Both the position numbers and the translations under genes were made by a program. A stretch of 64,000 nt of DNA from Turnera subulata (lineage: Eukaryota; Streptophyta; Magnoliopsida; Malpighiales; Passifloraceae), in assembly GCA_028386065.3 (NCBI GenBank), contig JAKUCV010001608.1:1-64000 (forward strand), written 5' to 3'. Shown here piece by piece: positions 1-64,000 of the stretch. How positions within the stretch are numbered: position 1 is the stretch's first letter; every line of letters begins with the position of its first letter. The notes below the pieces were generated by a model. That model was not told the DNA's origin and did not search any database. It was given only the letters and a program-made list of their open reading frames with translations.

Positions 1-330
1 TAACCATATAAATATTGTCAATTCTATCACCTTGTAGAATGATCTTATTATCACTAAGACGTTCTACGGTGCATGACTTGGAATCAAAGATTACACGATT
101 TCCCTTATCACATAATTGACTTATGCTTAAGAGATTGTGTTTAAGACCCTTAACAAGTAAAACATTATCAATGGAGGAAGATTCATCTTTGCCAACCGAT
201 CCAATGCCGATGATCTTTCCTTTTTTGTTGTCTCCAAAGACAACATTTCCTCCATTTGATGGCTTTATTTGCAAAAATTTGGATGCTTCTCCGGTCATGT
301 GCTTGGAGCATCCGCTATCAAGGTACCAAA
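1..330 (-). pseudogene. copia protease fragment
   Basis: On the minus strand from about 328, a frame different from gag encodes WYLDSGCSKHMTG, the aspartic protease active-site motif (DSG) of copia elements. It continues in frame to the left edge with NVVFGDNKKGKIIGIG and LLVKGLKHNLLSISQL, the usual sequence leading toward integrase. The frame change between gag and protease (about 330-370) means the single polyprotein of this copy is broken. The reading continues outside the window. Confidence 0.8.
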
Positions 331-365
331 GTACACTTGAAGCCTTCAAGCATACCTACAACATC

Positions 366-2141
366 AAATCAATGAGATTTAGGTATCCAAATCTTCTTGA
401 GTCCTTGAGTATTAGGTGCATAGTGATTATGAGCTCCTTCTTGAGCCCAATGCCTATGTCTAGTGAAACAAACAGGAGCAATATGTCCTATTCTATTGCA
501 ATAATGACAAATGACATTTGGGTTATGCATTCTTCTAGGTTGATAGTAGTTACTTTGTTTCCTATACTTATGCACATTACTCACTTTGTTTACCTTAGGT
601 TGTGCCTTAGGTTTCTTTGATTCAACTTTATGTCTTTTAGGTTCATTTGTAAAACCTATTCCATGCCTAGTAGATTGCAAATTACCTAGCATAGAATTCA
701 GATTCTTATGAGGAGTATTAAACTTCTTCAAGGTTGTTTCAAGTTGTTCAACTTGTTTCCTTAAAGGTATGCATGATGAACATTCCTCTACACTCTTCTT
801 TCCTAGCACCTTATTTTCATCCTTTAGCTTCATATTTTCACATGCTAATTTTTCATTTTGTTCTTTTAAGGAGCCACATGAAACACATTCTTTAGGTGTG
901 TCTAGAGTCTTAACTTCTTCCTTAAGATTTTTGTTCTCATTAGACACATTTTCCATATCATTTTCCAACGTTATAACTTGTTTCCTTAAACTCTTATTAA
1001 CTTTGGAAATAGAAATGAATTCACCATAAAGCTTATCAAATGCATTTTGTAGTTCCTCAATTGAGACATTTTCATTTTGAGAAGTGGTACTTACCTCTTC
1101 CGGTTCTTCCCTTGCCATAAGACATAGGTTCGCCGTTTCTTCTTCATCACTATCGGATGATTCGTCACCGGAGTCGCCTCCCTATGATATGTATGCCCTT
1201 TGCTTCTTGTAGGACTTCTTCTCCTTTCCTTCCTTTGCTTTGGGGCATTTGGGCTTGATGTGCCCACTCTCTCCACACCCATAGCATTTGGGTGGTCCGG
1301 ACATCTTTCTCCCTTTCTTTACAAATTCCTTTTTCATGAATTTGTGGAATTTGCGGATGACTAGTCCGAGTTCTTGATCATCATCACTAGAATCCATTTC
1401 AGTGAGTTCTTGTGTCTTGGAGGTAGAAGCTTTGAGAGCTATTGTCTTCTTCTTTGGTTCCTGCATAGAAGGCAAAGAGGGTTTAAGAATGGTAGTTTCA
1501 TAAGTTATAAGAATACCTCTTAGACTATCAATCGTTGTGTTGTTGATGCCGATGTTTTCGTAGATGGCATCCGCCTTTGATCGCCATTCGGGAGTGAGAC
1601 TTCGAAGAACTTTTCTGACCAAGTCCTTGTCGGAGTAAACCTTCTTGAGAGCATGAAGCTCATTTATGATTTTGGAGAAGCGGTCGAACATCTCCTCAAT
1701 TCCTTCATTCTCCTTCATACGAAAGAGTTCGTAATCTGCAGTGAGGGAGTCGATTTTGGCCTCTCGAACTTGATCGGTTCCTTCGTAGGTGACCTCCAGC
1801 TTATCCCACATCTCTTTTGCGGTTGTGCAGCAAGAGACTTTCCGATAATCGTCGGGATTGACTGCACAATAGAGCATGTTGATTGATTTGGCATTGTTTT
1901 CAACCAATACAATGTCTGCAGCGTTGTATTCCTCCTCCGTCTTTGGCACTTCGACTTCACCAACTTTCTTCTTCGGAATTTGCTCTCCAACCTTCATGAT
2001 TCGCCAAAGAGCATAGTTGCTGGATTGGAGGAAAATTCTCATCCTCTCCTTCCAGTAGCTGTAATTTGTGCCATCAAAGTACGGTGGACGGACGGTTGAA
2101 TGTCCTTCGAGAATTCCTGCATGATTACTTGAAGAAGCCAT
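366..2141 (-). pseudogene. copia gag with two CCHC knuckles, one premature stop
   Basis: The capsid polyprotein of copia-1. The first 319 codons (2141-1182) begin MASSSNHAGILEGHST, continue with the copia gag/UBN2-type region (PYFDGTNYSYWKERMRIFL, then TAKEMWDKLEVTYEG) and end with a CCHC knuckle, CYGCGESGHIKPKC. An in-frame TAG at 1182-1184 interrupts it. The same frame then continues with an acidic stretch leading to MAREEPEEVS, a coiled-coil region (heptad-like leucine, lysine and glutamate content, about residues 20-130 of the downstream part) and a second CCHC knuckle, CHYCNRIGHIAPVC, before stopping near 368. Two knuckles separated by a coiled coil fit SIRE-like gag proteins. The two halves are in the same frame, so a single nonsense change explains the break. 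Confidence 0.88.
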
Positions 2142-2180
2142 GGAAGATTTCCTCTCAAACGGTTAAGTCTTCAGAGAGTT

Positions 2181-2194
2181 AGGCTCCGCTACCA
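2181..2194 (-). other. Primer binding site of copia-1
   Basis: The minus strand reads TGGTAGCGGAGCCT two bases inside the LTR. It resembles the initiator-methionine tRNA type site of plant copia elements (TGGTATCAGAGC) with changes. The same TGGTAGCGGAGC form occurs in copia-F and copia-G. Confidence 0.75.
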
Positions 2195-2197
2195 ATT

Positions 2198-3707
2198 GTT
2201 AGGAACAATAGACTTAAGCTAGAGGGGGGGTGAATAGCTTATGACCGAAAATTAAAAACTTTGCAGGAAATGAAGTGCGGAATTGAAAAATAGAAGGACA
2301 CAAGAGATTTTTATACTGGTTCACACACAACTAATTTGTGGCTAATCCAGTCCTTCAAGATACACTTGAAGAGTTCACTATCTACCGTTAAGCTTCCGGG
2401 TGCTTAACAAACCGTTTACAGCCTAGGAATTCTAATCACAAGAATCCTACACACTTGCTTGAAGATACCTCACTTCAAGACTTCTCTCAAGGAAAGAAAA
2501 TCACTCTTCCTATGAGTAGCTACAAGGGAACAAACCTCCCTTTCAGTGTATGAACAACACTATAAAGATTACTCAAACAAAAGCTCTCTCAAGAGTGGGT
2601 ATGAGTTACAATTAAGCACTAATAAGGCAACTCTCAATAATCTCAAGGAATTGGCTCTTAAACTTGAATGATTGTTTTGCAATGAATGATGAATGAATAG
2701 AGAGTTGATTGGTTTTGAAACACAGCTGAAAATGCTCAATATGTAGCTCTGAAAAGTCATGGAGCTGTTTGAAATCCACCCAAAAACAGCCTTGAACAAA
2801 ACATAGTGGGTGCTGAAAAGTTGTCTGCTACAACGGAACAACATCGATGTTTTCACTTTAAACATCGATGTTTTAGCCAGCAATTTTAAATTATTGCACC
2901 AACGGCTAGTAGAACATCGATGTTTGTCTGAGCAACATCGATGTTTTCAGATACAACATCGATGTTCTCAAATACAACATCGATGTTTTTGAGCTTCGCA
3001 AAAATATGATGGAAAAGGGTTATACAAGAATATCGATGTTGGGAAGTCAAACATCGATATTTTATGGCCACTGCCAAAATTCATCTTGAAAGCATTTGTC
3101 ACAACATCGACGTTTTATAGGCCAACATCGATGTTTTCTAGCTTCGGCAAAAGATATATTTCAAAGACAATTTATATGAACATCGATGTTGGATGGTAAA
3201 CATCAATGTTTTGACCAACGGTCACAAGAACATCGATGTTTAGGAAGCCAACATCGATGTTATTTGCCTACTGCCAAATTTTGAAAATCTTTGAAGAAAT
3301 CACAACATCGATGTTTTAATTACAACATCGATGTTTTGGCGCTTCTGCCAAATTTTGAGAAAAGCCTTGAAAACACAGAACATCGATGTTTTTTAGGACA
3401 ACATCGATGTTATTGACTCAAAATACAATTGTATGACTGAAAGCATGCTATGAAATGTATGAGTGAAATTTGTTTTGTTTGAGCCAATGCCTAAAAGAAG
3501 TTGAGTGTTTTACCTTGTACAAATGGGTCCTAACTTCTCTTGCTCTTTTTGCACTTCAACTCTTGATCATATCTTCTCTTGAATTCTTGATCACTTTGGT
3601 TGAGTACTTGTTTGCTTGATTTCCTTTTGCTTCATCTTGGTTATGATCTTGGTTTGTCATTTATCAAAACCTGTAATGAATGAACCATGAAGACATAGGT
3701 TCTAACA
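2198..3707 (-). repeat. 5' LTR of copia-1
   Basis: Read on the minus strand the LTR starts TGTTAGAACC at 3707 and ends GTTCCTAACA at 2198, giving TG...CA ends and short inverted termini. It is about 1510 bp and followed by a PBS after two bases. Its central 570 bp hold the paired ATCGATG palindrome array. The 3' partner lies outside the window. Confidence 0.85.
2840..3411. repeat. Array of paired AACATCGATGTT palindromes in LTR of copia-1
   Basis: Fourteen exact copies of the 12-bp palindrome AACATCGATGTT start at 2840, 2861, 2913, 2934, 2955, 2976, 3124, 3179, 3229, 3250, 3304, 3324, 3379 and 3400. Near copies start at 3029, 3050, 3103 and 3199. Adjacent members of a pair are 20-21 bp apart. 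Pairs recur at 73-76 bp (50 bp once). Intervening DNA often contains CTGCCAAA. Confidence 0.95.
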
Positions 3708-4045
3708 GCATAACCATAGCAAAGGGAGTTTTGCCAGCAATAAAAAAATTAGGCATTAGCTTTTGCAAAATGTTGACAGAGGTCCCTAGTGGTATCAAAT
3801 ATCTAACCAAACTTCAAGAACTGGTGTTGAAAAATCTTGCAAAGGATCTTATTAAGCAAATAGAAGAACCATCCGGTGTGGATCGTCCGAATGTTCAGCA
3901 CATTCAGATCATCACTCACTTTTACCAGACATCATCAGGGTGGTCAAAGAGAAACATTTCCTCATTCATGGGTGCTATTCCTCCAGAAGAAGGCATTCGA
4001 CACAACAGGTTTCCCTCTCATTCCTTGTATTTTCTTTACATTTAA
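3708..4045 (+). pseudogene. C-terminal tail of an RPM1-like NLR resistance gene
   Basis: Immediately right of the copia-1 LTR an open frame reads ITIAKGVLPAIKKLGI, then TEVPSGIKYLTKLQELVL, then VQHIQIITHF. This is the usual end of the leucine-rich repeat domain of plant RPM1-type CC-NB-ARC-LRR proteins, which sense pathogen effectors at the plasma membrane. Only about the last 110 residues are present; the upstream exon is cut by the retrotransposon and lies beyond the left edge if it survives. The stop at 4043-4045 may lie in an intron, because GTTTCC near 4008 could be a splice donor and a short basic reading frame ends near 4155. Orientation matches the NLR at the right end, so the two probably belong to one tandem cluster. 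Confidence 0.82.
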
Positions 4046-4155
4046 TTAGATCCTTCCTCATCATTTACTATTATGTACCCCACTGTTATTGCGTAATTTG
4101 TGAAGATATGTCCGATCCGAAGAAGCAAACTCAACGGAGGAAGAGGACTCTATAG

Positions 4156-4990
4156 TGGAGGCAAGCTCGAATGATGAGATAAGTTCCACGCCTTATTGTG
4201 AACTAAAAGAGACTGCCTTGAGTGCTAACAAACTAATTGGATGCAGGAATGACACTTCTCTCTCTCATTGCCGTCCAAATGACTGTTCGCAATTAGCAGA
4301 TGTCATATAGGAATAGGTATGGGCATGCATGTTTTGGAAGATGTGTTGGGTTTGAAGTTGCTTTGTAGTTTCTTTGAGGGTACATGCCTCATTGTGTGTT
4401 TGTCTTGTGCTGGACCAAGATTTGGTACCTATATCGTGTGCTATATTTAAATCATTGATTGCGATGCTTGTGTTTTGGTAATGGGAAATACATAATCAAG
4501 AAAAATACATGAAAAGAGTGCCAAATCAAGTAAACATTGGTGTTTGAAGAAATCCGCCCAGGCAGAGTTGATCCTGTCTACTGAATCGGTTCCATCCTCT
4601 GTCTAAGGTTAGTTACTTTAGAAAATCGAACCAGTCCATAAATGCATAAGAACAAAAGGTCGGGACGTACTAAGGAAGAACAAATTGGCCACTGCGCAAA
4701 AACCTGTTCGATACCCAATGTCCACAGGCCGGTGATGCGCATGCGGCAGCGCTCACAGAGGTTTCGCTGATAGAAGAAATCTAATGTTAGGTGTTGACAA
4801 TTCTTAAAGACAAGGTTTTAGTAATGGACATGTTTTGTGCTCTCCCCTATTATTCTTGCTCTTAAGTGCTTTGACCATTGGTTTCCCAACTCAAATTTCG
4901 GTCCCTTAATTCATACGTGCCAGAACCCTTGGCAAAGCATGCAAGTTCAAGGCAGGAGCTCTAAAGCTGTGCACAAAACTTTGGAAGGGA
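4156..4990. other. Intergenic DNA downstream of the NLR tail
   Basis: No convincing coding sequence on either strand. It probably includes the 3' untranslated region and downstream sequence of the left NLR gene and ends at the LTR of LARD-B. I see no tRNA, no LTR ends and no tandem array here. Confidence 0.5.
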
Positions 4991-5622
4991 TGTAAAAAAT
5001 GGATTTTTTACCGGAGTATGGATGTAAATTTCTCTTGGCATGATTGGGGATTCTTTGGCTTGATCTTGATATTCAGAGGACCTGATCTCTATGCTTGGAG
5101 GGCTTGATCTCTTATGCTTGAAGGGCCTGATCTCTATGGCTGGAGGGCCTGATCTCTATGCCTGGAGGGCCTGCAAGAACAAGAAGAGGACCGGGGGAGT
5201 CCAGGGTTGTGACCCCGGGAGGACCTCCGATGCCTAAGTTAGCAAAGGGAATTTTTCTCTTATTAATTTGAGAGAATATAGAGAGAGAGTTTTGAGAGTG
5301 GAGAATTATATTCTCTAGAGAGAATTTCCTTGTGGAGAGTAGAGTTTTCTCTAGGAGGAATTTGTATGTTGAAACTCTAATCTTGTCCCCCTTTTTATAG
5401 GGATTTTTGGTATTGGAGCATTAACTCCAGTTGTCCCTTTAACTCCATGTAACGCTTATAACGCTTATCATATTTTCCACATGGCTAAATAGCTAGCTGG
5501 ACTGGTCCTAGGCCTTTTGTATTGGATCCGATCCTGGACTCCTATATTGGGCTTAGGCCTGGTCCTGAATTTTGTCTCAATTGGGCCTTTAGGCTTTGAT
5601 TGGATTATTTCACTTCTCATCA
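4991..5622 (-). repeat. 3' LTR of LARD-B
   Basis: On the + strand it starts TGTAAAAAATGGATTTTTTA and ends TCACTTCTCATCA. It is near-identical by eye to 13252-13863, apart from an extra copy of a short GAGGGCCTGATCTCTATG unit around 5100-5170. Confidence 0.92.
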
Positions 5623-6177
5623 CAAGCCCCCAACTCTAAGGGATGTTGTGTAGCAATTTTCCTTAGAGTTTATTACTTCCAATGTGAGCTTTTTTTGTCG
5701 CCTTCAGGTCTTAGCTTGCCTTATTTGGCTAATTCAAACATAAGCTCCAACATATTGATTTTGAGTTGTGAGCTTATTGAATTTTCAACTATAAGCTCAT
5801 TTGTTAGACTAATGTGGTATTGGCTCGAATTTAAAGCCCCCTTGTGTAAGGATCCTCTTGTAAGATAGAGGTGGACTTTTTTAGAGCTCTTGTGGTGTGC
5901 TTTTCAGCTTCTGCATTTTTTGGACCCGAGAGGCCTCTTTTAAATTTGTATAAATCCCCCATTAATTACTTATAATGGGACTTTTTGCTTTGTTATTGTC
6001 TCATAAAGGTCTTCTTTTCTGGACCTGAGATGTGTATCCTTTGGTACCTCTGATATGAGGAGGTCTTTTAAATGAAGGCATCTTCGACATATTGAGGGGA
6101 CCTCTGAAAGTGGGTGCCTCCTTCATGCGCAAAGAGGACCTCAGAATGCGGTACCTTCTTTGTATGTTTCTTGATAT

Positions 6178-6614
6178 GCGACCTTATTTTTTGGACCTAT
6201 TAGCCTTGGTCGTCTTTCTCTCTCTCTTTTCTCTTCTCTGAATATGCGACTTATTCGGGCTAGATATTGCCTTTAGTCATCTTTCATTGAATACGCGGCT
6301 TACTTGGTGTACATGGCCTGTAGTTGTCTTTCATTGAATGCGCGACTTACTTGGGCTATCATGCCTCAGTCGTCTTTCAAGATGCGATCTTTTCTTTAGA
6401 TCGTCTTTTACTATGCGATCTTTTTAGATCGTCTTTTTTCTGTGCGATCTCTTAGATCGTCCTTTTTTTTTTGTGCGATCTCTTAGATCGTCCTTTTTTT
6501 TTTGTGCGATCTCTTAGATCGTCCTTTTTCTGCGACTGAAAGCAGCTGTATGGGCTTTCATCATCTTACTTTGCGACCAACATAGGCTGCATGGCCTGTA
6601 GTTGTCTTTTTTGA
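6178..6614. repeat. Array of TGCGA...TCGTC hairpin units in LARD-B
   Basis: About eleven units begin TGCGA (or TGCGC/ACGCG) and end near TCGTC followed by pyrimidines. In each the inner arms are complementary. Clear units: GCGACC (6178) with GGTCGT (6208); GCGACT (6342) with AGTCGT (6368); GCGATCT with AGATCGT at 6384/6398, 6415/6426, 6444/6454, 6475/6485 and 6506/6516; TGAAAGC (6537) with GCTTTCA (6554). Loop lengths vary from 3 to about 25 nt. Arms differ between units but remain complementary within them. Three of the units are recent tandem copies separated by T-runs. Confidence 0.85.
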
Positions 6615-6794
6615 ATGTGGGATGTTCCTATTAAGTCAACGTCCTTGGTTTGTTACTTTGGACCTTGGGGCCTCTGGTCTATTCAAGGACTTCTATTTAC
6701 AAGATCCTATGGGACCTTTAGGTCTTTAAGGACATTGTTTCATGGGCCTTTTGAGGCTTTTGATTTTCTAAGGCTGTCTGAATGAGACTTTTGT

Positions 6795-7470
6795 GACCTT
6801 CGATTCTCAAGGTCTTTAAGGATCTTTGTCTAGAGTGGTCCCCTTTAGCTGGGATTTTCGCTTTCGGGGTCTTTAAAGACCTTAGAGATCTCCGCTTTTC
6901 TAGGGTTTGTTTGAACACCACCTTTCGAGACCTTTAATTTTCAAGGCCTTTAGATTTTTTCGGGCCTAATTCAAGGTCTTTGCGGATCTCGAGACCTCTG
7001 ATTTGTAAGGTCATGGATCTTAATTTTTGAGGTCCCTGAGGACTGTGGCTTAGGAGCTTTTTTAGGTCCTTGAGGACTGTGGCCTTTGGGCTTTCAAACC
7101 TTTGATTTTCAAGGTCTTTAGAGATTTCAAGATCTTTGATTTTCATGGTCTTTGGGGATCTCGGGACCTTTGATTTTCTAGGTCTCATGTGATCTCAATT
7201 TTAGAACCTTTGATTTCCAAAGTCTTTAGAGATTTAGGGATCTCTCTTCTTCAAAGTTTTTTTGGGGATCTCAGGACCTTTGATTTTCAAGGTCAAGAAT
7301 CCTTATTTCAGAGGTCTCTAGGGACTGGGGACATGTTTCCAAAGAAGCCTCATTTAGATCATGGACCTTCTTTAGAGGTTCTTAAGGAGCATAGCTTGGG
7401 GCCTTTTTGGTGCCTGTGCTAACTCGAGGTCTTTTGGAGATTTTAGAACCCCTGACTTTTAAGGTCTTTA
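6795..7470. repeat. GACCTT-loop-AAGGTC inverted-repeat family in LARD-B
   Basis: A recurring 20-bp unit has GACCTT, an 8-nt loop close to TGATTTTC, and AAGGTC. Perfect arms occur at 6795-6814 and 7275-7294. Degenerate copies occur near 6929, 7008, 7097, 7134, 7163 and 7203. The same words continue more loosely to about 8650. Reading frames here are products of the repeat and not genes. Confidence 0.75.
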
Positions 7471-10400
7471 TGGGTCTCCTTTGGGGACCTTTTCTTGGGA
7501 AGGTCTCCTTCTCCAGGGCTCTTGATGGAGATTCTAAACCGAAGAATAGTTGTGTTTGCTGTTACGCATTGCATAGACAAGCCTGCAACTTTGTAGTGTA
7601 CGTGTTAGGTCGTGTCTTTGTATTGCTCATGTGAGAGTGAGTGCGCGGGTTAGGCCGCGGCTTTGGGAAGTACATGCGAGACTCCAACTTATGAGTGCAT
7701 GGTCTAAGCCTCGATTTTAGATGTCTGACTGGCATTCTTTAGCAGGTTACTATTGCCAGCTCTTATACCTTGGAAAGAGAGCTTTTGATCTTCCATTGAG
7801 GTCTTTCCTTTGCAGGTCCTCTCTCAGAGGCACTTAGTTTGAAGGACCTCAACCTTGTGAGCCTTCTATCATTAGGTTCCTCAAAGAGAAAGTTTGATAA
7901 AAGTTTGACAATAGAGCTATGGAACTCCTTTAGTCAATAGTAACAGTAAAGTTTTGGGAAGTCTTTATTTGTAGGAAGAAATAGCAAGAATCATTTGATG
8001 GAATATAAAAAGAGAACCTGTGTTGGTTTCAACTTTTTTGGGGAGTAGAGACCTTTTAGGTTCTTCTGGCTTCACGCTTGGTGGAGTAACCCTTCAATTC
8101 TTGAATCTTGCTTTCTGCTTCTTCTTCCTTTTGACCATCCCACTTGCTTGCAAAAAAGCATTTACTTTTTGTGGAAAACACCACGTAGACCATCTCTTCC
8201 ATTGCTTTGCCTGCAATGTCATTATATGCCCTCATTGTGGAGGTTCTTCTTTGGAGTGGTCTTCTCTGACTCCTTATGAAATATTGGTCCTAGGATTCCT
8301 TACTTGGGAATTCTCAAGGAATGTCCTCATGGACTCATTATGGAAGCATTGCTTCTGAGGTCTCCTGTTTGGGAAGGTCCCAAAGAACATTCATTTGAGA
8401 TGAGGTATCCCTTATTTGGGAGTTTTCAAGGAAGGTCCTCATTGTAGAGGTTCCTTTTTAGAGAGGCCTCCATGAGACTCATTATGGAAGCATTGCTTCT
8501 GATGTTCCTATTTTACGAAGGTCCCAAGGAACTACCATTTGAGAGGACCATAAGGTTCTTTATTCTAGAGACCTCTAGGATTCTTCTTTTAGAGGTCCTT
8601 AGGGCTCTTTGTTTTAAGAGATCTGCATTTTAGAGATCTTCATGGCTACTCGTAGCTCCTTTTCAAAGCCGTATTGGACTGCCTCGGCTTATTATGGGAA
8701 GAATCTCTTTGATTTGAGAGTAAGCACCTGGATGGTGGATTTTTAAATAAGAACCTTGGTACTTTTTCTCTTCAGCTTGATGTGGTCCTTTCCAACTTTA
8801 GCTCCATTTTGGACTCGTTGCCTCTATCCTAAAAAAGACCAGGTTTTTGGATGGATCGAGGTCCAACTTTTTTATTACAGTACCTCACTATCGCTTATTA
8901 TAGACTTCTATTTTTCCTGAAATACTTTGGATCTCAAGGACTTTTTATAAGGAGGGGGAGCAATGTCCTCTTATAATAAATGGATGCTCGATAATTTTCC
9001 TCATGACCTCTGCCAGTCGTAAATCGGACATCCCCATTTTGGTAAGGGCGGGGCCTTATTTTTGGCTTGATTGCTTGAGGTTACTCATGCCAACTTCATT
9101 GAACATTCAGGCATGTCTCTCCACAGCTTCATGGCTATGATGCTTGTAATCTTATTTGGTATAGGAACCATCCAATTGCAATATCTGTTCATCTTTTTCA
9201 GCTATCTAAGGTAGGCATTCCTTATGTGAGAAAGCCAGCCAGGACCTGCTCTTTAATCATCGTTTTGGACGAGTACTCCTTCTCAAAATAGCACTTAGCT
9301 CTCCTGCTCATCTTGTGAGTCATTCTGTGGCATTTGATTTGCCTTCTTTGTGGAATGGATTTTGTATACCTCTTGGATAGTACAAAGAAGGTCCTCGTTA
9401 TAGGGACCTCTTTGTCTCTACTATGAGGAAGTCCTGACTATTTGCTGCTCAACAGAGGTCCTGCCATCAAGTGGCTTCTGCAGGTCTTACTGCAAAAGGT
9501 CTCCCATCTTTATCTAGCTTCCGTGATGGGAATTCTTTTAAAGAGGACCTTCGTGAATCTCTCAATGAGTAGGCCTTGAGGGTTTTTTTTAGTGAAAACC
9601 TCCCAAAGGTTTGATTCACTCCTACATGCATCCATAATAAGCATTGAGCCAAATTCCGTGCCTTGCAATGCATGTGATGCTTTTCCTTCCCTAGTCATGA
9701 CAGTTATGTTGGGCACCTGTCTTACTGACTGATCGGGAATTTCATGCTTAAGCATTTGATTGCTTGTGGTCATTCTGCATATGTAACTTCTTTGACTGAG
9801 TTACTTTGGGCTCTGCATTACTTGAAGCGAGCTTCTACAGCTTTCGGCCAACCTTCTTTTTTATTACAATGGGAAGTCCTGGTCCTAGCCCCCAAGACTC
9901 TTGAGCAGGGAGTGTTTGGACCTATCCTCAAGAGGGAAGGTTTGAACCTTTCTTCCTTTTCGGCTCCTCCGACATCGTGGACAGGCTAACCCACTTTTTG
10001 AGATGTTTCTTGAGGAGACTCCACTTTTAGAGTGCCTTAAAGAATAGTCATTACGATGACATTGTAGTACCCAACTCCAACTCCTTATGTTGCACAATAG
10101 GCTCTACCTTTTGTTTCTTAGTGCTGTTGGGATCTTGGAGCCTCCAATTGGTACTTCATAATTTATGGCTCATGTGGCCATTATTGCATTCCTCATGGAT
10201 ATGAGTATCTCCACAGCTTGTTTGGCACTAGATGCTTCTTAACTTCCAAATACCATGCTTGATAGTTCCTAACTCTCGAACATTTTGTTCTTTACTAGGA
10301 GCTTTTCCAATTTAGGTGCCTTAGACCTTCATTAGTGGACTTGGAAGTCTGTGGCTCTTTGCTTGGTACCTTATTGAATTAAGTACCTCTCTCAGGTGCT

Positions 10401-11104
10401 TGATAGCTTCTTGGAGCTTATCATTTTGCTTAAATGCTCTTCAAGCCTTGCTTTAGCACGTAATCCATTGTGGTTCCTCTGGACATGGTTTGGATTGCCC
10501 AATTTGAATGTCTCTCCGCTCCTTGCCAGCTCATGCTGACTTTTAGTTTCGGAACCTCTGGCTCTCTGTTAGATATTTGGTGAATTCGGTTCCCCAATCA
10601 TTTTGGAACTTCTTTAATTTGAGCTCCTTAAGGTTTCTTTGCACCTCATCTATTTCAAGACCTGCAGTTCCTCCTCATCACGTGGACATTTGGGGACTTG
10701 CAGTTCTTTTTTCGTCATCGAACATCAGGGACTTCCATTGACTTTCATTGTAATCTTGCAAACTTGTTCGCTTGATTTTCCCATTTCTTTAGACAATTGT
10801 CTGACTTTGAAATCTTTATGATTTCATAAGAGAACCCTTTGGCAGCTGAAGCTTCTGTGGAAGTTTGGAATAGCTTCTCACCTTATTGGGGATTTAAGTA
10901 GCCTCTTACTTTGTGAGAGACCTCTTTCGACCTTAGGCTTTTTTGAAATTTTACTGGTCAACACCTGATGCGCATAGAACCTACATGGGCTTCTTGGCAG
11001 ACTTTCGCAATCGATGCACTAGACATGTGCCTTTGTTGTGATTTTGCAGCCTGCAGGGGCTACAAAGCCTCTCACGGGCTCTAGAGCTTCCTTGTAGGAG
11101 CTTG
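7471..11104. other. Non-coding interior of LARD-B
   Basis: No retroelement or host protein is recognisable on either strand. The sequence is T-rich on the + strand and repeats words such as AAGGTCC, GAGGTCCT and CTTATTATGGAAGCATTGCTTC. It is degraded internal LARD sequence. Confidence 0.6.
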
Positions 11105-11114
11105 TATGGTGCTG

Positions 11115-11575
11115 GGGTTTTCGGGTTTTTTGGGCCCCTATGTTTAGTGGTTTGGCCAATTTGGTACCCCGACATTTTTTTTGACCGGGCATATACCCCG
11201 AGATTGCATGGGCAGACCAAACGTATACCCCTGGTCAGGCACCTGCTGACGTGGAGGCTGCCCGGGGTATTTGCGCGTGTTACTGTAGCAAAACGACGTC
11301 GTTTTAGAGGAATGGCTTTGAGTGAAGTGGGCCCCACTAAGCCACATGTGTCCGACGTGGCATGAAACGACGTCGTTTTATCACTTAAAACGACGTCGTT
11401 TTGCTACAGTAACACGCGCAAATACCCGGGCAGCCTCCACGTCAGCAGGTGCCGACCAGGGGTATACGTTTGGCCTGCCCATGCAATCTCGGGGTATATG
11501 CCCAGCCAAAAAAAATGTCGGGGTACCGAATTGGCCAAACCACTAAGCACGGGGGCCCAAAAAACCCAAAAACCC
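11115..11575. mobile_element. Foldback MITE with 10-bp target duplication, probably Mutator-like
   Basis: The 10-bp direct repeat TATGGTGCTG (11105-11114 and 11576-11585) flanks a 461-bp element with ends GGGTTTT...AAAACCC. The terminal inverted repeats are about 190 bp each (left to about 11306, right from about 11386), leaving a short centre, so nearly the whole element can fold on itself. It contains three palindromes with core AAACGACGTCGTTT at 11290, 11365 and 11387. A 9-11 bp duplication with long inverted ends is typical of Mutator-like elements. It has no transposase. It shares the words TGCTGACGTGGA and ACGACGTCGT with the larger element at 60825-62216. Confidence 0.88.
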
Positions 11576-12022
11576 TATGGTGCTGATTGCGTCTTCTTAT
11601 CTTGAGCAAGTTCATCAGTGGTCCTTCTCTTGGATGAGCTTTAGATTTACTTGAGTAAGACCTATTGTTTTTTTCTTTGGTATTTACATGACCATTTTTG
11701 CGGTTTATGGCTCTTCACAGCCTAACGCTTTTTGGTACTTGCAAAGTCGTATGCAATATATAGGGTCTTTTCCAGAAGTTTCTTTTTTTGTTTCCCTTGA
11801 TAAGACCTGACTCACTTTCCTTCTTGAGAACCTCTATTTTATGGCATAGAGGGGAGGACCTAAACTTCTGCCCTCGTGGATAAGAATCAAGTGCTCTAAT
11901 TGTTTGAGCTTAACGATTAGGTTGCATCCTTCAATGGGATATGGCGTGCCATATGCCAGGTCGTCATTGGTTGCTATCGAGTTTTCTTTGGATAAACTTC
12001 GATTTCTTTCAGAACAGGTGTT

Positions 12023-12321
12023 GGACCTCTTGAGCCATTAAGATCTGGACTTCTTGAGCCTCTTGGATCTGGACCTCTTGAGCCTCTTGGATCTGGACCT
12101 CTTGAGCCTTTAGGATCTAGACCTCTTGAGCCTCTTGGATCTGGGCCTCTTGAGCCTCTAGGATCTGGACCTCTCGAGATCTGGACCTCTTGAGCCTTTT
12201 GGATCTAGACCTCTGGAGCCTCTAGAGCCTTTTAGATCTGGACCTCTCGAGTCTTTAAGATCGGATTTTTCGAGCCTCTAGGATTTGGACCTCTTTGAGC
12301 CTCTAAGATCTGGACCTCTTG
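12023..12321. repeat. 24-bp tandem array in LARD-B
   Basis: About twelve degenerate direct copies of a unit close to GGATCTGGACCTCTTGAGCC plus 4 bp. Some copies are shortened, for example CTCGAGATCTGGACC near 12173. This is a minisatellite inside the LARD with no coding potential. Confidence 0.88.
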
Positions 12322-12615
12322 TCTTTGGTTTTGCTTTCAACCTCAGGGCCTACTTTGTGTATCCCATTTCTTTGATCTTTATGAACACCCTTGTTTGTTG
12401 GGTATTTAGAGAGGTAAAGGACTTGTAAGATAGGATTGTAGGGCTTAGGCATGAAATTTCTCCACCTTTTTTGGCCTTGTCTTTTTGTAGAAGGACCTTA
12501 GGGACCTTTATTCTTTTAACTCCAGGAGGCTTTGTCATACGGATCTCCTTACTTGAATGAGAGTTTGATGTGGCTACAATGGCTTCTTGGACCTTATTTG
12601 GTCTGAGTTGGCTCT

Positions 12616-12800
12616 CATTAGGCAAGCCTCGGATCTAGTCAGATCTTGCTGCAACCTCCTCGATCTAGCTGGGTTCATTTGGATCTAGTCGGATTGCTGT
12701 AGATCTTACTTGGATCTAACCAAATTGGCCTTGGATCTAACCAGATTGGCCTTGGATCTAGTTGCACTTTATATAGATCTTAATTTGATCTAGTTCCTTT
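12616..12800. repeat. GGATCTAGT/GGATCTAACC short repeat array
   Basis: Repeated words GGATCTAGTC, GGATCTAACCAGATTGGCC and TAGATCTTA occur about eight times at intervals of roughly 20-30 bp. The word is related to the GGATCT unit of the neighbouring 24-bp array. Confidence 0.7.
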
Positions 12801-13055
12801 TCCTTCCTCTAGTGATGAGTGGAGTGTGATGTGGTAGTTACAACCGATTTTGACCTTGTTTCCCTACTCTTTTGCAAGGTTTTGGCTATTGCTTGCCAGA
12901 TCTGGTTTTGTTTTTTCTCATCACATAGGAGATTCATGGGCTCCTTTTGGTTCCTTGCCTATGTCTTGCCTCTACAATACCTCCTGATGGGAGTGAGGGA
13001 TATAAATTCTTGGAATTTTGCCCACGGTTCCATTGTTGGGAATGATTTAGGTGGT

Positions 13056-13147
13056 CAGAGTACCTCTGGTGATCAGATTACGCCCTCAATGGTTAGAGTA
13101 CCTCTGGCGATTTGAGTACCTCCGACGGCCGGAGTACCTCTGACTGG
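13056..13147. repeat. GAGTACCTC short hairpin repeats
   Basis: Four copies of GAGTACCTC, a small inverted repeat (GAG-TAC-CTC). The first extends to CAGAG-TAC-CTCTG at 13056-13068. The others have slightly different outer bases. They lie about 85 bp inside the PBS, in the presumed leader of LARD-B. Confidence 0.6.
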
Positions 13148-13231
13148 TAGAGTAGAGTTCCACAAATTGGTGGGTTGGACTCTGCTATTAGTCATGATTT
13201 CTCAAGTGGAGAAGCCATGACTTTTTGTTCA

Positions 13232-13251
13232 TTCCCCACAGACGGCGCCAA
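13232..13251 (-). other. Primer binding site of LARD-B
   Basis: Minus strand TTGGCGCCGTCTGTGGGGAA directly abuts the LTR. TGGCGCCGT... sites are typical of Tat-group gypsy elements and their LARDs. Confidence 0.8.
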
Positions 13252-13863
13252 TGTAAAAAATGGATTTTTTACCGGGGTATGGATGTAAATTTCTCTTGGC
13301 ATGATTGGGGATTCTTTGGCTTGATCTTGATATTCAGAGGACCTGATCTCTATGCTTGGAGGGCTTGATCTCTTATGCCTGGAGGGCCTGATCTCTATGC
13401 TTGGAGGGCCTACAAGAACAAGAAGAAGGACCCGGGGGAGTCCAGGGTTGTGACCCCGGGAGGACCTCCGATGACTAAGTTAGCAAAGGGAATTTTTCTC
13501 TTATTAATTTGAGAGAATATAGAGAGAGAGTTTTGAGAGTGGAGAATTATATTCTCTAGAGAGAATTTCCTTGTGGAGAGTAGTGTTTTCTCCAGGAGGA
13601 ATTTGTGTGTTGAAACTCTAATCTTGTCCCCCTTTTTATAGGGATTTTTGGTAGTGGAGCATTAACTCCAGTTGTCCCTTCAACTCCATGTAACGCTTAT
13701 AACGCTTATCATATTTTCCACATGGCTAAATAGCTAGCTGGACTGGTCCTAGGCCTTTTATATTGGATCCGGTCCTGGACTCCTATATTGGGCTTAGGCC
13801 TGGTCCTGAATTTTGTCTCAATTGGGCCTTTAGGCTTTGATTGGATTATTTCACTCCTCATCA
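13252..13863 (-). repeat. 5' LTR of LARD-B
   Basis: Matches 4991-5622 almost base for base over its length and has the same TG...CA ends. The PBS adjoins it on the left, which makes this the 5' LTR of a minus-strand element. Confidence 0.92.
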
Positions 13864-13865
13864 GG

Positions 13866-13993
13866 TAGGTAGATCATTTCACTTCAAAACATAGATTTCT
13901 TGGTTGTACCAAGGCTACACCGAGAAACTCCACCCTCTTCGTCCACAAATTCGATACACATAATCCTGTGATGGCATCGGCATCCTATTTTAC
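13866..13993 (+). CDS. Part of an unidentified open reading frame split by copia-F
   Basis: From 13869 the + strand is open for 41 codons (VDHFTSKHRFLGCTK near the start, VMASASYF at the end) up to the copia-F insertion. Ignoring the insertion and one TTTAC duplication, the frame continues across 19451-19487 with ALGYAFCEERE and a stop. A frame that stays open across an insertion site suggests a real old exon, about 54 residues long. I do not recognise the protein, and its 5' side is cut by LARD-B. It could also be chance. Confidence 0.35.
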
Positions 13994-14733
13994 TGTTGGT
14001 TTTGTTTCTGAAAAACTGAAATTTCAAACTAATTGGCAGAACTTCAAGAATATCGATGTTTACTTTAGAACATCGATGTTTTGCTGAGTCTGGAATTCAA
14101 ATTAATTGGCAGAACTCTTAGGACATCGAAGTTTAATCTTAGAACATCGGTGTTTGTGAGTCTGGAACTTCAAACTATTTGGCAGAACTCTTAGAACATC
14201 GATGTTTGACTTAGAATATCGATGTTTTGAGAGTCTGGAACCTGAATCAATTTGGCAGAACTCTTAGAACATCGATGTTTTAACTTGGAACATCGATGTT
14301 TGCTGGAAAAATTCCAGAACTCACAAAGTTGGTTTTTTTTGTTACTGTTTTATTGGTTTTCTCTCTAAACTCTCAATCTCTTGTCTTGAACACTTAGTAA
14401 ACAAGGTAGAGGATACACAATGAAGTGAAAAACACACGTTTTCCCTTGATTGATTTTCAGAATACAACATTCAAATTTATAGGCCATGTTGCATGCAGCT
14501 TGCTGCAGCAACTTGCAGCACCATACTCCTAGCCCATACAACAAGTGCAGCATGGAGACCCATAATCCACTAAGCTGATCTTCTTGGTTTGCTGAACATG
14601 AGACCTCCTAAGAATGATCAGATAACAAAGAAACATTTCAATAACAAAAAGACACACACAACTTGCACACTTGTAATTATTCTGGAAATAAGCTAAAACC
14701 AAACTCAGCAACAGCTTGATCACACTACTGACA
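13994..14733 (-). repeat. 3' LTR of copia-F (740 bp)
   Basis: Starts TGTTGGTTTTG and ends CACTACTGACA on the + strand. It contains four palindrome pairs, with first members at 14049, 14122, 14194 and 14268, a 72-74 bp period. Confidence 0.93.
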
Positions 14734-14853
14734 CTCCCCCATGATCAAGTTGCTCTTCACATTCAGTTGACTTCTCAGAATTTCAAACCTATTCCTTAGA
14801 AGTGGCTTAGTAAATAGGTCTGCCAATTGTTCCTCTAAACAGCATTGCATCAC

Positions 14854-17690
14854 CTAAACTTCTCCTTCACTTTCAGCTTCACGAATCACATGATACTTGA
14901 TCTTGAATTGCTTTGTTCTTCCAAGATTAATTTGATTCCTTGTCATGGCAATGGCAGATTGATTATCACAGAATAATTCCATTGGCTCTTCTTGTTCCAT
15001 TTTGAGATCAGACATGATTTTCTTGAACCAAATGACTTGATTCACAGTGGATGCTGCTGCCAAGTATTCTGCTTCAGTAGTAGATTGTGCCACAACACTT
15101 TGCTTCTTTGAACACCAAGCAAATACACTAGAGCCTAGCAAGAAACATATTCAGTTGTGCTCTTCATGTCATCAACATTACCAGCCCAATCACTATCACT
15201 GAAAACCTTCAATTTAGCATCCTTGATTGAACTGTAATGCATGCCAATGTTGGTAGTGCCTTTCACATACCTAAGCACTCTCTTCATCATAATTGCATGA
15301 CTCTGCTTAGGAGAATGAAGATACCTGGACAGCAAATTTGTTGCAAATAGCAAGTCAGGGCGTGTTGCTGTAAAATACAAGAAACTCCCTACACAACACC
15401 TGTAAATGCTCTCTTCAGCTCCTTCTTCAGATTTATTTTTTGAAAATTTTTTATTCTGAATGAGAGGAGTTGCTACAGAGTTACATGAATCCATTTTGAA
15501 CTTCTTTAGGATTCCTTCAGCATATTTTTTCCTGTGAAATCACAATTCCTTCACTCCACTGCTTCACTTCCATTCTAATAAAATATTGCATCAATCCCAA
15601 ATCAGACATCTCAAACTCTTTCTCCATTTCAGTTTTGAAGACTGAAATTTTGTCATGATCAGCTCCGGTAACTAGCATATCATCAACATAGATGGAGACT
15701 ATGATCAAATTATCAAAAGAACTCCCTTTCACATATAAGGTTGCTTCACTTTCACTTCTTTTGAATTCTTGACACACCAAGTAGCAATCCATGTGACTGT
15801 ACCAAGCACTTGGAGCTTGTTTCAGTCCATATAGTGCTTTCTTTAACCTGTAAACATAATCTTCCTTTCCTTCCACAATAAAACCAACAGGTTGCTCAAT
15901 GTAGACTTCCTCTTCCAGAATCCCATTTAGAAATGCAGATTTCACATCTAGATGGAACACTTTCCATTTGTTTTGAGCAGAAATAGCCAAGAGCAATCAG
16001 ATTATGTCAAGACATGCCACAGGTGTAAATGTTTCAAGATAGTCAAGGCCATATTGTTGTGCATAGCCTTTGACCACAAGCCTTGCTTTGAGCTTGGATA
16101 TGGTTCCATCGGGGTTCATTTTTGTGCGGAACACCCACTTGACTCCAATTATCTTCTGATTTTCAGGCCTAGTAACCAATTGCCAAGTTTCATTCTTGTT
16201 GATCATGCCTATTTCTTCCTCTATGGCCCTTTCTCAATGCTCTTGCTTTGCTGCCTCTTTATAACAATGTGGCTCTGCTTCTACAAGATTGTACCTCTCA
16301 TATACTTCAGCAAGTGGTCTAATCTCTGTTGGAGGTGTATCAGAATCATAATCCTCTTCATTTAGAGGCTGATCTTCTTATACTTCAATTGAGTTACATG
16401 GATTTTTCTTCATTACTTTCTTCTCTTTCCAATGCCAATAAGTTTCTTCATCTACTTTGACATCTCTTGTTGTAGTCACCTTCTCATTGTCAACCATGAA
16501 GACCCTGTAGCCTTTAGATTGACTACTATAACCCAACAGTATCCCCTTTTCAGCTTTAAAGTCTAGCTTCCTCCTTTTTTCTTCAGGAACATGAACATGG
16601 CAAAGAGAACCAAACACCTTTAGATGTTTCACAGTTGGTTTCTGCCTAGACCAAGCTTCTATAACTGTCATCCCATCAACTGACTTTATTTGCAGCCTGT
16701 TGATGAGATAAACAGTCTTATAAGTTGCTTCTGCCCAGAAATTCTGAGGTAGCTTCTTCTTTGCAAGCATGCTCCTTGCCATCTCCATCACTGTCCTATT
16801 CTTCCTCTCTACTACTCTATTCTGTTGAGGAGTGTATGGTACAGTCAATTGATGAAAAATTCCATTTGAGTTGCAAAAGTCTTCAAACATCCTTGACATG
16901 TATTCTCCCCCGCTATCTGATCTCAACTTCTTTATCCTGCAATTGCATTGAGTTTCTGCCATGCTCTTGAATTTCTTGAACACTTCCGGAATTGTCATTT
17001 TGTTTTTCAAGAGATAAATCCATGTCATCCGAGTCAGATCATCAATAAATAATATGAAATAGAGATTACCACTCAAGGATGGTGTGTGCATTGGACCACA
17101 AAGATAGGTGTGCACCAGCTCCAGCTTCTCTCAGGCTTTTATTTCTGCTGCAATCGGAAAAGACTCTCTATGCATCTTATCAAAATTGGCAGGGCTCACA
17201 AATTTCTCCAGGAACTTGTATTGTTGGCAAGTCCCTAACATACTCCTTTTGTGCAGCAAGTTTCAAGCAATACAAGCTAGCATGGCCATATCTTCTATGC
17301 CATAAGCTACTTTCATCAACTTCACATTTATTCACCATCTCATTATGCATGCTCAAGTTTACAGGAAATGCATTGTTCATCATCTTTGTTTTGCAAACAA
17401 GCTCGCCTTTCATAGAGATCACACACCAATCATCTTCAAAAATTACTGAATATTTTTTCTTAGTCATTTGTGGCACACTTAAGAGATTATGCTTCAATCC
17501 AGGAACTAGCAAAACATCTTTAATGAATTTACAAACTCCATTATAGTTCATAGAAACAGTACCTTTTTCCGTAGATTTGAGAATGGCACCATCATCAGTT
17601 TTGACTTCCACACAAACTGACTTATCCAAATCCAAGAATCATTTCATATTTACAGTCATGTGACTAGTGCAGCCACTGTCAATGTACCAT
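14854..17690 (-). pseudogene. copia-F pol: protease, integrase, reverse transcriptase, RNase H
   Basis: In sense order: protease WYIDSGCTSHMT near 17685, then a TGA stop; GAG-pre-integrase (SSLWHRRYGHASLYCLK); integrase core with the catalytic residues in FIDDLTRMTW, LRSDSGGEY and VVERKNRT (17115-16378); reverse transcriptase blocks [24 protein letters not shown] and YVDDML (16206-15517); and RNase H with SDSDWAGNVDD and STTEAEYLAAAS (15494-14854). Integrase and reverse transcriptase catalytic motifs look intact, but at least five stops or frameshifts separate the pieces, so no functional polyprotein remains. Confidence 0.9.
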
Positions 17691-17834
17691 ACACCATCTT
17701 CTTGCTTTCCAAAAAACTCTCCAGCCATGAACATAAACTCCTCTTGTTTCCCTTCAGCTAGCTTAGCTTGATGCTGAGTGTGAGCTTTCTGTTGTTTTGT
17801 CTGATCATGGATCTGCTGCTGATTATCTCCATTT

Positions 17835-18702
17835 TGTTTTGCTCTACAATAGCGTTCAATGTGTCCTAGTTTGTGACAGAAATTACACTTCTTATTTTTC
17901 CAGCACCTTTGTTATAGGTGGTTTGTCTTTCTACAAAACTTGCAAGGTGGAAGAACAACTTGTGAACTTGAGCCTTTTCCTTGTTGTTTTTTGTCTCCGT
18001 TCTGCTTCATTTCAGTCTTGTTGCTGACACCTTTTTACTTAGCTTGAAAGGCAGTTTCAATCCCAGCTTCAACTCTTCTTATATGCCTCTGCTTATGAGC
18101 TTCTAGTTTTCCAACAAATTCAGGCACTGACATTTGAGTGATGTCTTTGGATTCCTCAATGGCAGATACTTTAGCTTCAAATCTATTTGTAATTGTATTG
18201 AGAATCTTTTCAACTATCTTGATTTCAGGAATCACTTCTCCATAGAGCCTGATTCGGTTGACAATACCTTGAGCTTTGGAGGCATACTCCCTAATAGTTT
18301 CTATTTCTGACATCTTTAGCATCTCAAAATCTCTTCTCAATGCTTGCATCCTAATTTGTCTTGTTTCAGCTGTACCCCTAAACTGCTTTTCCAAAATTTC
18401 CCAAGCTTCTTTGGCTGTTGAGGATCCAACAATCAAAGAAAAGATCTCCTCTGAAACCAGAAAAACATAAATGAAATTGCAATATTGTGTTTCTGCATTC
18501 TTTCATTATATGTTTTCAATCGGTTTACAGACATGCCTTCAATCTCTTCTTCTTCTACAAATCCTTCTTCAATCAAAAACCACAAACCATTGGCTACAAA
18601 GAAAGATTTCATCCTTATAGCCCAATAGTTGTAATTTTCTCCATCAAAAATAGGTAGTAAGGGTAAAGATGTGGTGGTTCTGTTTGCTGGTTGGGTATTC
18701 AT
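17835..18702 (-). pseudogene. copia-F gag
   Basis: It starts MNTQPANRTTTSLPLLPIF, then GENYNYWAIRMKSFF, the copia gag N-terminal domain. A frameshift near 18436 separates it from the UBN2-type part (AKEAWEILEKQFRGTAETRQ and LNTITNRFEAKVSAIEESK). Further stops precede a CCHC-like knuckle (CHKLGHIERYC) near 17870. The protein would form the virus-like particle. The homologous gag in copia-G starts at 57158. Confidence 0.85.
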
Positions 18703-18784
18703 TTTGTGGTTTGATGTTTAGGTTAGTGTTTGAGGTTGATTTGGTACGGTTTCAGCAAATGGAAACAGGCCTGAAAGAAGGTAC

Positions 18785-18798
18785 CTGCTCCGCTACCA
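18785..18798 (-). other. Primer binding site of copia-F
   Basis: Minus strand TGGTAGCGGAGCAG, two bases inside the 5' LTR. Confidence 0.8.
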
Positions 18799-18800
18799 AT

Positions 18801-19445
18801 TGTTGGTTTTGTTTCTGAAAAACTGAAATTTCAAAGTAGTTGGCAGAACTTCAAGAACATCGATGTTTACTTTAGAACATCGATGTTTTGATGAGTCTGG
18901 AATTCAAACTAGTTGGCAGAACTCTTAGAACATCGATGTTTAATCTTAGAACATCGATGTTTGAGAGTCTGGAACTTGAATCAATTTGGCAGAACTCTTA
19001 GAACATCGATGTTTGCTGGAAAAATTCCAGAACTCACAAAGTTGGTTTTTTTGGTTACTGTTTTATTGGTTTTCTCTATAAACTCTCAATCTCTTGTCTT
19101 GAACACTTAGTGAACAAGGTAGAGGACACACAATGAAGTGAAAAACACATGTTTTCCCTTGATTGAATTCAGATTACAACATTCAAATATATAGGCCATG
19201 TTGCATGCAGCTTGCTGCAGCAACTTGCAGCACCATACCCCTAGCCCATACAGCAAGTGCAGCATGGAGACCCATAATTCACTAAGTTGATCTTCTTGGT
19301 TTGCTGAACAAGAGGCCTCCCAAGAATGATCAGATAACAAAGAAACATTTTAATAACAAAAAAATACACACAACTTGCACACTTGTAATTATTCTGGAAA
19401 TAAGCTAAAACCAAACTGAGCAGCAGCTTGATCACACTATTGACA
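18801..19445 (-). repeat. 5' LTR of copia-F (645 bp)
   Basis: Starts TGTTGGTTTTG and ends CTATTGACA on the + strand. It contains two full palindrome pairs (18856/18876 and 18929/18950) and one single copy at 19002, again on a 73-bp period. Confidence 0.93.
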
Positions 19446-19450
19446 TTTAC

Positions 19451-20594
19451 TGCTCTTGGCTATGCTTTTTGTGAAGAAAGGGAATAATCTAACTCAAACT
19501 TAGTCAACTTTTAAAAATTTTTGTGTAAAAACGTAAAATAGTTGCAAAATTTTGTTTCGTTTTGTAGAGGATGGGTTTCCATTTTTCTTTTCCATTTTTT
19601 TTTGTTGGCAGAAGACATAAGCATTTCTGTTGATAGGATTGATAATGACCATCACACAAAATATATAACAGAGCCTTCCGAAGACTCCTTTTTTCTGAGA
19701 ATCCAAGCTTCATTAATTAGCATGCAGATAAATCATGCTGCAGCAGGTGGCGTACAAATGGAGGGGACTCCCCAAATTTGATTTGTTGTAGACCCCTATT
19801 TATGTTAACAAATTATCTTTGATTGTTCGCTCTTTCCATTCTAGGGTTTATTTATTTCTCCAATTTACCTTATATATTCCCTATTCATCTCCTAAAATTT
19901 ATATTATTTCTTTATTTATTGTGTATTATTTAGGAAATAAATCTACACATTCAATATATATACTTATATAGTTTAATTATTCCTAATATAAGTGAATTTA
20001 AGATCAAGTCTACAACTAATCAAACTTGAGGAGTCCCCACCATAAAATTTCTCGTAACTATAGTATCCATTTTTTTTTTTCATCTTTCTCTTTCACCTTA
20101 TGTATTATAAAGTTTTAATAAAATCATGAACTGTGATTAAAACCGGTTCCATTATTAAAGGACCTTTGTTCCTCGTTGGCAAAAATATTCACTCAATAAT
20201 GGAAATACAAAACGGTTGGCTGTGATTAAAGAAGAGCTGGGTTGAGTGGATGGCACGTTAATTCAAGACTTGACTAGCTCAATTCAACTTTGTTTAGTGT
20301 TGGATGTCTAACCTCAGATACTAACTAATTCAAAATCAGACATTCCCAGATTTATTATGAAGGTCAGCCCTCTTAACCTTGTGTAGCATTTTTTATGCAC
20401 GAATTACTGCATACCTTATTTAAGGATACTAAATTATTTACTACCACCAACGACAGTTCGTTGAGGAGTTGACTAACTTCGAGTTCTTCTGTTTTTTCTT
20501 TTATCTTTTTTTGTCTGGTTCAGATTTTCTGGAGTTGACTAACTTCGAGAATTATATTTCGTTAGTGTATAACTTGATGAATGCATACTACTTT
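19451..20594. other. Low-copy DNA between copia-F and copia-A
   Basis: AT-rich sequence. The first 37 bp continue the split reading frame at 13866-13993. Just downstream, 19616-19781 is open on the + strand behind a pyrimidine tract ending in GGCAG, like a splice acceptor. It encodes DISISVDRIDNDHHTKY and stops at 19781. It may be a terminal exon of the same unidentified gene, but I recognise no domain. From about 19800 to 20594 I see no gene or repeat. Confidence 0.45.
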
Positions 20595-20599
20595 GTAAG

Positions 20600-22148
20600 T
20601 GCTAGTGTAATATGCCTAAAAGCCAATGATTGTATATAGTCATGTATATTGATTAAAGGTTTTATTCTAATAAATATGTTTATATGATAAACTCTTGCAC
20701 ATATTTATAACCCTAGAATATCTCATATTCTTAAAATGTCCCTAGTCGATTATTATTATGGATGGGTTGTAATAATAAATTAAGACTAGCGTATGTTGAG
20801 AATTATATGAGAAATGAATTCTACATACGGGTACAAGTTAGAGAACTTGTGGTCTGGACTGACCCGACATAAGAACACTACATGGAACGTTATATGATTG
20901 TCATTAGTGGTTCTTATATGTATTGTCCTTAGACCTGAGATCATCAAGGTTCCCAACATGTGAGTCATATACTTTGATATTACTCTTGGCTATTCGTAAC
21001 TGAGTAGACCTTACTGTAATCATTGGGTATATGATATAATGCGTAGTGGGTTTTGTATGATCAAGATGGGATTCGTCCAACCCTTATAACGGGTATATTA
21101 TCAGATGAGCCTCTTGATAGAGTTGAACTGTAAATGCATGGCCATGCTCGGATTATGTGATATGGTGATATCATTAGTATCTGTTTTACACAGTTAACTC
21201 AGGGATCAAGAAACTTAGATTAAACATATACAAGATTGACTTATTCCATGTCTCGTGTTTAATCTTGATAATGTGATGAAAGGATAATGACATGTTTTCG
21301 AGGCATAATGAATCAGTACTGATCTTGTCGTTTGGGTAGCAATGATGTGTTGTTAGACGCCGCTCATTGTTTATAATTGTAAATGAGTTTTCAATTATTG
21401 CCAAACGTTATAAGTGCCAACAGGGTCACACACTTAGAACTGTTGATTCGAGCTGGTGGTTAAACCATGGTTGGACCGTGGTTCGACCAGGTATTTAAGC
21501 TAGTGGTTGGACTATGGTTGGACCGGGTCGTTTGGTTGGTTCGGCTCAGTAATTACCAGAATTATTGAACCTGAATTATTATCCCAAAAGGAATGAGAGA
21601 ATGTGTTGTTTTATATATATGTTGATATATATAATTGAGTTAGTGGAGACATGATCATGTAGATGATTGTGACTAAAGTATAGATAATGGAAAACACAAT
21701 TATGCATGATAAGATGTATGTATGATTGGTTGGTCATTTTCTATATTAACTAACATGTAAACATATATGTGATATATGTAAGAGTGTAAAGTATGAGCAG
21801 ATTTTGAGAGCTCATCACACAAACACATTCACAAGAGTTGTGACAAAAACACTCTAGTCTCTCTTGCTCTCGGTAATTCTGCAGCTAGCACTGCGGTTCG
21901 AGAGTGCTCGAGTTAGTGATTGTGAGACGGTTGCTAGCAGTCATCAATGGTTCGTGCGGATACCGTAGAGGTGTCCGATTTCTGTCCGGTTCTTGCTGAT
22001 TTATATCATCAGTTGAGTGAAAGATCTCAACTGAACCAGGTACGAAATTTTTGTTATTCGATTTACTCTGTCTCACATGAATCCTCCATGAGTTCCGGGT
22101 CTTTTCACTGCATTTTGTTTATCAAGTTTGCATGCCCGGTTACTTAGA
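20600..22148 (+). repeat. 5' LTR of copia-A
   Basis: Starts TGCTAGTGTAATATGCC and ends GGTTACTTAGA; the final CA is changed to GA relative to the 3' LTR. It is followed by the PBS after one base. Confidence 0.92.
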
Positions 22149-22149
22149 G

Positions 22150-22162
22150 TGGTATCGGAGTC
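22150..22162 (+). other. Primer binding site of copia-A
   Basis: TGGTATCGGAGTC, one base after the 5' LTR; a variant of the initiator-methionine tRNA site. Confidence 0.82.
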
Positions 22163-22450
22163 TCTTGTGAAACGCTAAACCGAATTTGTTGTGCATATGT
22201 ATGATATGCTCAAGTTAATGTATGTGATATGTTGAGTTCGATCTGGCATATGTGATATGTTGAATTTCAATTTTGTATATGTGATACATGTTGAAGTAAG
22301 TTTTGTCAAAAGTGTTTTGACAACGAGTACTTGATTGGTATGTGATATCAATCAAGGTGTTATTGGCAGTAAGTCGAATGAGTTCGACAAAGATAAATCG
22401 ATTGTCGATTTTCGTATAGAACGATTGTCGTTCTAGTACAGCAAGGCCTA

Positions 22451-22955
22451 AACATCGACGTTTGCTATACAAACATCGATGTTCACATGAAGATTAGCCT
22501 TGGCCGAATCTTCTAAACATCGATGTTTTCATGAAGATTGGTTTTGGCAGAATCTCGAAACATCGATGCTCTCATGAAAAGTGACCTTGGCAGAATTCTC
22601 AAGCATCGATGTTCAGGGATTAAACATCAATGTTAAAAAGTTCTGTCAAATTGGTTTGAGATTCCAAAATTCTCAAACATCGATGTTTAAGATCAAACAT
22701 TGATGTTCTTGAGTTCCAGAATTCTCAAACATCGATGTTTAAAAGTACTGCCAGAAATCTTGAACTTTCAGAACTCTCAAACATCGATGTTTAAGAGTTA
22801 GACATCGATGTTCTTGAGCTCTGCCAAATAGTTTGGAGTTCTAGATTCTCAAAACAACAATGTTGAAGTTTAAACATCGATGTTCTTAAGCACTGCCAAA
22901 TAGTTGGGAGAATCAGATTCTCAAAACATCGATGTTCAAGTTAGACATCGATGTT
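22451..22955. repeat. Paired ATCGATG palindrome array in the leader of copia-A
   Basis: About sixteen exact or near copies of AACATCGATGTT lie between the PBS and the gag start. Pairs include 22451/22472, 22602/22623, 22676/22696 and 22790/22811, with 20-21 bp inside pairs and about 74 bp (or 52) between them. Spacer words CTGCCAAATAGTTTGGAG and TTCTCAAA match the sense-strand spacer of the copia-F LTR array. The array lies outside the LTR here. Confidence 0.93.
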
Positions 22956-23523
22956 CTCGTGTATTTTTGGCTTCCAAATTTACGAAACATCAATATATGA
23001 TTTGTTGATATATGCATGTGATATATGAACATAATGTGTTGATGTAAATATTAAGTTCCTCTTGTGTTGCCTTCTAGTGATAAGCACTCATCCTTGCTTA
23101 GATCAACACTTGGTAGGTTTTGCCAAAGCAAGGTGCCAATGTTTATCCTAGCAAGGTGCAATGGGATAATTGTAATATCCAAACTGCTTATTATGGGTTG
23201 AACTTAACTAGGTCATCTCAATAGGATTGAGGACTTAGAGGCAAAGAGTTGAGCTAAGTCTATGAGATAGACAAGAACAAGTGTTGTTCACTCAACTATC
23301 CAAGAGTTACATCAGATGTAATTGACAAGAGTTGTCTACCTAAATAACTATGATGTAAGCGATCAGCCAAAGCTGACTTATCTTGTAGTGAAATATGGAT
23401 CTTGGCCTACTTATCATTATCTTAATTCATAGTAGGAGCATCATTTAATAGAATTCCTTGTTAAATGATTTTACGTATGCATGACTCTGATTTGTGTGAG
23501 TTGATCATTGTTGTAGAGTAATA

Positions 23524-25850
23524 ATGGCACAAAACACAAGTACACTATCACTGCGATCTGTCCTTGTGAAGGAAAAAATTAATGGGAATAACTTCCTTAA
23601 GTGGCATCGCAATTTGAGGATAGTCCTCAAACAAGAAAAGAAATTGTATGTGTTAGTGTAATATGCCCAAAAGCCAATCATGGATGATTACTTGTAGTCA
23701 TGTATACGCATTAAGGTTATTCCAATAAGTATCGTTTATAAGATAAACTCTTGCACATACTTATAACCCTAGAATATTTCATATTCTTAAATTGTCCCTA
23801 GTCGATCATTATTATGGATGGGTTGTAATAATAAATTAAGACTAGCGTATGTTGAGAATTGCATATGTGATATGAATTCTACATACGGGTACAAGTTAGA
23901 GAACTTGTGGACTCGACCGACCCACATAAGAACGCTACATGGAACGTTATATGTTTTGTCGATAGCGGTTCTTATAATGTATTGTCCTTTGACCTGTGAT
24001 CATCAAGGTTCCCAACATGTAAGTCATATGCTTTGATATTATTCCTGGTCATCCGCAACTGGATAGACGTAAGGGTAATCATTGGGTGTATGATGAGTGT
24101 GTAGTGGGTTTTGTATGATCCAGAGGGGATTCGTCCAACCCATATAACGGGTATATTATCGGAGTGTTTCTTGATAGAGTTGAACCGTAAATGCATGGCC
24201 ATGCTCGGATAATGATATATGATATCATTGGTATTCGTTTTACCGGTTAACTCGAGGATCAAGAAACCAGGATTAAACATATGCAAGATTGACATATTCC
24301 GTGTCTCGTGTTTAATCTTGATAATGGGACGAAGGGACGATGACATGTTCCGAGGCACGTGGAATTAGTATTGATCTTGTCGTTCGGGTGGCAATGAAGT
24401 GTTGCTAGACGCCGCTCTTTGCTTATAATGCTAAAATGAGATTTTACGATTATTGTCGAACGTACAAGTGCCTACAGGGTCACACACATACAGCCGCTGA
24501 TTCGAGCAGGTGGTTGAACCGTGGTTGGACCATGGTTGAACCAAGGTGTGGTTGTACCGCGATTGGACTATGGTTGGACCGTGGTTGGACCAGGGTCGTT
24601 TTGGTACAATAATGATCTGAATTATTGACCAGAGTTAGTGGTATGGTGGTGTGTTATCTGATTATGCATTAGTGGAGACAAGATAATGAGGGTCATTGTC
24701 TTTGGGGCCTAGTGTTGGCCATTAGTCTTATCACTTATGTATTATGGAAAAGAGAGAGGTAGAGTACCTTTGTGATCAAATCACTCTCTTGCTCTTCTCT
24801 TGCTTGTTTTGAGTTTTTCAGAGCAAAAAGACATACACACTAGCCTCTTCTTCTTTGTGAAAGAAGAAAAACACCTAAAACACAACTCCCGAAAATCTGT
24901 TGCTAGCACACCAGTTCGGGAGAGCTCGGGTTGAAGTCGTGAGACGTTCTTCAGCCGGTTACAACGGTTCGTGTGGAAACCGTAGAGGGGCGAGGCTTAC
25001 GTCTGGCTCTTGCTGATTCGGTTCTACAGTTGGGTGAAAGACCTCACAGTTACAGGTATGAAAAATTGTTATTCGGTTTAGCTCCCTTCACATGGATCCT
25101 CCATGTGTATCCGGTATTTCCGCTGCGCATACATGTTGTATTTTTTGCTTTTGATTGTCAATTGCATGAACCGAATACTCACAGTATGTCCTCGAAGGGC
25201 CTGTTCCTAATGAACCGGCACCTAATGCTCCTACGGCGGAAAGAGATGCTTACAAGAAACATGTCGATGAGGCATTGGATGTCGCTTGCCTTATGCTTGT
25301 CAACATGGACTCTGAGCTTCAGAAGCAACATGAGAACTTGGGTGCATTCGATATGATCGAACACCTGAAAATGCTCTTTGAAGAGCAAGCAAGGCATGAG
25401 AGGTATGAGACCTCTAAGGCATTATTCCAATGCAAGATGGCTGAGTCATCACCAGTCAGGCCTCATGTGCTCAAGATGATTGGATACATTGAGAGCCTTG
25501 AGGGTCTGGGTTTTCCTTTGTAGAAGGAGTTGGCTATTGATCTAGTCCTGCAATCGTTGCCGGATAGTTACAGCCATTTTGTCATGAATTTTAATATGAA
25601 TCATCTTGAAAAATCCTTGTCTGAGTTGCTTAACATGTTAGGAACAGTTGAGCAACAGATGAAGACAAATAAATCCAACAACATATTGATGGTTGGAAAT
25701 AGCAAAGGAAAGGGAAAAAGCAAGAAGAAGAAATCTGCCAAAAAGTTTGGTTCATCTTCTTCACAAGTGCTGAAAACCAAAGGTGGTGTTCCAAAGGAAG
25801 GACAATGTTTCTAATGCAAGAAACCTGGCCATTGGAAGCATAACTACCCT
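23524..25850 (+). pseudogene. copia-A gag, interrupted by a solo LTR
   Basis: Begins MAQNTSTLSLRSVLVKEK and NNFLKWHRNLRIVLKQEK, a copia-type gag N-terminus. It is cut at 23650 by a solo LTR and resumes at 25184 in the YVLEGPVPNEPAPN region, followed by EEQARHERYETSKALFQCK. It has stop codons at about 25523 and inside the knuckle (CF-stop-CKKPGHWKHNY), where the last cysteine of the CCHC is also changed to tyrosine. The copy in copia-C keeps CFHCKKPGH but carries other stops. Confidence 0.88.
23651..25183 (+). mobile_element. Solo LTR inserted in copia-A gag
   Basis: TGTTAGTGTAATATGCCC at 23651 to ACTCACA at 25183, flanked by GTATG (23646-23650 and 25184-25188). It is 1533 bp and clearly related to the copia-A/C LTRs but diverged in several blocks. 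No internal region is present, so it records an insertion followed by LTR-LTR recombination. Confidence 0.93.
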
Positions 25851-25865
25851 ATTTACCTAGAGGAG

Positions 25866-28800
25866 GTGAAGAAACAGAAGGGAAGTAAGACTTCCACTTC
25901 AGGTATTCTTGTTATAGAAGCTAATATTTCTATCTCTGCATCACGTGTATTAGGTACCAGATGTGGTTCTCACATTTGTGTAAATGTGCAGGATCTAAGA
26001 AAGAACAGAAAATTAGCAAAGGGTGAGATAGACCTGCACGTTAGAAATGGAGCAAGAGTTGCTGCATTAGCCGTAGGAACTTACTATCTATCCTTACCGA
26101 GTGGTTTGATTTTAGAACTTGACGATTGTTATTATGTACCTACCATAAGCAGAAATTCGATTTCTTTTTCTTGTCTGGACAAGAAAGGTTTTTCTTTTGT
26201 AATAAAGAACAACAGTTGTTCTATTTATTTCAATGATATTTATTATGGTGGTGCATATTTGAGCAATGGTTTGTACGTTCTAAACCTAGAAACACTAATC
26301 TATAACATTAATACGAAGAAGGTTAGATTAAACGATTCTGATGAAACCTTTCTCTGGCATTGTCGATTGGGCCATATAAACGAGACTCGTATTTCTAAAC
26401 TCCATAAAGTTGGACTTTTAGACTCATTTGATTTTGAATCATATGAGACATGTGAGTCATGTTTATTAAGCAAAATGACGAAGGCTCCTTTTGCTGGTAA
26501 AGGTGAAAGAGCTTTGGACTTGTTAGGTCTTATACATTCTGATGTATGTGGACCTATGTCAACACAGGCTAGAGAGGTGGATTTCAATACTTCATTACAT
26601 TTATTGATGATTACAGTAGATATGGCTATGTGTATCTAATGAAACACAAGTCAGAATCCTTTGAAAAGTTCAAAGAATTCAAGAATGAAGTATAGAATCA
26701 ACTCGGCAAGAGTATAAAATGCTTCGATTTGATCGAGGAGGTGAACACTTAGACCGAAATTTTCTTGATCATCTAAAGGAATGTGATATAGTATCACAAC
26801 TTACTCCACCAGGAACACCTCAATGGAATGGTGTATCCGAAAGGAGGAATAGAACTTTGTTAGACATGGTTCGTTCAATGATGAGTCAAGCTAACCTTCC
26901 TTCTTCATTTTAGGGACATGCATTATTGAGTGCTGCATTTACACTTAACCGTGTTCTATCTAAATCGGTTGAAAAGACACCATATGAAATATGGACTGGG
27001 AAGCGTCCCAATTTGTCTTTTGTGAGGATTTGGGGTTGTGAGGCTTTCGTGAGACGAGAAGCATCAGAAAAACTCGCCCCTAAATTGGACAAATGCCTCT
27101 TTGTTGGATATCGTAAGGAAACTATAAAATATTATTTCTACAATCCCATGGAGCACAAAGTGTTTGTTGCTCGTACTGCTATTTTTCTAGAAAGAGAATT
27201 TATTTCTAGAGAGATCAGTGGGAGGAAAATAGAACTCCAAGAAGTTCGAGATATAGAGGCTGAGATGGAACAAGGACAGGAACCGCAAGTTGTTGTGGGT
27301 GAGATTCCTGTGCCTATAACACGCAGACCGCGTAGGTCTGATAGGACTCGATATGAGCCTGAGAGATATGGATTTCTTATGACTCATACTGGAGACGTGA
27401 TGCTCATAGATGAGGATGAGCCCACTTCCTATCAGCAAGCTATTACGGGTCCATACTCTAAGAAGTGGCTAGAAGCCATGAATTCGGAGATGGAATCCAT
27501 GTATAAAAACAAGGTATGGACCTTGGTTGATCCACCTGAAGGGGTAAAACCCATAGGGTGCAAATGGGTCTTTAAGAAAAAGATCGACATGGATGGTAAT
27601 GTGATTACCTTTAAAGGGCGATTGATTGCGAAAGGTGTCAAGCAACTTCATGGTATTGACTATGATGAAACTTTCTCGCCAGTTGCCATGGTTAAATCCA
27701 TCCGGATTCTATTGGCTATAGCAGCATACCATGATTATGAGATATGGCAAATGGATGTCAAAACCGCTTTTCTTAATAGAAATTTTTTAGAGGATGTGTA
27801 CATGACACAGCCTGAAGGTTTTGTCACTCCAGAGAATGCTAATAAGGTATGCAAATTGCAGTGATCCATTTATGGATTGAAGCAAGCTTCTAGGAGTTGG
27901 AATCTTCATTTTAATGAAGTGATCAAAGAGTTTGGTTTCATTAAAAATGAAGAAGAGCCATGTGTTTACAAGAAGGTTAGTGGGAGCACAATCGCTTTCT
28001 TACTATTGTATGTTGACGACATTCTCCTCATTGGGAATGATATTCCGACACTACAGTCTGTAAAGACTTGGTTAGGAAAGAATTTCTCAATGAAGGACTT
28101 AGGAGAAGCTGCCTATGTGTTAGACATAAAGATCTATAGAGATAGATCCAAAAGACTTCTTGGACTAAGTCAAAGTACATATATTGACAAGGTGCTAAAG
28201 AGGTTTAGCATGCAAGATTCCAAGAAAGGTTTCTTGCCTATGTCATATGGCATTTCTCTCTCAAAGAATCAATGTCCTAGTACATCTAAGAAGTGAGAGA
28301 AAATGAGTAAGATCCCTTATGCATCTACTATAGGATCTATCATGTATGTCGTGCTATGTACTCGACCTGAAGTCGTATATGCATTAAGTGTCACAAGCAG
28401 ATATCAATCTGATCCTGGTGAAGGTCACTGGACAGCGGTTAAGACCATCCTTAAGTACTTGAGAAGGACTAAGGATGCAATCCTTGTATATGGAAGCGTT
28501 GATGAGCTTGTTGTAAAGGGTTACACAGATGCTAGCTTCCAAACCGACAGGGATGACTTTAGATCGTAGTAAGGTTATGTGTTTTGTCTTAGAGGTGGAG
28601 CTGTTTGCTGGAAGAGTTCAAAGCAAGAAACAGTTGCCGACTCTACAACTGAAGCTGAGTACATAGCTGCCTCAGATGCGGTGAAAGAGGCTGTTTGGAT
28701 TAAGAAGTTCGTAACTGAACTTGGGGTGGTTCCGAGCATTCATAGTCCGATTGAGCTCTATTGTGGCAACAATGGGACAATCGCACAGGCTCAAGAACCG

Positions 28801-29010
28801 AGATACCACCAAAGATCCAAACATATACTCCGACGCTATCATCTCATTAGAGTGATCATTGATAGAGGAGATGTCAGGCTGTGCAAAGTTCCTTTTGAGA
28901 ATAATGTAGCAGATCCATTGACTAAGCTGCTCACACAGCAGAAGCATGATAGTCATACTGCATCCATTGGTATTAGATACATGGCTTTAGTGCAAGTGGG
29001 AGATTGCTAG
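25866..29010 (+). pseudogene. copia-A pol
   Basis: Protease region with VLGTRCGSHICVN (the usual DTG is changed, so the active-site aspartate is lost). Pre-integrase WHCRLGHINETRISKLHK; integrase with LRFDRGGEH and GVSERRNRTLLDM after a frameshift near 26580; reverse transcriptase with KWVFKKKIDMDG, WQMDVKTAFLN and YVDDILL; RNase H with TDASFQTDRDD and STTEAEYIAASDA. Stops occur at about 26691, 26911, 27862, 28295, 28567 and 28570. The reverse transcriptase YVDD motif survives but the polyprotein cannot be made in one piece. Confidence 0.92.
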
Positions 29011-30562
29011 TGTAATATGCCCAAAAGCTAATCATTGGATGATTGTATATAGTCATGTATATTGATTAAAGGTTTTATTCCAATAAATATGTTTATGTGA
29101 TAAACTCTTGCACATATTTATAACCCTAGAATATCTCATATTCTTAAAATGTCCCTAGTCGATTATTATTATGGATGGGTTGTAATAATAAATTAAGACT
29201 AGCGTATGTTGAGAATTATATGAGATATGAATTCTACATATGGGTACAAGTTAGAGAACTTGTGGTCTGGACTGACCTGACATAAGAACACTACATGGAA
29301 CGTTATATGATTGTCATTAGTGGTTCTTATATGTATTGTCCTTAGACCTGAGATCATCAAGGTTCCCAACATGTGAGTCATATACTTTGATATTACTCTT
29401 GGCTATTCGTAACTGAGTAGACCATAGTGTAATCATTGGGTATATGATATAATGTGTAGAGGGTTTTGTATGATCAAGATGGGATTCGTCCAACCCTTAT
29501 AACGGGTATATTATCAGATGGGCCTCTTGATAGAGTTGAACTGTAAATGCATGGCCATGCTCGGATTATGTGATATGGTGATATCATTAGTATCCGTTTT
29601 ACACAGTTAACTCGGGGATCAAGAAACTTAGATTAAACATATACAAGATTGACTTATTCCATGTCTCGTGTTTAATCTTGATAATGTGACGAAAGGATAA
29701 TGACATGTTTCCGAGGCATAATGAATCAGTACTGATCTTGTCGTTTGGGTAGCAATGATGTGTTGCTAGACGCCGCTCATTGTTTATAATTATAAATGAG
29801 TTTACAATTATTGCCAAACGTTACAAGTGCCTACAGGATCACACACTTAGAACTGTTGATTCAAGCTGGTGGTTAAACCATGGTTGGATCGTGGTTCGAC
29901 CAGGTATTTGAGCTAGTGGTTAGACCATGTTTGGACCGGGTCGTTTGGGTTGGTTTGGTTCAATAGTTACCAGAATTATTGAACCTGAATTATTGTCCCA
30001 AAAGGCATGAAAGGATGTGTTGTTTTATATACATGTTGATATATATAATTGAGTTAGTGGAGACATGATCATGTAGATGATTGTGACTAAAGTATAGATA
30101 ACGGAAAACACAATTATGCATGATAAGAAGTATGTATGATTGGTTGGCCACTTTCTATATTAAATAACATGTAAACATATATGTGATATATGTAAGAGTG
30201 TGATGTATGAGCAGATTTTGAGAGCTCATCACACAAACACATTCACAAGAGTTTTGAGAAAAACACTCTAGGCTCTCTTGCTCTCGGAAATTCTACAGCT
30301 AGCACTGCGGTTCGAGAGTGCTCGAGTTAGTGATTGTTTGACGGTTGCTAGCAGTCATCAACGGTTCGTGTGGATACCGTAGAGGAGTCGGATTTCTGTC
30401 CGGTTCTTGCTGATTCGTATCATCAGTTGAGTGAAAGTTCTCAACCAAACCAGGTACGAAATTTTTGTTATTCGGTTTACTCTGTTTCACATGGATCCTC
30501 CATGAGTTCCGGGTCTTTCCGCTGCATTTTGTTTATCAGGTTTGCATGCCCGGTTACTTACA
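29005..30562 (+). repeat. 3' LTR of copia-A
   Basis: Starts TGCTAGTGTAATATGCC after the purine-rich AAGTGGGAGAT and ends GGTTACTTACA. The GTAAG duplication follows. Confidence 0.93.
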
Positions 30563-30567
30563 GTAAG

Positions 30568-30784
30568 AGCAGTGAATTAATTATATGATGGATAGCAGGC
30601 GTTATTTGGCCAGGATGATTATTCAAAATATAAAATTGGTCCGCAAACCAAGCTAAGCTATATACATAAAATATTTAAATGGGAGTCGTTAACCTCAAAT
30701 ACATAATTAATGCAAGTTTACTTGGATGACATTGAGCTAAAATGATATGCAACAGCTGCCAATACAAATTTTGTAATGTAAAGT
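30568..30784. other. Spacer between copia-A and LARD-D
   Basis: About 217 bp of AT-rich DNA with no coding sequence or LTR end that I can identify; part of the old insertion target. Confidence 0.5.
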
Positions 30785-31279
30785 TGATGTAAATCGAAAA
30801 TAGGGGGTGTGTATTTTCATTGAATTTTCGGGTTTGATTACAGAGAGCCTAGATTTTTTAAGTTACATCATATCGAATAAAACAAGCCTTAGGGGGTATT
30901 TATAGAGCGGGTGCCTTGTAGAATGGCTTCTCGGACAAATTGGGCTTGATGGGCTCGGACTCGGTCCTCGGGCCTGGGCTCTCCCGGTAGTGGCCCAGCG
31001 GGTATAATAAATATATCAGTAGCCTCTTAAATGGTCGGGCTTGCTTGTAAGCACGACCATCTAGACCTTGGCATTATCGGCATAAATAGAATACACTTTG
31101 GAAATACTGCCTCGTTAAAAACCATATTAGGAAAAACCCGGTGGGACAAAAACCTAATGAAGGAAAAAATAGTGCAATGTGTATCCCATTTTATGCACAT
31201 CGAAGTTTATTTAGATCCTGAATGCGTAGTTATCTGATCCTCAGAGCCTCTAGTTGGAGAATATAATTGCTCCTTTACA
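30785..31279 (-). repeat. 3' LTR of LARD-D
   Basis: Begins TGATGTAAATCG and ends TCCTTTACA, followed by GCCCCCTATCGG, the complement of a purine tract on the minus strand. 495 bp. Confidence 0.72.
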
Positions 31280-34200
31280 GCCCCCTATCGGCGGACAAAA
31301 GTGTTTCGAAGTGCCTGAGGTCTTTCTATGTAGAGAGGATCCTGCTTTTGATGTTGTCTCTGCTTATTGGACAAGTCATCCTAGTTAATTTGAGCATCCA
31401 ATATTCTTATTGACCTGTGCACCTTTATGTATGTCTGAATTTTGATGATCCTGGGCACATGTAATTTTTATCGAACTTGGTAGCTTTGTCGCTCGCTCTA
31501 TAGCTAACCTGAGGACCTCATCCTGCGCCCAGTTTTTGGTGAACCTGTATTATTCGGAACCTCATTCGGTCTTTCATGCATTCTGGTTTTCGAACTTTGC
31601 TCGTCATTTGATTAATCAGGTTATCTATATTCTTGATTGAACTTGGGTACCTATGTCCCTTATAAGTTCTTTTACTAACCTGAGGGCCTCCACCATGGGC
31701 TTGTCATTTTGAGAACCTGGCTCCTTGAGCCCCTTTTGTTGTCATAGCGAACCTAGCACCTTTGCCCTGTTGTCGTTTATGAGTTTGGCTCATCTTGCCT
31801 TTGCATTTTATATGCCTGTTTGAGGGTCTTTAGTTTCTATATGTCCACCTATGACTTTGGTGTGCTTGGACCTATTTATACAATATGAAAAATTTAAGAG
31901 CCTTTTGTCCCTATTGTGAATTATTAAATTTGGGCCCTTTAGCCTCCCCATTCAACTTCTCTTTTGGAGTGTTGCTTTTGCATCTTTAGGGTTTCTTTTG
32001 AGTATCTACAGCTCCTATTCTGGCTCTTTTCCATTCTAGCATCTGCACTTTGCTCTTAGGCTCACATGGTCCATTTGGGGCTGCTCATTCCTAAGCTTCT
32101 TATAACCTCTTTATAGGACCTCGGTAGGATTTTTTACTGTGACTGTTGTTTTTCTTTTCCGCACCTTCTAGTCTGTTTGCTCCTTTGTGTCATCCTTCTT
32201 GCCGAAGCTTCTGCATCGTGTTTTGCGCCCTCTTCGCGTTTCCAAGCTTTTCTTCGTGTTGTATTATTAACTTTATTTTCCTATATTTGAAGTTGCCCTT
32301 TCGAGGGCGAAGAACCTTGTTCCTTTTCAGCTTCTCCCATCTTTTGCGGGTTTATCTTTGTGTTGAAGAGTTCCTGCTTCTCTAGATGTCTTCTTTCCGT
32401 GAATTGGTCCTCTTGACGACCTCGCGGTATCTGGCTCCAGCCCCCTAGATTGTTCTTTCAGGTTCGGCTTTCAGTTCCTTAAGGCACTTGAGCTTCTGGT
32501 TCTTGTATTGGGCCGGTTTGTAGCATTTGCAGGTTCTTGGGACTCTTTCCTCTTTCACTGCGGTTTGGCAAGCTTTTTGATTTGATCCTATGTTCGTAGA
32601 TCAGGGCCTCTTGTTTTGTCCATTATAATTGGGCGAGCCCCTTGCTCAGCTGGTTCTATTGAAGTACTTGTGACTCTTGTTGGGCTCCCTTTACCTGTAG
32701 CCTCTGTATCTAGGCCCTGCATTAAACTGCTGCAATGAGCCTTTGCTTCCTGCGCACTAGAGATTCTTTCTTTTGTTATGGTTTTGTGAGCTTCTATCAT
32801 CAACTCCTATATGAAACATTGCCTGCCAGCTTCAGGATAAACACCCCTTAAGCTTTTCGAAGGTTCTAGGCATCATTTGCCTTTAGCTTTTAGACTCAAT
32901 GGTCCTTAACCCTTTTTGAATATTTTGTGCATTATGTGCCTTGATTTTGGGGCTAAACAGCCTTTCAACTAGCTTTTTAATTGTTTTAGGTATACCTTTA
33001 GGTTTTGGGCTCAACAGCCCGTAGCTTTTTTGACCTGTGGGTACTTCTATACCTTTGGCCTTGATTTAGGCTCAGCGGCCTCTCAGCTTTTTTAGGGGTT
33101 CCATTTGGGCTTCAGGAGTCTCAGAGCTTCTCCTAGTGACTCTTACAGGTACTCAATATCCCGGTCGAACTGGATATAAAATTAGGTATTCAGGAACCTC
33201 TAGGCCTTCCTTGTGCTTTTGGGTTTATATCACCTTAGCAGGCCTGTTTGTTGTAACTTTTGGCGCGAGGGTGATCGAGCTTCGGGGCTCTTATTGGTAT
33301 AAGGTACCATGGCCTTGCTCGTTATAAATTTTGGGCACGAGGGCCTTCGAGCTTCAGGACCCTTATTGGTACAAGGTACCATAGCCTTGCTCGTTATAAG
33401 TTTTGGGCACGAGGGCCTTTGCCTTAAAAGGTTATTGGCATTGTGGAGTCTTTTCGCATTCTACTCGGATTGCGGCAGCTTTATCGTCCACCTGTGATTT
33501 GTTGTAAGTTTCTCCTCTAAGCAAGCTAATGAGCCTCGTTTACTGGGGAGAGTTTGTGGTTCCATTTGAGTCTGGAACCACCAGTTTATACTCTAGCATT
33601 CGTAGGCCTTTTTGCTATTTTTGGCTACATTTGGGCCTTGCAATTTATGGTACCCACGAAGCCTTATGCATTTCATAGTGTTTCTTCCTCAATTTTAACC
33701 CTTCTGCTCTCCTTTGTTATTGAGCCTTTCATAGCATGCTCTCGAAGAGAACTTCTATATTTTAGCGTTGAATGCAGCTTCCTCGTTAGGTCCAGTTTAA
33801 GAGGGGTCCTGTTTCCCTAGGTAACCTTATGATTTTCCCTAAGTCTAAGCTTGCCTATTTTATGCTTTATTTTTATTGGAGCATGTTGAGCTGTTTGGAG
33901 CCCCGAGCAGTAGCCCTCAGCACAAGCTTCTTGTTGCATTTCTTCTCTTTCTCATCGGGAGCTGCATTAGGTTTTGGTGTGCTTATGGGTGCCACTTGAC
34001 GTACCTATCAATCTTAAAAAGGCAATGGGGAGGTTCGGTCACCTTCTGTGATGGCCTCTTTAGATTTTCAAGTCCACTATAGCATTATTCTTTGCATTTG
34101 TTCCTCCTATGGGGTCCTTAAGTTATTCACTTTATGTGTACCTATTCTGGTTCTGGCTTGTGTTAAAGCTTTTGTTTTTGATGATTTGCATAGAGAACCT

Positions 34201-36220
34201 GTGGTTGTCGTGGCATCGTACCAGATTCCTAATAAGCTTCCTGTTTCCAAAATAAAATCTTCTTTTTGCCTTTGAAAGGAACCTGGTCTTGTTTTTCATA
34301 ATGATCCTTCTCTCCCAAAATTTTCTTGCTTTGCTTACAGCATGTTTCCTTTGAGGTGCACTTTGAAGCTTACATTCCTCTTTTCCCTGGTTCTTAGCTT
34401 GGTGAGGGTCTCCGAATTGATTCCTGCCTTTGTAAGAGCTTCTTTACGGGTTCTGTTCTTTGAATTTTGTTAATTGGTGTGAACCTCCACTTTCTGATGT
34501 TGACTTAATCATTGGTTTCTTGAGCATCCTTGGCATTGTTTTTCTGTGCAGAGGCTTTTATTTGAAAAACTTGTCTCCCCTGTAGGAATTTTTTTTGAAT
34601 ATACTTATTTATATGACTCTTTTGAACATCTAGCCCCGCGGCTGGTATCTTAGTATCTTGTATAAGATGTCCAGCTGCTGTTATTTAACTCCTTAAAGTT
34701 TCTTGAGGCTTCTTTGAGCTTCTAGTAATTACTAGGAATTCTTCATTGGCACCAACTATCTCCCTTAGAGCTTCACCTACAGTTTATTACGGTTGTCATG
34801 GTTTCATGGGGCATATTTTGCCACCACAAAAACTCCTCGAGGTTCAGGCATTTTCATGCAAACCTCCTTTTTGTCTGCTTCTTTTATTTTGGATTTTCCG
34901 CACCTATGTGATTTCCTTTAAGGCTTCACAGAGTATTTTTTGAGTTTTTAGCTTCTCGACTTTGACGTGTGCATTCATTGCGGGAGCATTTTTTTTTTAT
35001 AATTGCATCTTCTATAGAATGTCCTTTGACATCCTATATATTTGGCGTGGGAGCCTCGCCAACACCTGTTGAGGTTTATTATAAGCATAAACAATATTTG
35101 TTTGAAGGTTCTTTAGACCTGTTCATCTTAGAATCCAGAATCTGAAACCTGGAACCTGGAACCCATTTTGCACTTAGCCGTGCGAATATGTTTCATTGGA
35201 ATCGTTTTGCATATGTTCAGACTGTGCACTAGCACTATTCGTATTTGTTTCGAGCATCCTAGGCCATATGACTCCTCCATAGGAGTTCTTTGAATTTGTT
35301 CACCTTTATGGCAGTTCTGCTTAGAGCCTTGCTTTTAGAGGAACCCTTTGAGTTTGTTCACCTTTATGGCGCTCGAAGGAGGGCCTCCTCCTTCAGAACC
35401 TCGTGCAACTACTTGGACATTTATAATGCACATATTCCAAGTGTTTTGTTGAGCATTTTGCCTTCAGGAGCTTCTGGACCTTCATTGGATTTTCTTTTAG
35501 GTTCGAGCTTTTATTTTTTCCTTCCATCTTTATAGGAGCTTCGTTAAGGACCTATCACCTTTGTAGCATCTATTACTGAGTGTTATTGCTTTCTCGGAAG
35601 CTTTAGGATCTGTTTATTTCTCGAGCATTAGAACCTTAATGATGGTATGAGGGTGATTTTGCTCAGGAGCCTGAAGTTTGACAAATTTGACCCTATTGCT
35701 ATAGGACCTGCTACTCCGACAGGACTTGCTATTGGGCAATGGAGAATCGCAGACTGTTGGTTCTGCTTCATTAGCCTCTCTTCAAGTTCCCTCAAGTATA
35801 AATTGATGTAAAGAAAGTTTCATAGGGCCTACACCACCTTCCTATGTCGTCTTTGGAACCTGTTCTTATCTTTCTTCATGGTTCAGAATCAATTTAGAAT
35901 TATCGGTCCATTTACACGAACCTGAATTGTAATTGACTTGTGCTTCATGAGATGCACGATACCTCCTTTGGAGTTCTCCAGAAGCTATTCTATCCAGCAG
36001 GTCCTCACATTTAGACATGGACATTCGATATGGGCCTACTCTTGGGCCTCTTGTCGAGACCTGCCCTCTCTCTCAATGGTATTATTGAAGAGGACCTGCG
36101 TACTAAGATCTCCAAGGAAGTTTCTTAGCTTTAGTCCCTCTTTCGCCTTTTGATGTATGCACTTTGGTGACAAATGATTTTGTTGAGAATCTTTCAGTAT
36201 CCACTTTGAGTACCCATAGG
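31280..36220. other. Non-coding interior of LARD-D
   Basis: T-rich + strand with no retroelement or host protein in any frame. It contains a tandem duplication of about 72 bp around 33240-33420 (GGCCTTGCTCGTTATA ... GGTACCAT repeated) and another short repeat near 35290-35370 (GAATTTGTTCACCTTTATGG twice). Short open frames here look like chance. Confidence 0.6.
33240..33421. repeat. Tandem 72-bp repeat in LARD-D
   Basis: Two and a half copies of a unit running from GGCCTTGCTCGTTATAA through GGGCACGAGGGCCTT to AAGGTACCAT. Copies start at about 33240 (diverged), 33311 and 33383. Confidence 0.85.
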
Positions 36221-37795
36221 TGTGAATACCCGACCCAAAATCAATTGGGCCTATTCACCTATTTCCTTACACCTTCGTCTTCGGGTCAATCCCATGTCAA
36301 TGGAGTCGCCACCCAATTTTTATTAAGGGGAAAATTTGGGAAAAACCTTCATGTGACTCCTTTAGGCTACATGGTCATGGCGAACCAAAGTCATAGGATC
36401 GGGGGTTCGTCATGGATGGGAAGGTGTTAGGCACCCATCCGTGCTGGGTCAAGACTATGTGCAATTGCAAAATGCGAGTATGCCTTATGCAGGTGTGCAA
36501 GTGTGGAAAATAAAAGAATGGGGGAGAAGAAGAATATTTGGCTTGCATCCCATTGTAAAACCGAGACTACCTACGTACCCAAGTGACCGGGGTCAAAGCC
36601 ACGTAGTTCTAAACATGGCACTAATCGGCCACTTACATCATCAAAAGCATCAGCATATAATCAGCAAAGAATCAATCAAAAGAGTTTAGTGTTACCTCTT
36701 GTAGCCCTTCTCTAGCTCCTTGCAATGGGTTGTGTTCTCCACCCACCTTCTTACCACTCATTAGCTCTATGGTTGATCCTCTTCTTGACTCTCCCTTGCT
36801 GGACTACTGCTGACACTCCCCACGAAATTTCTCCAGAGTTTCTGCCTAGATATATTTCTAAGCTTGGAGAGATAGAGTTTCTCCAAGCAACAAGAGCTTA
36901 TGGGTGTGTATGTAAAAAAAATTATGTGTCCTCTGAAATGTGTGTGATGGGTCCTATTTATAGAGTTCTAGGAAGCCTAGAGGTGTGGACCTGCTTATTG
37001 GTTCAGATTATGCCCGAAAATCTGGTCCAAAACCACGTAGGATCAAATTAGAAACAAAATCGGAGGAAATCGGGGGTTCTGGGCACCCATGACCGCCGCT
37101 GTCGATGGTCATGTGGGGATGTCCGCCAACACCTGGCGGTCGTCGCGCGATGACCACCGGTCACCCCGCGTGTCACCCGTTCTTTCCTTTTTCGACCCCC
37201 AATCCCCCTAATTCAGCTCTGATTTGATCTTACCGCGTAATCAAACCCCCAATCAACCCCAAATCACACAATTACTTGATTAACACTCCCCTAAATCATT
37301 CCGTAATAGATTAATTACACATTAACACCCATTTTATACTAAATCATAGCAAAAACAACATTCCTACATAAATGAAGATTTAGCTCTGATTTTCCACGAA
37401 AATCAGAGCTAAAATTAGCCTGCAAGAAATGTGTTAATGAGCTGGATAAACTCTGGAGAATTCATTAATTTGGGCCTTTAAACCCATCCTCAACCCAAAG
37501 ACAAATCTTCTCATTAAAATTAGATTAAAGATAGATAAAAGGCCCAAGTAATGAAATAAACACATTTCAGTGTAAATAAACCTTATTATATATTTTACTC
37601 TAAGATTAAATCATCTCATTAATCTTAGCATACCAATATACAAAGGCTTAAATTACCAAAATGTATTATTTCCACTAGAATAGATTCTTGACATGCCTTA
37701 TTCCTAGGATCAAATCATCTCATCAACCCTAAGTTCAAACATATTTAAAATCTATTTTTTGTGGCAAATTCGTAGGTCAAATTTAGGTGTTCACA
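36221..37795 (-). repeat. 3' LTR of LARD-E
   Basis: 1575 bp, matching 53439-55009 over its length with scattered differences. It ends AGGTGTTCACA, followed by GATGCCCCTCG (complement of the purine tract). Confidence 0.93.
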
Positions 37796-37916
37796 GATGC
37801 CCCTCGTTGATGAATCCTTAGAGACTAAGGACGAAACAATATAAGAAAGGAATAACCAAATTTGAATGATAGATGTGTGTGGTGTGTGCCAAGGGTTGGA
37901 GCATCCCATGCTCCCT

Positions 37917-38211
37917 TTCAGGAATCATCTCATCCTGAAGTTTTGAGGGACTGGCCCTCGGTTTCTGGGAATCATCTCATCCCGAGGTGATAGAATCATC
38001 TCATCTATCGGATTGTTGATAAGGAATCATCTCATCCTTGTCAACTAGGTTTTGCTTGGGAATCATCTCATCCCAAGCTAAGGTTTCGGGGAATCATCTC
38101 ATCCCGATACGATAGAATCATCTCATCTATCGGGTCATTGACAAAGAATCATCTCATCTTTGTCGGCTGGATATTCAACGTTCGGCCTTTGGGAATCATC
38201 TCATCCTAGGG
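37917..38211. repeat. Nine stem-loops with constant loop AATCATCTCAT and variable stems
   Basis: The 11-nt word AATCATCTCAT starts at 37923, 37970, 37994, 38025, 38061, 38092, 38116, 38147 and 38194. Flanking arms pair in nearly every copy though they differ: TTCAGG/CCTGAA, GATAG/CTATC, TTGATAAGG/CCTTGTCAA, GCTTGGG/CCCAAGC, TCGGG/CCCGA, CGATAG/CTATCG, GACAAAG/CTTTGTC and CTTTGGG/CCTAGGG (with G-T pairs). Copy 2 has an insertion in its left arm. Copies 2-5 and 6-9 are an imperfect duplication offset by 122 bp for the first three members. The array lies about 120 bp from the 3' LTR of LARD-E. Confidence 0.93.
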
Positions 38212-38246
38212 TTTGCGAGAATCAGGTCCTCGGCTTTGATTTTGCG

Positions 38247-39240
38247 GGTACTGGGTACACGGCTTTTGTCTGGTTTCCTCATTGCGAGAACTGGGTTCCG
38301 GGCTTCTGACCTGTATGTCTCAAGGTCTTGTTATCTTGGGTTTGCAAGGGCTGGGCTCTTGGCTTACTGGTTTTCCTCATGTCTGGATCCCTCATGTCTG
38401 GTTTCCCTTCCCTCATGGTTCATTCTCCTCTGGATCCCCTCATATCTGGACTCCTCTCTTGGCTTCTCTCCCATCTGGTTTTATTAGGTTCTCTCATGTC
38501 CGAGTCTATTCTCATTTCTTGGCTTGCGGGAACGGGATCCTAGCTTTAGGTTCAGGTTAACTCTTCTCCGGTTTGCAAAGGTCGGGTTTTCGACTTTTCT
38601 CTCATGGCTCGGTTGTCTTACCTCTGGGTATCTCCTATTCTTCAATTTGTGTTGGCTCATCTCACGGGTTTTGCAAAAACTAGGCTTTTGGCTTTTGTCT
38701 GGGCTCCCTCATCTCTCTGGTTTGAAAAGACTAGGTCTTTGGCTTTTGACCGGGTTGACTGACTCTTTCATCTCTCTCTTGGCCAGGTTCTCTCAAGGTT
38801 TTTCTCTTGTCTGGATCCCCTCATCTCTCGGTTTGCAGGATCTGGGTCCCGGCTTATTCGCTTCTCTCATGGCTGGATCCCTCATAGCTTCCTCACTTCT
38901 GTGTTCTCTCAGGTTTGTTCTTTCTTATCTCTCGATTCGCAGGAGCTAGGTCTCGGCTTTTGGTTCGCTCACTTCTGGTTTCTCTCTCATCCCACTTATT
39001 TCTCGGTTTGGGAGAGCTAAGTCCCAGCTTTTTAGTCTTCTTATCTCTCAGGGTTTTCTCTCATCTCATGGCTTGCGGGAGCTGAGCCCCGGCTTTTGGT
39101 TTTCTCTCATATCTAGATCCTTTTATGGCTGGGTTCATTCCTTTTTGGATGTTCTCTCATATCATGTATTCTCTCAAGTCTGGTCTCTCTTATCCTTCGG
39201 TTTGGATTCTCTCTTTTTGCAATTTCCGGGTGCTGGGACC
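38247..39240. repeat. TTGCG-arm-TGG-arm-GGCTTTTG repeat family in LARD-E
   Basis: About eleven copies of a loose unit resembling TTGCGGGAGCTGGG then TCCCGGCTTTTG are dispersed at 30-150 bp. In several the bases around a TGG or TAG triplet are complementary: GTAC/GTAC (38248), GAAC/GTTC (38288), AAGGGC/GCTCTT (38346) and AAAGAC/GTCTTT (38726). Other copies pair poorly. TC-rich text such as TCTCTCATGTCTGG lies between copies. Confidence 0.65.
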
Positions 39241-39947
39241 TGGCTTCTAGTTGACCCTCATGTCTCGCAGGTTCGAGAAAAATGTCGTTCTACAGTCGGG
39301 TTGCCTCACGGTCTGCACTCTGGGTTGGTTTGATATTTCTGGTTACCTTACTTGCCTCACAAGTTCTCTCATGGTTGAAGTGTCTGGATCCCATACCCCT
39401 AAATCTGATTGGGTGTATTGTGCCCCTTGAGACATACAAACCGAAATCGGGGTGTGATGCCCCTTGTGCCTTAACTTGATTTGAGAGGTGAAGTCTGGTA
39501 CAAGTGTTCAAACGCCAAACAGTTTCGCCCGTGTTCGAGGAAATTCCATTAGACAAAATGGGGTATCATACCCCTAATCCTAGTTAATATTCTCTTCGGA
39601 GACTAAAGGCAGCGGAAACCCAAAATTTCAATTCAAGCAATGTATCTCATTACCCGGGACTCAAAAATATGCATACAGGGTTTTATCTTGGAGGAAAGGT
39701 TGTTCCGGGGCGCAAGGTCCGCGAAAAATCAAAGAGGAGCCCAAACAAGGGGTGGCGGTCATGTGAGAAGACCTGCCAGAGCATGGCGGTCTTGTGGGGA
39801 TGACCGCCAAGGCTTGGCGGTCTTCCTCCTTCTCTCTCTTCATTCTTCATTCACTCCCTCTCCAATCCTGAATCCTCTCGATTTTCACTCCCTTCCTTAT
39901 TCTCAAAACACTCTAAAACATCTCGCCACTCCTCCCAATCCTCATCT

Positions 39948-42456
39948 ATGGCATCATCATCATCAAATCCCTCCAAACTGTGAGAAGAGACTATGAGGAA
40001 ATACCGTCCCAAATCTAACCCAGAGGAGAATCCAAGTTTATTGTTGAAATCTCCTAGTAGACACATCTCCACCCAACTCCATAAGGTTCAAGTAAGTGAT
40101 TTCTAAACCAAAAACTCATTGGATTTAAATTTTGATTGATTTTTTGAGTTCATGTCCATATGCCCCATGAATTTGAATTCATGTGATGCATGTTGTGTTT
40201 GAATGCTTAAGTATGCTCCTATGATATCAATAATGCTTTCCCCTATATTCATTTCATGGATTAAACACAAGAAGTCATGAATTGAGGTTCTATCCAAATT
40301 GGGGGTTTAGGGTTCTTAGCAAAATTCGGGGATTGTGAATGTTTCTGGTGTCGTTTTGACATTGCGAGTGTATAGAATTGATGTTGGGTGCCTAGGTATT
40401 AACGGGCTTATCCCAATTTTGGCCAATTTTAAAATTCGCTGGGGAGGACTTTTGTGATTTTCTTGTGTTTTGATCCGTAAATGAAATTGTGCTATGATGT
40501 TGGAATGCATGGTGCAAGTGTGTAATCCCATCCCCATGATGCATGTCTTGATGTATGTAGTCTTGGTTTGATCTTGGTGAACCCGAGTTTGCATGATTAT
40601 TGACCTCTTTTGGTATATCTCCACAGGATTTGAAGGACATGCAACAAACTCATGCCGGGGCTAATGCCCGCCATCTCATTGTTGAGCTTATGAGGAAAGA
40701 CAGGCCTGTTCGAGAAATTATTGAGAGGGTCGGGTTGTGGGACTTCTTTCGCACTTTCCGAGGGGACAGAGTTGACCTACAGGGTGTATCGGCTCTGGGC
40801 GACAGATGGTGGGATACCACCAATACTTTCCACCTTGCTTGTGGTGAGATGACAATGACCCCCTCAGATTTTTCTCACATCACTAGGTTACTATTCCAAG
40901 GAGACCCAGTCGTCTTTGATTAGTAGCAAGGCCTCGATTGTTTTCAGGAATTGGTGGGACTTACTCCTGACTGGGTCTGCACAGGTGAAGTATCGCCGAA
41001 GTGGCTGCAAGACGCCTTATTGGATCCCTAGTATCCCAGGACGGTTAAGTAGAGAGCTCGGGGCTTGACATTGGTGAGCATGAACATGTCTCTCTTTGCT
41101 TCCGGTAGTAACCGGGTTTGATGTGATTTATTGGCGTCGCTTGTCCACCTAGACAGACCACGGATTGATTGGGCTTCGGCGGCCTTCGCGGACGCCTACC
41201 GAGAGATGTGTAACTTTTACCGGGTTGCTGCCAAGCACTTTTATGGTTCGGTTTGGATTTGGGAGGTATGCCTTTTGCCTTGTCCCCTTTCATCATATCT
41301 TTTTGCTTTCCCATTTCCCTATTTACTCAGATGATCTTGGTAGGTGTAGGGTCAAGAATACCTGGGACAGTCTTCCCTAAAGCTGCCAGCTGGTGAGAAG
41401 GCATGGCAGGTTTCCCTCCATTGGGGGTCTCCGAGTCACAGGACTAGGAATAATGCCCATGACTGAGTACGAGCCCGTCACTACATAGATCACGTCGCCA
41501 TGTCAGGCAAGGTATCTTTTCTTCCTCACCACTTACTTCCCGAAAAATCCCTTTTGGTAGCATTGCCTCACTGAACATTTATTGACAGATCCAGTTTTCT
41601 CCTTTTGTGGCTTACCAAGACATATTAGAGAGGATTAACTCCATGACCATAGTAATGGATCATTATCGATGTTTGATAGGATATTCGGATATGAGGGTGT
41701 GGTACCTCGGAGATCGTGTTTGTGCACAGACCATGGAGATACCATGTATACCGTCTGATTCGCCACTCAATGATTGGGATGAAGCCCTCGAGGGTGAGTA
41801 CTTGGATTGGCATGCTGATGACCTGACCCAACCGGGTGACTATTCTTCTTTTGTTAGTGAGTTTCTGATGCCGCATTTGACTACCCCGGAGGCAGGTGGG
41901 TCGGTGGCTAGCACTGGTCCTTCTCGGCAGAGTTCCGCCTCGCGGAGGAGGAGGTGCACCTTGGCGTCTTTTTCTACATCTGGTCCTGTTCTCCCAGCTT
42001 GTGATGCTGATTTTGAATCTTTTGATGATTCATATAGTCATTGTCGGGAGCCCTTTTTCGAGGACCTACCCCCTGATTTTCCACCATTCTGGGTATCATC
42101 TTTATCATTATCCCCAAGTATCTTCTTTCTTCCACTCTTTTGTAGCTTGACTGATCTTCTTCGTATGAATAGATTCCACCACTGAGGTTTCTCGACTTTG
42201 GACACTACTTGGACGAGCCAAGGCGACCCTGACGGCCCAAGCCATCCGGGTACGGCAGTTGAATTCCTGTGTGAGAGAAGGGGGATGTGCTTTCCCTGTG
42301 CCATTACCTCGAGATCCTCGCCCTACTAGACCATTGGTATCTCCTTTTACCCCTCAGCCGGTTCCTCATCCTACTGACCCTTCCTCAGGTGATTCTGAGG
42401 ATACCATCCAGGAGCGTACTCGCCCGGCTCGCCAATCTCGGATCAAGAAGAGATGA
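39948..42456 (+). pseudogene. Plant mobile domain (PMD) gene captured antisense in LARD-E
   Basis: On the + strand, opposite to LARD-E, a multi-exon gene remnant is visible. A possible first exon starts at 39948 (MASSSSNPSK, then a stop) and ends near a GTAAGT donor at 40092. An exon from about 40627 after an ACAG acceptor encodes ERVGLWDFFRTFRG and WWDTTNTFHLACGEMTMT, the typical PMD core, then stops at 40921. Related sequence continues with SPKWLQDAL and FADAYREMCNFY up to a GTATGC donor near 41263. A later exon (about 41590-42090) has MRVWYLGDRV, and the last ends QSRIKKR at 42456. PMD proteins (MAIN/MAIL1 type) act in gene and transposon silencing in Arabidopsis, and PMDs also occur in transposons. 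At least four internal stops make this copy dead. Confidence 0.72.
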
Positions 42457-43775
42457 TCTTGATTGATGCATGTATGCCCTATTTCCTAGATGTATGTACT
42501 TTGATGGACTACTCTTTCTTTTGTATGCATGTGTGTGTGTCCTAGGTTCTAGACTTAAGTACTTGGATGGGATTACTCTTTGTGAATGCATGTTTATTTC
42601 CCCTACTCTCGAAATGCAATCATGTATTCTATTTAAAAACTACCGAATCATATGCCGTGAGTACTGGGATAGGTCAGGTATTGGGTTTGAAAGACTTCCA
42701 CAAGGTCACACAAAGCACATACTCCTCTTTGTTGGGTTTATCACCAAAGGTCATTTTAAGCACGGACTTCCATGAAAATGAGCGTGCCCCAAATCTCCCC
42801 AAGCACCATTTGGCCTTAACTTTTGCCAAGGCTGCCCTTCCGGGTTTTCAACCTAGCAGGCGTGTCCTAATTTTTGCCTAGATCGCCCTTTCGGGTTTTC
42901 AATCTCGCGGACTAGTCCCCCTCTCTTTGTCCATTTTCTTTTACTTTCTCCTTCCGAGATGGATGGTGGTCAAAATTTACCCAAGTGATGACGAGTTCCA
43001 AGTCTTTTCATCTTATGGTGGCACTTTCCGGTGATGCCTCGATTTCGGTCCTTCTTTGACTTGACAACATGACCAGGGAAAATCTAAGGACACTACTCTT
43101 GAGCATTGGGGGAGGTTTTCTCAATAGATGGAACCCAAACTTAAACCCTATCATCTTTTGCCAACCTAGCTTAGGAACCAAACTTTATTTGGACTGAGCT
43201 CTTTAATAGAGTTACCTACGTACCAGTAGAAAATAATGTTCAGTTTCTTTTTTCAAATCACAAAGAAGTGCTTTTCTCGAGAAGTTTAAATGGCACATTG
43301 GTTGTGGATGCACATCCCCTTTTTCTTCTTTTTTCTCTTTTTTCTTTCTTTTTTTTCTCTTTTTTTTTCTCTTTTTTTTCGGGAAAATGACCTCACAAGC
43401 CAGGCTTATTAATTCAAAGCAAAGTATTTGATTTAAAACATATTTGATTTACTGGATCAGGTCTTCGTTGTTCATTATATGGTTCCCAAACTAAGTTGAT
43501 AAATTATGATAAGATTTAAGACATCATCTTCATAAATGAGGGAATAAGAACATCCATTACATGAGTACTAAGCAAAAGACACTAATTAAAGACAGACAAC
43601 ATTGACTCATCGAGGTAAAGTTAACATGGATAGACTTCAACCCTCTTTTATTTTGAGAAAATAAAATAAAAAAAAGAAAAGACAGACTCGACACTTTGAA
43701 ACCCTAAGTCTTCTTATCCTCCCCATTAACTGTCCTAAGCATCCTCCCCCATCACCCATTCGATCTTGTCCGGGT
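42457..43775. other. Non-coding DNA of LARD-E between the PMD gene and copia-C
   Basis: No gene recognised. It includes a long C/T-rich low-complexity tract at about 43318-43380 (runs of T with TCTT) and a purine-rich stretch around 43655-43685. Confidence 0.6.
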
Positions 43776-43780
43776 ACACA

Positions 43781-45325
43781 TGTAAGTAAATGGGTATGCA
43801 AAGAAAGAAACAATATGCGCAGCGAAAAAACCCGGAACTAATGGAGGATCCATGTGAAACGGGGTAAACCGAATAACAAAAATTTCGTACCTGGTTTGGT
43901 TGAGTTCTTTCGCTCAACTGATGATACGAATCAGCAAGAACCGGACAAAAATCCGACTCCTCTATGGTATCCACACGAACCGTTGATGAATGCTAGCAAC
44001 CTTCTCACGATCACTAACTCGAGCACTCTCGAACCGCACTGCTAGCTGCAGAATTTTCGAGAGCAAGAGAGCCTAGAGTGTTTTTCTTACAACTCTTATG
44101 AATGTGCTTGTGTGTTGAGCTCTCAAAATCTGCTCATCCTTCACACTCTTACATATATCACATATATGTTTACATGTTAGCTAATATAGAAAATGGCCAA
44201 CAAATCATACATACATCTTATCAAGCATAATTGTGCTTTCCATTATCTATACTTTACTCACAATCATCAACATGATCATGTCTCCACTAACTCAATTACA
44301 TATATCAACATATATATAAAACAACACATCCTTTCATGTTTTTGGGACAATAATTCAGGTAACTATTGAACCGAACCAATCCAAACGAACCGGTCCAACC
44401 ATGGTCTAACCACTAGCTCAATAACCTGGTCGAACCACGGTCCAACCATGGTCTAACCACTGGCTCGAACCAACAGTTCTAAGTGTGTGACCCTGTAGGC
44501 ACTAATCACATTGGCAATAATTATAAACTCTCATTTATAATTATAAACAATAAGCGGTGTCTAACAACACATCATTGCTACCCAAGTGACCAGATCAGTA
44601 CTGATTCATTATGCCTTGGAAAAATGTCATTATCCTTTCGTCACATTATCAAGACTAAACACGAGACATGGAATGTGTCATTCTCGTATGTGTTTAATCT
44701 AAGTTTTCTTGATCCCTGAGTTAACTGTGTAAAACAGATACAAATGATATTCCCATATCATTTGATCTGAGCATGGCCATGCATTTACAGTTCAACTCTA
44801 TCAAGAGGCCCAACTGATAATATACCCGTTATGAGGGTTGGACGAATTCCATTTTGATCATACAAAACCCACTACACATTATATCATGTAACCAATGACT
44901 ACTCTAAAGTTCACTCATTTACGAATGACCAAGAGTAATATCAAAGTATATGACTCACATGTTGGGAACCTTGATGATCTCAGGTCTAAGGATAATACAT
45001 ATAAGAACCACTAATGACAACATATACATAACAGTCCATGTAGTGTTCTTATGTCGGGTTAGTCCAGACCACAAGTTCTCTAACTTGTACCCGTATGTAG
45101 AATTCATATCTCATATAATTTTCAACATATGCTAGTCTTAATTTATTATTACAACCCATCCACAATAATAATCGACTAGGGACAATTCATGAATATAAAT
45201 ATTCTTAGGTTATAAATATGTGCAAGCGTTTATCACTGATAAACATATTTATTGGAATAAAATCTTAATAAATATACATAACTATATAATCATCCAATGA
45301 TTGGCTTTTGGGCATTGCACTAACA
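43781..45325 (-). repeat. 3' LTR of copia-C
   Basis: On the + strand TGTAAGTAAATGGGTATGC to GGCATTGCACTAACA; 1545 bp; the reverse complement is homologous to the copia-A LTRs. Confidence 0.93.
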
Positions 45326-45339
45326 ATCTCCCACTTGCA

Positions 45340-48300
45340 CTAAAGCCAATCATCCATGTATCTAATACCAAGGGATCTAGCACGACCATCATGCTTCTGC
45401 TGTGTAAGCGGCTTAGTTAAAGGATCTGCTACATTGTTCTGAGAAAGAACTTTGCACAGCCTCACATCGCCTCTGCCAATGATCTCTCTAATAAGATGGT
45501 AGCGTCGGAGTATATGTTTGAATCTTTGGTGGTATCTAGGTTCCTGAGCCTGTGCGGTTGTTCCATTATTCTCACAATAGAGCTCAATCGGACTGTCAAT
45601 GCTCGGAACCACCCCAAGTTCAGTTACAAACTTCTTAATTCAAACAGCCTCTTTCGCTGCATCAGAGGCAGCTATATATTCAGCCACAGTAGTAGAATCG
45701 GCAACTGTTTCTTGCTTTGAACTCTTCCAGCAAACAGCACCACCTTCAAGACAAAACACATAACCTGACTGCAATCTAAAGTCATCCCTGTCAGTTTGGA
45801 AGCTAGCATCTGTGTAACCCTTTACAACAAGCTCATCAACGCTTCCGTATACAAGGAATGCATCCTTAGTTCTTCTCAAGTACTTAAGGATGTTCTTAAC
45901 CGCTGTCCAGTGACCTTCACTGGGATCAGATTGATATCTGCTTGTGACACTTAATGCATATGCGACATCTGGTCGAGTAGATAGCATGGCATACATGATA
46001 GATCCTATTGCTGACGCATAAGGAATCTTACTCATTTGCTCTCTCTCCTTAGATGTACTAGGACATTGATTCTTTGAGAGAGTTATGCCATGTGACATGG
46101 GCAAGAAACCTTTCTTGAAATCTTGCATGCTAAACCTTTTAAGCACCTTGTCAATATATGTACTTTGACTTTGGCCAAGAAACCTTTTGGATCTATCTCT
46201 ATAGATCTTTATACCTAGCACGTAGGCAGCTTCTCCTAAGTCCTTCATTGAGAAATTCTTTCCTAACCAAGTCTTTACAGACTATAGTGTTGGAATATCA
46301 TTCCCAATTAGCAGAATGTCGTCAGCATACAATAACAAGAAAACAATAGTGCTCCCACTAACCTTCTTGTAAACATATGGCTCATCTTCGTTCTTAATGA
46401 AACCAAACTGTTTGATTACTTCATCAAAACGAAGATTCCAACTCCTAGAAGCTTGCTTTAATCGATAAATGGATCTTTGCAATTTGCATACCTTATTAGC
46501 ATTCTCTGGAGTGACAAAACCTTCAGGTTGTGTCATGTACACATCCTCTAAAAGATTTCCATTAAGGAAAGCGGTTTTGACATCCATCTGCCATATCTCA
46601 TAATCACGGTATGCATCTATAGCCAATAGAATTCGGATGGATTTAACCATGGAAACTAGCGAAAAAATTTCATCATAGTCAATACCATGAACTTGTTTGA
46701 AACCTTTAGCAACCAATCGTCCTTTAAAGGTAATCACATTACCATCTATGTCGGTCTTCTTCTTATAGACCCACTTGCACCCAATGGGTTTTACCCCTTC
46801 AGGTGGATCAACCAAGGTCCATACCTTGTTTTCATACATGGATTCAATCTCTGAATTCATGGCTTCTAGCCACTTCTTAGAGTCTGGACCCGTAATTACC
46901 TGCTGATAGGAAGTGGGGTCATCATCATCTATGAGCATCACATCTCTAGTATGAGTCAAAAGAAATCCATATCTCCCAAGCTCATACCGAGTCCTATCAG
47001 ACCTACGTGGTCCATGTGTTACAGGTACAGGATTTTCACCCACAACATCTTGTGGTTCCTATCCTTGTTCCATCTCAGTATCTATAGCTTCTTGTTGTAC
47101 TCGAACTTCTTCGAGTTCTATTTTTCTCCCACTAATCTCTCTAGAAATAAATTCTCTTTCTAGAAAAATAGCAGTATGAGCAACAAACACTTTTTGCTCT
47201 GTGGGATTATTGAAATAATATTCTTTAGTTTCTTTAGGATATCCAACAAAAAGGCACTTGTCAGATTTAGGGTCGAGTTTGTCTGATGCTTGACGTCTCA
47301 CGTAAGCCTCACAACCCCAAATCTTCATAAAAGACAAAAATTGTGACGTTTCCCAGTCCACATCTTATATGGTGTCTTTTCAACCGTTTTAGATGGAACA
47401 CGGTTAAGTGTAAAGGCAGCAGTCGATAAAGCAAGTTGCCAAAATGAAGAAGGAAGGTAAGCTTGACTCATCATAGAATGAACCATGTCTAACAGAGTTC
47501 TACTTCTCCTTTCAGATACACCATTCCATTGAGGTGTACCTGGTGGAGTAAGTTGTGATACTATACCACACTCTTTTAGATGATCAAGAAATTCTCGGTC
47601 TAAGTATTCACCTCCTAGATCAAATCGAAGCATTTTAATACTCTTACCAAGTTGATTTTGTACTTCATTCATGAATTCTTCTAACTTTTCAAAGGATTCT
47701 GACTTGTCCTTCATAAGATACACATAGCCATGTCTACTATAATCATCAGTAAATGTAATGAAGTACTGAGATCCACCTCTAGCCTATGTTGATATAGGCC
47801 CACATACATCAGAATGTATAAGGCCTAACAAGTCTGAAGCCCTTTCACCTTTACCGGCAAAAGGAGTCTTCGTCATTTTTCCCAACAAACATGACTCACA
47901 TATCTCATATGATTCATAATCAAATGAGTCTAAAAGCCCATCCTTATGGAGTTTAGAAATACGAGTCTCGCTTATATGGCCCAAACGACAATGCTAGAGA
48001 TAGGTCGTATTAGAATCGTTTAATTTAACCTTCTTCGAATTAATGTTATAGATTGGGGTTTCTCGGTTCAGAACATACAAACCATTGCTTAAATATACAC
48101 CACCATAATAAATATCATTCAAATAAATAGAACAACAGTTGTTCTTTATTATGAATGAAAAACCCTTCTTGTCCAGACAAGAAACAGAAATCTAATTCCT
48201 GCTTATAGTAGGTACATAATAGCAATCATCAAGTTACAAAACCAAACCACTCGGTAAAGATAGATAATAAGTCCCTACGGCTAATGCAGCAACTCTTGCT

Positions 48301-48485
48301 CCATTTCCAACACGCAGGTCTACTTCACCCTTTGTTAATCTTCTACTCTTTCTCAGATCCTGCACATTTACACAAATGTGAGAACCACATCCGGTATCTA
48401 ATACCCATGATGCAGAGATAGAAATATTAGCTTCTATAACAAGAATACCTGAAGCGGAAGTCTTACTTCCCTTCTGTTTCTTCAC
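45340..48485 (-). pseudogene. copia-C pol
   Basis: Protease with VLDTGCGSHICVN (active-site DTG intact, 48485-48234), pre-integrase MGHISETRISKLHKDG, integrase with LRFDLGGEY and GVSERRSRTLLDM (47723-47325), reverse transcriptase with KWVYKKKTDIDG, WQMDVKTAFLNG and YADDILL (47043-46282), RNase H with TDASFQTDRDD and STTVAEYIAASDA (46248-45640), and the tail 45612-45340. YADD replaces the usual YVDD. Interruptions at about 48233, 47985, 47330, 47058 and 46281 break the polyprotein. Confidence 0.92.
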
Positions 48486-49307
48486 CTCCTCAAGGTAAAT
48501 ACGGCAGTTATGCTTTCAATGGCCAGGTTTCTTACAATGGAAACATTGTCCTTTCTTTGCAACACCACCTTTTGGTTTCAGCACATGTGAAGAAGAAGAT
48601 GCACATGAACCAAACTTTTTGGCACATTTCTTCTTCTTGCTAAACTTGGCTTTTCCCTTTCCTTTGCCATTTCCAACCATAAAAAAGTTGTTGGATTTGT
48701 TTGCCTTCATCTGTTGCTCAACTGTTCCCAATATGTTAAGCAACTCAGACAAGGATTTGTCAAGTTGATTCATATCGAAATGCATGACAAATTGGCTGTA
48801 ACTATCCGGAAACGATTGCAGGACTAGATCAACAGCCAACTCTCTTTGCAAAGGAAAACCCAGCCCCTCAAGGCTCTCAATGTAACCAATCATTTTGAGC
48901 ACATGAGGTCTGACAGGTCATGACTCAGCCATCTTGCATTGGAATAATGCATTTGAGGTCTCATACCTCTCATGCCTGGCTTGCTCTTCAAAGAGCATTT
49001 TCAGGTGTTCGATCATATCGAAAGCACCCAAGTTCTCATGTTTCTTCTGAAGCTCAGAGTCCATAGTGACAACCATAAGGCATGCAACATCCAATGCTTC
49101 ATCAACATGCTTCTTGTAAGCATCTCTTTCCGCCCTAGGAGCATTAGGTGCCGGTTCATCAGGAACAGGCCCTTCAAGGACATACAATTTCTTTTCTTGC
49201 TTGAGGACTATCCTCAAATTGCGGTGCCACATAAGGAAATTATTCCCATTCAGTTTTTCCTTCTCAAGTACCGATCACAGTAACATAGTACTTGTGTTTT
49301 GTGCCAT
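48486..49307 (-). pseudogene. copia-C gag
   Basis: Starts at 49307 with MAQNTSTMLL followed by a TGA where copia-A has CGA. It continues NFLMWHRNLRIVLKQEKK, then EGPVPDEPAPNAPRAERD and EEQARHERYETSNALFQCK, with a TGA at about 48920. The second half (48902-48516) ends with the knuckle CFHCKKPGH followed by a stop in place of tryptophan. The cysteine missing in copia-A is kept here. Confidence 0.88.
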
Positions 49308-49681
49308 GATAATTCTACAATGTTCAATTCACACAAATCATAGTCATGTATGCAATCATTTAACAAGGAATTTTATTATATGATACTCCCACCATATAAA
49401 TCAAGATGATAATGATAAGTGGGCCAAGATCCATATTTCACTACAAGATAAGTTAGCTTTGGCTAATCGCTTATATCATAGTTATTTAGGTAGACAACTC
49501 TTTGTCAATTACATCTCATGTAACTCTTAGATAGTTGAGTGAACAACACTTGTTCTTGTCTATCTCATAGACTTATCTCAACTCTTTGCCTCTAAGTCCC
49601 CAATCCTATTGAGATGACTTAGTTAAGTTCAACCCACAATAAGCAGTTTGGATATTACAATTATCCAATCGCACCTTGCTA

Positions 49682-49870
49682 TGATAAACATTGGCACTTT
49701 ACTTTGGCAAACCCACCAAGTGTTGATCTAAGCATAGATGAGTGCTTATCAATGGAAGGCAACACATGAGTAACTTAATATTTAGCATCTTGCTAGGATA
49801 AACATTGGCACTTTGCTTTGGCAAACCTTCCAAGTGTTGATCTAAGCATAGATGAGTGCTTGTCATCGAA
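49682..49870. repeat. Direct duplication of about 117 bp in the leader of copia-C
   Basis: ATAAACATTGGCACTTT... through AAGCATAGATGAGTGCTT occurs twice, at about 49684 and 49799. The corresponding part of copia-A (23090-23165) has one copy, so this is a duplication specific to this copy or subfamily. Confidence 0.82.
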
Positions 49871-50003
49871 TTATTTCCATACATAACAATTATGCATGTG
49901 ACTAACAAATTATATATCGCATATACAATAACTATGCATCATATGCAATATAAGCTGCTACACAGAGGTAGCAGGAACTCCAAACTATTTGGAAGAATTT
50001 CAG

Positions 50004-50338
50004 AACATCGATGTTTACCCCTAGAACATCGATGTTTGAGAATTCTGGAACTTCAAGTAAGTTGGCAGAATCTCAGAACATCGATGTTTGGTCATGAACA
50101 TCGATGTTTAGAGTTTCAGAATTCCAGAACATCGATGTTTAACCCTTAAGCATCTATGTTTAAAGTTTCTGGAACTCCAAACAATTGGCCGAATGTTCAG
50201 AACATCGATGTTTACATCTTAAACATCGATGTTTTGACCTTAAACATCGATGTTTGAACTTAAACATCGATGTTCGAACCCCTCGGCGGATTATCGACCA
50301 AAGAAAACATCGATGTTTACATCTTAAACATCGATGTT
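50004..50338. repeat. Paired AACATCGATGTT array in the leader of copia-C
   Basis: Eleven exact copies and one variant lie between PBS and gag. Pair starts include 50004/50025, 50077/50097 and 50128, then a run from 50201 at 20-21 bp steps, and a last pair ending at 50338. Pair-to-pair distance is 73 bp (50004 to 50077, 50128 to 50201) or 51 bp. The position in the element matches copia-A. Confidence 0.94.
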
Positions 50339-50645
50339 TTGGTATCATAGACCATTCAATCAACCTTGTCAAACTCATTCGACTTCCTATCGAAAACACA
50401 CTTTGATTGATATCATATACCAATCAAGAACTTGCTGTCAAACACCTATGACGGATCCGACTTCAACATATCACATATATGAGAATCATAATGATCTAGT
50501 TTAAACATACTATCAACATAAGCATAATAAACTATGATCAAGTTATGTTGCTTATACAATCATGATCAAGCCACATCATCTATAGCATATCATACATATA
50601 AACAACTAATTCGGTTTAGTATTTCACAAGAGGTTTTGCTACCAC

Positions 50646-52140
50646 TGTAAGTAACCGGGTATGCAAACAAAGAAACAATATGCGCAGCGGAAAAACCCGG
50701 AACTAATGGAGATCTTTCACTCAACTAATGATACGAATCAGCAAGAACTGGACAGAAATCCGACTCCTCTATTGTATCCACATGAACCGTTGATGACTGC
50801 TAGCAACCGTCTCACGATCACTAACTCGAGCACTATCGAACCGCAGTGCTAGTTGCAGAATTTCCAAGAGCAAGAGAGCCTAGAGTGTTTTTCTCACAGC
50901 TCTTATGAATGTGTTTGTGTGTTGAGCTCTCAAAATCTGCTCATCCTTCACACTCTTACATATATCACATATATGTTTACATGTTAGCTAATATAGAAAA
51001 TGGCCAACAAATCATACATACATCTTATGATGCATAATTGTGTTTTCCATTACCTATAATTTAGTCATAATCATCAACAAGATCATGTCTCCACTAACTC
51101 AATTAAATATATCAACATATATATAAAACAACACATCCTTTCATGCTCTTGGGACAATAATTCAGGTAACTATTGAACCGAACCAACCCAAACGACCCGG
51201 TCCAACCCAAATGACCCGGTCCAACCATGGTCTAACTACTAGCTCAACAACCAGGTCGAACCATGGTCTAACCACTGGCTCGAATCAATAGGTCTAAGTG
51301 TGTGACCCTGTAGGCACTAATCACGTTAGCAATAATTATAAACTCACATTTATAATTATAAACAATGAGCGGTGTCTAGCAACACATCATTGCTACCCAA
51401 GTGACCAGATCAGCACTGATTCATTATGCCTCGGAAAAATGTCATTATCCTTTCGTCATATTATCAAGATTAAACACGAGACATGGAATGTGTCATTCTC
51501 GTATATGTTTGATCTAAGTTTTCTTGATCCCTGAGTTAACTGTGTAAAACAGATGCAAATGATATTCCCATATCATTTGATTTGAGCATGACCATGCATT
51601 TGCAGTTCAACTCTATCAAGAGGCCCAACTTATAATATACTCGTTATTAGGGTTGGACGATTTCCATCTTGATCATACAAAACCACTACACATTATATCA
51701 TGTACCCAATGACTACTCTAAAGTTCACTCATTTACGAATGACCAAGAGTAATATCAAAGTATATGACTCACATGTTGGGAACCTTGATGATCTCAGGTC
51801 TAAGGGTAATACATATAAGAACCACTAATGACAACATATACATAACAGTCCATATAGTTTTCTTATGTCGGGTCAGTCCAGATCACAAGTTCTCTAACTT
51901 GTACCTGTATGTAGAATTCATATCTCATATAATTCTCAACATACGCTAGTCTTAATTTATTATTACTACCCATCCATAATAATAATCGATTAGGGACAAT
52001 TCAAGAATATAAAATATTCTTAGGTTATAAATATGTGGAAGCGTTTATCACTGATAAACATATTTATTGGAATAAAACCTTAATAAATATACATGACTAT
52101 ATAATCATCCAATGATTGGCTTTTGGGCATTACACTAACA
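50646..52140 (-). repeat. 5' LTR of copia-C
   Basis: On the + strand TGTAAGTAACCGGGTATGC to GGCATTACACTAACA; 1495 bp. Shorter than its partner mainly because a segment near 50710 is missing relative to the 3' LTR. Confidence 0.93.
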
Positions 52141-52145
52141 ACACA

Positions 52146-53417
52146 AGCTTTCTTCATGGGACCATAGTGACAGTTTTCTTCGGGTCATCATGTTGGACTT
52201 CAACCATCATTGTCTCGTCTCCCACCCCTTGACTGTCTTCATCTTCCTGATTAGTCATCATCCCATCATGCGATTTTGAGTATTCCTCGGATCTTGAGGC
52301 ATCACGCCAATCATCCCTCTTGCTTTCCCTTAGCTCCTAGATGCATGCCTAGAGACTTTCCTTTGCCTTGATGCTTTCTCGAGTGAGTGCAGCATTCTGG
52401 AGCTGGATGCCCCTTATCACATCTTCAACGAGTGCATATTGTCCCATGGCATCCCGAAACTGCTTCATGGCTACTTGGGCAAATGGTTGACCTAGTAAGA
52501 CCCCACGGAGGATCGTTTCCTCTAACTTGCACATCAAAGTCCGGAATGTTTATTGCACCTCTTTCTCTTGTTGGAGACTCTGGTCTTCATAAATTGGAAA
52601 ATCATCCCCCGTCAGCTCTCCTTTCGGGTTCATTCTTGTGTCGGTAGCGCCCTCCGACTGGTTAGCATGCTCATTCCTCATAGTTTCTCTTGACTGCCAA
52701 TGGTGGAGAAGTGGGTCTTAGTGCCTTGCTCAGATGGGTTCAAAAAGAAGGCTAGCAACAATTGGTTGGATGGGACATGGGCTGACTCTTGATTCGGCAT
52801 ACTATCTTTTCTAAAACTCAATGCAAAATGACATGTGTTATGCAATCCTAACTTCTCAAATTCTTAGAGCAACTAGGCATCCACTTAAATTATCAAGATA
52901 AACCTCCTTTGAGTTTTGGTAGACCACCGCTTGGAAACATGGAATTTCTTCCCTCTTGATAGCCATGGATGATTACTCTCCTTTCCTCCTTTCTCAAATC
53001 CCCATATACGCATGAATTCAAGTCCCAAAATAACAAGATATAACACATATATACAATACAACAAATGCCACACTAATGCACGTACCATTTATTGATTCAC
53101 AATGCATGAGATGCTCATGGTATGCAGCTGGTTGGGGGCCAAAAGGTTGCTGCTGGGGAATAGGCTGACCTACTCACATGTGCTAATGGATATCGCGTGA
53201 GGTCCAAGGCCAATTAATCCCCATCATTGCTAAGCATCGAGAAACGGGTTCACTCAAGCCGCCATCGCTTAAGGAAAGTTTTGTGGTGGACTCAGATTCC
53301 CTCACCCTCTTATGGTAGAGGTTTCAAATCAATCATCATGAATGCAAAGCACTTTTGATGACAAATAAAAAGGCACACAAGATTCAACAAATACACAAGG
53401 TCTCTTGAACCCACTAC
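52146..53417 (-). other. 5' internal region of LARD-E
   Basis: Lies between the LARD-E PBS and the copia-C insertion. The minus strand holds a short open frame at 52537-52349 (LGQPFAQVAMKQFRDAMGQY, EDVIRGIQLQNAALTRESIK) preceded by stop-broken sequence in related frames. It could be a residue of a gag-like first ORF, but no knuckle or capsid motif is visible. Nothing else recognised. Confidence 0.4.
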
Positions 53418-53436
53418 TTCCCTTGCAGAGTCGCCA
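53418..53436 (-). other. Primer binding site of LARD-E
   Basis: Minus strand TGGCGACTCTGCAAGGGAA, close to the PBS of LARD-D (TGGCGACTTCGCTGGGAAC), so both probably use the same tRNA class. Confidence 0.78.
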
Positions 53437-53438
53437 AC

Positions 53439-55009
53439 TGTGAATACCCGACCCAAAATCACTTGGGCTTATTCACCTATTTCCTTACACCTTCTTCTTC
53501 GAGTCAAACCCATGTCAATGGAGTCGTCATCCAAATTTTATTAAGGACGAAATTTGGGAAAAACCTTCAAGTGACACCTTTAGGCTACATGGTCATAGCG
53601 AACCAAGTCATGGGATCGGGGGTTCGTCACGGATGGGAAGGTGTTAGGCACCCATCCGTGTTGGTTCGAGACTGTGTGCAATTGAAAAATAAGAGTGTGC
53701 CTTGTGCAAGTGTGGAAAATAAAAGAATGGGGGAGAAGAAAAGGATTTGGCTTGCATCCCGTTGTAAAACTGAGACTACCTACGTACCCGAGTGACCAGG
53801 GTCAAAGCCATGTAGTACTAAACATGGCACTAATTGGCCACTTACATCATCAAAAGCATCAACATATAATCAGCAAAGAATCAATCAAAAGAGTTTAGTG
53901 TTACCTCTTATAGCCCTCCTCTAGCTCCTTGCAATGGGTTGTATTCTCCACCCCCTTCTAGCCACTTCTTAGCTCTATGGTTGATCCCCTTCTTGATTCT
54001 CCCTTGCTGGACTACAGCTGACACTCTCCACGAAATTTCTCCAGAGTTTCTGTCTAGATATATTTCTAAGCTTGGAGAGATAGAGTTTCTCCAAGCAACA
54101 AGAGCTTATGGGTGTGTATGTGAGAAAAATTGTGTGTCCTCTGAAATGTGTATGAGGGGTCCTATTTATAGAGTTCTGGGAAGCCTAGGGGCCTGGACCT
54201 GCTTAATGGTGAAGATTATGCCCAAAAATCTGGTCTAAAACCACGTAGGATCAAATTAGAAACAAAATCGGAGGAAATCGGGGGTTCTCGGCACCCATGA
54301 CTGCCGCTGCCGGCGGTCATCCGCTGGATGACCCCCAGTGCTGGCGGTCATGTGGGGATGTCCGCTAGCACATGGCGGTCGTCGCGAGAGGACTGCCGAT
54401 CACTCCGCGTGTCACCGGTTCTTTCCTTTTTCGACCCCCATTCCCCCTAATTCAGCTCTGATTTGATCCTACCGCGTAAACAAACCCCCAATTAATCCCG
54501 AATCACTCTATTACTTGATCAACACTCCTCTAAATCATTCCATAATAGATTAATTACACATCAACACCCATTTCATACTAAATCATACCAAAAACAACAT
54601 TCCTACAGAAATGATGATTTAGCTCTGATTTTTGTTGCAAGAAATGTGTTAATGGGCTGGATAAACTCTGGAGAATTCATTAATTTGGCCGTTAAACCCA
54701 TCCTCAACCCAAAAATAAATCATCTCATTAAAATTGGATTAAAGATAGATAAAATGCCCAAGTAATGAAATAAACACATTTCAGTGTAAATAAACCTTAT
54801 TATAGATTTTACTCTATGATTAAATCATCTCATTAATCCTAGCATACCAATATACAGCGGCTCAAATTACCAAAATGTATTATTTCCACTAGAATAGATT
54901 CTTGACATGCCTTAGTACTAGGATCAAATCATCTCATCAACCCTAAGTTCAAACATATTTAAAATCTAATTATTGTGGAAAATTCGTGGGTCAAATTTGG
55001 GTGTTCACA
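53439..55009 (-). repeat. 5' LTR of LARD-E
   Basis: 1571 bp, same ends as the left copy. The PBS lies two bases to the left. Confidence 0.93.
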
Positions 55010-55569
55010 GTAGGGGAGCATCTCTTGGGGTCCGGGGCGGATCCGTCTCCATTCTGTCCGAATCTTGGCGGGTTCGTATCGAGTCTTTCGACCTTCCTTT
55101 GTTCCACCTATCTTCGGCGAGGCTTGGCGGTGACGGCAGCTTTCCTCCAGTGATGGCGCGTTCCTGTTTGTTCTGGTGCGGGTTTTAATAGATCCAGATG
55201 GATCTATCTTGGTCCTAACCAGATCCGGGGTAGACCGGCTCTTCCCTTCACGCAATCTACCGGCTATGTATATATTATGATTATGTATATTATTATTATT
55301 TTTAAATGAATCTGTACGCCTTGAATTATCCCAATCTGTTCGTCTTGGTTGCGTGCATGAATTCCTTTCCTTGTTGAATTTGTTGCTTGATTTCCTGGAT
55401 CCGTTGTTTCTGCACATAAATCTGTTCGTTTTTGGATCGTTGCTCTTCGCACGACTTGGTTCCATTTTTTTTAATGTGCAGAACGTTGGATTTTCTTCAT
55501 TATTTGTTGTTTTTGTTTTTTGAAAGGGGATGGACGGATTGGACAGTGTTAAACCGTGAATCGATCGTC
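55010..55569 (-). other. 5' internal region of LARD-D
   Basis: Continuation of LARD-D between the LARD-E insertion and the PBS. A basic, asparagine-rich frame is open on the minus strand over about 55465-54959, but it runs into the LARD-E LTR and shows no known domain. Probably untranslated leader. Confidence 0.45.
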
Positions 55570-55589
55570 GTTCCCAGCGAAGTCGCCAC

Positions 55590-55675
55590 TGATGTAAATC
55601 GAAAATATGGGGTGTGTATTTTCATTGAATGTTCGGGTTTCATTACAGAGAGCCTAGATTTGTTAAGTTAAATCA
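55590..55675 (-). repeat. Truncated 5' LTR of LARD-D
   Basis: 86 bp matching the first part of 30785-31279 (TGATGTAAATCGAAAATA ... AAGTTA-ATCA) and then breaking off. It is flanked on the left by the PBS and on the right by probable NLR upstream DNA. Confidence 0.75.
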
Positions 55676-56072
55676 TTATTTGAGATGCATGCTTTATGTT
55701 GATTTGATGATAAGTTTTTTTCCTGAAATCAATATTCGTTACTTCTCCTCACTCCGGCGAATTCCTGCATGGCTTCTACTATTATTGCTTATCAGCAATT
55801 ACCAATATGCTTCAGTTCTGAGTCTGAGTTTAGGTAATTAAGCATTTGCTTTAAAAAATTGGAAGCTAATATTAGATTTTGTATACCTTTTTATTAGTTT
55901 TTTTTAGGTCTATTAAGACTGACGGTTTTATCACAGAAATCGCATTGTGTAATTTCTGCAATTCCTTTTTACAGACTTATGATTCCTCTTTCATCTTGCA
56001 GAAGCACTGTAATTCTTTACGCATTTTGCTACAGAGTGATAAAAACAAAAACAGAAAGGAGAGCAAAACAAC
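55676..56072 (+). promoter_or_regulatory. Upstream region of the right NLR gene
   Basis: About 400 bp between the LTR remnant and the NLR start codon at 56073. A possible untranslated-exon donor (TTTAGGTAATTAAG near 55834) and acceptors (TTTTTACAG near 55974, CATCTTGCAG near 56001) suggest a 5' UTR intron. No core promoter can be assigned with confidence. Confidence 0.4.
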
Positions 56073-56494
56073 ATGGCAGTAGTTCCAGAGGCAGTGATTA
56101 CCAAAATAATTTATGTGCTACAGAGTGAGGCTGCCTTTCTAGGAGGAGTAGGTGATGAGCTTGAAGATGTCAAGCATGAACTAGAAAGCATGAGATCATT
56201 CTTGGAGGACTGTGACAGAAGGGGACCTCAAACCCAAGGTGAGAGGAATTGGGTGGCAGAAGTCCGAGATTAGGCCTATGATGTTGAACACATCATTGAC
56301 GAGTTCATGTTCTCGGTAAACAGGCAAAAGGTTTGGAAGAAGATCGTTCAATATGTTCGAAATGCCAGTGCCTTCCCCAAAGATCTTTGGGTGAGACATG
56401 ACATTGCCAACAGACTTCAGAAGATCAAAAATATGATCCACAATGCAGCGGAGAGGAGCCGACGGTATGGCACTGAACGGGTGGAAGGCAGCAC
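56073..56494 (+). pseudogene. RPM1-like NLR gene, coiled-coil (Rx N) domain
   Basis: Starts MAVVPEAVITKIIYVLQSE and continues with LEDVKHELESMRSFLEDCD, the N-terminal coiled-coil of RPM1-type resistance proteins, including the conserved AYDVEHIIDEF (EDVID-like) motif. A TAG at 56271-56273 interrupts it just before that motif, where a sense codon is expected (VRD-stop-AYDVE). The frame then stays open through VNRQKVWKKIV and RLQKIKNMIH to the copia-G insertion at 56495, after GTERVEGST. The remainder of the gene resumes at about 63080. Such proteins recognise effectors and trigger defence and cell death. Confidence 0.9.
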
Positions 56495-57060
56495 TGTTAG
56501 ATTATGTGATCAAGCTGCACTAAGAGTGATTAAGCTATTAGTTGAGTTAGTGGAGAATAATCAAGTTGTGTGGTTGGTCCCATCAACTTAAGTGTGTTAG
56601 GTAAAGTGTGCTTTTGTTTATTGTAATCCAAGTGTGTGTGAGTGTTTGATTATTGTAATTGTAGTGTGTTTATCTTGAGTTGTAAGTGGACTAGCTTTAA
56701 ATGATGTGCTATTATGAGCATATTAGGAAAAGCAAACCCACTAATTAAAGTGATAGGGTCAGCTGAGTGGAGTGGTTGGGTGATAGGTTGATTTTCTGCC
56801 TATATATTGAGTCTTGTAATCTGAATTCAACAAGTGAAATATGTGTGAATTGAGTGTTTTTCACTTCATTAAGTGTTTCTTGACTTGATCATTAAGTGTT
56901 CAAGCCAAAAGATTGAGTGAATTGAGAGAAAACCAATAGAACAGTAACCAAGAAAGTCAACATCTCGGTTCTGCAGATTTCTGGAAATTTTCCAGAATTT
57001 GGTGCAATTTAAGTTACATCTTCAACAAAACATCGATGTTTGTTTGAGAAAAAGCCAACA
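56495..57060 (+). repeat. 5' LTR of copia-G (566 bp)
   Basis: TGTTAGATTATGTGATCAAG to AGAAAAAGCCAACA. It contains one palindrome copy at 57029-57040. Confidence 0.93.
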
Positions 57061-57062
57061 AT

Positions 57063-57077
57063 TGGTAGCGGAGCAGG
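57063..57077 (+). other. Primer binding site of copia-G
   Basis: TGGTAGCGGAGCAGG, two bases after the 5' LTR, as in copia-F. Confidence 0.82.
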
Positions 57078-57157
57078 TTCCTTTTTTTAGGCCTGTTCTA
57101 ATTCATTGAAACCACATCAAATTAGTCTCAAACACCTTCCAAACACCAAACTTCAAA

Positions 57158-58147
57158 ATGAATACACAGCCCGCAAATAGAATCACCTCATCCTTACCCC
57201 TACCACCCATTTTTTATGGAGAGAACTACAACTATTGGGCTATAAGGATGAAATCCTTCCTTATAGCTAATGGTTTGTGGTTTTTAGTTGAAGAAGGTTT
57301 TAATGAAAAAGAAGACATTGAAGAAATGTCTGTAAATCAATTGAGAACATATAATGAACGATTGCAGAAACATAATACTGCAATTTCATTTATGTTCTCT
57401 TTGGTTTCAGAGGAGATTTTTCCTTTGATTGTTGGGCTACAACAGTCAAAGAAGCATGGAAGATCCTTGAGAAGCAGTTCAGAGGGTCTAAAGAAACAAG
57501 ACAAATCAGAATGCAATCCTTGAGGAGAGATTTTGAGATGCTGAAGAAGTCAAAAACAGAAACAATAAGGAAGTATGCCTCAAAAGCTCAAAACATTGTC
57601 AACAAAATCAGGCTATATGGAGAAGTGATCCCTGAGGTCAGAGTAGTTAAAAATTCTCAACACAGTTGTAGTTAAATTTGAAGCAAAAGTTGCAGCTATT
57701 GAAGAACCAAGAGACATCACTGAGATGTCAGTTCCTGAACTCATTGGCAAATTAGAAGCTCCTGAGCAGAGGCATGTGAGAAGAGTTGAACCTGGGATTG
57801 AAAAGGCTTTCCAAACTAAGCAGAAAAATGTCAACAACAAATTTAAAGCTAAACAAAAACCGGAGAAAAGCACATACAAGCACCAGAAGGAGGCCTTAAG
57901 CTCACAAATAGTGTTTTCACCTTGCAAATTCGGTGGAAAGACAAACTATTTGGAGCAGAGGTGCAGGAGAAACAAGAAGTGCAATTTTTGTCACAAAATT
58001 GGGCACATTGAACGTTTTTGCAGAGCAAAAAAAAAATGGAGAAAATCAAGTCCAACAACAAGTGCAACAACAACAACAAACTTAGACTCAACATCAAGCT
58101 CAGCTAGCCGAAGAAAATCAAGAGGAGTTCATGTTCATGGCAAGTGA
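57158..58147 (+). pseudogene. copia-G gag
   Basis: Starts MNTQPANRITSSLPLPPIF, GENYNYWAIRMKSFL. A frameshift near 57430 (after SFMFSLVSEEIF) and another near 57650 break it. The downstream part (57725-58147) has the CCHC knuckle CNFCHKIGHIERFC followed by a basic and serine/threonine-rich tail. More than 70% of residues look shared with the copia-F gag by eye. Confidence 0.88.
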
Positions 58148-61100
58148 AAGTTCAGAAAAATAAGAAAATGGTGTTTTGTACATTGACAGTGGCTGTACCA
58201 GTCACATGACTAGAAATTCAAAATAGTTCTTAGACTTGGACAAGTCAATCTGTGTGGAAGTCAAAACTGTTGATGGTGCCATTCTCAAATCCAAAGGAAA
58301 AGGTACGGTTTCTATGAACTACAATGGAGTTAGTAGGCTCATTAAAGATGTCTTCCTAGTTCCTGGATTGAAGCACAATCTTTTGAATGTGTCACAGATG
58401 GTTAAAAATGGATATTCTATGAGCTTTGAAGATGATTGTTGTATGATTGCTATGAAAGGAAAATTAGTCAGCAAAATTAAAATGAAGAACAATTCATTTC
58501 CATTGAACTTGAACATGCATTATGAGATGGTGAACACAAGTGAAGTTGATGAAAGTAGCTTATGGAATAGAAGATATGGCCATGCTAGCTTACATTCTTT
58601 GAAACTTGCTGCACAAAAGGAGTATGTCAGGGATCTGCCACCAATACAAGTTCTTGGAGAAATTTGTGAGTCATGCCAATTGGGAAAGATGCATAGAGAA
58701 TCATTTCCGGTTGCAGCAGAAGGAAGAGCCCTAGAGAAGCTGGAGCTGGTGCACACCGACCTTTGTGGCCCAATGCACACACCCTACTTGAGTGGTAATA
58801 TTTATTTCATGCTATTCATTGATGATCTAACACTAATGACATGGATTTACTTCTTGAAGAATAAGTTGGCAACTCTGGAAGTATTCAAGAAATTTAAAGG
58901 CATGGCAGAAACACAAAGCAATTGTAGTTTGAAAAAGCTGAGATCAGATAGAATGGGAGAGTTCATATCAAAGATGTTTGAAGATTTCAGCAACTCAAAT
59001 GGTATTCTTCACCAATTGACAGTACCATATTCTCCTCAGCAAAATGGAGTGGTGGTAAGAAAGAACAGAACCGTGATGGAGATGGCAAGAAGTATGCTAG
59101 CAGAAAAGAAACATCCTCAAAGTTTTTGGGCAGAAGCTACCTACACTGTAGTGTATCTCATCAATAGGTTTCCAACAAAATCAGTTGAAGGAAAGACTCC
59201 CATTGAAGCTTGGACTGGTAAGAAACCAACTGTGAAGCATTTGAAAGTATTTGGTTCTCTTTGCTATGTCCATGTTCCAGAAGAAAAGAGAAAGAAGCTG
59301 GATTTCAAAGCTGAAAGAGGCATTTTGTTGGGATATAGTAGTCAATCCAAAGGCTACAGGGTGTTCATGATTGACAATGAGAAGGTGGTGAGAACAAGAG
59401 ATGTCAAAGTGGATGAGGAAGCTTATTGGGAATTGAAAGAAAAGAAGGTAATAAAGAACAGTCCTAGTGATGCAGCTGAAGTGCAAGAAGATCATCCTCC
59501 AAATGAAGAGGATTATGATTCAGATACACCTCCAATGAAGGTTAGATCACTTGGTGATGTATGTGAGAGGTGTAATTTTGTAAAAACAGAGCCACACTGT
59601 TATGAAGAAGCAGAAAAGCAGGAACATTGGAAAAGAGCCATGGAGGAAGAAATTGGCATGATCAACAAGAATGAAACTTGGGAATTGGTTCCAAGGCCTG
59701 GAAATCAGAAGATAATTAGAGTCAAATGGGTGTTTCGCACTAAAATGAATGCTGATGGCACCATTTCCAAGTTCAAAGCAAGACTTGTGGTCAAGGGCTA
59801 TGCACAACAATATGGCCTAGACTACCTTGAAACTTTTGCCCCAGTAGCTCGCCTTGACATAATCAGATTGCTCTTGGCTATTTCAGCTCAAAACAAATGG
59901 AAGGTATTCCACTTAGATGCGAAATCTGCATTTCTAAATGGAATTCTAGAAGAAGAAGTCTACATTGAGCAACCTAAAGGTTTCATTGTGGAAGGAAAGG
60001 AAGACTATGTTTACAGGTTGAAGAAAGCTCTCTATGGACTAAAACAGGCTGCAACAGCTTGGTATAGTTGCATGGATAGTCACTTGGTTCATCATGGATT
60101 TAAAAGAAGTGAAAGTAAAGCAACCTTGTATGTGAAAGGCAGCTCTTGTGATGATTTGATCATAGTTTCCCTCTATATTGATGACATGCTGATTACCAGA
60201 GCAAATCACAGCAAAATTTCAGTTTTCAAAACTGAAATGATGAAAGAGTTTGAAATGTCTGATTTGGGATTGATGCACTACTTCCTTGGAATGGAGGTGA
60301 TGCAATGTGATGAAGGAATTATGATCTCTCAGAAAAGATATGCAGAATCCATCTTGGAAAAATTCAAAATGGACTCTTGCAAACTAGTGGCAACCCCATT
60401 GGTCCAAAACACCAAGTTTGCAAAGAATGAAGATGAAGAAGATGCTGAAATTGGGGTGTTTAGGAGCTGTGTAGGGAGCTTGCTGTAACTTACAGCAACT
60501 CGACTTGATATACTATTTACAACAAATTTACTATCAAGATTTCTCAATGCCCCCAAGAAGAGTCTTGCTATCGTAATGAAGAGAGTGCTAAGGTATGTCA
60601 AAGGCACTACTGATCTTGGTCTACATTATAGCTCATCCAAAGATGCAAAATTGAAGGCATATAGTGACAGTGATTGGGCTAGAAGTGTAGATGACATGAA
60701 GAGCACAACTGGTTATGTTTTCTTGTTTGGTTCAAATGCATTTTCGTGGTGTTCCAGGAAACAAACTGTTGTTGCTGAATCCACAGCTGAAGCAGAGTAC
60801 CTTGCTGCTGCTTCAATTGTAAATGGTTTTTGGTACAGTTGGTACCCAACTTTCTTACGTTGGGTCAATCATGTACCTACAACTTTTCTCGAGACAATCA
60901 TATACCTGGAGTTTTTACAGGCAGGTCAATCATGGGTCTCGGGCTAGGTATGTGCTGACGTGGATGCTGCCCAAAATTGGGTTGCTGCCCGTTGCTCAAA
61001 ACGACGTCGTATTACCGCAATACGACGTCGTTTCACGTCCACGTGTCGAACATAAGACCCACTCAATCCCCAACGTTTTTCCGCCTTGGCTCTCTCCCGG

Positions 61101-61167
61101 TTTAAAAGGTTCAACCTTACCCAAACATTACCATTTCCACTTTAAAACCCAAATTTTTTGTTTCTTT

Positions 61168-61252
61168 NNNNNNNNNNNNNNNNNNNNNNNNNNNNNNNNN
61201 NNNNNNNNNNNNNNNNNNNNNNNNNNNNNNNNNNNNNNNNNNNNNNNNNNNN
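61168..61252. other. Assembly gap (85 N)
   Basis: A run of N interrupts the interior of the Mutator-like element just before the tandem units, which may be why assembly failed here. Frames reading through it are meaningless. Confidence 1.
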
Positions 61253-61284
61253 CTACTGCTGCGATGTGGTGATACTGTGATACA

Positions 61285-61560
61285 GGGAGAGGACGGCCAT
61301 GGTGGTTTGAGGCAAGGGAGAGAGGAGGGTTGTGAGTGGAGGAGTGATAATTTTCTTTTTTGTTTATGGTGGCTGAAAGGAAACAAAACTAGAAGAAGAA
61401 GATATGTCATCGTAGGTAGGCGGTCATGGTGGTTTGAAGCGAGGAATTGAGGGGGTTGTGAGTTATAGTTTTTTTCCTTTTGTCTTTGGTGGCTTTAAGG
61501 AAATCAAAATCACATAAAGACACCCTAGGCGGCGGTCATGGTGGTTTGAGGCGAGTATGT
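61285..61560. repeat. Tandem GGTCATGGTGGTTTGA units inside the Mutator-like element
   Basis: GGCCATGGTGGTTTGAGGC (61294), GGTCATGGTGGTTTGAAGC (61422) and GGTCATGGTGGTTTGAGGC (61534) head partly similar segments with GGTTGTGAG and GGTGGCT words. Further copies may lie in the N gap. Confidence 0.75.
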
Positions 61561-62494
61561 GGTGATGTGTAGTAGGGTTGTTATGAGGGAGGAGTGATAA
61601 ATAGTTTCTTATAGGCTGTGAGATAGATTTTTTATGGTTTTTCCTTCTCACACGGATTTTTAAAAAATTAATTCTATGATTTTAAAATGGCACAAGATAT
61701 TTTGTAGTACTTAACTGGAAAAACAAATTGTGTAGTTTGGTGGTAAGTGCACTTGGGTATTTTTTTTGGACCGACTACATTTAATTTTTTAGAGTTAAAA
61801 ATTAGGTAGAATTTAAAATAATAATAAAAAATAGAAATTTATAAAGATTATCAAACAATTATAAAAAGGAAACTATAAAAATTATCCAATCAAACCCGGG
61901 GCTGGGATTGGTTCGGTTTGGGATAATAAATAGTCGCGACCCGAGATGGTATGCCCGGTTCGTTTTTGGGACCCACGGCGGGGGCCATCTGTGCCACATG
62001 TATCCAAAACGATGTCGCCCATATTCAATACGACGTCGTTTTGTGCGGCGGGCAGCGGGTCAGAATCGAGCAGCATCTACGTCAGCACATACCCAGCCCG
62101 AGACCCATGACTGACCTGCCCGTTAAAATCCCAGGTACATAAATGTCTCGAGAAAAGTTGTAGGTACATGATTGACCCAACATAAGAAAGTTGGGTACCA
62201 ACTGTACCAAAAACCCAATTGTAAATCAAGTAGTTTGGTTCATAAAGATCATGTTTGATTTGAAGGAGCAAGAAGAACCTGTAGAGTTATTATGTGACAA
62301 TCAGTCCACTATTGCAATGATTAAGAATCCAATTGATCATGGCAGGACTAAGAATTTCAAGATTAGATTTCATGTGATTCGAGAAGCTGAAAGTGAAGGA
62401 GAAGTTCAAGTTTTATTCTGCTCCTCCGAAAAGCAATTGGCAGACCTGTTCACAAAGCATGTTGAATATGAAGAGCAGCATGGTCAAGGGGGAG

Positions 62495-62886
62495 TGTTAG
62501 ATTATGTGATCAAGCTGCACTAAGAGTGATCAAGCTGTTAGTTGAGTTAGTGGAGAATAATCAAGTTGTGTGGTTGGTCCCATCAACTTAAGTGTGTTAG
62601 GTAAAGTGTGCTTTTGTTTATTATAATCCAAGTGTGTGTGAGTGTTTGATTATTGTAATTGTAGTGTGCTTATCCTGAGTTGTAAGTGGGTTAGCTTTAA
62701 ATAATGTGCTATTATGAGCATCTTAGGAAAAGCAAACCCACTAATTAAAGTGATAAGGTCAGCTGAGTGGAGTGGTTGGGTGATAGGCTGATTTTCTGCC
62801 TATATATTGAGTCTTGTAATCTGAATTCAACAAGTGAAATAAGTGCGAATTGAGTGTGTTTCACTTCATTAAGTATTTCTTGACTT
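62495..62886 (+). repeat. 3' LTR of copia-G, truncated
   Basis: Matches the 5' LTR from TGTTAGATTATGTG to TTTCTTGACTTG with few differences; the last 170 bp of the LTR, including the palindrome, are missing. Confidence 0.88.
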
Positions 62887-63078
62887 GTTTTAATTCACAA
62901 GTTCGTTTTTCTAATTCACTTAACTCTCTTTTGGTTACCTTGTTATTGGTTCTTTTAGTTGAAGAGCCAAGACGTCTAAAGACCTTTAAAAGGTCTTAAA
63001 CCACGTTAAACTCAATGTAGAAGTTGTTTTGTAGCTACAAACAAACTCTTTTTTGGTTGTTCGTGTTCGAGGGGTTGA
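62887..63078. other. Unexplained junction between copia-G 3' LTR and NLR
   Basis: Neither LTR nor NLR sequence. Words such as AACTCTCTTTTGGTTACC and TTATTGGTTCTTTTAG resemble the reverse complement of copia-G LTR text (AAAACCAATAGAACAGTAACC, shortened here), suggesting a small rearrangement, but the order of matching blocks differs. No gene seen. Confidence 0.4.
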
Positions 63079-64000
63079 CTAGCGTCTCAGCTATTTGGGG
63101 AATCATCACTTTTCCTGAAAGATGATGATCTTATAGGCTTCAAAGATGAGCATCAAATGTTGACCAGATGGTTGACCACTGGAGAAGTGCAAAGAACAAC
63201 CATTTCAGTGGTGGGGATGGGCGGGTCAAGGAACACCACTCTTATTGCCAAGACTTACAATTGTGAAATTGTAAAGCGGCATTTTGAATGCAGTGCTTGG
63301 ATTACTGTCTCCCATTCCTACTCCATCGAAGACTTGTTTTAGGAGCTTCATCCGTATATTTTACGAAGCAGCCAACCAAGCAGTTTCATTGGATTTGATC
63401 ACATTGAGCTGTAGACAGCTTGTGGAGATGCTTGTGAACTACCTTGAAAGGAGAAGATATGTGGTCGTTTTGGATGATGTATGGGATACAGAGCTCTGGA
63501 ATAACATTAAAGTTGCACTTCCGAATAGCCAGCTCGGTTGCCGGGTCATCATTACAACATGGATGGAGAACATTGCAGCAAAGTCTTTTGAAGTTGGAAG
63601 TAACATTCATCACATCAAACCATTAGAAGAGAATAAGCTTGGACCTTACTTTGTAGCAAAGCCTTCCCATGGAATGCCAGGAGATGTCCGCAAGAGCTTG
63701 AAGATTTGGCCAAGGATGTTGTTGCAAAGGGCCGAGGCCTTCCACTTGCAGTTGTGTCTTTGGGTGGTCTCTTCTCTACTAAACGTTCAGAGTTGGAATG
63801 GAAGACAACCTACAATAGCCTTAGTTGGGAATTGAGCAATAACAGTATGCTTGAACCTATCAAAAGCGTTTTGTTGCTGAGCTACAATGATCTGCCTTAC
63901 AGATTGAAGCATTGCTTTCTGTACTTTTGTTTATTCCCTGAAGATTATGAAATAGAGAGGGAAAGACTTGCTAGGTTATGGATGGCAGAGGGATTTATAG
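63079..64000 (+). pseudogene. RPM1-like NLR gene, NB-ARC domain, frameshifted
   Basis: Continues the gene begun at 56073. In order: GESSLFLKDDDLIGF before the NB-ARC; P-loop GMGGSRNTTL, where GMGGSGKTTL is expected, so the Walker A lysine that binds nucleotide phosphate is lost; ECSAWITVSHSYSIEDLF; a +1 shift near 63340; RNBS and kinase-2 YVVVLDDVWDTELW; GCRVIITT; a -1 shift near 63635 that restores the first frame; GLPLAVVSLGGL; SYNDLPYRLKHCFLYFCLFP; and MAEGFI at the right edge (the MHD motif and LRR lie outside). Two shifts plus the P-loop change and the CC stop make it a pseudogene; assembly errors could explain the single-base shifts but not the P-loop change or the retrotransposon. Confidence 0.92.

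Follow-up and report, generated by a model that had tools for sequence, protein, structure and literature searches.

The window analyzed here, a stretch of 64,000 nucleotides of Turnera subulata DNA (C1456:1–64000 in the genome assembly G000, which comprises 518,689,335 bp in 7125 contigs), carries several retrotransposons in which a 12-bp palindrome, AACATCGATGTT, is repeated in arrays. The palindrome occurs 42 times in exact form, whereas 100 dinucleotide shuffles of the window gave a mean and a largest count of 0, and 62 times when up to two mismatches are allowed (3.3 expected), which bears out the figure of more than 50 exact or near copies given in the initial annotation. As described there, the sites are concentrated in five arrays (58 of the 62) with one isolated copy at 57029; to these we add three scattered two-mismatch sites (4533, 31196, and 41662) and a correction, the start quoted as 14194 being in fact 14195.

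Array A (2840–3411, minus strand; 18 palindromes with at most two mismatches) lies in the U3 region of a Sirevirus-type copia LTR. The single 5′ LTR of this family A element (∼2199–3709, minus strand) has TGTTAG…CCTAACA ends and an adjoining PBS (2183–2194, minus strand; CA/ATTGGTAGCGGAGC junction), the other LTR being outside the window, and its gag is found as two stop-free frames (369–2162, minus strand), of which 1182–2162 has PF14223; the nearest match to this gag, at 72–74%, is from Cuscuta campestris. The arrays at 14049–14300 (8 palindromes) and 18856–19013 (5 palindromes), both on the minus strand, turn out to be in the 3′ LTR (∼13994–14733) and the 5′ LTR (∼18802–19447) of one and the same element, B1. 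In the 5′ LTR, which has a TATA near 19190 and a PBS at 18787–18798 (minus strand), the array is near the LTR 3′ end (R/U5), ∼150–300 bp past the presumed start. B2 (56495–62887) is a relative of B without an array and with the one site at 57029–57040 (plus strand), in an LTR at 56495–∼57058 that is followed by a PBS at 57063–57074. In family C, array C1 (22451–22955, plus strand; 15 palindromes, with a CTGCCAA-like word present in both orientations) occupies the leader between the PBS (22150–22161) and gag (∼23526), and array C2 (50004–50338, minus strand; 12 palindromes) is likewise in the leader of a C element with its PBS at 50633–50644. Thus, of the several copia hosts proposed in the initial annotation, three array-bearing families stand, with two of the arrays belonging to a single element, and the array is indeed in the LTR in some families (A and B) and in the leader in another (C). 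The pol proteins of A-group elements in L011 and L015 are 36–37% identical to B pol over ∼790 aa, and a C-like region in L020 is ∼31% identical to B pol over 496 aa but 42% over 156 aa elsewhere.

Other repeated sequences are found around these elements. A C-type LTR-like stretch (23644–25131), ∼84% identical to the C LTR over its first 1 kb, begins right after the C1 gag start, where the gag frame stops; a ∼1.6-kb repeat (36221–37796 and 53439–55010) is 89% identical between its copies; and a 94% direct repeat (4990–5622 and 13251–13863; 8.26 kb apart) may be the LTR pair of a further element that is nested next to A and B. The PBS word TGGTAGCGGAGC is common to copia families A and B and to the L019 family described below (positions 2183, 18787, and 57063 in the window and ∼4489 in L019).

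Across the 519-Mb genome, a count of the kind called for in the initial annotation, here with the reversed word as control, gave 76,101 exact copies of AACATCGATGTT as opposed to 63. At a start-to-start distance of 21 bp (i.e., with a 9-base spacer), 20,153 exact pairs were counted versus 11 in the control, such that the original observation is confirmed and is larger than first noted. In a scanned collection of viral contigs there was one palindrome pair, in one contig (L001), and a query with B pol found no relative among these contigs.

Within the arrays of the window, neighboring palindromes are 19–21, 30–32, 43–44, or 52–55 bp apart, and in loci fetched from the genome the distances cluster at 20–21, 30–32, 42–44, and 52–55 bp. 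The recurrence at 73–75 bp reported previously holds as the distance from pair start to pair start, the single intervals being the shorter ones just given. The accompanying proposal that all copies face one side of the helix fits arrays A, B, and C2 tightly (R = 0.89–0.98 at 10.4–10.56 bp) and C1 more loosely (R = 0.63). When intervals from 24 bp to 110 bp are considered (i.e., with the longer inter-array gaps excluded), 7 of 256 distances deviate from a multiple of 10.5 bp by over a quarter of a turn (0/24 in the window, 4/116 in 17 loci, and 3/116 in 24 L019-family pieces), whereas about half would be expected off phase if there were no phasing. It should be noted that an exact 21-bp pair was the criterion for choosing 17 of the 20 fetched loci (13 contigs), which are therefore ascertained, that the three loci picked blind (L024–L026) have no palindrome site, and that the phase statistics are inflated because the copies share descent; on distinct distance values only, the phase signal is weak (naive p = 0.006, 0.01, and 0.19). 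The initial annotation had named a lack of spacing peaks and confinement to one family as outcomes that would speak against it; in the fetched loci the peaks are present, and several families carry the array.

Among 351 sites, each position of the palindrome keeps its base in 92%–99% of cases, a range that is biased by the choice of sites with at most two mismatches. The short spacers are nearly free (106 of 117 are distinct at 9 nt and 36 of 42 at 8 nt), and 93 of the 96 long spacers are distinct. A second word, CTGCCAAA, is nevertheless found with at most one mismatch in 37 of these 96 long spacers (∼2.3 in shuffled sequence), and in 33 of the 37 it occupies a slot 8–9 bases past the palindrome, in either orientation. 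In the L019 family, 24 of the 114 long spacers have this word as well (1.7 when shuffled), 23 times at offset 9. The flanks are dyad-symmetric per site, with T rare at position −1 and A rare at +1, so that each site has the appearance of a dyad reaching a little beyond the 12 bp. Within the L019 family, divergence is only slightly lower in palindromes (0.064) than in spacers (0.089), so that the comparison does not demonstrate selection in that family. When the array was translated, 10 word-sharing protein candidates were obtained, none of them at E ≤ 1.

Judged by three sequence marks, family A is Sirevirus-like. In both the window element and the related L017, the LTR ends in CA/ATTGG and is followed by the Met-tRNA PBS TAGCGGAGC, which differs at 2 bases from the published TATCAGAGC. 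A C-rich integrase signal is found near the LTR 3′ end (CACCCCCCCTCTAG in L017 and ctagagggggggtgaa on the plus strand of the window). The third mark, PPT octamers before the 3′ LTR, was seen in one relative of A (L017/L018), the 3′ end of A itself being outside the window: AGGGGGAA is present three times at ∼1790–1900 of L018, the last copy with AT/TG. In Sireviruses the last octamer is 10 bp from the 3′ LTR, and an A-ending octamer variant has been reported for Tnd-1 and ToRTL1. Family B shares the ATTGG junction and has no C-rich signal near its LTR 3′ end. With regard to the Sirevirus RM array, defined by at least eight palindromes in U3 upstream of the TATA, the window A element has 18; their core is ATCGAT and not the CGG-CCG that is typical of the RM.

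The position of the array relative to the TATA suggests a regulatory role of the kind proposed in the initial annotation, as far as it can be read from anatomy alone: in five LTRs of family A the array is followed by a TATA at 96–97 bp. The window copy of family A has a decayed one ∼93 bp beyond the array, near 2745; an earlier candidate near 2311 was dropped. Taking all 32 arrays, 9 have a TATA 60–140 bp away (7 of the 15 in group A), with 13% expected at random. L017/L018 have a second, internal array with a TATA 83 bp past it, ahead of a PF20167 ORF, an arrangement comparable to that of the published Sirevirus motifs, which precede the env-like gene. The bound host factor that the initial annotation offered as one reason for the persistence of the module is at present a candidate reader.

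Four loci (L012, L017, L018, and L021) contain Sirevirus-like elements with extra ORFs, some of them antisense, and in L012 and L017/L018 an array is found between divergent frames, the PF20167 ORF being in L018. An antisense frame in L012 is weakly similar to Exo_endo_phos, below the cutoff. Over 110 aa, the PF20167-like ORF of L012 (2184–2528) shares 95% identity with the TE-derived N terminus of P0122, a predicted Turnera subulata protein in which this N terminus is joined to an amino acid transporter domain; the corresponding ORF of L018 is 60% identical to another Turnera subulata protein. Two relatives of the PF20167 ORF were found in all, one of them a fusion.

Grouping by flank similarity assigns the 32 arrays to A (15), B (10), C (5), and two singles. 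One of the singles, L019, is composed of an LTR, a PBS, an array-bearing leader, and then a gag frame with PF03732 (E = 1.4e-6). A further copy, L053, has an 869-aa frame with PF03732 (E = 9e-8) after the leader, and as LTR-like sequence follows this gag ORF, the L019 family looks non-autonomous; its ORFs, when run against Pfam, gave no pol domain. We take PF03732 to be a Ty3/gypsy-type gag and PF14223 a copia gag, and we read the L019 family as non-autonomous and of Ty3/gypsy type, the superfamily being assigned from the gag domain alone. A match to PF19259 (Ty3_capsid) in L052 was dropped as support for Ty3, since it sits in an insert within that copy. The sharing among families thus reaches further than the initial annotation had it, past the three copia families to one with a Ty3/gypsy-type gag. 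A search for additional L019-family members gave 596 candidates, of which 40 were scored; of the 39 besides L019, 24 were fetched, and 21 of these have 6–16 sites in the leader, the other three (L043, L044, and L046) having none. Like the C arrays, the arrays of the L019 family sit further downstream of the presumed start than the B array. In L043 and L044 the replacement leader segment holds repeated TACTGTTCA-like words, which are perhaps another regulatory module. Downstream of the L019-family copy in L053, a frame at 6152–6691 is weakly similar to a plant mobile domain (PF10536, below the cutoff).

That the module has moved between elements, as was initially suspected, is shown by cross-family module identity and by a leader swap. 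One piece of the L017 array (9879–9954) is 88%–90% identical over 71–76 bp to several L019-family leaders, including a 28-base spacer identical to that of L032 and L033; elsewhere the identity between L017 and these leaders is lower (82%–87%), and the module alignment scores 56 against a shuffled maximum of 24. The B and C arrays, which have the same orientation relative to transcription, are 72%–83% identical over ∼120–280 bp in the main alignments and 68%–70% in a few others, and their spacers match even with the palindromes masked. The A and B spacers have little in common beyond the fixed word CTGCCAAA. Within the L019 family, the array-less copies are 88%–94% identical to L019 and L027 over ∼450–490 bp of the LTR/PBS part and 93%–96% identical to L019 over 62–100 bp of the downstream flank, and the leader in between is unrelated. 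In sequence terms, the array-less and array-bearing copies therefore differ by a cassette swap, which may have gone in either direction.

Palindrome arrays as such are known from Sireviruses, and it is to these that the present arrays have to be compared. To our knowledge, no protein has been shown to bind the Sirevirus palindromes. As described by Bousios et al. (2010; PMC2829016), the Sirevirus RM is a palindrome repeated many times in U3, close upstream of the TATA region, and again ahead of a gene in the linker; it was called Sirevirus-specific and missing from classic copia, and both the reader of the palindrome and its role were left open. The closest likeness is to tobacco Tnd-1, which has eight copies of ACAATCGATTGT with the same ATCGAT core as the array here and is the one exception to the CGG-CCG core given in that paper. 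Unlike the RM as presented there, the array is also found in family B, in which the C-rich mark is missing, in family C, and in the L019 family with its Ty3/gypsy-type gag; its sites are also in R/U5 or the leader, are laid out in whole turns, and are accompanied by a second fixed word. Maize Sireviruses have clusters of the palindrome CACCGGACNNNGTCCGGTG in copia LTRs, and this palindrome is also present in Helitrons, but the account in PMC10760457 concerns RNA structure and small RNAs, as opposed to the helical layout and leader swap seen here. The open-licence papers that match ACATCGATGT or the 12-mer look unrelated, judged from their titles; only the Sirevirus work was close, and no report of sharing between copia and gypsy-type elements was found. 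As far as these searches of open-licence literature go, the wider sharing and the phased layout are new.

In our reading, which we consider somewhat better than an even bet, the array is a portable element bound by a dimeric protein, acting at promoters and exchanged between families as a cassette. Each AACATCGATGTT would by itself form a complete dyad, recognized by a sequence-specific DNA-binding protein in dimeric form, with sites two turns apart or, across CTGCCAAA, four to five turns apart, and with CTGCCAAA itself placed about two turns after the palindrome start. The whole-turn layout would put the bound dimers on one face of the helix, where they could act together (i.e., by phased, cooperative binding), and the array would serve retrotransposon promoters in an activating or architectural capacity, from just upstream of the TATA in LTRs of the Sirevirus type and from a place past the start (R/U5 or leader) in the others. 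Template switching or gene conversion would be the probable route by which the cassette passed from one family to another. Counting against this reading, there are copies without an array (L043, L044, and L046, and B2 with its one site), so that some lineages do without it.

Should the array instead work as RNA, neighboring palindromes would form 12-bp hairpins with a role in packaging, in dimerization, or as a template for small RNAs, as has been proposed for the maize Sirevirus palindromes (PMC10760457). The predicted folds are strong (z = −5.9 and −8.8), as is however expected of any palindrome array. In favor of pairing, complementary partner changes occur in 6 of 167 pairs (12 of 106 counted changes against a null of 3.4, P = 0.002), and one of 12 flank positions (−5) is nominally more complementary (P = 0.04), but immediately next to the palindromes complementarity falls short of expectation (32 versus 43.8 and 33 versus 44.1). 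The location in the leader or R/U5 of B, C, and the L019 family would suit an RNA element, while the family A array is upstream of the TATA, and we know of no reason at the RNA level for steps of whole turns. We favor action at the DNA level and regard an RNA role as unlikely. Su(Hw) and the Drosophila gypsy element point to another possibility, an insulator or architectural array without direct activation: the gypsy 5′ untranslated region has 12 copies of a 12-bp Su(Hw) site (PMC2374998), comparable to the roughly one dozen leader sites in C and in the L019 family, and the protein is known. The Su(Hw) consensus is non-palindromic with short, variable spacers according to the same source, unlike the dyad and whole-turn grid shared here by several families, and an array next to the TATA, as in family A, suits a promoter element better; we give an insulator little credence. 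Similarly improbable, in our estimate, is that the arrays are functionless and came about by tandem duplication of a spreading repeat, with phase and motif kept by common descent alone. The arrays are indeed tandem repeats, with the B and C array DNA 72%–83% identical in the main alignments, the phase tests on distinct values are weak, and palindromes and spacers diverge similarly within the L019 family. Nevertheless, while nearly every spacer is different, the palindrome persists between families that are mostly ∼31%–37% identical in pol, and intervals of 31, 43, and 52 bp all hold phase.

A binding protein, if there is one, could also be encoded by a retrotransposon, for instance by the linker ORF of a Sirevirus, with the arrays of other families exploiting it in the manner of VANC, the anti-silencing proteins of Arabidopsis VANDAL elements. 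VANDAL elements are DNA transposons. In that case, a known TE-encoded protein binds a short motif that is amplified in non-coding parts of the element by tandem repeat formation (PMC5735166), and here the internal array of L017/L018 precedes a PF20167 ORF that has its own TATA. However, the VANDAL motifs have one orientation, the word “palindrome” being absent from the main text of that paper, and the PF20167 ORF is only a putative binder. A host factor is likelier, since several families use the site, and we rate a retrotransposon-encoded reader as slightly less probable than an RNA role, though ahead of the insulator and of functionless repeats.

Beyond the promoter-bound, cassette-exchanged array that we prefer, one can envisage, as a more speculative and rather doubtful extension, that a single code (the phased grid together with the second word) circulates as a cassette among unrelated retrotransposons, Ty1/copia as well as Ty3/gypsy-type, and has one protein as its reader, possibly from the Sirevirus linker, which would place tens of thousands of sites on one switch. 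With a 12-bp site in 76,000 copies that obeys a spacing rule, and with array-bearing and array-less natural variants side by side in one family, both the reader protein and its effect are open to direct tests. If the idea is correct, retrotransposon families share control elements across lineages, and the activity of the whole mobile complement of the genome may depend on one factor.
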